From the NCBI GenBank assembly GCA_022821905.1, contig JAJECS010000024.1, positions 248,001 to 312,000 on the forward strand: 64,000 nt of DNA. The letters run 5' to 3'. Every line of letters starts with the position of its first letter. The first letter of the stretch is position 1. Both the position numbers and the translations under genes were made by a program. Shown piece after piece: positions 1-64,000 of this stretch. The notes below the pieces were generated by a model. The model was given only the letters and a program-made list of their open reading frames with translations, had not been told where the DNA came from and did not search any database. The stretch comes from Chloroflexota bacterium (GTDB taxonomy: Bacteria; Chloroflexota; UBA11872).

Positions 1-3000
1 GTCGCCATCGAGTAGATAGAGATTGGGGCTTCCTGGCCCTGGAATTTGTCGACCGTGCCGATGCGCAATGGCTGAAGCTCGGGTCGGGAGACCAGCTCCC
101 GGATCTGCCGGTTGTAGGGCGTGATGATGAGCACGTCCTGGTCGGTCAGCGCGTGGGTCGCACCGTCGGCATCGGTCCAGGAGGCGCGCGACCGGAGCAG
201 CCGGTCGACGCACTCGGCAATTGCCGCCGCCTCTTCCTCGGAGTCGCTGATGCGGCGCTCGTGCTCGACCCTCACGAAACGCAGCCCCGTCCCTTGGAAC
301 GGAGCCGAGCCGGCCAGGTCCAGATTCTCCCGGCCCGGATGCGAGCGCAGGCTGTCCTCGTAGAACACCTCCGAGGTGAAGTCACAGATGCTGGGATGCA
401 GCCGCCAGGTGCCGTCGAGAAACAGCCCGAATTCCGGTGGCATGACCCTGGCGTCGTCGAGCACGTGCGCCAGCACCGAGCGGTCCGCGCCCGGCGGATG
501 GACACCCCGCAGCGGTTGATCCAGCTGCTGCGGATCGCCCAGCAGCACCAGGCTGTCGGCGCAGCGCGCCGAGGCCAGGGCGTCGGCCAGCGACATCTGC
601 CCGGCCTCGTCGATGCAGAGCACGTCAACCAATCCCTCGGCATCGTCACGCGCCCAGAGCCAGGAGGTTCCGCCCACCACGTCCAGCGAGCCCGCCCTGA
701 GGGCCCGGCACGCATCCCCGACGCTCGCCAGAGGTACCGCATCGGCAAATGCGGGCACGCTGGAGTGAAAGCTCGTCCGCTGGCCGATCCTGACCGCAGC
801 GCCGCGCGCTTCGGCCACCCGCGCCGTTTTCTCCAGCAACTCGCCGATGACCTTGTGGCTGTTGGCCGTGACGCCCACACGCTTTCCGGCCTGCACCAGG
901 TCCACGATCATCTCCGCGCCCACCGTGCTCTTGCCGGAGCCGGGCGGTCCCTGGATCGCCAGATAGCTCTCGTCCAGCGTCTGCACCAGCCGCCGGGCCG
1001 CATCCTGGGCTTCCTCACCGTCAGTCATCAGCGGCGCGCCCTCGGCTTGTCCGACCCGCGGCGGTCGACGCATCAATAGGTCGCGCGCGGCCCGATTCGG
1101 CCCGGGGGCATCGATCCCGCAATCGATCACCCACATGGCCAGCTCCCAAAGGCTTGGCGGCTTTGGACCTGGACGAACATATTCGTGGGGAATGAGCGAT
1201 GCCGGCGTCGGCGCCGCGTTTCGGGTCGCGACCTTCAGGTCGATCACGCAGGATTGGTCATCCACCGCGACCACTTCCCCAACCGTCGTCCCGTCCTCGT
1301 CGTGTGGCCGGTCGCCCACCTCGATCTTGTGGTCCTGCGGCGGGAACCGAAAGCGGTAGATCGTGGATCGTGACCCGGGCGTTGGATCGGGCCGGCTGCC
1401 CGCGAACGTGAGCCGACCAAGCGCATCGGACTCGTCCACGCGATCTTCGTCCGTCAGCTCATTCTTCAGTTGGAAATAGCGCCACCAGAACGCCTTGTCC
1501 TCGCGCCGGTGCCAGTCGAGCAGTTGCGCCAACAGCCAGCGACCGCGTTGGGTCGGGTCGGTCAACTCGCGGGCGTCCGTCAGGTCCTCGGGTAGGTCGA
1601 CCGTCAGTTGGTCCACCAGTCCCTGCACCGCTTGCTGGATCTCTGAATCCTCGGTCTCCTCGGGAGGCTTGACCGTCGGACGCGGCGGGGCTTTGGCGCC
1701 GACCTCCCTCGCCAGCGCGGCGCGCTGACCTTCCAGCCACTCGCGCAGGTAGTAGGTGGACAGACAGTCGTCGCGGTTATAGGCCTTGATCTGCTCCAGC
1801 AGCGCTTCCCGGTCGGTTCCTTCCTCGGGTTCGAGCCAATGCTCGAACTCCACGATGCTCTCGCCCGCGTCGCGGAGGTCGATTTCCCGCTCGAACCCAT
1901 AGAGCGGCTCCAGCCGCTTGATGGAGTAGCTCTCCACCGAGGCGCGAATGCCCTGCCGCACGACGCGGTAGAGGTCCACGAAGACGCGCCCCCGCAGCAG
2001 CTGATCCACCTCGGACTCGCGCGTGGCATAGCGACCGGCCAGCCGCTTCATCGCCCCGGTTTCGTAGGGCGCGTAGTGGTAGACGTGCATGCCGGGGTGT
2101 TCGGCCCACCGGTCCATGATGAGGTCGATGCAGTCCTCGAACGCCTGGCGCTCGGCTGCCGGCGTCACGGTGTCGTCGGCAATCGACCAGAACGCGTGGA
2201 ACGTGGGATCGCCCGCGGCGTCCGTTAGCCCCGGCTCGATGACGCCGAAGAGATAGTCGATGCCGTCGATCTCCTCGGAGCCGTAGAACGGATCGCCCTC
2301 CAGGTCCAGGAACAGGTCGCCCGGCGACGGTTCCGGCAGCGCCCAGAGACCGCGGTCCGGGACCAGCGCGTCCTGGCGGTCGCGTTCGGGCGGGATGCGC
2401 TCGGAGATGACTCGACCCTCGCCGCGCACCTGGATGGCCGCCTGCGCCTGCGCGCGTTCCATCGACTCGGGACTGACGCCGTCCAGCCGGTCGGGCAGCG
2501 GCGGCGACGGGTCGGCCAACCCACGCCGCGTGGTCACGTCGTGCGCGTGCAGGGCGCGTCGCTGGCGGGACGTCAGATTGGCTACCAGCGCCAGGTCGTC
2601 GTCGCGACGCCACTCGGCGCGACAATCCCGGTTCCAGCTGCAGAAGTCGCAGTGCGGCGTGGGCTCCGGCTTGGTCGGGATGGGATACGCCGATTCCGAG
2701 TCGTCGAGCAGCGACTCGAACTGCCGCGCGACCAGGCGGTAGTAGGCCGCGTAGTCGGCGACCCGCAGGCTCACGGTCTCGCGCGCGACGCCGCCCAGCA
2801 CCAGGTGCATCCGGTCCGGCGGCTGACCCTGCATCTTTCCCAGCAGGTCCGAATACAGGCTGATCTGCAGCACGGCGGGCGCCGTGGGCTGGCGGGCCAG
2901 CTTGGTATCCCAGACCTCATAGCTCCAGGCTCCAAGGTCGCTGGGCGTCTCGACACGCCGCAGGAAGTCCGCATACCCCAGCCGCCGGTCGTCGAGCAGC

Positions 3001-3323
3001 ACCGCCTGGTAGATCACGTCCACGCCGTCCCGCATGGCCTGCAACGTCTCGGCGTGCTCTGGCTCGACGGCTCGACTCGGAGATACGGTGTCGGGCGGCC
3101 GGATTTCCCTAACGTTCAAGTTCTCGGCGACCAGCGATTCCAGGAAGCGTGCCTCATATTCCTGCCCGCGCCGCGCCATGCGGTCCAGCACGGGGTCGTC
3201 GCGAAACGGCGGTTTGAGGTGGCGCAGCGCCACCGCGCGCTCCAGGTTGGCCAGGTGCCGGCACTCGAGAAACGCCACCAGATCGGTCGCCGAGTAGACC
3301 AGGCGGTCGTCAATCAGTTGCAT
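1..3323 (-). CDS. TM0106-like RecB-family nuclease fused to a DNA2/NAM7-type SF1 helicase (partial; C-terminus beyond window start)
   Basis: Open minus frame from ATG (plus-strand CAT 3321-3323) to window edge; absent from ORF track because no stop lies in the window. Reads MQLIDDRLVYSATDLVAFLECRHLANLERAV..., Cys motif CDFCSWNRDC, Walker A AIQGPPGSGKSTVGAE (GKS codons checked in frame at 935-927), DEAGQ motif, FQGQEAP near the end. Confidence 0.85.
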   Translation of the reverse strand, partial: MQLIDDRLVYSATDLVAFLECRHLANLERAVALRHLKPPFRDDPVLDRMARRGQEYEARFLESLVAENLNVREIRPPDTVSPSRAVEPEHAETLQAMRDGVDVIYQAVLLDDRRLGYADFLRRVETPSDLGAWSYEVWDTKLARQPTAPAVLQISLYSDLLGKMQGQPPDRMHLVLGGVARETVSLRVADYAAYYRLVARQFESLLDDSESAYPIPTKPEPTPHCDFCSWNRDCRAEWRRDDDLALVANLTSRQRRALHAHDVTTRRGLADPSPPLPDRLDGVSPESMERAQAQAAIQVRGEGRVISERIPPERDRQDALVPDRGLWALPEPSPGDLFLDLEGDPFYGSEEIDGIDYLFGVIEPGLTDAAGDPTFHAFWSIADDTVTPAAERQAFEDCIDLIMDRWAEHPGMHVYHYAPYETGAMKRLAGRYATRESEVDQLLRGRVFVDLYRVVRQGIRASVESYSIKRLEPLYGFEREIDLRDAGESIVEFEHWLEPEEGTDREALLEQIKAYNRDDCLSTYYLREWLEGQRAALAREVGAKAPPRPTVKPPEETEDSEIQQAVQGLVDQLTVDLPEDLTDARELTDPTQRGRWLLAQLLDWHRREDKAFWWRYFQLKNELTDEDRVDESDALGRLTFAGSRPDPTPGSRSTIYRFRFPPQDHKIEVGDRPHDEDGTTVGEVVAVDDQSCVIDLKVATRNAAPTPASLIPHEYVRPGPKPPSLWELAMWVIDCGIDAPGPNRAARDLLMRRPPRVGQAEGAPLMTDGEEAQDAARRLVQTLDESYLAIQGPPGSGKSTVGAEMIVDLVQAGKRVGVTANSHKVIGELLEKTARVAEARGAAVRIGQRTSFHSSVPAFADAVPLASVGDACRALRAGSLDVVGGTSWLWARDDAEGLVDVLCIDEAGQMSLADALASARCADSLVLLGDPQQLDQPLRGVHPPGADRSVLAHVLDDARVMPPEFGLFLDGTWRLHPSICDFTSEVFYEDSLRSHPGRENLDLAGSAPFQGTGLRFVRVEHERRISDSEEEAAAIAECVDRLLRSRASWTDADGATHALTDQDVLIITPYNRQIRELVSRPELQPLRIGTVDKFQGQEAPISIYSMA

Positions 3324-3533
3324 CGCGGATTCACCAGCCCACCCCATGGCCGCCAGCTTCACAGCGGCCACACGTGCGATCAGCGCGAGCGCGCTGCCAA
3401 CATACTTCGCCGAACGGTGCCGGTGAAAGCGTCACGTCATCCGATCAGCGGCGTGAAGGGATGCCGGCCAACGGCGCCCTCCTTCGGTGCTGTCGGCTGC
3501 GGCAAGGAAGTGGGGGCTGCCAAGCGTCGGGAA

Positions 3534-4340
3534 TCAGTCAAGGTCAATGACGAGTCGGCAGTGGTCGCTGGGGCCCCACTCGTCGGGTTCGTTCAGCGCG
3601 CGAACGGTCACGCGGTCGGCGATGTTTTCGGTGGCAAAGACGTAGTCGGCTTGCGCCCAAGCCTGCGCCGGCGTCTCTCCGATACACCGGAAGGTCACGA
3701 CGTCTTTGCGCTCGCTGCGGCGCCCCTCAGGAACGATGTGGCGAAAGCCCAGCGCCTGCATCCGGTCGAATGCGGTCTGAAAGTGCAGCGCCTCCCGCTT
3801 GTTCCAGATCGCCGTCGGATGGGCGCTCCACCCTGGATAGATCACCCAGTCGCCAGCGGCGATGACCCGGCTCCGGCGGCCGACTAGGCGCGATAGATCG
3901 GAGATCAGCCGGTGCACCGAGCCGATGGGCTCGCGACGACTCGGCGAGCCCGACTCGTGCGTGAACGCGTTGGAGTAGGGAGCCATGGAGATGACGATGA
4001 GCGACTCGTCTTCGTTGATAGGACTCACGATCGCGGCGCCGAGCGTGCCCCACTCGCTCGTGTAGAAGTCGCGGCTGAAGGGACCGCCCATCGGCCCCGT
4101 CGCGATGAAGCTGGCTAAAACGCGGTCCGAGACCCTCGCCACGACCGAGGGGGCGGCCGTGTGGCTCCCTGGCCAAAGTCTGCGGTCGTCCCACAGTCTG
4201 TGGTCAACGTCGACGCGGTGACGCAGGTCGTCGGGCACGCGCGAGGCTTCCTGCAAGAGCGCGACGTCGACATCGGCCATATTCACCAGCGTTTCCCATG
4301 ACCGGCGCTTGGCCTCCATGTTCCAGCAGACGATCTTCAT
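3534..4340 (-). CDS. endonuclease/exonuclease/phosphatase-family protein
   Basis: 268 aa; N-terminal MKIVCWNMEAK, LLQEA, C-terminal WGPSDHCRLVIDLD typical of the EEP fold. Confidence 0.75.
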   Translation of the reverse strand: MKIVCWNMEAKRRSWETLVNMADVDVALLQEASRVPDDLRHRVDVDHRLWDDRRLWPGSHTAAPSVVARVSDRVLASFIATGPMGGPFSRDFYTSEWGTLGAAIVSPINEDESLIVISMAPYSNAFTHESGSPSRREPIGSVHRLISDLSRLVGRRSRVIAAGDWVIYPGWSAHPTAIWNKREALHFQTAFDRMQALGFRHIVPEGRRSERKDVVTFRCIGETPAQAWAQADYVFATENIADRVTVRALNEPDEWGPSDHCRLVIDLD

Positions 4341-4433
4341 TTGGCGCGTCCGCCAATCAGTTCAATGCTCCCGTCCGGCCTGCATGGTAGGCCTACCTCG
4401 CCTGCCTCGACGAAGCACGACCCCCGACTTTAT

Positions 4434-4480
4434 GTGGCGCCTAGGACGGGATTCGAACCCGCACCGCCTGGCCATTTGCC
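4434..4480 (-). other. tRNA-like 3' end (T-arm + acceptor + CCA), probably degenerate
   Basis: Minus strand GCGGGTTCGAATCCCGTCCTAGGCGCCA has a T-stem/loop and CCA, but no matching 5' acceptor (GCCTAGG) or canonical 7-nt anticodon loop was found upstream. Confidence 0.45.
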
Positions 4481-4581
4481 TGACCGCCCGCCTTCACCGG
4501 ACCGGCTGACCCACCTGCGGCCCACCGGCGACCCGCAAGCGCCGATTTGAGCAATGCATGAGGCCTCTCGCGACGCTCGTG

Positions 4582-6621
4582 CTAGGTGCTTGGAATGAGA
4601 TTCCCGGTCACGCGTATATCGTAAAAGTACATATTCTTGAAATGGTTTTGGCCGGTACATCCCAAGCTTAGAGATATGTCATCGTCATAGGGAAGCCCTG
4701 ATTCGTGGTGCACCGCTTGTCCGTTGATGAACAGGGCAACGGAGCCAAGATTATAGATAAACCTAAGGTGGAATGTTGCACCGTCGACGATATCCGGATG
4801 TATGAACCGCTTAATCTCTTTCCTGTCTCCATCGTATCCAAATCCGAAGCGCGTCCACCATAAGGATTGACGCGTATACGTCGTATAACTAAAGAAGTCT
4901 CCAAAGGTTATTCCGTCATGGCTCGCATAGGGTGAAACAGTGGTGTTTCCAAATTCCAAGAGCGCGAGAGACAACGCCGCGGGGTTCAACCACACGGTCG
5001 CCGAAAGGTCAATGGCCCCGCCTCGAACCCAGAACGCCATCCCGTCACCAAAGCGCCCCGGGGCGCTTACCTCCATCGGGCAGGCCACGCTCTCACGCTC
5101 GATCAGGGAGATTCGGTCAATGAGCGGACGCACCGGGCGCGGGGGCGCAACGCCACGCGCAATATCATCGAGCCAGTCGTCCAGCAGCGCCTGAGCCGCT
5201 TCGGCGGTGAGAGCGGAGTCAGCCCTCGAAAGCTCGGGGGATGTGCTGCCGGCAATGCCCACGACGCGCCCGGTGGTGGTGGCGACTGGACCGCCGCTGT
5301 TGCCGGCGCTGATCGTCGGTGTAAAGGTCAGCCGCCGGGCGGCCTGCACAGTCAGCGTCCAGAGCGACGTCGCTGACGGCTCCGACCGACATTCGACGCC
5401 GCGGCCCGTTTCCGGGCTCGTGGCGTCATAGCCACTGGCCACGAGTTGCGCCCCGTGGGCCAGGTCCTTGGACTCGCCCCAACGCACGGGGATATGGCCG
5501 TCGCCTTCAACCTTGATCAGCGCAAGGTCGCGCTCGACGTGACCGGCGACCAGATGAGCATTTGCGGTATAGCCGCGCGGGCTTGCGACCGAAATCGTGG
5601 CAGCGTCCACCGCGAGGTGCCAGGGCATGAGGGCATAGCCGCTCTCCGTCACGAAGAACCCCGTCCCGCACGCGCGGTCGGTCGTAACCTGCAGCAGCGA
5701 TAGTTCCAGGAATCTCGCCACGTCTTCGGCCGTGGCGCCGTGAGGGCCGCGGCGGGTTTCCAGCCCGAGGTCTAGCCGATCGCCGACCGCCAGCGGCGCT
5801 TCCGGTCCAAAGGCTAGATATTGCTGCCAGGCGCGCCGGGGATAGCGGCTGTCGCGCAGGGTGTCGCCGAGCAACTAGAGCTTCACCGGCGCGACGAGCG
5901 ACTCCGGATGGTATTCCAGCACGGCGGCCTGGAAGTATTGGCGAATGCGTCCGTCCGGCGGGCGGCCCGGAATGTGCAAGTCGGCCTCGTCGTGATCATC
6001 GGCGCGCGCATCGGTCTTGGGAAAGCCGAACGAGGCCACGCCGCCAAGCCGGTAGAAAAAGTCGGCGAACCCGATGTCCGTGTCTTCGACCGACAGGTTC
6101 GAGACCTTGTGGCCCCAGGGACCGACCAGCTCACCGGGATTCGGATTTGTCAGGTGCAGTTCGACGCCCTGGTCGACGGAGCCGCCGAGACCGCCGCCGA
6201 GATAGTCCCAGGCGAGCCGTCGCAGGAAGGTGGGCGCACCGCCGCCGGGGGGCGATTGCCAATCGATGACCCCACGCTGGTAGTACTGCGTCAGGGTGCC
6301 GGGCCGCTCTTCGACGACGGCGGAGGACGGGTAGCCCCAACGTTCGATGCCCCCGGTCCGGTTGTAGTTCGCCAGGAACTCGGCACTGAATGCGGTTCCG
6401 TCCAGGAACGTGCCGGCGACGTTCACCACGTTGTGTTGCAGTTCCTCGAAGAACTGGGCGCCTGCAACTTCAGCCGACGCGAATCCAGACTCGGCGCCAC
6501 GGGTGCCGGGCGGCGCAGCCGTGATCAACACCGCAACAATCAGTAGCGCCACCGCGAGACGGCGTCGAGCCCAAATGGCTTCAGCCCTCCGCTCTCGCGT
6601 CGTTTCAGTCCAAAGTATCAA
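4582..6621 (-). pseudogene. secreted protein with trypsin-like serine protease domain, split by an in-frame TAG
   Basis: ORFs 5875-6621 (signal/anchor RRLAVALLIVAVLITAAPP) and 4582-5874 (TISAGNSGGPV catalytic Ser motif) are in the same frame (6621-5874 = 747) separated only by TAG: ...YHPESLVAPVKL*LLGDTLRDSRYPRRAWQQYL... Confidence 0.65.
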
Positions 6622-6716
6622 GCCCCTTCGAGGTCAGCTCGGCGGTGCGCATTTGGCGCCGAGGCGCGGCGACGGCGACGAGACTCCTTGGGAAGCTCTG
6701 AACTCGTCCCTAAACG

Positions 6717-6774
6717 GCACCCCGATCCGTTCTTTAACCCCTTCGACAAGCTCAGGGCGAACGGATCGGGGTGC
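6717..6774. repeat. palindromic REP/MITE-like element (16-bp perfect inverted repeat)
   Basis: GCACCCCGATCCGTTC (6717-6732) and GAACGGATCGGGGTGC (6759-6774) with 26-nt spacer TTTAACCCCTTCGACAAGCTCAGGGC. Confidence 0.7.
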
Positions 6775-6991
6775 ATCGATGCCACAGTCCCCGCACTGTT
6801 CAGAGGATTCCTCGAGAGTCACCCGCCACAGGGCGAGCATGGTGGCCGCCAGCCGTGCTTCGCGGCGGACAGGCAGAACTCGACGACGTCGCCAAAGCCG
6901 AACGCCGTCGGTGGGGCATGGCCGGATCGGCGCGGCCTTTCCGCCGGGCCTCGACATTCCCTGCTCAAAAGGCCAAGACCCGCGAATCGTG

Positions 6992-7046
6992 GGTGCCGAG
7001 GGCGGGACTCGAACCCGCACAGCCCGGAGGCCACTAGCCCCTCAAG
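6992..7046. repeat. attL-like 55-bp direct repeat (3' part of tRNA-Leu(GAG)-like gene, minus strand)
   Basis: Identical to 40283-40337. Minus strand reads CTTGAGGGGCTAGTGGCCTCCGGGCTGTGCGGGTTCGAGTCCCGCCCTCGGCACC: part of anticodon arm, long variable arm, T-arm, acceptor. The 5' half is not conserved next to it. Confidence 0.85.
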
Positions 7047-7226
7047 TCTGGGGCCTGGGCCGGTCGACGCGGCTCCGCCCGAATAACAGGTTCGGCGGCC
7101 GGGACGACCGGAAAAGCTCCTGGTGGCGGCCCCTAGCCCTGAAGGCGACAGGCAGGTCACAGGCGGGCACACCGAGCGCCCACTGCGCCCACGGTCGCTT
7201 GACCGCGGGCGGGAGGAGGCCCTCCG

Positions 7227-8201
7227 ATGTTGGGCATGACCGATGTTCACGACCTGCCGCTGCACACGGCCGTCGATCACTACCTGGTGGCGCTGCGCGT
7301 CGAAGGCGCGGCCCCGACGACCATCGAGACCTATCGCTCGGTGCTGGCGTCGTACCTGCGCTGGGCGACCGCGGACGCGGCGCCCACCCTGGTCGACTTT
7401 ACCCTGCTCCAGGTACGCGCCTATGTGGCGCACCTGATGGGCGAGCACGTGCGCTTCGCCCACCATCACAACGTCCGCGCCGGCGGACGGCTGAGCGACT
7501 ACACCATCAACCTGCACGGCCGCGTGCTACGGACTTTCGCCGCCTGGCTGGACCGGGAGGAGTACACCGAGGAGCACGTGCTGGCGCGGTTCAAGCCCCT
7601 GCGCCCCAAGACCAAGCCCATCGAGCCCCTCACTCCCGATGAGTTCAAAGGGCTGGTGGCTGCGTTGACGGGACCGGCCAGTTTGCGGGCGCGCGGACGG
7701 GCGATGCTCTACTTGCTGTTCGACACCGGCATCCGGGCGTCGGAGCTGGCCGACATTCGCCTGAGCGACCTAGATCTCGAGGCAGGCATCCTGCGGGTGC
7801 GCGGCAAGGGCAGCCAGCGCCAGCGGGTGAAGTGGCGCACCGTCGGCATGGGCGTCCGCGCTCAGCGCGCGGTGCAGCAGTACGCGTTCCGCCACCGTCC
7901 GCCGGCAATCCCCGTGAGCGAGGACCGAGTGTTCCTGACCCGTCACGGGCGGCGCATGAGCCGCAACACGGTGCACCGGTTCGTGAAGCGTCTGGGGCGG
8001 CTAGCCGGCGTCGAGCGGGCGCACCCGCACCTGTTCCGGCATTCGACCGGTGTGGCGTTCCTGCGCAGCGGCGGCTCCGAGAGCGTGCTGCAGCGCATCC
8101 TGGGGCACGCCAGCCGTGAGATGGTGGAGCACTACATGCATCTGGCGGACACGGACGTGACCCAGCTGCACCGGCGCCACAGCCCGCTCGACCACCTGTG
8201 A
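7227..8201 (+). CDS. tyrosine recombinase/integrase (XerC/D-like)
   Basis: 324 aa; GIRASELADIRLSDLD, HPHLFRHSTGVAFLRSGG, LGHASREMVEHYMHL give the R...HxxR...H...Y signature. Lies just inside attL. Confidence 0.9.
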   Translation: MLGMTDVHDLPLHTAVDHYLVALRVEGAAPTTIETYRSVLASYLRWATADAAPTLVDFTLLQVRAYVAHLMGEHVRFAHHHNVRAGGRLSDYTINLHGRVLRTFAAWLDREEYTEEHVLARFKPLRPKTKPIEPLTPDEFKGLVAALTGPASLRARGRAMLYLLFDTGIRASELADIRLSDLDLEAGILRVRGKGSQRQRVKWRTVGMGVRAQRAVQQYAFRHRPPAIPVSEDRVFLTRHGRRMSRNTVHRFVKRLGRLAGVERAHPHLFRHSTGVAFLRSGGSESVLQRILGHASREMVEHYMHLADTDVTQLHRRHSPLDHL

Positions 8202-8601
8202 GGGCACAGGGGCCGCAACTCCTGGGTCGCCGCCGGCACTTGGAGGTGGCGCGGCGCTCGCGGCACCGGCTTGTCCTGGCCGCCTCGACGCCTGGCTTTG
8301 ACCACCAGACGCAGCAACGGCCCAGAGGGGACAGCCGGCCGAGGCGGCGGAAGGGGGACGCCTAGGATGTGGGTGGACGGCGACCCGATAAGCCGAGAGC
8401 GCATGGGCCGCCACATGGCCGAGGGACCTCATCGGTCCCCCCGCCTGCAACATCGGTTGACATTAGGCCGGATAATACATATCTTTGTTATGGGTTATCT
8501 AGACGATAGTCAACTCGCACGGTCCTTTGGTCCGGCCGTCGAGTGGACTGAAAGACGCCACGCACGCCCAACGGCGGACGCCGCACGCACCCGGAGGCGC
8601 G

Positions 8602-9408
8602 ATGAAACACGCGGACTTCCTCCGCCGGCATCCGGTGTTCACCGGCCAGGAGTTGGCCGCGCACCTGGCGGTGCATGGCGAGGTCGGTCCGCGCGGGCAG
8701 GAGGCGCTGCTCGCCTACTACCGTCGGCGCGGGCGAATCTTGCGAATCCGGCAGGGACTGTACGCCGTCATCCCGCAGGGATCCGATCCCGAGAGCTATC
8801 CGGTGGACCCGTACCTCGTGGCTGCCAAGCTGACGCCGGATGCCGTCCTCTCCCATCACACCGCGCTTGAGTTTCACGGACGGGCATATTCGGTCTGGGG
8901 GCATCGGATCTACTCCGCCGCCCGTCCGCCGGGTCCGCTGACGTTCCAATCCCAGGTGTATCGCGGCTCGAGGTTTCCGACGACGCTACGCCGTACCGGG
9001 GCCGAGCACACGGACATTCAGCAGGTCGAGCGCGCCGGAGTGCCCGTGCGCGTGACCAGCCTCGAGCGGACGCTCGTAGATGCCGTGGATCGTCCGGATC
9101 TGGCCGGCGGCTGGGAGGAGGTCTGGCGGTCGCTAGCTTCGATCGAGTTTCTGGAAATGGACCGAGTCGTGGCATACGCCGTCGAACTCGATAACGCGAC
9201 GACCATCGCGAGGGTCGGCTTCGTCGTCAGCCAGCACCGGGACACGTGGATGATCACGGACCGACAGTTGCAGCCGTTGCGTGACCGGCGCCCGAAGCGC
9301 CCGCACTACCTGGATCGCAGCCGCCGGGAATCCGGGCGTCTGGTCAAGGAATGGAATCTGGTGGTCCCGCCGGACGTGCTTGACGGCACCTGGGGAGAGG
9401 TCCTGTGA
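8602..9408 (+). CDS. AbiEi-like antitoxin/regulator (type IV TA)
   Basis: ATG 8602; MKHADFLRRHPVFTGQELAAHL..., GLYAV, LSHHTALEFHG, RVTSLERTLVDAVDRPDLAGG; overlaps the downstream nucleotidyltransferase (GTGA). Confidence 0.75.
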   Translation: MKHADFLRRHPVFTGQELAAHLAVHGEVGPRGQEALLAYYRRRGRILRIRQGLYAVIPQGSDPESYPVDPYLVAAKLTPDAVLSHHTALEFHGRAYSVWGHRIYSAARPPGPLTFQSQVYRGSRFPTTLRRTGAEHTDIQQVERAGVPVRVTSLERTLVDAVDRPDLAGGWEEVWRSLASIEFLEMDRVVAYAVELDNATTIARVGFVVSQHRDTWMITDRQLQPLRDRRPKRPHYLDRSRRESGRLVKEWNLVVPPDVLDGTWGEVL

Positions 9409-10376
9409 GAATCTCCCCCGAGGCGCTGGCCGCCGAGGCCGAGGCGACGGGATTCCGACCCGATGTGTTGGAGACCGCCGTGCAGCTCTTGAGCTTGCTC
9501 AGCGCGCTCACCAGGCATCCCGCGCTGCGAGGCAAACTGGCGCTCAAGGGCGGCACAGCGTTGAACCTCTTCGTGTTCGACGCGCCACGGCTATCAGTTG
9601 ATATTGACCTGAACTACGTGGGCGCTCAGCAGCTCTCCGACATGCAGAACGAGCGTCCGGTGATCGAGGCCGCCGTCGAGTCGGCGTTTCGCCGCGAGGA
9701 CTTCGTCGTCGGGCGGATGCGCAGCGGACATGCCGGGGGTGGGTGGTCACGCCGCTATCCGAACGCGGGCGGACAGTACGGTCGTCTAGAGGTGGACATC
9801 AACTTCATGTACCGCCTGCCGCTCTGGCCAGTCACCAGCAGGGATTCCATCAAGCTTGGACGCTGGCACGCGACAAGAATCCCGATTGTAGATCTGCATG
9901 AGCTGGCTGCCGGGAAGCTCACGGCGCTGCTGGCCCGTGGCCGGGCACGGGATCTCTTCGACAGCCGACTGATCTTCAGCCTGGATGGTCTTGATCGCCA
10001 GCGACTCAGGCTTGCGTTTGTAGTCTATGGGGCCATGAATCGGAGAGACTGGCGCACGGTGTCAGAGACCGATGTTCGATTCGACGCTGCAGAGTTGATG
10101 CGCCAACTGATGCCGACGCTGAATCGTGAGGCGCTGCCGCCCGACGCCGACCCGAAGGAGTACGGAACGACACTCGTTGATGAATGCCAGAGGGATCTAA
10201 AGACGTTGCTGCCGTTGAATGCGGCAGAGCTTGCGTTTCTCGATCGCCTGCTGGAACACGGTGAGGTGGAACCCGCACTCCTGACATCAAATGCCGAACT
10301 TCAGCGGCGCATCCGGTCCCAGCCGCTGCTGGACTGGAAAGCCCAGCACATCCGACGGTTCCGAGGTCTGTCCTAA
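9405..10376 (+). CDS. AbiEii/AbiGii-like nucleotidyltransferase toxin
   Basis: LALKGGTALNLFVFDAPRLSVDIDLNYVG is the AbiEii GG/S-D-D nucleotidyltransferase motif; IVDLHELAAGKLTALLARGRARDLFD. Confidence 0.85.
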   Translation: MRISPEALAAEAEATGFRPDVLETAVQLLSLLSALTRHPALRGKLALKGGTALNLFVFDAPRLSVDIDLNYVGAQQLSDMQNERPVIEAAVESAFRREDFVVGRMRSGHAGGGWSRRYPNAGGQYGRLEVDINFMYRLPLWPVTSRDSIKLGRWHATRIPIVDLHELAAGKLTALLARGRARDLFDSRLIFSLDGLDRQRLRLAFVVYGAMNRRDWRTVSETDVRFDAAELMRQLMPTLNREALPPDADPKEYGTTLVDECQRDLKTLLPLNAAELAFLDRLLEHGEVEPALLTSNAELQRRIRSQPLLDWKAQHIRRFRGLS

Positions 10377-10730
10377 CGAGCGTGCCCTCTGCGAATTGCG
10401 GCAAGGTCGCCGTTCGTCGTGTCGTCCAACCGGTGCTCTTGGCCAGACGTACGCCAGCGTCGGCGATTTCAGCGATGCCCTTTTCGCGTGCGCTGAGAAT
10501 TCAGTGTCGGGGCTCGCTCTTGGCTCGGTTGCCGAACGGGCGGACGAATCGCCGCGCGGCTCGGACCGGTTGCTTCTCCGCGAGCACACGAACCGTTGCC
10601 GTCGGGGGCGGTCACGTGTGCGGGTGCACCGTTCGCCGATGGCTGGTAGGACCGGGACCCAGTGACGGGCCGACGTGAAGGGTGCCTGAATTACGGATTC
10701 CTGTATTCCCGTCGGGGTCGACCTGGCCGG

Positions 10731-11162
10731 ATGATCAATGCCATGGCTACGGCTGGAGTTGTGCGCCACACCGTTGCGCAGCCAGGTCGTCGATCGCTGT
10801 CGGAGTGGACGCGCCTGGTGGACACGTGTCTGAGGGATCTCGACCGTCCCATGCGGCTGCGTCGCTCTCCCCTGGTCAAGCTCCCCGGCGTGCACCGCTT
10901 TGCCAAGCGGCGCCACCCCAACAACCCACACGGCCGCGTGCTCGCGCTGCAGGAGCTCTTGATGCGTGCCGTCGATGTGTCGCTTCCCGCGCTCTCCGCA
11001 CGAGAACGCCGGTTCCTTGAGCGATACGCGAGCGGCGAGTCCATTGCGGCCATCGGCCGCGAGATGGGGATGAGCCGCTCGCATCTCTCAAGTGTCTACC
11101 GACCGACCGTGGGCGAGGCGGTGGCGGTGGCGCTCCGCAGCCTCGTCGACGCTGCGCCGTGA
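10731..11162 (+). CDS. HTH regulator of a three-member family in this window ('SRSHLS' type)
   Basis: LSARERRFLERYASGESIAAIGREMGMSRSHLSSVYRPTV; similar to 39531-40175 and 52164-52616. Confidence 0.55.
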   Translation: MINAMATAGVVRHTVAQPGRRSLSEWTRLVDTCLRDLDRPMRLRRSPLVKLPGVHRFAKRRHPNNPHGRVLALQELLMRAVDVSLPALSARERRFLERYASGESIAAIGREMGMSRSHLSSVYRPTVGEAVAVALRSLVDAAP

Positions 11163-11628
11163 CCAACGTGGTGTCCGGCAAGCGGTGTGTACCCAGCAGG
11201 CGAGAGGCCTGCACCGGGCGGGGGGCGCCGATTATGGGGAGAACTGAGGAATCACCATAATAGTTACGCGACGCGAACCACTTTGTTTTGTCGAAACATT
11301 ATTCACAATATGTCTTCGCCCTGGTTTGACAGGCCTCGGAATGTCGCCGTTTGCGAAACGACGGTGTTGGTCGGCGAGGTGATGGGGTCTGCGATGTAGC
11401 GGGCGGCGCCAGAAGCGCCGTGTCGCCGCGTCCCGAGGAACCGCTATGGATCCTCGCAAGCAGCCGGTCGAGCTATCGAGGGCGGACGTCTTCAAGGGTT
11501 GCAATGGCTAGCCCTGGAACATCTCCGTCAACCGCAGCTGCATCCGCAATGCCGCCTACCACAGCCGGCCACGGCTTCGTGCGCGGAAGTGCCCCCATAC
11601 GCTCATGCCCCATCTGAGCGAAGCGCCA

Positions 11629-12842
11629 TCAAACGAGAAGTACCGTCTTCCGCTCCAACGACCCGTCCCAAACCTGTTGGGAGCCCCCTGGCGAGGGGCT
11701 CCGGGTCATCCCTGCGTCATCCCGATGTCCGGAAATGTAGGCGTCCAGGTCCCGCGCGGCCGCCCGCTGCGAGTTCGGGAGCGCGTGGGCGTAGAGGTTC
11801 GCGGTCGTGGACTTGTCCCGATGACCCATCCGATCGCTCACCACCGGCAACGCGTGGCCACGCGCCAGCAGTAGGGTCGCGTGCGTGTGCCGCAGGTCGT
11901 GCAGCCGCGTGTGCCGCGGGAGCCCCGCCCGTGCGAGCGCCGCCTGCACCCAGCGGTAGACCGTGCTCACTTGTAGCGGCTTGCCCAGGGAATCCGCTAC
12001 CACCAGGTCATGGGTGGCGTAGCCGTCGCCTAGCTGCCGCCGCTGCGCAGCCTGTCGTGCGCGCTGGTCCCGCAGAACCGCGAGACCAAACGGTCCCAGT
12101 TCCACGATGCGCACCTGATGGGTCTTGGTCAGTCCGAAGACTAGTCCCTGGCCCTGTACCGGCGTCAGGCTCCGGCGGACGACCACAAAGCCGCGGTCGA
12201 AGTCGACATCCGCCCATTGCAGGCCCAGCAGCTCGCCGCGCGGAGCCCGCCGAGCACGGCCAGGACGAGCAAGGGGTAAACCGGTTGCGACTCGTTCGCC
12301 GCGAACAAGCGCTGCAGCGCCGGCTGGTCGAGGACCGAGACGGCGCGTTGCGGGATGCGCGGCAGTTCGACGGCGTCGGCCGCGTTGCGCGGAACCATCT
12401 GCCACGTGACCGCCTGGGCGAGCGCCTTGTGGATGACCGCATGCACCAGATGTACCGTTGCGGGCGCATCGCCCTGCTCGATGACCTCGTCGCACAGGTG
12501 CTGGACGTCGGCCGGCGTGATCCGGCGCAACGGCAGATGCCCGATGTCGGGAACGATGTGGCGGGCGACGATGCTGGCGTACCGAGCATGCGTACTGGGC
12601 CGCTTGTGCAACCGTAGGTGCGGGAGCCAGCGCTCGTGCAGGTAGCCGCTCAGGAAGGTCCGGCCGGCGCCGGCGACGACCCCGAGTTCCACCTCGCGCT
12701 CGAGGTCAGCGGCGACGCGCTGGGCGTCACGACGCGTGCCTCGAACGGTTCTCGATCGGTAGCGCTTGCGACCCGAGTCGTCGCGCCCGTCGTAGACCCG
12801 GACGCGCCAGGTTCCGCGTCGCATGCGTTGGATTGAAGCCAT
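11629..12842 (-). pseudogene. second site-specific integrase (tyrosine recombinase), frameshifted
   Basis: N-terminal frame MASIQRMRRGTWRVRVYDGRDDSGRKRYRSRTV...LVLAVLGGLR; C-terminal frame RGELLGLQWADVDFDRGF...RLHDLRHTHATLLLARGHALPVVSDRMGHRDKSTTANLYAHALP. The two frames differ near 12240, consistent with one missing base. Confidence 0.8.
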
Positions 12843-12853
12843 GGATGTACCAC

Positions 12854-13081
12854 CTATGGATTGATGTCCCAAATACCGGCCGGAAGGCCGGTCGGATCGG
12901 GATTGTTGATGAGCCGCATGAGCGCGGCATAGGGAATGCGGATGTGCCGCCCGACCCTGAGCGACGGGATCGTGCCGTCCTGCACCGCGCGGCGCACGGC
13001 TTTCGGGCCGGTGCGTAGTAGTGCGGCGGCCTCGTCGACAGTGATGACAGCCGGTCGGTCGGTAGCGACGGTCGGCGTCAT
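12854..13081 (-). CDS. excisionase-like helix-turn-helix protein
   Basis: 75 aa; ITVDEAAALLRTGPKAVRRAVQDGTIPSLRVGRHIRIPYAAL (HTH_17/Xis-like), directly upstream of the integrase. Confidence 0.8.
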   Translation of the reverse strand: MTPTVATDRPAVITVDEAAALLRTGPKAVRRAVQDGTIPSLRVGRHIRIPYAALMRLINNPDPTGLPAGIWDINP

Positions 13082-13569
13082 CGTGGATCGTCGCCGAACC
13101 CAAGCGCGCGACGCCGTCGACCGAGGCTCAGCTGCAGACCGGCCGCCGGGTTCTGGGGGCCAGCAATTCGGCCGTCATCCGCCAGGGCGTCGCCATCGGT
13201 CGTAGTCCAACCGGCCAGGTGAGGCTGGTGTGCAGAGCGTCTTCAGCCACTTTGGCCGATGGACGGGACGGGGCAGCTTGCGTAGGGCATTGCCGTCTTC
13301 AATTCCTCGCACACGGCACCACTGTAGGCCGGTGCCTCGCGGGGTGACATGCAGGATTCCGTAGCCGTTGCGCCGCCCTTCAGGCCCGAACCTGAGACCA
13401 GCCGCACGGTTGTGCAGCGGGGGGTACGTCGCCCGGCCGCGGCGCATCGCCGAAGAACCCGACCTCAAAGGCGCGCTCTGCTGCGACAACTCCCGCGACT
13501 GCTGATTCGGCTCGGTCTCGTGCAGTCGGTAGGGACGCCGGTACCTGTCGCTACCCGCCGGCCTCCGAC

Positions 13570-15093
13570 TCAGCGCTGCCTGAGGGTGTTGACCACACTG
13601 GCCAGCAGGGGCGCCAGCGCCGCCGCGGACGGACAGTCGATGAAGCGCTCCCCGAAGAGGTTGCGCATCTCCCGCCGGTTGCCGGCTTCCAGTTCGACGC
13701 CCAGCCCCAGCACCTCGATCCGGGCCTCGGCCGCGCAGTGGTTCAGATGCCCCACGGCCGGCGGGTCGTGCGGCTCCCCGTCGTGGATGATCACCAGCAC
13801 CTTCAGCGTCTCGGGCCGCGCGGTCATCTCGTTCAGGAGCGCCTGGTAGGCCGGGCTCATGGCGCTGCCCGTGTTGGCCGGCAGTCCCGCCAGCCGTGCC
13901 AGCGCCCGCTCCGACGCGTCGCCCGACCGCAGGATCCACTCCGCGCCCTCGAAGGCGACCACCCCGTGCCAGACGTCCAGCTCCGCGCAGGCGAGGTGCA
14001 GCGTGGCCGCCGCCACCCGGGCCGCCGCCATCCGCGCCCCGTCCATCGAACCCGACCGGTCCAGCAGCACGCCCATCGCCACGGACTGCGAATCGGGCTC
14101 CGGCTCCGCCGGCATCACGAAGGGCGTGGCGTCCTAGCTGCGGATCGCCGCCCGCAGGCTCAGCCGCCCATGGCGATCGGTCCACTCCGGCGTGCGCGCC
14201 ACCTCCGGCAGGGCGAGCCGCGCCACCAGCTCCGACGCCAGCGGCTCCGCCGCCGCCAGCAGCGGGCCCGGCGGCGCCAGCAACCGCTCGGGGCCGAACC
14301 CCGCCGTCCCCACCTCGGCTGGAAGCTCGTCGTCGTCCGTTGCTGACTTGCCGGGATCCTGCCAGTCGGTCCCTCCGCTCAGCGGCGGCTCGGCCGGATC
14401 GGATCGCGTCCCACGGGTCGGCGCCACCGGCACCGGCACACACTGGGGCAGCGGCTGCTCCAATCCCAGGATCGCCACGATCTGCTCCGCGAGGTCGTAA
14501 ACCCGTCCCGTGTCCGGCGCCACCCACGCCCGCTCGACGAGGGACTTCACCTGGCGCCAGCGCCGCCGGTTCACCGCCGACAGGTACCCGTTCAGGGGCA
14601 GCCCGAGCCGTTGCGCCCAGCGCCACTGCAGCGCCGCCAGCACCACCCAGCGCGGGTCGACCGGGTCCTGCAACTCCCCGCGCGGATGTCCCAGCGGCAG
14701 GACGCGCCCGTATCAATGTCGCGTCAGCGCCGTCAGCGCCCGGCGCACCGTCCAGAACTGCCCGCCCATGATCCGCTCGATGCGCTCGTCCTCCAGCACG
14801 TTGGTGACCTGCTGCACCACCGGGGTGGCGCCGTCGCGCGGCGTCGTGTAGCGCGCATGGCCCACTTCGTGCACCAGCAAGCCGCGCGTCAGCAGGTATT
14901 GGGTCCGCGGCGGGCCCGGGTGGGCCCGCGGGTTCACCGTGATCGTGCGCCGGGCGAAGTCGCACACGCCGCTCAGGCAGATGTTCGGGTCGTCCTCGAG
15001 CTCCACCGCGAAGGCGTAGGGGCCCAGGAACGACTTGCCGTAGGTCACGAGCTGCCGCTCGATGCTCGGCCACTGATACCACCGCACCGCCAT
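13570..15093 (-). pseudogene. metallopeptidase-like + von Willebrand factor A protein, interrupted by two in-frame stops
   Basis: ORFs 14713-15093 (HEVGHARYTT), 14134-14673 and 13570-14118 (VAMGVLLDRSGSMDGARM MIDAS-like) share one frame (differences 420 and 555), split by TGA (LTRH*YGRVLPLG) and TAG (AAIRS*DATPFVMPAEP). Confidence 0.7.
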
Positions 15094-15181
15094 TGGTCGT
15101 CCTCCTTCTTGTCGGGAAACATGAGAGGCCCGCGCCGCACATGGCGCGGGCCTCGGAACACTTGGGGCTTCGCGGCCTGGG

Positions 15182-16335
15182 TCAGACGCCCACCGGTCGG
15201 TGATTGGCCACCATCTGCAGCAGCAGGTCGCGCGTCTCGCTTGTCACCCGCCCGTCGGAGTCACGACCGGCCACTCCCGGCAGCCAGGACATCAGCGCCG
15301 CATCCGCCAGGATGCGTCCCGGATCCCCCGGGCCCTGCAGCGGCTCCCGCACCAACTCGCCCCAGGCCAGCAATCCCCGCGGCGACATGTGCGCCGGCAG
15401 TTGCCGCGTGCGCCGCAGGGCGCGCGTCTCCTGGGCCACCCGTACCATCCACGTGGCCACCGCCGCCGGCAGGCCCGTGCGCCGGCGCAGCAGCGTCGCC
15501 TCGTCCTTCGGCTCCAGGTAGTCGAACTCCAGCGTCACCGGGAACCGGTCCGCCAGCGCCGCGTCGATGGGGTTCACCAGGTATCCCTGGCCCTGGTTCA
15601 TGGCCATCAGCACCATGAACCCCTCGACCGCCCGCACCTCGCGTGAGCCGTGCTCGGTCAGCACCAGCGCCCGGCGCGAGATCGCGCCCAGCAGCACGTT
15701 CAACGTCTTGCCGGGCATGCGATTGGCCTCGTCCACGAACAGCACCTGCCCCTGCCGCATGGCCTGCGTCAACGGCCCGTCGGCCCAGGTGTAGCGGGCC
15801 GCGGGGCTGCCGGTCTCTAGGTCGCCGCCCGCCGCCAGGCGGCAGGCGATCTCTGCTTGCACCGTGAATGGGTCCGCCTCAGCCGACCGGTCCGGCACAT
15901 AGCCGCCCAGCAGGTCCACCGGCTGCATCGCCTCGTGGCCTTCGAAAGTCCGCAGCTCGCGGTGGCCGTAGCGTGCGGCCTCGGCGGCGCACAGGGACTT
16001 GCCCGTCCCCGCGGGCCCACCAGCATGGCGTGCAGGCCACGTTCCACCGCCAGGACCAGCTGGCCGAGCTGCGGCCCGCAAAACGCGGCGCCCTCCACAC
16101 GGCGCGTCAGCGCCTCCGGCAGGCGGCTGGGCACCACCAATCCCGTCGCCCGGTAGGCGGTCAGGGCCTCCGGGTCGGTCAGCAGCGGTGCCAGGTCGTC
16201 CGAGATCGGGTCGGGCCGCGCCTCGCACGCCACCTCGATCACCAGTCGGTGCAACCGGTCGTTGACCGGCGCCGGCGTCTGGTCGCGGAACAGCAGCCAG
16301 TACCAGAGCTCATCCGCCACCCGCGCCAGAGGCAC
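15182..16335 (-). pseudogene. MoxR/CbbQ-type AAA+ ATPase, frameshifted in the Walker A motif
   Basis: Upstream frame ...LVLAVERGLHAMLVGPRGRAS; downstream frame GTGKSLCAAEAARYGHRELRTFEG...GQVLFVDEANRM...MNQGQGYLVNPIDAALADRFPVTLEF. Junction near 16010-16020. True start ambiguous. Confidence 0.7.
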
Positions 16336-16360
16336 GGCCAGGGACTCGCTCAGCTCTCGG

Positions 16361-16918
16361 TCAGCGGCCTGCCAGGCCGCCAGCAGCGCCTCCCAGGCGT
16401 CCAGCAGATCGGTCGCCGAGCATCCGCAGGGCTTTCACCTGAATGGGAAGCACATCCGCCGTCGCGGAACTGCTAGCCGGTACCGCCAATGGCGCCGTTG
16501 GATGGCTGACCTGACGGCGGGCCCCGCGTGGGCGATCGATCCAATCGGGATCCACCGCCACCCGGTGCCAGGTGCCGCGCGCCACATGCGTCGGGCGCAC
16601 CCCGCCGGTCAACTGCCGGATCGCGGCCGCCGCCTGCCGCCGGGTGATGTCGCCCACCGCCACGCCGAAGCGCACCGGCAGCTCCCGCCGCCAGTCGGCG
16701 CCGAGCAGCTCCGCCAGCAGGGTCAGCTGCCGGTTGCGCGCCGGCCGCTCCCGATACGGCACCTGCCGCACGACGCTCGCGTAGGGCCGCTTGCCACCGG
16801 CGGTCGGTATCGACTCGCCGACCGCGTTTGTCACTTGCGTGGGGGCCGTCACCGGCCCGCCACGCCGCACCATGCGCCGTGCTGCCGGCGGCAGCAGACG
16901 CCCTAAACCTGGGATCAT
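16361..16918 (-). CDS. conserved hypothetical protein upstream of the MoxR/VWA module
   Basis: ATG at plus-strand CAT 16916-16918 with GGAGAAG RBS; MIPGLGRLLPPAARRMVRRGG... Confidence 0.5.
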   Translation of the reverse strand: MIPGLGRLLPPAARRMVRRGGPVTAPTQVTNAVGESIPTAGGKRPYASVVRQVPYRERPARNRQLTLLAELLGADWRRELPVRFGVAVGDITRRQAAAAIRQLTGGVRPTHVARGTWHRVAVDPDWIDRPRGARRQVSHPTAPLAVPASSSATADVLPIQVKALRMLGDRSAGRLGGAAGGLAGR

Positions 16919-17664
16919 GACGCTTCTCCTTTGCCCATTGAGGGCACGAAGACCCGCCGGATCCCATCGCCGGCGGGCCGTCGGCCACCCTCCGGTGGCC
17001 GTCCCGCCGGCGCCTTCGTACGCCGACCTCGAACCTTGACGCCCGGAGCGACCTCCCAGCGCTTCGGTGTCCCACTCACTCGGACCGGGCAACCTCCCGT
17101 TGCCCGGTCGCCTCAATCCGTGTCGCGGGCCCGCGGCGGTTTCGTGTTGCGCGGGATGCGCGACACGGCCAGCGTGCCCTGGATGCGCCGGGGTGCCTAT
17201 CCAGGTTTCCGCAAATGTGGAGAGTCAAGGCGACACAGCCGCCGAGGAGACCGACCAGCGGGTACCGCAGCCGCTCACAACATCCCCATGGTCAACACAG
17301 CTGACGTCGTTCACCGATGCCCGGCGAATATCCACATCGCTCACCTAGCCTCAAAAGGGAAACGCTTGCGAGACAGCCAGACGAATGTAGTGGGTGCGCG
17401 AGTGTCCTAGCGTGCCGACCGCTGAGCAATCTCGCCGCCGTCGTGCATTAGGACCACTCCTAGATCATTACAGCAGCCACGCTGAAGAAGATTCCCCCAA
17501 GGTGCGGAAACCGGACAGGATGCGACCGTTGCAGTCCCCCATTGCGCACCCGCTACCAATCGACCTCTCCGCCTTGTACTCTTGCCAACGCCACCCGGAA
17601 TGACCAGCTACTCCTTTCCTCCACTCCCCTTTCACCAGCCCCACCTACGGAAGGCCACCTACTC

Positions 17665-18189
17665 GTGCCAACCGCCCAGCTCCTCGACGCTATCCGAGAC
17701 GACGACCACCTGTTGGGCCGCTATCAGGTAACTTTCATGCTCTCTCCGCCGCTTTTGGCTCCGATAGGTGCCAACCTTCCCACCCTTGACTGGCACTCGA
17801 TACCCTATGGCGCAGCACAAGTTTCCAGAGTCCCAAACGATAAGCGCGGTGTATATGCCCTAGTAATAGGCACCGATCCCGCCTCAGTACCTCCCCATGG
17901 ATATGTTTGTTACATCGGCATCAGCGGCCATAATTCTAATCGATCACTCCGGTCGCGCTATCGCGATTATTTGAACGAAAGGATTTACGCTAAGCGCAAG
18001 CATATTGCGCACTTGATAGTAAAATGGCACGAAGTGCTGCAGTTCTGCTTTGCCCCCGTCGATAGCGACGTCACATCAGACCAACTTTCCCTCATCGAAA
18101 AGAGCCTCAATGACGCATTTATGCCTCCATTTTCACGCCGCGACTTTAGCGCCGAAATTGCCGCCACACGTCGGGCTTTTCGAGGATGA
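17665..18189 (+). CDS. GIY-YIG-like nuclease domain protein
   Basis: GVYALVIGTDP...GYVCYIGISG...SLRSRYRDYLNERI; probable GTG start at 17665 with GGAAGG upstream; stop overlaps next ATG (ATGA). Confidence 0.6.
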   Translation: MPTAQLLDAIRDDDHLLGRYQVTFMLSPPLLAPIGANLPTLDWHSIPYGAAQVSRVPNDKRGVYALVIGTDPASVPPHGYVCYIGISGHNSNRSLRSRYRDYLNERIYAKRKHIAHLIVKWHEVLQFCFAPVDSDVTSDQLSLIEKSLNDAFMPPFSRRDFSAEIAATRRAFRG

Positions 18190-19448
18190 CTTTTGAATTC
18201 CGCGAACTGATTCTCCCCGCACTCCGAGGTGTAATGGGTGACTGGATCTACTACTCGTGCCTAATGGACATGAAGACTCTTGCCAATAGAGTCCACTATG
18301 CTGGCACTCTCCATAAACATGATGGCCTGTCCACAATGATTCAGCGTCATCTGGACGATAAACGGCGCACCACAATATCCGACTACATTCGCGATCAACC
18401 CCAGCGATTCTTTAACTCCCTTGTCTTAGCAACATATGGAGGCGATCCAAGCTGGATATCTCTAGCCGGAATCAATAATCCTTCCGACGAACTTATCCTT
18501 GAGAGCGCCTCTCCAGAGACGATAAGCTCCATTGGATTCCTCATTCTACGGGGAAACGAAAAGCTCTTTGCAGTCGACGGCCAGCATCGTTTAGCGGGAA
18601 TAAAGAAAGCCGTCGAGGACCACTTAGACCAAGATCCTTACGACGAGGTTGCAGTTATAGTGGTGGCTCACAGGCAGGATTCCGAGGGCCTTGAGCGAAC
18701 CAGAAGGCTCTTCACTACGTTGAACAAGACAGCGCGTCCGGTTTCTAAGGGAGATATTATTGCATTAGACGAGGACGATGTAATGGCCATTTGCGTCCGC
18801 AGACTTGTGGACACTAGCGAGCTGTTCGCAGGACCACGCCTTGCATTTGTAGCAGGTAACAATATGCCTGCTTCAAACAAGAAGAGCATGACAACTATTG
18901 GGAATCTCTACGATGTATTATCGATCCTATTCACCAAATGCCAGTGGTGCCTAAGGAAGCCGAAGGCGTCATTGCAGCGAATCAGACCCGAGGAGAAGGA
19001 AATCGACGAGTACTTCCGATATTCGGTGTCATTTTTCGATGCTCTTCGGTCAGAATTCCATGAAATCAGGGAGTTTGTTGAGTCAGGCAACAGCGAATGT
19101 GTAGTAGAGGAATACAGAGGGAGGCATGGCGGCAAAGTCTTATTCCGTCCACTGGGCCTAGAGCTATTTGCGACGGTGACGGCGAGACTTACGGAAGACA
19201 TGGATCTAGAGCGTGCTGTACGCGCGGTAGCGCATCTCCCCAGAAATCTACACGAACAGCCGTTTGAAGGCGTATTGTGGAGCTCGAAAAGGAATACCAT
19301 AATAGGCGGTAACAAGGTTCTTTTGCGAGAGCTACTCTGCTATATGCTCAATAAGAACAGCGAGAGATTCCCGGAGAATGTCCTCCTGGAAGAATACCGC
19401 AGGGCTACGGGGGTTGATTCTATCAAGCTCCCGGGACGTGTACTGTAA
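18186..19448 (+). CDS. DGQHR-domain (DndB-like) protein
   Basis: 420 aa; LFAVDGQHRLAGIKKAVED, RRLFTTLNKTARPVSKGDIIALDEDD are DGQHR/DndB signatures. Confidence 0.8.
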   Translation: MTFEFRELILPALRGVMGDWIYYSCLMDMKTLANRVHYAGTLHKHDGLSTMIQRHLDDKRRTTISDYIRDQPQRFFNSLVLATYGGDPSWISLAGINNPSDELILESASPETISSIGFLILRGNEKLFAVDGQHRLAGIKKAVEDHLDQDPYDEVAVIVVAHRQDSEGLERTRRLFTTLNKTARPVSKGDIIALDEDDVMAICVRRLVDTSELFAGPRLAFVAGNNMPASNKKSMTTIGNLYDVLSILFTKCQWCLRKPKASLQRIRPEEKEIDEYFRYSVSFFDALRSEFHEIREFVESGNSECVVEEYRGRHGGKVLFRPLGLELFATVTARLTEDMDLERAVRAVAHLPRNLHEQPFEGVLWSSKRNTIIGGNKVLLRELLCYMLNKNSERFPENVLLEEYRRATGVDSIKLPGRVL

Positions 19449-19887
19449 GTTGGGCCTGCGATCGCACCCATGAGCGGTGGCGATTCACAACAGGCGAGGA
19501 TCATTCAGGGCTGGATGCGAGCGGTGGAGAAACTCCCACGAGCCGGCCGGGCACAAAGGTTGCCTTACAGGAGTTTGGCTTTGGGCATTGCAGTCTCGAC
19601 TAGAGGGAAGCGCCCGGTTTGGCAGGCCGTGAATCGATCGTCCTTGAGTTCGTCGTCACAAAGGAGCCGAATTGGCCGGCACGTCTGCCCCAAGAGCGCT
19701 CCACGGGTGTTTACGGTCACGGACAATGTGTGAGACCGCGCCGGTGAGACCGTGGGGTGATATTCGCTGTTTGCGGAGCGAGCGCGAGCTTCCGCCCGTG
19801 AGCTATTGGTGCGTAGAGCTCGGGTCGTTTACGTAGAATCTTGGGGTGGTAGCCATTCTCGCTGAGACCCGTGGACGGTAGGGACCA

Positions 19888-22059
19888 ATGACCGGCGGGT
19901 TACCCGCTGCAATGGCAGACGTACACCCAGTCTACGAGATTCCAGATGACGACCTGATCGGTGACGTGCTTGTTCCAGCCATGTCAATTGCCGACGAGGT
20001 CTTGGTTGCTTCTGGGTACTTTAGCTCCCGCTGTTTGGCCCAAGTTGCACCCGGACTCGCTGACTTCATTGAACGCCGTGATGCTCCCGTCAAGCTCCTC
20101 ATCAGCCCTGAGATCAGTGCCGAGGACCGCGAGGCGATCGAGAGAGGAGTTACGACTAGGCAAGAACTCGTAGACCGGCTAGCCATGGAGCTCTTTGGCG
20201 ATGGAGGGATTTCAGAGTCAGCGCTAATCGAGCACACTCGCCAGTGCTTTGCGTATCTCATCGCTGCGCAGCGTCTTGAGTTACGTTTCGTCCTCATGAA
20301 TCATGGGATGTATCACAAGAAGCAGTGGTTGATCCGCGAGGGCGATGATTGGATGGTCGTTCATGGTTCGGGCAACGCCACTTCGCGTGGGCTGCTAGTG
20401 AATGGCGAGCAGATGACTGTCGACAGGATGTGGTGCGATGGTCCAGTGGCTAGGCGCCGAGTTGAGAAGCTCGTCGAGCAGTGGGAGAGACAGTGGCTCA
20501 ACAAGCATCCGCGTTCACTTACACTGAAGGTCTCTGAAGGTCTACGATTCGCTGGCCGGCGTTCGAGACCGGGCCAGGCTCCCACCGTTGAAGACTTCTG
20601 GGAAGCATGGCGACGCGATCACACTGCCGGCCTTGAACCTGAACTACCCGAGGGTGCCCGGCCCCCTAGGCGGAGGTTGCTTGAAGTGCCGGCCGGCCTA
20701 GAGTGGCGGACGGGACAATACACCCATCAGGGCGCAGCTGTAGACTCATTCTCGCGCGCCCACGGCCGCGGCATCCTGGCAATTGCGACCGGTGGTGGCA
20801 AGACTCGAACTGCGCTCATCGCTTGCGTTGAAGCCCAACAGCGGCACGCCGGTCCAATGCTCGTCATCGTGTTGGTTCCGTCTAGGCCACTCATGTTGCA
20901 ATGGGCAGACGATAGCCGTGACTTTGGTCTTGCACCGATGCTACCGAGCACTGCTGACCACTCCGAGCGCCGACGGCTGCTGCTGGAATGCGAGGCCGCT
21001 TTGGGATTGGGCAGTCCGCGCACTGAAGTCATGGTCGTGACGAACAGCCTGTTTGCCCAAGACGCTGACATTAGGGGGTTACTCAGCCGTTTGTCTCCGA
21101 ACATTCAGGTGTTTCTCATCGGAGACGAAATGCACAACCTCGGTGCGCCACGGATCTTTGCGGCCCTGCCCCAACGTGCCGATCTTCGGCTTGGCCTCTC
21201 CGCAACGCCTGTTAGGCAGTATGATCCGGATGGCACGGACAAGCTCTTTGACTACTTCGGACCACCCGTCTTTGAATTCGGACTCGGCGATGCGATTCGA
21301 GCAGGCTGTCTCACTCCGTATGAGTACCACCTTCACGAGGTCACGATGTCCGATGATGAGTTCGACAAGTGGACCGAACTCACCGAGGAGTTGCGCAAGG
21401 CGGGCTATACGGTAGACGACGATGGTCGATCAGTTGTACCCACTGCGAAGGCGGAGCGCCTCCTTCGAGACCGCCGATCTGTTATTGAGCAGGCGTCGTC
21501 GAAGATCGAGAAACTCCAAGAGATCTTCAAGCGAATGGGAGCTCCGAGCATCCATCGCTGTCTCGTGTATACCTCGGCAAAGCGGCCAATGCTCGGTCAG
21601 CCCCGGCAGATCGAACAAGTGAACGAGATGCTCTCCGAGCTCGGAATCGTCAGCCACCAATTCACGAGCGCCGAGACTGCGTACCGAGATTCTGCACATT
21701 GGCTCGAGTCCTTCGGGCGCGGTGACTATCAAGTGCTCACTGCCATGAAGGTCCTGGACGAAGGAATTGACATACCGCACACAGATACTGCCTTCCTGCT
21801 GGCGTCGAGTGCGGTTGAGCGCGAGTGGGTTCAGCGCCGCGGTCGCATTCTGCGCAGGGCACCTGGCAAGACGCTCGCCCGGTTGCACGACTTCATCGTC
21901 GTTCCTCCCGATACCGCTGCGCCGCTGAGTGCATCGATTCTGAGGGCCGAACTGCGGCGCGCAGAGGAGTTCGCTGGCCTCGCCGTCAATGAGTGGGATG
22001 ATGGTGGGCCTCGAAGTGTCATGTCACAGTACGAGCCTCTCGCGTGGGCGTGGAGTTGA
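19888..22059 (+). CDS. PLD-like nuclease + SF2 DEAD/DEAH helicase
   Basis: 723 aa; N-terminal YHKKQWLI...VVHGSGNATSRGL (PLD/HKD-like); GRGILAIATGGGKTRTALIA Walker A; LIGDEMHNLGA; LGLSATPVRQ; VLDEGIDIPHTDTAFLL; EWVQRRGRILR. Confidence 0.85.
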   Translation: MTGGLPAAMADVHPVYEIPDDDLIGDVLVPAMSIADEVLVASGYFSSRCLAQVAPGLADFIERRDAPVKLLISPEISAEDREAIERGVTTRQELVDRLAMELFGDGGISESALIEHTRQCFAYLIAAQRLELRFVLMNHGMYHKKQWLIREGDDWMVVHGSGNATSRGLLVNGEQMTVDRMWCDGPVARRRVEKLVEQWERQWLNKHPRSLTLKVSEGLRFAGRRSRPGQAPTVEDFWEAWRRDHTAGLEPELPEGARPPRRRLLEVPAGLEWRTGQYTHQGAAVDSFSRAHGRGILAIATGGGKTRTALIACVEAQQRHAGPMLVIVLVPSRPLMLQWADDSRDFGLAPMLPSTADHSERRRLLLECEAALGLGSPRTEVMVVTNSLFAQDADIRGLLSRLSPNIQVFLIGDEMHNLGAPRIFAALPQRADLRLGLSATPVRQYDPDGTDKLFDYFGPPVFEFGLGDAIRAGCLTPYEYHLHEVTMSDDEFDKWTELTEELRKAGYTVDDDGRSVVPTAKAERLLRDRRSVIEQASSKIEKLQEIFKRMGAPSIHRCLVYTSAKRPMLGQPRQIEQVNEMLSELGIVSHQFTSAETAYRDSAHWLESFGRGDYQVLTAMKVLDEGIDIPHTDTAFLLASSAVEREWVQRRGRILRRAPGKTLARLHDFIVVPPDTAAPLSASILRAELRRAEEFAGLAVNEWDDGGPRSVMSQYEPLAWAWS

Positions 22060-22062
22060 CAC

Positions 22063-22284
22063 ATGGTTATGCTTTCGGAACGCCGGATCGCAGAGGTGGT
22101 CGGCGAACGGGTGGTGCTCCTTTGGGAGCGGGGCCCTGGGTATCGCAATGGTCTGACTGCGGCCCTCGTTGAGATCGTGAGCGCACAGGACGAAGGATTC
22201 TCGGACCGCCATAGGAGAGAGCGAGTCAAACGCATCATTGAGCGCCTCGGGGCGCAATTGCCGGTTCAGCAAGGGGACAGCTAG
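22063..22284 (+). CDS. small hypothetical protein (73 aa) between helicase and SMC-like ATPase
   Basis: MVMLSERRIAEVVGERVVLLWERGPGYRNGLTAALVEIV...; stop overlaps next GTG start. Confidence 0.6.
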   Translation: MVMLSERRIAEVVGERVVLLWERGPGYRNGLTAALVEIVSAQDEGFSDRHRRERVKRIIERLGAQLPVQQGDS

Positions 22285-24452
22285 TGCGTCTCATTCGCGC
22301 CCGCGTCCGGAACTTCAAGTTGTTAGAGGACGTCGAGCTTGAGTTCTCGACGAAGAGAAACCAGCCACTAACGGTGATCCGGGCCGAGAACGGATCCGGC
22401 AAGACATCTCTTCTGTACGCATTTCAATGGGCCTTTCACGGCGCGTCCGGTTTGCCAGCCATGGCGAGAGACCTGCGGCTCACCTCCACGGCGACGCCAT
22501 TTGGTCAGGCGACCACCGTGTCAGTCACGATTGAGTTTCAAATCACGGATCACCTCGGCAACTCCGCGCGCTATCGCCTCATTCGCTCAATTGTCGAAAC
22601 TCCTACCGCAGAAGACGCGTTCGATCGTCAGCCAGAACAGATTCGCCTCCTCCGGATCACTGCAAAGGGTGAGGATCCGGTCGCGTCTGCTGACGCAACG
22701 ATCAGAGCTTGGCTCCCCGACGAATTGCGCGATGTCTTCTTTACCGACGGCGACTCTGTGCAGACATTCATCTCGGGACAGATTGGCGCCCGGCAGCGCC
22801 AGAGTCGTGTGCAAGACGCCATACGAGACTTGCTCGGCATCGATAGATTTAGGACGGCAGCAAGCGATATTGAGGCGGCCTATCGCAGCCTCCGCGCTGA
22901 GGCAGCGAAGTCAGGTGGGCGCAATACGTCCAATCTCGAGTCAATGCTCGAGGAGGCAGTTAGGCAGATCGACCTAGCGGTTGCGGACCTCGCCAAACTG
23001 CGCGAGCGCCAAGCGAATATGGCCGAACAGCGCGCTAGGTGGGACAGGGAACTTCGGGGGATGAGGGGCATTGGCGAGCTCGACGAGATTAATTCGCGAA
23101 TCGAGCGAGCCGAGAAGGAGCGGGACAGGCTGGAGCGCGAGCGTTCAGCAGCACTTGTTCGAATGCGTGATTCACTGAAGTCCGAGGACTACTCATGGGA
23201 GTTCATGAACGTGAAGTTGCGTAGCGGCGTTGGTGTGCTAGCCGACCTCGCCGATCGCCGCATCATTCCGGGAGCATCGGTTGAAGTGCTGGCAGACCGG
23301 CTCGAACTCGGCGAGTGCATCTGCGGCGCGTCGCTTGAGCCGAGATCCGAGCACCGTGAGCACGTCGAGCGCCTCTTGGAGGAGCAACGAGGCGTTTCAG
23401 AAAGCCTACAACGACTCACCGAACTCTCTCACCTCGCCCGACGAGCCGACGCTGAGGAACAGCGGAGGAGGGAGTCCAGCCGAGCCTTCCCACACACCGC
23501 TGCCCAGCTGCGCCAAGAGTTCACCGAGGCTTCGGACGGTCTTCGCGCGAAGGCGCTCGAACTCGAGCAGCTGAAGTTGCTCCGCGGCAGTATCGATGAA
23601 CGGCTTGTGCGAGACTTGACCTCGCGGATTGAAGGTGTCGACGCCAAGATTGCGCAGGCACATCAGGAGATCGGAGCCAAGGAAGTCGAACTCGAATTGG
23701 CGCGCGAGCGACAAACTGTGCAGGAAGAAGCACTGGACGCCGCACAAAAGGAAGCCAGAGTCTCCAAAGAGGTTGCACTCAAGCGTGACGTGGCCCAGGA
23801 TTTGACGAATCTTGCTGCAGATGTCTTGCGAGTACTCGAAGGTGACTATGTCAGGCGCGTATCGGAGCGGATGAACAGCCTCTTCATGGAGATCGTTGGC
23901 ACGCCCGACGATCCCTTACGTAGGGACTTCGGCTCCGAGCTCTTCGCTAGGGTCCACATTGACGGCGCTTTCAACATTTGCATCGACACCTTCGACGGGA
24001 GACGACTCGATCCAGACTTCGAACTGAACGGCGCATCAAAGCGCGCCCTTACACTCTCGTTCATCTGGTCCCTAATGGAAGTCTCAGGGGCGACCGCACC
24101 CCGTATGATCGACACCCCGCTTGGAATGGTTTCAGGCGGCGTAAAGCTCCGGATGCTGGATGCAATCACTACTCCTCCGGCGGACACCCTCCCAGAATTT
24201 CAGGTTATTCTCTTCCTCACTCGCGCGGAACTGCGTGACGCAGAGAACCTAATTGACGGCCGAGCCGGTGCCATCATGACGCTGTCGTGCTCCGAACACT
24301 ACCCGATTGACCTAGTCCATTCTTGGGGCAGTGACTATCCAGTCTCACGCATCTGCTCGTGCGATCACCGCCAATCGTGCCGCATGTGCGCGCGACACTA
24401 TGACGGACTTCACGGCGTGGTATTTCAGAATACTGCGGGGATACTGAAATGA
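22284..24452 (+). CDS. DndD-like SMC/Rad50-type AAA ATPase
   Basis: 722 aa; MRLIRARVRNFKLLEDVELEF..., VIRAENGSGKTSLLYAFQWAFHG, long coiled coil around CICG, MIDTPLGMVSGGVKLRML signature region, Cys-rich tail. Confidence 0.8.
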   Translation: MRLIRARVRNFKLLEDVELEFSTKRNQPLTVIRAENGSGKTSLLYAFQWAFHGASGLPAMARDLRLTSTATPFGQATTVSVTIEFQITDHLGNSARYRLIRSIVETPTAEDAFDRQPEQIRLLRITAKGEDPVASADATIRAWLPDELRDVFFTDGDSVQTFISGQIGARQRQSRVQDAIRDLLGIDRFRTAASDIEAAYRSLRAEAAKSGGRNTSNLESMLEEAVRQIDLAVADLAKLRERQANMAEQRARWDRELRGMRGIGELDEINSRIERAEKERDRLERERSAALVRMRDSLKSEDYSWEFMNVKLRSGVGVLADLADRRIIPGASVEVLADRLELGECICGASLEPRSEHREHVERLLEEQRGVSESLQRLTELSHLARRADAEEQRRRESSRAFPHTAAQLRQEFTEASDGLRAKALELEQLKLLRGSIDERLVRDLTSRIEGVDAKIAQAHQEIGAKEVELELARERQTVQEEALDAAQKEARVSKEVALKRDVAQDLTNLAADVLRVLEGDYVRRVSERMNSLFMEIVGTPDDPLRRDFGSELFARVHIDGAFNICIDTFDGRRLDPDFELNGASKRALTLSFIWSLMEVSGATAPRMIDTPLGMVSGGVKLRMLDAITTPPADTLPEFQVILFLTRAELRDAENLIDGRAGAIMTLSCSEHYPIDLVHSWGSDYPVSRICSCDHRQSCRMCARHYDGLHGVVFQNTAGILK

Positions 24453-24874
24453 CAAATGTCGCAAACCAGTACGCCAATCAGGATCTCTTCATCGCTCGAC
24501 CATTTTGGGAACAGCTTAGAGGTTTCGTGTCTCGTGCTGACCAGGATGGTCTTCCATTCTTACGACAGGTTGATGCATGGTGGGCTGCGATGGCAATAGG
24601 AGTACAGCACGGGGAGCGGGCAAAGCTACCCTCGGATTTGGTCAAGTTCAATGACGGAGGAATCCTAAACTCCGATCCCTGGCGAATTACGCACTTGGAA
24701 CTTCTTGCCCTTTCCGAGGGTGGGCCGGAGATGCTTGACAAGCCGGCAGAAGTGATCCGGATGGCTTCCGAATATGCAAATGCCGGATTCCCAGAACTTC
24801 TGGCTAATCTCATTGGACAGCCCGAGCCGACACTAAACTTAATACTGAGACTTGATGATCTCAAGCATTCGTAG
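24449..24874 (+). CDS. small hypothetical protein (141 aa), translationally coupled to the DndD-like gene
   Basis: ATGA overlap; MTNVANQYANQDLFIARPFWEQLRGFVSRADQDGLPFL... Confidence 0.6.
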   Translation: MTNVANQYANQDLFIARPFWEQLRGFVSRADQDGLPFLRQVDAWWAAMAIGVQHGERAKLPSDLVKFNDGGILNSDPWRITHLELLALSEGGPEMLDKPAEVIRMASEYANAGFPELLANLIGQPEPTLNLILRLDDLKHS

Positions 24875-24897
24875 ATTTCCTGACCTGGCAAGCTCGT

Positions 24898-27162
24898 CTA
24901 TCTCTGGGACACTACCTTCGCAAGATCGAGCAGAACGGACTCCAAATCCTGATCGACCTCCGGTATTGGCAAGAGCCCCGCTAGATCAGCATCTCCACGC
25001 TGCACTAGCACGCCGCGTACGTCAATCGGTGACGTGTCAATGGCAGTGGCGATGACTTTGAGGGAGTTATCGTGATCGACAGCTATTCCCGTTAGCAGCC
25101 GGATGGCCTCGGTAGCATCGTATCCGTCAAGCTCTCGAGGGATCCTTTCGACGCTCACGCAGCCCTGCGCTAAGTCAAAATCCAGGCGAACCCTCTCGCC
25201 CTCAATAGCTCCGGTTGCGGTCGCCATCACGCGTAGCGATCCTAGGATCGGGCCAGTAGCCGAAGTCATAGGCCAAGTGACGTTTAGCGCTCCGTCCACA
25301 TTCGAAAACGATCGAGGCCGGCCGGGGGCGAGACCAAGCGCGGCCGCGACAGGTCCGCTCAGCGGGCGGCCGCTGCCTCTTAGGAGTTCCGCGTCTGCGG
25401 GAACGACGAGGCTGATTTTCTTTGCCGTGGATCGGTATGCTCCCACGCACCTTTGGAACGTTCCGCCAACCTCGAATTGCTCGTCGTCTCTGCGCAGTCG
25501 AATGCGGTCTCCCTCAACCACGAACATCGGCGCAGTAGCGTAGGCGCGAATCGAGTTCTCCTTAACGCCGAACTGTTCTACCAGTTCGCGCACAACAAGA
25601 TCGATCTCGACTTGGCCTCCTGCGTTGTTTATGCGCTGGGCGATCTCGTCGGTGATGCCCGTGTATTCTTCCATCCCCCAAGCGCGTAACGCCCACTCAG
25701 TGCGATTTGTCCTAGCGAGCCGATCATCCTCGAAGAATCGCGCCCGCACACCTCTTACGTTGTGGCCCTCACCGACCATCGAGACAAGAGTGTCCGCATC
25801 TATTGGCTCACTCTCGGATGCGAGGAGTGCAACGCACTTGTCGACCACGCTGCCAGTCCACACCATCAAGAACTCGCCATTTCGGCGGAAGCGGCCCGAT
25901 TGATCCAACCAAGCGTCGTGGAACTCATGTCGCACACCGAACCTGGCAAGCCACCCGTAGGCGTAGTCGAGAGGGAGGAGACCACACTCATCAGCCATCG
26001 CCTCGAGGTCCGACCCCTCTGGGATATCAGCGTGCTCAAATACCATCCAACCGTGTCGCACACGATACGGCCCAGCTAGGCGGAGAATGATTGGGCGCAA
26101 CAGCCTGGCAGCCTCCAGGCCCGCCCCGTGCAGACTCTTCTCCAAAGCTAGGCAAGTATTCTCGCTAGTGGCTGGCGCTATCGCCCCTAGTGCCGACCGG
26201 AGGTCGGCTGCTCGCCAGTGGAGCAGACTGAATTCCCGTTGACTGAGTTGGTGGGAGATGCGCTCCTCTGCCTCTCCCTGCAACTGCCGCACGCGCTCGC
26301 GCGTGACGCCGAGTTCCTTCCCAACGACGGCGAGAGTTGCTCCGTCGATCATTCGACGGCGGTAGACCATAAGTTGACGCTCATCCATGCAGGCAATGAT
26401 TCGTTGAGCAAGGTCGTCAAGCGTCACGTTCAGCAAGACTGAATCAGCCAGCGCCGCCAAATTGATTTGGCTGCATTGACGCCACAGCTCAGCCAAGTCG
26501 GCTGGAAGCGATCCCGCATCCGAGTTTAAGTTGATGACATCTCGAAGTTCAGTGGCATCACGTTCCCGAGCGCCCCAAGCAGCCAGTGTGCGGAGACCTG
26601 CCACCATCTCCGTCACGCGGACATCCGATGCGTCGGAATCACGCGCCACGGCGATCCCTGGCGTCACCTGACTTGTTTCCAGATCGACATGCTGCAACTG
26701 CTCGTCGCACACTCCGCCTCCTTCAACCGGCGGCGGCCCGTCACCAGCATCACTTGCTGAAAAGACAGTGAGTGACTGCCCAATGCTGGCAATAACAATG
26801 TCCTTAGCGCTCCGCCAACCCACCCCGCGCAGCTCGAAGAGCCGCTCTGTTGTCAGGTCTGCCAGATCGCCCCAGGTGACGACGCCCGAGCGAACCAAGG
26901 CGTTGTAGCTGCGGGTTCGAAGCAAAGTGCTTGGGATTCGATTGGAATGCCACCGATTGAGTCCCGGCAGCATATCGCCGAACGGAATTCCCTGACGCTC
27001 CATAACCGTCCATGCCGTTGCGTGTGCAATTTCGCGAATCTCCTCGCCGCTTAGGCTGTCGAGTGCGGCGTCGGCTGGCAGTCGGGTCTTGGCGATATCT
27101 TCGCCGCGAATCCCTAATCGAAGGAGGAAATCTGCAACGAGCAGCATTCGCGTCACACACAC
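24898..27162 (-). CDS. large RpoA-CTD-like + sigma70-region-4-like DNA-binding protein
   Basis: 754 aa; LTTERLFELRGVGWRSAKDIVIASIG (alpha-CTD-like HhH) and LMVYRRRMIDGATLAVVGKELGVTRERVRQLQGEAEERI (sigma region 4 HTH). Confidence 0.7.
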   Translation of the reverse strand: MCVTRMLLVADFLLRLGIRGEDIAKTRLPADAALDSLSGEEIREIAHATAWTVMERQGIPFGDMLPGLNRWHSNRIPSTLLRTRSYNALVRSGVVTWGDLADLTTERLFELRGVGWRSAKDIVIASIGQSLTVFSASDAGDGPPPVEGGGVCDEQLQHVDLETSQVTPGIAVARDSDASDVRVTEMVAGLRTLAAWGARERDATELRDVINLNSDAGSLPADLAELWRQCSQINLAALADSVLLNVTLDDLAQRIIACMDERQLMVYRRRMIDGATLAVVGKELGVTRERVRQLQGEAEERISHQLSQREFSLLHWRAADLRSALGAIAPATSENTCLALEKSLHGAGLEAARLLRPIILRLAGPYRVRHGWMVFEHADIPEGSDLEAMADECGLLPLDYAYGWLARFGVRHEFHDAWLDQSGRFRRNGEFLMVWTGSVVDKCVALLASESEPIDADTLVSMVGEGHNVRGVRARFFEDDRLARTNRTEWALRAWGMEEYTGITDEIAQRINNAGGQVEIDLVVRELVEQFGVKENSIRAYATAPMFVVEGDRIRLRRDDEQFEVGGTFQRCVGAYRSTAKKISLVVPADAELLRGSGRPLSGPVAAALGLAPGRPRSFSNVDGALNVTWPMTSATGPILGSLRVMATATGAIEGERVRLDFDLAQGCVSVERIPRELDGYDATEAIRLLTGIAVDHDNSLKVIATAIDTSPIDVRGVLVQRGDADLAGLLPIPEVDQDLESVLLDLAKVVSQR

Positions 27163-27385
27163 TCCCGATTCGCGTAATCTAATGTCGTCGCGACTCGTGG
27201 GACCCTGGGCTTGCCCCTACAACCCGGCCAATCTGATGGCCTGTGGGCATTGAAGTACCCGGCTAACCGATATCTCTCAGTTGAGGGCCGTGATCCGCCG
27301 AGCCTAGCAAAAGGACCATCTCAGCTCACCCAAGGGCGCTGCGTGCCTAGGGTGCCATCCGATCAGTCAATCGTTTAGGCGCGAA

Positions 27386-28552
27386 TCAGGGAATACACGC
27401 CGCAGCAGTCGCGAGTCGCGAGATCGCCGAGGCTACGAGCCGGCTCGCCTCGCGCACATCGTGTTCTGTAGTGAGTCGCCCGAAGCTGAATCGCACCGAC
27501 GACGCAGCCTGAGCCGCACTCAGTCCCATCGCAGTGAGTACATGTGATGGCTCTGGCACACCGGAGGCGCACGCCGCTCCGGTCGCAGCCGCGAGGTCGG
27601 GCTGGAGGGCTGCCAACAGGTCCTGCGCATTTAGTCCGCTGAATCGGAGGTTTGTATTTCCGGGATGTCGCCGGGAGGCACAAGGGCCGTTGACGGCCAC
27701 CGTTGGATAGGATCGCAGCACCTCGCGTACGAAGGCGTCCTTCAAGCGACGGACCGCACGCCGTTCTTTCGCGGCCTCACGACTGAGGATCGAAGCGGCA
27801 GCACCCATGCCGACGCAGAGCGGCACCGCAACCGTACCCGACCGCAATCCTCTCTGCTGCCCCCCACCGTAGATCTGCGGCTCAATGCAGTTCTCGATCT
27901 CGCGGCGAATATAGAGGGCACCGATGCCTTTCGGCCCATAGAACTTGTGTGCCGACAGGCTGATGAGATCGGCGTGCGAAGTCAGGTCCGTGGTATCCAT
28001 CGCACAGGGCGCCTGTGCAGCATCACAATGCAGGAGTGCTCCGTGAGGGCGGAGCACTTCGGCAACACTCGGGATGTCCTGCAGAGTCCCCACTTCGTTG
28101 TTTACGGCCATGACAGATACCACGAGCACCGTCTCGTCGAGCAGGTCAGCCAGCACATCGAGCCGCAGCGCGCCCTCTCGGTCTACGGGGACCAACTCGA
28201 CGCGTAGCCCGTCGTGTTCGGCGCTGGCCCGTGCGGCGGCAAGGATGGACTTGTGCTCGACCGCACTTAGTAGGATTCGGCGCCGTGCGGGAGACGCTCT
28301 CCGAGCTAGACCGACCAAGGCTAGATTGTTGGCTTCGGTGGCGCCTGACGTGAAGACGATCTCGGCTCCATCGCCCCCGATCAACTCGCCGACCTCCGCT
28401 GCAGCCCGAGTCACCGCCTCGTCGGCGTGCCAACCCATCACGTGGTCAGACGAGTGGCAATTCCCGAACACCTTGTCCCAAAACGGGGCCATCGCTTCGA
28501 GTACCCGGGCGTCCGTCGGCGTAGTGGCTTGATAGTCCGCGTATATCGTCAC
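27386..28552 (-). CDS. cysteine desulfurase (DndA/IscS-like)
   Basis: Probable GTG start at 28552; VTIYADYQATTPTDARVLEAM, FTSGATEANNLAL, LSAHKFYGPKGIGALYIRR, GGGQQRGLRSGT, AATGAACASG. Confidence 0.85.
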   Translation of the reverse strand: MTIYADYQATTPTDARVLEAMAPFWDKVFGNCHSSDHVMGWHADEAVTRAAAEVGELIGGDGAEIVFTSGATEANNLALVGLARRASPARRRILLSAVEHKSILAAARASAEHDGLRVELVPVDREGALRLDVLADLLDETVLVVSVMAVNNEVGTLQDIPSVAEVLRPHGALLHCDAAQAPCAMDTTDLTSHADLISLSAHKFYGPKGIGALYIRREIENCIEPQIYGGGQQRGLRSGTVAVPLCVGMGAAASILSREAAKERRAVRRLKDAFVREVLRSYPTVAVNGPCASRRHPGNTNLRFSGLNAQDLLAALQPDLAAATGAACASGVPEPSHVLTAMGLSAAQAASSVRFSFGRLTTEHDVREASRLVASAISRLATAAACIP

Positions 28553-28593
28553 GCGCTCATGCTCCTGCGGGCCGCGAGTCTTGCGCACAGAGG

Positions 28594-28632
28594 CCGTGTC
28601 AAGACACGGTATGCCCAATCTATGTAAGATTG
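28594..28632. promoter_or_regulatory. two adjacent palindromes in the divergent promoter between cysteine desulfurase and DUF4007 genes
   Basis: CCGTGTC-AA-GACACGG (28594-28609) and CAATCT-ATGTA-AGATTG (28616-28632), both perfect inverted repeats. Confidence 0.5.
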
Positions 28633-29595
28633 CAACTGGACGCAGCATCCAGGCAGGAGGTGAGCTATCTGAGGAATCTGCTTGAACAGGACGGCTACAA
28701 GCCTCGGCTCTCCGGCCACGAGACCTTTCCCCTTCGGTACGGTTGGCTCAAGAAAGCGTTCGACGCGGTGTCTACGAGCAGAGGCCACCGTGAAGCGCTG
28801 TTCTTGTCCGACGACGCGATCGCGAAGTTCGGCGTCGGCAAGAACATGGTTGCAGCTATCCGGCACTGGGCAGTTGCTGCTGGGGTGTTAGACGATGACT
28901 TACGCTCAACTGCGCTCGGAGAGCTCATCTTCGATGACCAAGGGCTCGATCCTTGGATGGAGGAGCCATCGACGTCCTGGCTTGCACACTGGCACATCGT
29001 CGGTCGTCCTGCAAAAACAACTTGGTATTGGGCATTCAATCACTTCCACGGGCTGACGTTTGAGCGAGAAACGCTCGCGCGCGGGATTGCCGACCTCGCA
29101 GAAAGGCGCAGTTGGCCACGTGCCTCAATCTCGACCATCCGACGTGACGTGGGCTGCTTTGTGCGTGCGTACGCGCCCGCGGCGGCACTCGAGTATTCGC
29201 TCCGAGAGGATGCTCTGGAATCCCCGCTTGCCGAACTCGGGCTTATACGCGCGACAGGCCGCCGCGATGGATTCCGATTCGTGCGCGGGCCGAAGCCAAC
29301 GCTCCGTGCCGGTGTCTTCTGTTTCGCACTAAGCTCCTTCTGGCAGGCGTACGCAGCCGGCGCCAATACGCTGTCCTTCGAGGCCATCGCCCTTGAACCG
29401 GGTTCTCCTGGGCGAGTCTTCGTGCTGGGGGAGGACGATCTCGTCGAATTGCTCGGTGCGATCGAGAATGTAACGGACGGCGTCTATCGCTGGTCGGAGA
29501 CCGCAGGCCTGCGGCAGGCGATCCGAGGGCGTCCCTTGACTAACGACGAGATGCTCCGATTGGTGCGCGCAAGCTATCCCGGGAGAAGCGCATGA
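28630..29595 (+). CDS. DUF4007 family protein
   Basis: 321 aa; KPRLSGHETFPLRYGWLKKAFDAV...AIAKFGVGKNMVAAIRHWAVAAGVL; stop overlaps next ATG. Exact start uncertain. Confidence 0.75.
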   Translation: MQLDAASRQEVSYLRNLLEQDGYKPRLSGHETFPLRYGWLKKAFDAVSTSRGHREALFLSDDAIAKFGVGKNMVAAIRHWAVAAGVLDDDLRSTALGELIFDDQGLDPWMEEPSTSWLAHWHIVGRPAKTTWYWAFNHFHGLTFERETLARGIADLAERRSWPRASISTIRRDVGCFVRAYAPAAALEYSLREDALESPLAELGLIRATGRRDGFRFVRGPKPTLRAGVFCFALSSFWQAYAAGANTLSFEAIALEPGSPGRVFVLGEDDLVELLGAIENVTDGVYRWSETAGLRQAIRGRPLTNDEMLRLVRASYPGRSA

Positions 29596-40175: not shown

Positions 40176-40282
40176 CTAGAATTAGCCGGAATTCACGGCG
40201 CGACGTGTGCCACGAACGCCCCTAGCCTGGCTAGTTTGCCCCCCAGGGTCGCGGAGACAGAGTAAGGCCATCCACTTCGAGT

Positions 40283-40337
40283 GGTGCCGAGGGCGGGACT
40301 CGAACCCGCACAGCCCGGAGGCCACTAGCCCCTCAAG
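40283..40337. repeat. attR-like 55-bp direct repeat (tRNA-Leu(GAG) 3' fragment)
   Basis: Identical to 6992-7046, constant offset 33291; flanking bases differ on both sides. Confidence 0.85.
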
Positions 40338-40704
40338 GTTTCGTTCGCCTGCCGCGTGCCTCCCTGGTCTTCCCTTCTGTTACGGCACGTACCGGCGCCA
40401 AATCTGACGCATAGGCTAGTGCCCAACGTCCGGCTGAATCTCGTCCATCCGTCGCCAATCGGCGACTGTTCAATTGTAACGGTCCATAGACGATGCGTGG
40501 ACACGAATAGCCATCGTCGTGCGGGTTTCGAGAGCCCGCTGAGGGTGCCGCACTTCGATGGCGAGCGCCTACCACTCCTGGGACATCACCACTGCCCCGT
40601 GCCCGCTACCCGCTTCCAGGCGCTTCCTGCGAACATTTGACACTGCTTCAGCAGTATGTACCATTATGGTGTATCTAACGATTAGAACACCTTGGAGGCC
40701 ATTG

Positions 40705-43700
40705 GTGTCAACCCACCACGATCTCTCGGGTGACGACATCCGCGCCATTCGGCTGAATCTCAAACTTACGCAGGTCGAGGCCGGCGAGTTGATCGGCGGC
40801 GGTCCGCGCGCGTTTGCCAAGTACGAGGCCGGCGCCGTAAAGCCATCGGCCTCCGTTGCACGCCTGCTCCGTCTCCTTGAGGCTGATCCGGCCGCAATCA
40901 GCACCTTACGCGGCGATGGCGTTCACCCGCGTCCAGCGGCTGCGGCTGGTCCGTTCGAGGTAGCGGGCGATCACGTGGCGGCGCTGACGGAACGGCCACT
41001 TGCCAAGCTCCTGCGACGGCTGCTCGGCGCCGAGGCTCAGACATACGGTCTGCCGTCGGACGGCATACATGTTGCCGAGAACATCCACGCTCCTGACGGA
41101 GGCGAGGACGGACACATCTCATGGACTGGAGGACCAGACCGGACGCAATTCCTGCCTTCCCGCAGTTGCCAGTTTCAGTTGAAGGCCGGGGGAATCTCAC
41201 CAACGGCCGCCGGCCGCGATGTCCTGACAAGCGACGGAAGCCTCAAGAATATGGTGCGTTCGCAACTTCAGGCCGGTGGCCACTACATCCTGCTCACGAC
41301 GCACCGGTACGCGCGTAGGGCTATCAGGAGTCGAGCATCTGCGATTCTCAAGGCCATCCGAGGGGCGGGCCTCCCCGTTGCTGAAATCCAGATTCAGGTC
41401 CGGGACGCCGATCAGATTGCCGACTGGGTCAATACACATCCAATCGTCGCTGCCTGGCTACGAGAGCAAACACAGCCTGGAAGTAGTGGACCCTTTCGGT
41501 CCGGGAATCGGTGGGCTGACCGGTCAGAGCACGAAAGATCGCCTTGGGTAGAGGACGAACGCCTTCCCAGACTGCGTGATTGGCTTCTCCAGCGCGCCGA
41601 GCAACCGCGCTCCAGCGCGCATGTGGTGGGTCGTGTCGGAGTCGGGAAGTCCCGGCTGGTCAACGAAGCTCTTTGTCCAAGTGACGCAAACGGCGCGATT
41701 GGATGCAATTTGAGCGATCTTGTGATGTATGCCGTCGAATCTGAGGTCGGCACCCCGGCGATCTACTCCGCCGTACAGAGCTTGTCGGACGCTGGCACTC
41801 GGGCCGTCATCGTGGTCGATAGCTGCACGCAGAGGACCCGAGCAATTCTCACTGGGATGGTCTCCCGCCAAAGCAGCCGGGCGTCGCTAATCACAATTGG
41901 CGATTACGTCCGAGGCGAAACCTCGGACGCCGAGACCTTGGACGGTGAGACCTCGGACGGTGAGAATTTCGAGGTCGCTCAGGCTTCCACGTCTGTCATC
42001 GAGGCCATCATTGCCCGCGCCGCGCCAGCGCTGCCACTAGCAGATACGCATCGCGTGGTGCGCTTCTCGAATGGTCTTCCAGAAATCGCCATCCGAATCT
42101 CGCAAACTTGGGGCGCAGCTAACTCCCTAGCCCATGCCACTGACGCTGACCTCGTCGACGCTTACGTCCTTGGCCGAGAATCCGACGATCGTGAGTTGCT
42201 GCTGAAGTCCGCAAGGCTGCTTGCCGCATTTGGGGCAGTACGACTGAACCCGCCGGAGTATGACCAACTTCCCGCGGTTGCAAGTCTCGGGTCCGGACTC
42301 TCCGATTCCGATCTTCGGTTTGCCGTCGATGAACTTGCGCGACGGAGCGCATTCAGGCGACGCGGCGGGTTGGTGGTTATCCAGCCCCTGCCCATCGCGT
42401 TGACGCTGGCCGATCGCCAGTGGCGCGCGTGGAGCCCGGACAAGTGGGACTCAGTGCTAACCGGCGACTTCGACTCAGGACTGCAGGTCCGAGCAGCTAA
42501 ACAACTTGCCCTTCTGAACGAGTTTGAGATCTCGCAAAGAGTCCTTGACTACCTCTGCCGCGCGGGCGGGCCGTTGGATGGGTTGTCCGGCATAACTGCA
42601 CGCGGCCGCTCAGAGCTCTTGTCGTCACTCGCCGAAGTCGACGCCGTGCGCGTAGGCAAGCGAATCGAACGCTCGCTCCTCGATGTCGAGGACCTGCGCC
42701 AGATAGAAGGGACTGCGCGGCGCCACCTTGTCTGGGCGCTTGAGAAGATCTCGTTTCACGCCGATGCCTTCGACATTGGGGCGGGCCTCCTGCTGCGCCT
42801 CGCCGCTGCCGAAAACGAGAGCTGCAGCAACAACGCCACCGGGCAGTTCGCCAAGCTCTTTCCAGTTCAGCTCGCAAACACCGCCGCCGACGGCGAAACA
42901 CGGCTGGCTTTCTTGGACGAAGCGGCCACGATTGATGAGCCAACTTGGCAATTCGTCATCGTCGATGCTCTGGCCGCAGGCTGCGAGACTCGCCACTTTA
43001 TGCGAATGATGGGCCCTGAAGCGCACGGGTCCCGCCCGGCACTTCAGCCCTGGAACCCGCCTACCGGCGAAGCGGCTACGGCGTACATCAAGGGCTGCGT
43101 GCAACACCTCTCTCGATTCGCGGCGCTGCCTTCGTTGGTAGGCGCCAAAGCGCGCGTTGAACTCGGGAGTCGCCTAGGGCCCCTGATTGGCTCGGGACTC
43201 TTGGACATCGTGGAGTCCTCCACGCATCACGTACTCCAGACCGTCGACGTCTGGCCTCAGGCTGTGGAGAGCCTTGGCAACTTTCTCGCATTTGACGGCG
43301 CGCGCGCCGACAAGGATGTCGTCGATCGCGTTGAATCGTTGATGGCGGCCCTGCAACCGGCAAGTCTGCAATCGCGTGCCCGTTTCCTGATTACAGAAAC
43401 GCCGCGGGACTTTCTCATGAAGGAGGTCCATGACTTTGACGCCGCCCACAAGCGACAAACCGAGGCCGTCCGGTCGCTCGCTGCCGAATTCCTGGCGGAA
43501 CCGAGCCAGCTCATGGAGGTGCTGCCCAAACTCAGCTGCGACGAGCAACGTATGGCGTTTGGATTCGGTGAAGCGCTCGCCGAATTGTCCGACCCGCCCG
43601 AGGCCTGGCTGGAGCCAGTGATCTCAGCTCTGACTGAGATACAGCAGAGCAACCGAAACTACACCCTGCTTTGCGGCTACGCGATCGCAAGCGCCAAGGG

Positions 43701-44769
43701 CAAGCCGCACACCGCCCAGCAGCTCAAGGAACGGATCGCGCATTCGCCCGAACTCGCGCCGGCGCTGCCAGTAATCTGCTGGAATCTCGGCATCTCGCCG
43801 GAAGACATCCAGCTGGCAATTCGAGCGATTCGCTGCGGCCACCTAGATCCCCGCCAATTGAGCCGGTGGTGCATGGGCGGTGTGCTCGCCAAGGTGGCCG
43901 CCACGTCAGTGGCTGGGTTGCTGGATGAGCTCTTCGAACACAGCGCCGAAGCCTTTGCGGTCGGCCTGGAACTCATGGGGATGTATGCGCACGGACGAAT
44001 TGAAGTTCTTGAGGAATTACGACCACAGGTCCTCAGGGCGACCAATTGCATCTCTCGGTGGCGCCAAGTGCCCGGCGAGACAATGGGAGCTCATCATTTC
44101 AACGAGGTCATGACTTGGATCCTGAACAAGGGGCGCCAGGATCCCGACGCGCGCACCGTCGCGTTGAATATATCCAGAGCGCTCATCGACTGCGACCAGC
44201 GAATCGACGACAGCTTCATTCGGCCGTTGCTACCGCGCCTGCTGTCCGACTTTCCGGAAATCGCCTGGTCGTTGATTGGCCAGGCCATCGTGTCCGACCG
44301 AAGGCGAGCTTGGCAACTCGAGTTTGTCTTGGGATCTTCCCTCTCGTTCGATGACGAAGCCAACCCGACGATTCTGCGTCTTCCAGAGGAGGCGTTGTTC
44401 GCGTGGTGCCACGCGAATCCAGACTCCGCGCCAGCTTTCACGGCGACGGTCTTGCCAGTCCTAGCGCCGCAGCCGACCGAATCTCCGCATCATGGTCTGC
44501 ACCCGGTTACGGCACGTCTGCTCGATTCGTTCGGCGATAGACAGCCGGTGCTCGACGCTCTGGCCAGCAACATCAGCACCTTCGGCTGGACGGGATCTGT
44601 CGTTCCCTACTTCGCCCGCTATGAGGAGCCGCTGCAGGCGCTCTTTGACCATCACCAGGTCAGAGTCCGTCTCTGGGCACGACGAATGCTCAAACAGGTG
44701 CGTTCGGAGATGGACCGGTACCGCAAGGAGGACGACGAGTGCGAGGCAGAGGGAGAAATGTATGGCTAG
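40705..44769 (+). CDS. MqsA-type HTH + putative PD-(D/E)xK-like nuclease + STAND-like NTPase fusion
   Basis: GTG 40705 after TTGGAGG; LSGDDIRAIRLNLKLTQVEAGELIGGGPRAFAKYEAGAVKPSASVARLLRLLEADP (MqsA-like HTH); GGEDGHISW...SCQFQLKAG (D...QxK nuclease-like); AHVVGRVGVGKSRLVNEAL Walker A; RAVIVVDSC Walker B-like; ~900-aa helical C-terminus. Confidence 0.65.
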   Translation: MSTHHDLSGDDIRAIRLNLKLTQVEAGELIGGGPRAFAKYEAGAVKPSASVARLLRLLEADPAAISTLRGDGVHPRPAAAAGPFEVAGDHVAALTERPLAKLLRRLLGAEAQTYGLPSDGIHVAENIHAPDGGEDGHISWTGGPDRTQFLPSRSCQFQLKAGGISPTAAGRDVLTSDGSLKNMVRSQLQAGGHYILLTTHRYARRAIRSRASAILKAIRGAGLPVAEIQIQVRDADQIADWVNTHPIVAAWLREQTQPGSSGPFRSGNRWADRSEHERSPWVEDERLPRLRDWLLQRAEQPRSSAHVVGRVGVGKSRLVNEALCPSDANGAIGCNLSDLVMYAVESEVGTPAIYSAVQSLSDAGTRAVIVVDSCTQRTRAILTGMVSRQSSRASLITIGDYVRGETSDAETLDGETSDGENFEVAQASTSVIEAIIARAAPALPLADTHRVVRFSNGLPEIAIRISQTWGAANSLAHATDADLVDAYVLGRESDDRELLLKSARLLAAFGAVRLNPPEYDQLPAVASLGSGLSDSDLRFAVDELARRSAFRRRGGLVVIQPLPIALTLADRQWRAWSPDKWDSVLTGDFDSGLQVRAAKQLALLNEFEISQRVLDYLCRAGGPLDGLSGITARGRSELLSSLAEVDAVRVGKRIERSLLDVEDLRQIEGTARRHLVWALEKISFHADAFDIGAGLLLRLAAAENESCSNNATGQFAKLFPVQLANTAADGETRLAFLDEAATIDEPTWQFVIVDALAAGCETRHFMRMMGPEAHGSRPALQPWNPPTGEAATAYIKGCVQHLSRFAALPSLVGAKARVELGSRLGPLIGSGLLDIVESSTHHVLQTVDVWPQAVESLGNFLAFDGARADKDVVDRVESLMAALQPASLQSRARFLITETPRDFLMKEVHDFDAAHKRQTEAVRSLAAEFLAEPSQLMEVLPKLSCDEQRMAFGFGEALAELSDPPEAWLEPVISALTEIQQSNRNYTLLCGYAIASAKGKPHTAQQLKERIAHSPELAPALPVICWNLGISPEDIQLAIRAIRCGHLDPRQLSRWCMGGVLAKVAATSVAGLLDELFEHSAEAFAVGLELMGMYAHGRIEVLEELRPQVLRATNCISRWRQVPGETMGAHHFNEVMTWILNKGRQDPDARTVALNISRALIDCDQRIDDSFIRPLLPRLLSDFPEIAWSLIGQAIVSDRRRAWQLEFVLGSSLSFDDEANPTILRLPEEALFAWCHANPDSAPAFTATVLPVLAPQPTESPHHGLHPVTARLLDSFGDRQPVLDALASNISTFGWTGSVVPYFARYEEPLQALFDHHQVRVRLWARRMLKQVRSEMDRYRKEDDECEAEGEMYG

Positions 44770-45236
44770 ACCAGTTGGATCGATGAAACGACTCCTACAG
44801 TCGGACAGCAGCGCTTACTTTCTATGACATCGATGTCCGATCCGTGCACTTCCGGTCGACTTCTTGGATTAATTCGCGTCTAAATTCTGCAGACCTAAGT
44901 ACGACGCATCTGGGCACGATTGGACGCTTCCGACGAACTGTGCGGCTCGGTCGCCAAGTGGTTAGGTGGAAACATTCTATCCCCGATGCGCGTACTGCGG
45001 CGCTTTGGCAAACGGCCATTCGAACACATTGCATACATCCAGATGGAACTCTCACGGAGTCTTCCACTCGAACGAATTAGGCGCATCTGCACACGTGCTG
45101 GTAGTTAGTCGTGAATGGGTCGAACCGGCCTGCCCCATGCCACTGAGTAGACGCGACCACCGAAGGATACAGACCATTTCATGGAATATGTTAGCATTTG
45201 AAGCTTACAATGCGGACTCGGGAATCTAGGTGTGCC

Positions 45237-45599
45237 ATGAAAACTCTTGGACAGCGAATCCGAGAATTGCGAGAAGAGCAAGACGTCTCCCTCCGGGAGC
45301 TGGCAACCGAGATCCATGTGTCGGCTGCGTTTATGTCTGACGTTGAGCTAGGACGTCGAAATCCGTCAGATAGACATTTATGTGAAATAGCGCGTGCGCT
45401 AAAAGCGTCGCTGGAAGATCTTGCACAGTTTGACACCCGACCACCATTGCGTGAATTTCGCCGAGCTACGCAAACCAATCCAGAAATCGGATTTGCATTT
45501 AGACAGATGATGGAGAAAGAGATTAGTGCACAGGAACTCTTGGACTTTATCAGAGAGAGAGATGAGCGTTCAGAGGACGGACGGGATGTGGCCAATTGA
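45237..45599 (+). CDS. XRE-family HTH regulator
   Basis: MKTLGQRIRELREEQDVSLRELATEIHVSAAFMSDVELGRRNPSDRHLCEIARAL; coupled to an ImmA-like gene. Confidence 0.85.
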   Translation: MKTLGQRIRELREEQDVSLRELATEIHVSAAFMSDVELGRRNPSDRHLCEIARALKASLEDLAQFDTRPPLREFRRATQTNPEIGFAFRQMMEKEISAQELLDFIRERDERSEDGRDVAN

Positions 45600-46321
45600 G
45601 AAAGTGGAGAGCCTCGTCAGGGCCGTTCATTGATCGCATCTACATTGAGGAAGGCGAAATCGAATCGATCGCCACTAATGAACTCCGCAGTGTGGGACTA
45701 CTTCCTACGATGCCGGGTCCGATACGAGTAGAACGATTTATCGAAAAGCGATTTGGCATAGTCCCTCGCTACGACGAGCTTCCACCAGGAGTCGTGGGCT
45801 TCACAAGATTTGGCGCGCACGGCGCGGAAGAGCTTGTCGTATCAAGATCACTTGCGGATGATCCAAGTCTGGCGGCGCAGCGTCGAATCAACAGCACCCT
45901 CGCTCACGAGGCTGGCCATATCTTGCTTCATACTCGATTATTCACCGAACGGCTTCAGTCGCAATCTAAGGATATGTTTCAAGATGATGTGGACGTTTGC
46001 CGGCGGGCAGTTCTTTGCCGATCTAGGGCGTTTGGGGAAATCTCCACGGAGTCCCGTGGCAGCCACTATGACGGCCGTTGGTGGGAGTACCAGGCTAATC
46101 TGGTCATAGGAGCTCTCCTCTTGCCACGTTTGCTGGTGTCCGTAGCCCTTGAAGAGATCCTCGCGTTTCGCGGCAATCTAGGGGTCGCGCAACTGAGTCA
46201 CAATAAGCGCGATGAAGCGGCCCGAGTGCTTAGCAGTGTGTTCGATGTGAACCTTCCGGTGGCGAGGATCCGAGTCGAGGCGCTGTTTCCCGCAGCCTCT
46301 GATCGGCAATTGACGCTCTAG
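45596..46321 (+). CDS. ImmA/IrrE-family metallo-endopeptidase
   Basis: RRINSTLAHEAGHILLHTRLF (HEAGH zinc motif). Confidence 0.85.
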   Translation: MRKWRASSGPFIDRIYIEEGEIESIATNELRSVGLLPTMPGPIRVERFIEKRFGIVPRYDELPPGVVGFTRFGAHGAEELVVSRSLADDPSLAAQRRINSTLAHEAGHILLHTRLFTERLQSQSKDMFQDDVDVCRRAVLCRSRAFGEISTESRGSHYDGRWWEYQANLVIGALLLPRLLVSVALEEILAFRGNLGVAQLSHNKRDEAARVLSSVFDVNLPVARIRVEALFPAASDRQLTL

Positions 46322-46502
46322 GCATTGTGTTGTAGGCTGTTCGCCATGTCAGCGGACAGTGACGCTTCGATGTGCCGGCACCTAAACCCTACGGTCGTGG
46401 TCGCCACATTCTCCTCTCGCGTGACGGTTTCGGGCGACTGGTGTTGACCACTGTGGATTCAGTCGATCAGCAATTGCCGTCTTTCTCTAGGAGCCGCCTG
46501 GA

Positions 46503-47597
46503 ATGACATCGTCGCGCCGACGGCTGCGAGTCTTGAGCATTGACGGCGGTGGGATGCGCGGCCTCTATAGCAGCGCATACCTATGGAGTCTAGCCAAGCA
46601 GGCGGAGGCTCGGCAACGCGTCCACGGCATCGACATCGGAAAGGCATTTGACCTGATAGTTGGCACCAGCACCGGAGGAGTCATTGCTTGCGCCCTTGCC
46701 GCCGGAATATCGCTGGAGAAGGTCGTTGAACTCTACAGTGAGAATGCTAAGGCGATATTTCCGGCCAAGGTGCCCGACCGAGTGTCTCCGTCAGCCATTT
46801 GGCGGGCCATCCGATGGCCGCAATACCTTGCGCGAGGAACTAGGCAGCTTGAGATTGCGCTAAGCGAGGTGTTCGGCGAGACAACCGTGGATGAAGTTTA
46901 CAACGAAAGGGGAATCGCCATCTCAATCACAGCAGTCGAAATGTCTCATCACCGCAGTTGGATTTTCAAGACTCCACATCTCGGTGGCCAGCGCGATGGA
47001 AGATTTCGGCTCGTGGACGTGTGCCTCGCGACAAGCGCAGCCCCACTATATCGGTCAATGGCACGGGTGTCTGATCCAACTTCAGATTTCCACCGATATA
47101 CCTTTGTGGACGGCGGTCTGTGGGCAAACAATCCTGTATTGGTGGCAATGATCGACGCTCTCAGGATGTCCAAGCCTGGCGACAGGATCGAGATCTTCTC
47201 GCTAGGAACTAGCCCACGACCACCGGGAGGCATATATAGTGATGACGATGCACACCGTGGATTCTTCAAGTGGAAGTTTGGTGGAGAGGCTGCGATAGTT
47301 TCCCTCGATTCACAGACCTTTGCGTACGACAAGATGGCTAGAATGTTGGCTAAACATGTTGACCGTGATTGCCGAGTAATTCGCCTTCCGACTGCCTCAT
47401 TGCCGGCAGACGCAATGCCGTATGTGAATCTTGACGAAACTAGTAGGATGAGTCTGCAAGCGCTCACCGACCAGGCAATGGCTGATGTCTGGCATACGCT
47501 GGCCATATGTGACGACTCATCGGACCAGGACGCCTTGACACTTACCTGCTTCATGAATGCCTTGGCTGCGACCGGCGATGATCGTCCACTGCGCTAG
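46503..47597 (+). CDS. capV: patatin-like phospholipase, CBASS effector
   Basis: LSIDGGGMRGLYSSAYL, DLIVGTSTGGVIAC, FVDGGLWANNP; next to CD-NTase, Cap2 and Cap3. Confidence 0.88.
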   Translation: MTSSRRRLRVLSIDGGGMRGLYSSAYLWSLAKQAEARQRVHGIDIGKAFDLIVGTSTGGVIACALAAGISLEKVVELYSENAKAIFPAKVPDRVSPSAIWRAIRWPQYLARGTRQLEIALSEVFGETTVDEVYNERGIAISITAVEMSHHRSWIFKTPHLGGQRDGRFRLVDVCLATSAAPLYRSMARVSDPTSDFHRYTFVDGGLWANNPVLVAMIDALRMSKPGDRIEIFSLGTSPRPPGGIYSDDDAHRGFFKWKFGGEAAIVSLDSQTFAYDKMARMLAKHVDRDCRVIRLPTASLPADAMPYVNLDETSRMSLQALTDQAMADVWHTLAICDDSSDQDALTLTCFMNALAATGDDRPLR

Positions 47598-47691
47598 GCG
47601 GACTTCGCAATGACAGCTCGCTGTCAAGAGCCGATATTGGCTCGCCACCCGGCCCGGATTCTGGGCCATCGTCGAAAGACTGGACAAGCAA

Positions 47692-48768
47692 ATGTTTAAC
47701 TGCCACGGCGGCATCTTGGCTTATCACAATGAAGAGGTGACGCTCCCTGAATCCGAGAGAACAGAAATGCGTCAGCGTCGCGATACGAACAGGGAGCGCC
47801 TTCGGCTTGGCCTCGAGTCGAACGGTCAGGTGAGTCCTGCCGAATTCCATTCCCAGGGCTCGTATTCCCACCGGACGATGGTGCAACACCGAGACAAGGA
47901 CTATGACATTGATGACGGGGTTTACTTCTGGCAAGAGGACTTGCAAGAGTCGAACGGATCTGACGCGTCGGCAGCGGACGTCAAGCGCATGGTGCGGGAC
48001 GCCCTTCAGGATCACAGGTTCAATAGACCGCCACGGGTGCGCACCAACTGCGTTCGGATTTACTACGAAGAAGGCTATCACGTAGACGTTCCCGTCTACC
48101 GAAACGTGTCGACGCTAGATTATGCGGGCGAACCCGTGATTACGCACGAGATCGCTAGCACCGATTGGAAGGTATCGGATCCAGCTGCGGTTACCCAATG
48201 GTTTGCGGAAAACAACACGCGCAGGAGTCCGGACGCGACTAATGGGCGACAACTTCGCCGAATTACTCGGCTGCTTAAGGCGTTTGCGAACAGCAGGCAA
48301 GCGTGGCGGAGCCAGATCGCACCTGGATTTACGATTACCACCTTGATCGTCGACGAATGCTATCAGCCTGACTCGCTACGGGACGATCGTGCGCTCTATG
48401 AAACCATGGCATCCATGCGGGACCGACTTAACTTGAGCCTCGAAGTCTCCCACCCAGTTGTGGAAGGTGAGATGTTGACATCCGGTCCCTTTGACAGTCG
48501 TTCGAAGGAGATGCTCGATCGGCTAGCGTGGGCACTCGATGAGCTTGAGATCCTGTTTGGATCGGATTGCACCTATGAGCAGGCCGCCAAGGCGTGGGGA
48601 GATGTGTTCAACACGCAGTTCTTCCGAGAGCGCGTTGAAAAGTCCGGCCGAGGTCAAGATGGATCTACAACGACCAGTCGGGTTTCGTCGACACACTTGC
48701 AAAAGCTTGGCGAGGATTCTGAAATCCACAGCGCCGTTGACAAGCGCGGTGGCGGCCGATATGCCTGA
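47692..48768 (+). CDS. CD-NTase (DncV-like cyclic oligonucleotide synthase)
   Basis: GSYSHRTMVQHRDKDYDIDDGVYF (GS...DxD); HVDVPVY; C-terminus GGGRYA. Confidence 0.85.
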   Translation: MFNCHGGILAYHNEEVTLPESERTEMRQRRDTNRERLRLGLESNGQVSPAEFHSQGSYSHRTMVQHRDKDYDIDDGVYFWQEDLQESNGSDASAADVKRMVRDALQDHRFNRPPRVRTNCVRIYYEEGYHVDVPVYRNVSTLDYAGEPVITHEIASTDWKVSDPAAVTQWFAENNTRRSPDATNGRQLRRITRLLKAFANSRQAWRSQIAPGFTITTLIVDECYQPDSLRDDRALYETMASMRDRLNLSLEVSHPVVEGEMLTSGPFDSRSKEMLDRLAWALDELEILFGSDCTYEQAAKAWGDVFNTQFFRERVEKSGRGQDGSTTTSRVSSTHLQKLGEDSEIHSAVDKRGGGRYA

Positions 48769-50593
48769 TAGTCCGTCGGCTTCTCTGGGCCGAACTCGAT
48801 CGGAGATGGCGATGGCTCAGGTGGACGACCTGATTCGTGGCAGTTTGAATGGCTCCAGGATGCCCTCAGCTGACATTTCAAGATATGTGAATCGAGCTTT
48901 TGTCGCGGGCTGGACCTTAAATGTCGGGTTTTCGGATGCCGTCGATCGAAGACTTAATGTCCTTGTCGACGGATCCTTTCCATATGCGCTACCTCGCATT
49001 GCATTTTCTGAGGTGCCCGAGAAATTAACTTGGCCGCATGTAGAGATAGACGGAGTCCTCTGTGTTGTACCAGACGAGACAGCGATATCACCGGAAAGGC
49101 CCTGCAGTGTTACCAAGTACTTGCTCGGCGCTGCGTGCGATTTGATAGAGCGATCGATTGCAGGCCTAAATCAGGAAGACTTTCGTATCGAATTCTTGAG
49201 CTATTGGAATATCGCAACGCAGAATCACGGCGATGGCTTTACGAGTTTACTGCGTCCAACAGGGCCCAGCCGAGAAGTGTTCGTGTGGCGTCAAGGCCGG
49301 CTTCAGGTGGTCGGAGAAGACGAGTCTTCGCTTAGGCAATGGATGTCTAGGCGATTCGGATCGTCCGTCGGGACCGACACTAGAGTCGATCGGGGTGTAC
49401 TAGTGTGGCTTCCGGAACCTCCTCTTCCTGCCGACTATCCGAAGTCTGGAAGTGACGTGTTGGCACTAGCCCGGAATAGTTCTAGCGACACATTAGATCT
49501 GTTGAGTCAGATCGTAGCATCAGTCCCACCAAAGATTGATGTTTTTCTTGGTGCACCGACCCACAACGGCACCTGCTTTGCGGCTGTGACGACGTTTCGT
49601 CCTGTGCAGCGCGGTCGACGCACAAGATCGCTGGTGGATGCTGGATTCAGGCCAGGGCATGTTCCTGCGAAGATTTTGTTGCCACGGTATCTGTCTGGAC
49701 GCAGTAGCGTTGCGAGGAAGAGAGTTCAGAGAGCTGACCACGGCTGGGTACACGGACGAGACCAAGATGACCATCAGAAGATTCTCAAGAATCGCAGCAT
49801 AGTAGTGCTAGGATGCGGTTCACTCGGCGGATCCGTGGCGCGGTTGTTGGCGCGGTGTGGTGTCGGCCGCCTGCTCTTGGTAGATCCACAAGACCTGGAT
49901 TGGGCGAACGTAGGCCGCCATACACTCGGTGCTCAAGCTGTAGGTAAGAACAAGGCATCGGCTCTGGCCGGCGAACTCGAGGAAGTCTATCCACATCTAG
50001 TTGCTGTCGCGTGGAAATCTGAGCATTTCGGACCATCGACAACGAACTTGGTCGAAGAGATGGCGACCTATGATTTAATCGTCAGTACCACGGGCAACTG
50101 GACGGCGGAGTGTTTTCTTAACGACGTTCAACGGGATTTGCCGGAGTGCTCGCCCGTCGTATACGGATGGCTCGAACCGCATGCATCGGCGGCACACGCG
50201 GTGTATATACCCCAAGGTGAAGCCTGCCTTAGGTGTGGATTACAAGACCACGGCAGACCACAGCTGGAGGTGACTGATTGGCCTGACAACAGAGCCAATT
50301 ACCAGGAGCCTGCCTGTGGTGCAGTATTCTCTCCCTATGGTCCGGTAGAGCTTGCTTGGGCGAATGCGCTGGTTGCAGAGTCCGCCATCGATGCTCTGAT
50401 CGGGGAGATTTCGGCGCCGATACACCGGATTTGGGTCGGCATGCAAAAGCGGATTGTCAGTGCTGGGGGCAGGTGGTCACAGCTCTGGATAGACACCATT
50501 GGCGATCCCGGAAATGGCGGTTTTCGGCTAGAGCGACCCTGGGGTCGATTGCCGAATTGTCCCGTCTGTACCCGTGCGGCTGCGGCTGCGTGA
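48761..50593 (+). CDS. cap2: Cap2 (E1-E2-like ubiquitin-transfer protein)
   Basis: ATG 48761 overlaps the CD-NTase stop; E2-like DGVLCVVPDE; E1/ThiF SIVVLGCGSLGGSVARLLARCGVGRLLLVDPQDLDWANVGRHTLG. Confidence 0.85.
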   Translation: MPDSPSASLGRTRSEMAMAQVDDLIRGSLNGSRMPSADISRYVNRAFVAGWTLNVGFSDAVDRRLNVLVDGSFPYALPRIAFSEVPEKLTWPHVEIDGVLCVVPDETAISPERPCSVTKYLLGAACDLIERSIAGLNQEDFRIEFLSYWNIATQNHGDGFTSLLRPTGPSREVFVWRQGRLQVVGEDESSLRQWMSRRFGSSVGTDTRVDRGVLVWLPEPPLPADYPKSGSDVLALARNSSSDTLDLLSQIVASVPPKIDVFLGAPTHNGTCFAAVTTFRPVQRGRRTRSLVDAGFRPGHVPAKILLPRYLSGRSSVARKRVQRADHGWVHGRDQDDHQKILKNRSIVVLGCGSLGGSVARLLARCGVGRLLLVDPQDLDWANVGRHTLGAQAVGKNKASALAGELEEVYPHLVAVAWKSEHFGPSTTNLVEEMATYDLIVSTTGNWTAECFLNDVQRDLPECSPVVYGWLEPHASAAHAVYIPQGEACLRCGLQDHGRPQLEVTDWPDNRANYQEPACGAVFSPYGPVELAWANALVAESAIDALIGEISAPIHRIWVGMQKRIVSAGGRWSQLWIDTIGDPGNGGFRLERPWGRLPNCPVCTRAAAAA

Positions 50594-51057
50594 TTTCTTA
50601 TCGCATCGGCGACTCTGGTGAATCGCTCCTAGTCACGACACAGGTACTTGAACACTTAACCGAGTATCGCCAGGTGGCTGACGACACGGATGAAGCGGGA
50701 GGGCAACTCTTCGCGCACTTTGTGGGCTGCGAGAGTCGAATAGTCCTGGCGACAGGACCCCGGGACTCGGATCGTCGTAGTAGGCATACATTTGTGCCTG
50801 ATCGAATCGCTGAGCGGAGGGAAATCAGCGACCTGTTCAAGTCCGGGTATCACTATATTGGAGACTGGCACACTCATCCGGAATTGGAGGCGTATCCTTC
50901 TGTCGATGACATAGAGAATTTCAAGGACGTGTTTAGAAAGTCGATTCATAACTTGGGTGGGTTTGTGCTAATTGTCGTCGGCATTTTGGCTCCTCCTGAA
51001 GGGCTGTTTGTAGGCTTATGCGACGGGGACGGACTTCACAGTCTAGACGTTTTCTGA
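50590..51057 (+). CDS. cap3: Cap3 (JAB/JAMM isopeptidase)
   Basis: GTG 50590 overlaps the Cap2 stop; YIGDWHTHPELEAYPSVDD JAMM motif. Confidence 0.85.
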   Translation: MISYRIGDSGESLLVTTQVLEHLTEYRQVADDTDEAGGQLFAHFVGCESRIVLATGPRDSDRRSRHTFVPDRIAERREISDLFKSGYHYIGDWHTHPELEAYPSVDDIENFKDVFRKSIHNLGGFVLIVVGILAPPEGLFVGLCDGDGLHSLDVF

Positions 51058-51145
51058 TGGGTTGCTACCTGCTTCTGTCAGATACGGCAAACTGGTGCTC
51101 GGGGCCGACGTTGGTATCCTGGGTACCACTCCCGCGGGCCACTAA

Positions 51146-52101
51146 CTGTCCTCTTCTCAAACAGAGGCGACACCTGGCAGCAGTTTGAGCTGACGCCAGG
51201 AAGCGGGGCACGCTTTATCTCGTCGGGATCAAACGATGAGATGGAATCGAGGCACCGCTCATGACCCATGATGACGTACTCCACCGGTTCCGGCTACGCC
51301 TGCTTGCCCTGGCCGAGGAGTTGGGCAACGTGCGCGCCGCCTGCCGAATCATGGGCGTGCGTCCGTCGACATATTACCGCTGGCGCAAGCCCGTGCAGCG
51401 GTGGGTCCTGGACGCCCTGCACCCACACGAGCGGCGCCCGCCCCAGTCGCCGCGACGAACGCCGCCGTGGCTGGAACAGCACATCGTGGCTGTGGCCTTG
51501 GCCCATCTCGGGTGGCGCCCCGACCGGTAAGCGGCCGAGTTGCAGCGCCCGCGGTGGGGTGGGCACCACCGCAGCCCGCACGGCATCTGGAACGTGCTGC
51601 GCCGCGCCGGCCTCAATACGCGCGCCAAGCGGCTAGGGCTGATCGCGGGCTACCAGGCCCCGCCTCGAGCCACACCGCGGCCCTCGCCCAGCAGGTCGCC
51701 GCGGACTTGGCCCGCCACGGCTGGCTGCTCCAGCGCGTCAGCACCGACAACGCCAGCGAGTTCACCAGCGCCATCTTCCGGCAGGCTCTGGCCCACGCCG
51801 GCGTCCGCCACACGCGGATCCGCGCGGGCCGGCCCCAGAGCAACGGCTGCGTCGAGCGTGTCCACCAGACCATCCTCGAGGAGTGCTTCCGCCCCACCTT
51901 CGCCCGTGCCTTGATCCCCCGCTTTACGGCCCTCCGCCGGGATCTGGCGCAGTATCTCCAGTGCTACAACCACGACCGCGCCCACACCGGGCGCCGCACG
52001 CAAGGCCGCACTCCCGCTGAAGTCCTTGGGGCTGCCAAAACGCGGCCCCAGAAGTCGTCGAGATGAGCCCCACCCGTCGCTACATCTCGGGAAGAGGACA
52101 G
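51146..52101 (+). mobile_element. degenerate IS481-like insertion sequence
   Basis: Terminal inverted repeats CTGTCCTCTTCTC (51146-51158) and GAAGAGGACAG (52091-52101); N-terminal HTH ORF 51261-51530, then an integrase-core fragment STDNASEFTS...IRAGRPQSNGCVERVHQTILEE...TPAEVL in another frame. Confidence 0.7.
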
Positions 52102-52163
52102 CGACCAACTTCCCGAGGCGCCGGCTACGGCAACTGCTGCGGGGTGGTCGCGGACGATGCCTT

Positions 52164-52616
52164 TTAGCGGGTGAGTCGAGACTGGCGCGGCTGTGAGTTT
52201 CGCATCCGGCGCCTTCCATGGCCGGTGAGGCTCATGAACACATCGGTCACGACCATGACGACCCGTGGCCGATAGTCCCGCGAGAGGTGCGAGCGGTCCT
52301 TGCCCATCTCGCGGGCCACGGCTGCGATATTGCCCGTGGCCACCCAACGGCGAAGGAACGTCTCATGCGCCGGGCCAAGGAGATCGCCAGCTAGTTTGAC
52401 CGCCTCCTCGACCAGATCGCGCAGAGCCAGCCACTCGGCGCCAGGTCGCCACCCGTACGTGTGAGCTGCGCGATCCTGAACAGCCGCGATCCGGCACAAG
52501 GAATTGTCCTGGAGGTCCCACGCACTCTGCAGGTGGCGAATCGCATGCTCCACCCGTCGCTCCCAATCCGCCCGGGGTCGGCGTCCCGGACCGGTCATCG
52601 GCCGATGTGCAGGCAT
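52164..52616 (-). CDS. HTH regulator, third member of the 'SRSHLS' family
   Basis: LGPAHETFLRRWVATGNIAAVAREMGKDRSHLSRDYRPRVV. Confidence 0.55.
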   Translation of the reverse strand: MPAHRPMTGPGRRPRADWERRVEHAIRHLQSAWDLQDNSLCRIAAVQDRAAHTYGWRPGAEWLALRDLVEEAVKLAGDLLGPAHETFLRRWVATGNIAAVAREMGKDRSHLSRDYRPRVVMVVTDVFMSLTGHGRRRMRNSQPRQSRLTR

Positions 52617-52918
52617 TGACGCCGATGGCCCATTGTCCGGGTTGAAAGCGACAGGCTGCGTGCGCCTCTACACCATTGAACCGCCTGAGCCCTCTGATGC
52701 CGAGCGAGTAATTCGCAACCTTCGGACGATTTGGACCTTCTCTGCCGTCCCAGGCCGTGGAGCGAGAATCGCACTAGCCCAATTGTAGAACCCCTTGTGC
52801 GAACTCCGGCCACCTTACGACGGGATCTCCCGAGCGGGACCTTCGCTGGCATCTCTGCATGGGCCGATCGATGGACCGGTGCCGATGGGCCCGACGCTGG
52901 CACCAATTGCACCGGAAC

Positions 52919-53839
52919 TTAGCTGGCCGTCCAGTCGCCGCCGGCCGGCCAATCGCGCCCAAACTGGGTGCCTTGCGCCACGGCGGACCGGGGCGGCCAG
53001 AGAAAGCGCCGCAGCACCGCTACGACGGTCTCGAGGCTCGGGATCGCCGATAGTCGAGAGCGCCCGGCAAACGCCGTCCACTGCGCCTGCTTCGTCGCGT
53101 CCGCGCCGAACTCCGAGCGCAGGGCAATTGGTGGGTTGATGGGTAGCGGCGTGCCTCGGCTGCTGAACGTGGCCACGAGCGCGTCCGCCAGCGAGTTCCC
53201 GCAGAACGCGAAGCTCGACGCCATGACCCATAAGTCATAGAAATCCTTCATACGAGTGTTCGCCATGCCCAGCCGCACCATGGCCTCAAATTTTTTGGCT
53301 ACCACCGCCTCGGGCGGGTACGTCCGAAGCCGAGGGGCCGGGAAGTCGAGAATCGTCGGAAACTCGGAGTCCACGACGCCAGGCGTCACGACATCCCCAA
53401 ACCCAACGTCAACCTGAAGGCTGATGCGCGCTCCGTCGAGGTCGGCCGTAAGTCGGACCCGGATGCCGCTTTCCGCCTGCCGCTCGCGGATCGGTGCGGC
53501 GCGCACCGACCCAGCCAGGAAACGCATCCCGTCCGGCGGGACCACTAGCGTACAGAGGTCTTGGAAGACCTCCTGCACCGGCGCCACGGCGAGTTTCCCA
53601 AACCCAAGCAGATCCACGTCGCGCGTCGCTCGGTGGGCCGTCGCCGTCCATAGTTCGAACAGGACCGCCCCCTTGAGCACGAACTGGTCGCGGTGCCTCG
53701 ATGCTGCGAGCCGGTACAGCAGCCGCTCGTTCGCATAGCGCGTGAGCAGGAAGTTGAAGTCCTCCCCGCGTTCGCGCGCGCGATTGAGCAGGCGCTGGCG
53801 GACCGACGCGGGGACATTCCGCGGCAGTCCGCGCCTCAA
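52919..53839 (-). CDS. AbiEii-like nucleotidyltransferase toxin
   Basis: FVLKGAVLFELWTATAHRATRDVDLLGFG; probable TTG start at 53839 overlapping the antitoxin stop. Confidence 0.8.
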   Translation of the reverse strand: MRRGLPRNVPASVRQRLLNRARERGEDFNFLLTRYANERLLYRLAASRHRDQFVLKGAVLFELWTATAHRATRDVDLLGFGKLAVAPVQEVFQDLCTLVVPPDGMRFLAGSVRAAPIRERQAESGIRVRLTADLDGARISLQVDVGFGDVVTPGVVDSEFPTILDFPAPRLRTYPPEAVVAKKFEAMVRLGMANTRMKDFYDLWVMASSFAFCGNSLADALVATFSSRGTPLPINPPIALRSEFGADATKQAQWTAFAGRSRLSAIPSLETVVAVLRRFLWPPRSAVAQGTQFGRDWPAGGDWTAS

Positions 53840-54492
53840 AGAATCGCTTCCATATAGGGCCGCATCACACGCCCGACACGACAGATGTGCGCGTACCGGT
53901 CCAACTCGTCGACGGTGCCGAGACGCTGCGCCAGGCAGTCGCGCAGGGCGTCGATGGCAACGTCCACCCCCACCTTGTTGCGGAACTTGAAGCAGTCCGC
54001 CACCGTCTTGGCCGGGCTGTACGCGCGGACGGGGACCCCGTCGATCCGCTGCGCCTGAATCCCCGCGGTGCGCGCCAACCCCGAGAACCGCACGATCCGC
54101 AGCCCGACACCGGCCGGCTTCGGCGCCCGGTCCTTGGGGCCAATCGCCAGCCACACCTCGTGTGGCGCCTGCGTCGTGAGGCCGTGGACGCGCAGCGCCG
54201 AGAGCAGGCAAATCACCCCACGCGGCGTGCGCTTCGCCGTCTCAGCCAGCGAGTGGTGTTCGCTGACCGCGGCCCCGGCCAGCGCATAGAGGCCTCGACC
54301 CACCTTCTCCAGCAGTCCCTCGCGCGCGAGTCGGCCGAGATACGACCCAGGTATTCCCCGAGATTCGAGGTCTCGCGGACGGGCCAGCCCGGCCTCGCGG
54401 ACGAAGGCGAGAACCGCCTGACGGCGTGCCTGTGCCATGTGGCGAGTTTTGGTGATATGTCGGTAGAAATCAATAAACACCAACATATCCAC
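53836..54492 (-). CDS. AbiEi-like antitoxin/transcriptional regulator
   Basis: LVFIDFYRHITKTRH...LARPRDLESRGIPGSYLGRLAREGLLEKVGRGLYAL; AYSPAKTVADCFKFRNKVGVDVAIDALRDCL. Confidence 0.85.
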   Translation of the reverse strand: MDMLVFIDFYRHITKTRHMAQARRQAVLAFVREAGLARPRDLESRGIPGSYLGRLAREGLLEKVGRGLYALAGAAVSEHHSLAETAKRTPRGVICLLSALRVHGLTTQAPHEVWLAIGPKDRAPKPAGVGLRIVRFSGLARTAGIQAQRIDGVPVRAYSPAKTVADCFKFRNKVGVDVAIDALRDCLAQRLGTVDELDRYAHICRVGRVMRPYMEAIL

Positions 54493-54880
54493 AGAACGGC
54501 CGGCGGGCCACTCTGCCGTTCAGAAATGTAGATGGCGAGCGGTCGCGTGCGGCGCTCGACCGAGGAGGCAGCAGGATTGGCCTCTGGTCGCGATGCTGTT
54601 GACGTCGAGGTCCATTCGGCTGGCCGGCTCTTGCGGCAGCCTCGTGGGCGCCGGAAGGACTGCCGGGTCTGTCGAATCTGGTCGCGCTCCTCATCCCGCC
54701 TCGATACGTACCGCGACTACCCGTCGCAAAGGCCGGCGGATGTGAGTGTCCGAACGGCGCCAGTCCAGCCGGCCGGCGGCGCCGCCATTCTGCGCCGGGC
54801 CCTAGCAGGCCACGCTGCGGGCCAGCGAGTACCGCATGCGGAGCGCCGCAGTCGGTCGTCAAGGATGCGGCAGCCACCGA

Positions 54881-55780
54881 TCAGCGCGCGGCGGAACCGC
54901 TCGCCGCAGGCCCGGCATCGGCGGTATCGCTGACCGGCCGCAGCAGCGACTCCTCCCGGTCGGGGACGAACATTGGCGTCCACACGGCCCCACTCGGATT
55001 CGCCAGGAACGCCGCTTCCCACGTCACGGCTACCACAAGCCCGGCCATCAGCGCCTCATGGTCGGCCCCGCTGAAGCTCCGCACCGCGTCCTCGAGCTCC
55101 GCCACCATCCGCTCCACCCGTGGCCGGTGCGCGGTCACGATTCGCACCTCGGGGAACGTCGCGTACTCTCGCCGCCAGCTGCCCGACAGGTAGAACCGCG
55201 CGTAGCGCCGCAGCTTCAGCCCGTAGCGCCGCAACTCCGCCGTCCCCCGATCGACCTCCAGGTACAGCCAGCGGCGCCGGCCATCCAGGTCAATCTCTGC
55301 GATGGCGTCGGGATGCACCGTCCGCGAACTCCGTCCGACCCGATACTGCACTCGCGCGTGCGGGTCGGCCGTCCACTCGCGCAGGGTTGCCCCGAGATCG
55401 GCCCGACAGGCCTGCCGGATCGCCAGCATGCAGCTGTTGACGGCAAGCTGGTGATTCACGTAGCGGGGCTCCAGGGCCTCGGGGCCGGCCACCGTCGGGA
55501 TATCGGCCAGCGGGATCCCGGCTAACGCCGCCAGCGCCTCGGCCCCTTGCGCGGAGATTCCATACACGTAGCCACGGCGCCCCCCGCCGGCGCCGCCGTG
55601 CATGGGCTCGGCCCGCACTACCCACCCTTTCTGATGCAGCCGCTGCAGGCAGATTTCGCAGGTCCGTGGCGTGGCGGCCTCGAAGGCCAGGGCCCGGAGT
55701 TGGACGGCCGTCAGCAGGCGATGGGTGTAGAGCAAGCGCAGGACCTGGAGCTGCCGGGGACCGATGCGGGTCAGCATCAC
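54881..55780 (-). CDS. replication-relaxation-like protein
   Basis: 299 aa; IGPRQLQVLRLLYTHRLLTAVQLRALAFEAATPRTCEICLQRLHQKGWVVRAEP...; HPDAIAEIDLDGRRRWLYLEVDRGTAELRRYGLKLRRYARF. Confidence 0.75.
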   Translation of the reverse strand: MMLTRIGPRQLQVLRLLYTHRLLTAVQLRALAFEAATPRTCEICLQRLHQKGWVVRAEPMHGGAGGGRRGYVYGISAQGAEALAALAGIPLADIPTVAGPEALEPRYVNHQLAVNSCMLAIRQACRADLGATLREWTADPHARVQYRVGRSSRTVHPDAIAEIDLDGRRRWLYLEVDRGTAELRRYGLKLRRYARFYLSGSWRREYATFPEVRIVTAHRPRVERMVAELEDAVRSFSGADHEALMAGLVVAVTWEAAFLANPSGAVWTPMFVPDREESLLRPVSDTADAGPAASGSAAR

Positions 55781-55799
55781 TAGTATTGGGACCGCCGGA

Positions 55800-56266
55800 G
55801 ACTATGGGGTAATCGCAGTCGCCGGAACAGCGAGGGCTTGGACCCTATGGGAATTGGCAACCTGAGGATGGGTGATGCCAGGGGTAGTGGGCATGGCGCA
55901 GTCGCTGGAACTGCCAGAGCTCGGACCCTACGGGAATAGCAAGCTCGAGGATTGGGGATGCCAGGGGTCGTGGGTATGGCGCAGTCGCTGGAACTGCGAG
56001 GGCTCGGACCCTGCGGGAACAGCAAGCTCGAGGATTGGTGATGCCAGGGGTCGTGGGCATGGCGCAGTCGCTGGAACTGCCAGAGCTTGGACCCGGCGGG
56101 AATTGACAGCTTGAGGATTGGGGATCCCAGGGGTCGTGGGTATGGGGCAGTCGCTGGAGGTGCGAGAGCTCGGACCCTACGGGAATCGGGAGCTTGAGGG
56201 TTGGGGATCCCAGGGGTTGTGGGCATGGGGCAGTCGCCGGAACTGCGAGGGCTCGGATCGGCCGGG
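55800..56266. repeat. ~83-bp tandem repeat array (about 6 units)
   Basis: GCAGTCGCYGGA recurs at 55815, 55898, 55981, 56064, 56148, 56230 (spacings 83, 83, 83, 84, 82) with similar sequence across each unit. Confidence 0.85.
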
Positions 56267-56320
56267 AACCCGTACCCCCAGGACGAGGATCGAAGAGGAC
56301 GAGGAGTGGGGGTACGGGTT
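56267..56320. repeat. perfect 14-bp inverted repeat next to the tandem array
   Basis: AACCCGTACCCCCA (56267-56280), 26-nt spacer, TGGGGGTACGGGTT (56307-56320). Confidence 0.85.
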
Positions 56321-56529
56321 AACAGTTCCACGAAGCGAAAGGTCAACAGTCCATGACGAATGCGAAACGTTGGGCCTCGCCCATCAGGTCTGGCGCGAGG
56401 CCGCCGCACGGCCCTGATGTTCGCGTCGAGCGCTTCGGCCAACCGAAAGCTCTTCCGATCCGCCTTCCGAGCTTCCTTGCGCACCTCAACCGAATGCCCA
56501 GCGAACGTTTGGCCCGTCGCGTGTGGGGA

Positions 56530-57927
56530 TCATGCGCCCGTTTTCGGGATGGGATCTAGCCCGTCCAGCGGCTCCGAGGTCCCCACCTTGACGCCGGTGG
56601 TGGTCGCCGCCTGGGGCGGTTCCGCGGGCGTGGTTTCCTTGGTCTCCTGGTCAGCGTCCTTGGGCGGCTCCCCGTAGCGCTCCGCCACCAGCGCCTCGAT
56701 CTGCGCCCGCGGTTTGCCCACCTGCTGCCGGCACTGTTCGCGCACGCACTCGGCCATCTCCGGTTCGCCTGCGGGGATGGGCACCACCCCCGCCTCGAAC
56801 GGGCGCGCCGGCCGATTGTCCACCAGCGTCGTAATCGCCATGTGATACGCCGGCAGCCCATCGAGCTGCTGGCGCGTGAACGTCGGCGCCATCTCGTCGA
56901 CGAAATGCCGCACCTGGGCCCGCAAGCCTCCAAACACCACGTGCGTGCGGGTGTTGATCAATACGCTGTCCAGGATCGGCCGCAGCCGCGGATGGCCGGG
57001 GTTCTGCGTCGCCACCGTCAGCCCCACCCCGTAGCTGCGCGAGCGCTCGAAGAACGCCGCCATGTCCCGCCCCGTGTCCAGAAACTCCTGGAACTCGTCG
57101 AACACCGCGAAGAAGGGCGGGCGCTTGTCGACCGGTCGCCGCAGCACCGCCTGCCAGAACTGCGTCACCAGGATGCTGCCCAGCAGCCGCGAACCCGCCG
57201 CGCCAAGCGCCGTGTCCGCCTGGTCCAGATTGGCCAGCACGATCTTGCGGTCGGCCAGTGCCCCGTCCCAGCCCACCGCCGAGCGCGGCTGCACCAGGAT
57301 GTTGCGCACCCGCGGGTCCTGCACCAGCATCGCCATCCGCCGCAGCGCTCCGCCGAACGTCAGCTCGAACTGCCGCGTCGAGGTGCGGTCCACCTGGTTC
57401 TGCCAGTACGACCGCAGGAACGGATCGGTCACCTGCGGCAGCAGCGTCTGCCGCCACTCGCGGTCGAAGAACAGCCGCTCCAGGTCGAGCATCGAGGGCT
57501 TGATCTGGGGATTGGCCGCCAGCGTGCGGAAGCCGTAGGCGAAGGCCTGCGACATCGAGGTGCCCCAGTGCAGATCCTCGCCCTTCACCAACTCCTTCAT
57601 CATGGTGTAGACGGCCCCGGCCACGCGTTCGCCCTCGTCCGCATCCCGCACGTCCAGCGGGTTGAGTGCCACCGGCCACTCGGTATCGGCGAAGTCCAGC
57701 AGGATCGTGTCCTCGGCGCGACCCGGCGGCACGGCGGCGACCAACGCCTCGACGAGGTCGCCCTTGGGATCCAGGACCAGCAGGCCGTAACCCTGTTCCA
57801 TGACCGAGCGCGCCCACCAGTACAGGAAGGTGCTCTTGCCGACCCCCGTGGGCCCGACCGCCAGCACGTGCTTGAGGGCGTCGTGAGGCTTGATGCAGGC
57901 CCACTCTTTACCCGGATGCTCGGTCAT
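56530..57927 (-). CDS. VirD4/TraD/HerA-like conjugative ATPase
   Basis: LAVGPTGVGKSTFLYWWARS, LLVLDPKGDLVEAL, PPFFAVFDEFQEFLDTGRDMAAFFERSRSYGVGLTVATQN. Confidence 0.85.
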   Translation of the reverse strand: MTEHPGKEWACIKPHDALKHVLAVGPTGVGKSTFLYWWARSVMEQGYGLLVLDPKGDLVEALVAAVPPGRAEDTILLDFADTEWPVALNPLDVRDADEGERVAGAVYTMMKELVKGEDLHWGTSMSQAFAYGFRTLAANPQIKPSMLDLERLFFDREWRQTLLPQVTDPFLRSYWQNQVDRTSTRQFELTFGGALRRMAMLVQDPRVRNILVQPRSAVGWDGALADRKIVLANLDQADTALGAAGSRLLGSILVTQFWQAVLRRPVDKRPPFFAVFDEFQEFLDTGRDMAAFFERSRSYGVGLTVATQNPGHPRLRPILDSVLINTRTHVVFGGLRAQVRHFVDEMAPTFTRQQLDGLPAYHMAITTLVDNRPARPFEAGVVPIPAGEPEMAECVREQCRQQVGKPRAQIEALVAERYGEPPKDADQETKETTPAEPPQAATTTGVKVGTSEPLDGLDPIPKTGA

Positions 57928-58727
57928 GCGTCGCCGCTCTGCCCCAGGCGCAGGTCACGGCCGTGGGGCACGTCGCCGTAGCGACCGCCCCAGCGCGTCC
58001 AGACCTGGGTCCCGACGAGGGTTTCCAACTCGACCAAGGGCCGGCCAGTGAGCGCGTGCGCCTCGGCTAGGCTCACCACGAAGCTGGCGCCCGGCCACCA
58101 GTCCTGATCCAGGAAGCAGCGGTCAAAGCGATCCTTGCGCCAGGGGCGATGGGGGACGAGCCAGTTGAACGCGCCCCGGGTGGGCTCGAAGCCGGCCAGC
58201 AGCAGGTCGAAGCGATCCTCGGCCTGCGCGCGGCTCGGCGCGTGCACCCAGAGTTGGAGCTGCATGCTGAGCAGCGGGCTGTGGGCTTTGGTCTCGGCCG
58301 CCCGGGCCTGGGCCTGCATCTCGTGGGTGGGGCCGCCGGGTGTCGGGTGGTAGTCCTGGCCGGTCATGAGGAAGGCCAGCATCTCCCGCAGGGCGCTGCC
58401 GATCTCGCGCAACACGGTGCGTCCCAGCCCGCCGCCCGACAGTCGCTGACCGGCGCGGACTTGGGCGGCGCAGCGCTGTGCCTCGCGGGCCCGGCGTTCG
58501 CCCGCCCGCGCCACGAGGAAACGCACTGCCACGCGCTCGCCCGCCGTCTGGTGGGCGAGGCCGCGGTCGAGCAGGATGACCGGGTCCTGGGTGAAGTCGT
58601 GGCGCAGCGGCAATGCCCAGTGCTGCTTGGGCGTCAGGTAGGCGCGAATCGTGTGGGGTGTGGGGACGTCCCCGTTCGTCGGGGTCTTGCACGCATCGCC
58701 AGCGCCGTTGCTCGCGGTGGCTCGCAT
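57924..58727 (-). CDS. hypothetical mobile-element protein, paralog B of a tandem pair
   Basis: TIRAYLTPKQHWALPLRHDF...PWRKDRFDRCFLDQDWWPGASFVVSLAEAHALTGRPLVEL; overlaps the ATPase start. Confidence 0.6.
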   Translation of the reverse strand: MRATASNGAGDACKTPTNGDVPTPHTIRAYLTPKQHWALPLRHDFTQDPVILLDRGLAHQTAGERVAVRFLVARAGERRAREAQRCAAQVRAGQRLSGGGLGRTVLREIGSALREMLAFLMTGQDYHPTPGGPTHEMQAQARAAETKAHSPLLSMQLQLWVHAPSRAQAEDRFDLLLAGFEPTRGAFNWLVPHRPWRKDRFDRCFLDQDWWPGASFVVSLAEAHALTGRPLVELETLVGTQVWTRWGGRYGDVPHGRDLRLGQSGDA

Positions 58728-58870
58728 CGCACCGCCGACGTCAATTGCCCGCCGGGCGATAGCCCTGGGAGGGTCGTTGGTCGGTAGGGGCGGAGGACAC
58801 CACGGCACCGGTCCGCGCCCGGCGTAGCACGGACGCCACACCCGCGCGTGCAATCCGCCGATGTCGCCGA

Positions 58871-59599
58871 TCACGCCTCGGGCCCCTTGCTCGACTGCGG
58901 TCCGGTGGCGTGCGGAGTCTCGCCGTCGCCACCGCTCCACCGCGTCCAGACCTGCCGCTCATTTAGGGTCGCCAGCGCCAGCAGCGGCAGGCCCGTCAGC
59001 GCGTAGGCTTCCTCATGACTGACCAGGAACGTCGCACCCGGCCACGATCGTTCCTCGGCGAAGCAGCGGTCGAAGCGCCGCCGGCGCCACGGCTCGTGCG
59101 TCTGCAGCCAGTTCCGCCAGCTCGCGCACGCGTGGAAGCCCTGCAGCAGCCACCCCATGCGACCCTCGGCGAGATCCCGCGTCGGCGCCTGCACCCGGCA
59201 TTGGATCTGCAGGGTCAGCAGACGGGCGCGGGCCTTCTCCTCCACCGCCGACGCATCCAGTCGCATCAGCGACAGGGACGCGCGCTGGCACACGCTCCAC
59301 CAGAGGCTGCTCGCGAGGTGGCGGATGCGCCCGCCCAGTGTTTCTGGTGGCGCATGTCGCTCGGCCCACAGCCGCTTGGCCTGGGCGCGAAAGTCGCGCA
59401 CGGTGACCGCGTCCGCCGGCTCGATGATGAAGCGGACGGCCAGGCGTTCGTCGGCCATGAGGTCGGCGAACCCTCGCTCGAGCGGGGCATGGGGACCCTG
59501 GACTCGGGCATGGTCGAACGGCATGACCGAGCCACATGCTGGCTTCAAGTAGGCTCGAATCGTGTGGGACTCTGTGGCTCTGCGGCGCAAGGTCCTCAT
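58871..59599 (-). CDS. hypothetical mobile-element protein, paralog A of a tandem pair
   Basis: TIRAYLKPACGSVMPFDHA...PWRRRRFDRCFAEERSWPGATFLVSHEEAYALTGLPLLAL. Confidence 0.6.
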   Translation of the reverse strand: MRTLRRRATESHTIRAYLKPACGSVMPFDHARVQGPHAPLERGFADLMADERLAVRFIIEPADAVTVRDFRAQAKRLWAERHAPPETLGGRIRHLASSLWWSVCQRASLSLMRLDASAVEEKARARLLTLQIQCRVQAPTRDLAEGRMGWLLQGFHACASWRNWLQTHEPWRRRRFDRCFAEERSWPGATFLVSHEEAYALTGLPLLALATLNERQVWTRWSGGDGETPHATGPQSSKGPEA

Positions 59600-60074
59600 G
59601 TCATGGACCCCAACACCGCTCGGGCCGGTGGCACGGCTTCACAAGGTCGACCTCGGCGGATCCGCCATCCAGGTGCTGCAGGCCATCGGCCTTGTTTACG
59701 ACCGGAGCGAACTGCACCGCTGCCGGCATGTGGTGTGCCGTTCATTGGGTGAACTCCTTCGCGGGTCGGCTCGCAAGCGTCCGTTGCGGCTGCGCTTGGG
59801 CCGCCCACCGGTCGACCTTCATCTGTCGCAGCCAACCGTAGGGAGGAACGGCGCCTGGCGGAATCCAGGTTTCCGTAAACCTGCAACTCAATCGGGCTGG
59901 CACTCTCCGGCAGGTGGTGACAGTCGGCCTCTAAGGCCCCCAGCGGTCCCACCAGAAATTTGTCGCGAGGGTCTGCACGGCGATGCCTCCCGAAACTTCC
60001 GCGGTTCTGGACGCTCCAGCCGCCCGCCAGCGAGTACCCTTCTCTGATCCTTCAGGCTCAGCAGGAGCATCAAG

Positions 60075-63644
<3,570 letters not shown>

Positions 63645-63759
63645 CAGCCGCCGCGGCGGGCGTAGTCGTCAATGAGAAGCCGAGCGAGGTCACCTTGCCG
63701 GTCGCCGCCCCTGCCAACCGCGCATTCTGACTCTGTCTGCCCACAACGAAGCACAAACA

Positions 63760-64000: not shown

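Follow-up and report, generated by a model that had tools for sequence, protein, structure and literature searches.

A candidate self-repressing NLR-like anti-phage nuclease of the PD-lambda-4 A family with a fused MqsA-type HTH domain

The control of lethal immune receptors at rest is an open question. CapH of CBASS is a separate repressor protein, which holds defence genes low until they are needed. RptR is likewise described as a separate repressor that holds defence genes low until needed (PMC12255303). The anti-phage system PD-lambda-4 was reported by Vassallo et al. 2022 (PMC9519451), and as defined in PADLOC it includes a B protein. Avs (AVAST) proteins are built in the order nuclease, STAND NTPase and long C-terminal sensor. 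The E. coli antitoxin MqsA binds AACCT(N)3AGGTT, two copies of which lie at mqsRA (PMC4894380).

The 64,000-nucleotide stretch of a Chloroflexota genome analysed here (the window) encodes a 1354-aa protein that resembles each of these in part. With PD-lambda-4 protein A it shares a full-length match (aa 84-1348) and a P-loop NTPase, but it adds an MqsA HTH with operators and has no B homolog in its genome. The domain order is that of Avs, and the structural matches include Avs3 and AVAST5; however, there is no Avs profile match, the C-terminus is HEAT/ARM-like, the nuclease motif is of Mrr type, and the HTH is extra. The HTH sequence, the ACC-N5-GGT operator and its presence in two copies in the protein's own promoter recall MqsA, although the zinc/toxin-binding domain is missing, the HTH is fused to an effector-sensor, and there is no MqsR. 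Whereas CapH and RptR are separate from their effectors, the putative repressor here lies within the effector, such that the receptor would carry its own repressor.

The best explanation, to which we assign a probability of about 0.77, is that the gene encodes a solitary, island-borne, self-repressing NLR-like anti-phage nuclease of the PD-lambda-4 A family; its defence setting, comprising Dnd genes, type II CBASS, and the type III R-M that adjoins several homologs, was counted in favour. Points counted against it are the missing B protein, the three fused genes that have no recognisable operator, the weak Mrr match and the predominance of MAGs among the fused homologs. In the proposed mechanism, the C-terminal solenoid would detect an infection cue, the STAND NTPase would switch and oligomerise, and the Mrr-like nuclease would cut nucleic acid, with the phage cleared or the cell aborted as the outcome. 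The N-terminal HTH would bind as a dimer to one or two ACC-N5-GGT operators that cover its own -10 and ribosome-binding region, and the ensuing repression would keep a potentially toxic protein at low expression.

Domain architecture and family

The gene and its parts are as follows (window coordinates).

40705..44769, + strand: gene for the 1354-aa HTH-nuclease-STAND-solenoid protein; single unbroken frame, GTG start
40726..40911, + strand: MqsA-type HTH, aa 8-69 (PF15731, TIGR03830, 3fmy)
40912..40953, + strand: flexible linker of variable sequence, aa 70-83; relatives average 28% identity here, pLDDT <50 at aa 71-79
40954..41490, + strand: Mrr-like PD-(D/E)xK nuclease, aa 84-262 (D131GGED135, Q158LK160), from invariant residues, Mrr_cat profile comparison and model topology
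41551..42114, + strand: STAND/NB-ARC-like NTPase, aa 283-470 (GRVGVGKSR 309-317, VVDSC 370-374, NGLP 456-459), from conserved residues, profiles and Foldseek
42190..42429, + strand: winged-helix region, aa 496-575, from model secondary structure
42430..44766, + strand: HEAT-like alpha-solenoid, aa 576-1354, presumed sensor; AF2 mean pLDDT 89.6, Foldseek

The protein thus runs from HTH (aa 8-69) through nuclease (84-262) and NTPase with winged helix (283-575) to solenoid (576-1354). GTG 40705 is preferred over the upstream in-frame ATG 40558 because a start codon stands directly before the HTH in most homologs; with ATG 40558, the operators and promoter would fall within the gene.

That the first ~60 aa form an MqsA-like HTH, as the sequence-only reading proposed, is borne out by matches of aa 8-69 to PF15731 MqsA_antitoxin (E=4e-12), to TIGR03830 (4e-16, slightly below the model cut-off), and to the E. 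coli MqsA structures 3fmy, 2kz8, and 3gn5. The MqsA profile match is confined to profile positions 70-131, and the N-terminal zinc domain of MqsA is absent from the 1354-aa protein, while the HTH and operator features of MqsA are present in the protein and its promoter. The HTH is also the best conserved domain, with a mean identity of homologs to the window protein of 61.5%, against 53.7 for the nuclease, 43.4 for the NTPase, and 41.4 for the solenoid. As the genome is a 31-contig draft, the fusion might be taken for an assembly error or a decayed two-gene read-through; however, the same fusion at about 36 loci, with the HTH as its most conserved part, refutes this reading and leaves its probability negligible. 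With the fusion recurring at this many independent loci, a separate ORF for the HTH is excluded.

The D...QxK segment singled out earlier as nuclease-like is now better defined. Thirteen diverse homologs all retain D131GGxD135...F157Q158xK160 without change, and profile comparison with Mrr_cat (GDGGIDGII...IQAK) places the catalytic motifs in register; this is a single pairwise comparison (E=0.0012, probability 20%), weak in absolute terms, whereas three other domains of this protein, run as controls, gave 0.3-0.5. In the model, strands 136-139 and 154-160 put the D on core strand two and QxK on core strand three, which is the arrangement of the PD-(D/E)xK core. By analogy, the Mrr-like domain may cleave nucleic acid. 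A Cap4 nuclease identity drew one weak match and was set aside in favour of Mrr, whose motifs align in register.

The Walker A residues G309, G312, G314, and K315 are likewise invariant in the 13 homologs, as are D372 and C374 of the Walker B-like strand. The NTPase profile matches the plant NLR NRC1, and family members match NB-ARC, AAA_16, and nSTAND3, whilst Foldseek with the N-terminal 640 aa returned CED-4, NRC resistosomes, Avs3, AVAST5, a STAND-TPR protein, and Apaf-1. P-loop, Walker B-like strand, winged helix, and NLR/Apaf-like fold are therefore all present, and the earlier call of a STAND-like P-loop NTPase holds, with both the nuclease and the STAND fold recovered in profile searches. 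Confident AlphaFold2 models (pLDDT 87 and 90) render the C-terminus as an all-helical solenoid, for which Foldseek with the C-terminal 835 aa found HEAT/ARM solenoids (importins, CAND1, SF3B1, PP2A-A). The repeat-like character supposed for this region is thus retained, but its length is about 780 rather than ~900 aa. By analogy, the solenoid may serve as an infection sensor.

As to family, the protein matches PDLC03991 PD-Lambda-4_A in PADLOC-DB at E=4e-79 over aa 84-1348 (profile 4-1280 of 1283), a homology to protein A that spans its full length. PD-Lambda-4_A models are its sole PADLOC-DB matches at E<=0.01, a threshold at which no Avs model matched. The suggested resemblance to Avs-type proteins consequently survives as layout (N-terminal effector, STAND NTPase, C-terminal sensor) and not as family. 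The partner protein B (PDLC03992) is absent from the protein's own genome and from 20 genomes with fused or unfused homologs, and a search among the neighbours of homologs found no conserved partner gene.

Predicted operators and the role of the HTH

Four features precede the start codon.

40637..40664, + strand: sigma70-like promoter TTGACA-16-TACCAT, the sole promoter-like site in 40400-40900 (10/12 matches, 0.2 expected)
40660..40670, no strand: operator 1, palindrome ACCATTATGGT, which overlaps the -10; the window has no other exact copy, and fused homologs conserve the site
40689..40699, no strand: operator 2, ACCTTGGAGGC, 5/6 ACC/GGT positions, overlapping the ribosome-binding site; 29 bp after operator 1
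40694..40698, + strand: Shine-Dalgarno GGAGG, read from the sequence, 6-10 nt 5' of GTG 40705

With at most one mismatch and within 130 nt before the HTH, ACCATNATGGT precedes 31 of the 36 fused loci including the window (20 exactly), compared with 0.25 expected from shuffles and none of 34 unfused homologs. In L030 and L051 both operators lie about 450 nt upstream, separated from the fused gene by a PemK/MazF-like gene of the same operon; these two loci bring the total to 33/36. A recognisable operator is absent in L036, L045, and L050; the recognition helix is altered in L036 (GGGVRAFREYEGG) and L050 (GCGPRVFSKYESG), and unaltered in L045. When ACC-N5-GGT is scored relative to operator 1, a single sharp peak appears at +29 bp, where 13 of 30 loci have a second copy with at least 5/6 matches, and few or none do at other offsets. 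Across homologs, a -35 box at constant spacing shows only weak enrichment. Two other promoter palindromes, TCTAACGATTAGA (40674-40686) and ACTGCTTCAGCAGT (40642-40655), were considered and dropped, their conservation across homologs not being seen. The E. coli MqsA site has the same ACC-N5-GGT half-site and spacing as ACCATNATGGT, and a Methylocystis mqsRA operon, the antitoxin HTH of which is 49% identical, is preceded by ACCATTAAGGT / TACACCATTAAGGTGTA.

The prior suggestion that the HTH would add autoregulation is in keeping with a predicted operator conserved in fused and not in unfused genes, and with its second copy at +29 bp; autoregulation by the HTH is strongly supported by these comparisons, and autorepression is its simplest role. 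Since matching sites stand before nearly all fused genes, the sensing of infection, killing, and repression of its own gene are most likely functions of a single protein. Exact ACCATNATGGT occurs at five places in 2.95 Mb, of which the window site is the only one with an A/T centre, and this genome scan gave no sign of a regulon.

The HTH might instead be a targeting domain which leads the nuclease to chosen sites in invader DNA, with the promoter site self-immune or incidental. The short flexible linker joining HTH to nuclease would suit such a role, yet the sites stand at promoter positions, often as a 29-bp tandem, before almost all fused genes and no unfused ones, and a nuclease guided to the promoter of its own gene would do harm; we consider this reading improbable. 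Slightly more improbable still is that the protein serves as the antitoxin-like partner in a toxin-antitoxin system, the toxin of which lies elsewhere or has been lost at most loci. The MqsA HTH is what such a system would provide, as are L030 (about 4560-4900) and L051, where the PemK/MazF-like toxin gene (PF02452, 1.2e-14 in L030) lies between tandem operators and fused gene. On the other side, the toxin-binding zinc domain is missing, the protein has an effector domain of its own, and no toxin gene adjoins the window gene, nor does one recur next to homologs.

A further possibility, which would extend the preferred self-repressing nuclease and is compatible with it, is that repression and immunity are coupled: a resting, inactive dimer would sit on the operators, and activation would convert it into an NLR-like oligomer off the DNA, with the nuclease armed and synthesis raised. 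One polypeptide is here both sensor and putative repressor, the HTH fusion was gained once and retained, and NLR-like folds form oligomers, all of which suit this extension; constant autorepression nevertheless accounts equally well for the sequence data, and we hold the coupled form only tentatively, as the less probable case. If it were true, then sensing, killing, and self-amplified expression would be one molecular switch. Because the receptor would carry its repressor and the operator is conserved, a single gene and its defined promoter region of about 70 bp offer a system in which a link between activation and expression can be tested.

Origin and distribution of the fusion

A scan of 84,980 species with an alignment query placed the HTH fusion at about 36 loci, mostly at 39-52% identity, and relatives without the HTH at 21-30%. 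Homologs without the HTH, plasmid-borne ones among them, begin with Met exactly at the HTH/nuclease boundary. A tree built from the shared region groups the 30 fused rows on one side of a single branch (SH-aLRT 100), and fusion state changes once, compared with 20.3 times in shuffles; by this phylogeny the HTH fusion has a single origin, gained once and kept. The N-terminal antitoxin-type HTH, which the sequence-only reading called unusual, is accordingly present as a fusion, but marks a conserved clade rather than a one-off. No published description of an MqsA-HTH/STAND fusion was found in the literature searched, the coverage of which was incomplete.

By record, the fused homologs belong to Pseudomonadota, Dadabacteria, Nitrospinota, Cyanobacteriota, Gemmatimonadota, and Bacteroidota/Rhodothermota, with partial fused copies in one Caldilineaceae bin and one Bryobacterales bin. 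As most are MAGs, binning errors could make this spread across phyla look wider than it is; many (L023-L058) are presumably from marine host-associated (sponge, coral) MAGs, judging from bin names. No close relatives were found in viral contigs, and phages yielded nothing beyond a standalone MqsA-type HTH. Same-genus genomes yielded no close homolog. A same-family genome contains a fragment (G007:C48:20902-21186, L003) corresponding to aa 189-283 at 60%, with one stop, which is possibly a decayed copy.

Genomic setting

An end repeat of tRNA-Leu(GAG), 55-74 bp long, occurs at 6992-7046, 40272-40345, and 331637-331696 (the last in contig numbering), with an intact tRNA-Leu(GAG) at the far repeat, about 43 kb beyond the 40272 copy. 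This looks like tandem islands at one tRNA-Leu(GAG), and because of these end repeats the gene at 40705 would be the first in an apparent integrated island.

Directly downstream, at 45198-51057, lies a complete type II CBASS operon (XRE regulator, ImmA/IrrE-like, patatin, CD-NTase, E1-E2, JAB). The other flank carries Dnd-type phosphorothioation genes at 18186-33757 (DndB, cysteine desulfurase, helicase, SMC-like ATPase), together with DUF4007, PAPS reductase, and a 1112-aa nSTAND1 protein. A Schlafen/AlbA_2 domain protein is encoded at 38468-39187 (- strand), near a DUF5677 protein, and within the Dnd region, at 24898-27162 (- strand), lies the gene for a 754-aa protein that combines an RNA polymerase alpha C-terminal domain with a sigma region 4 domain.
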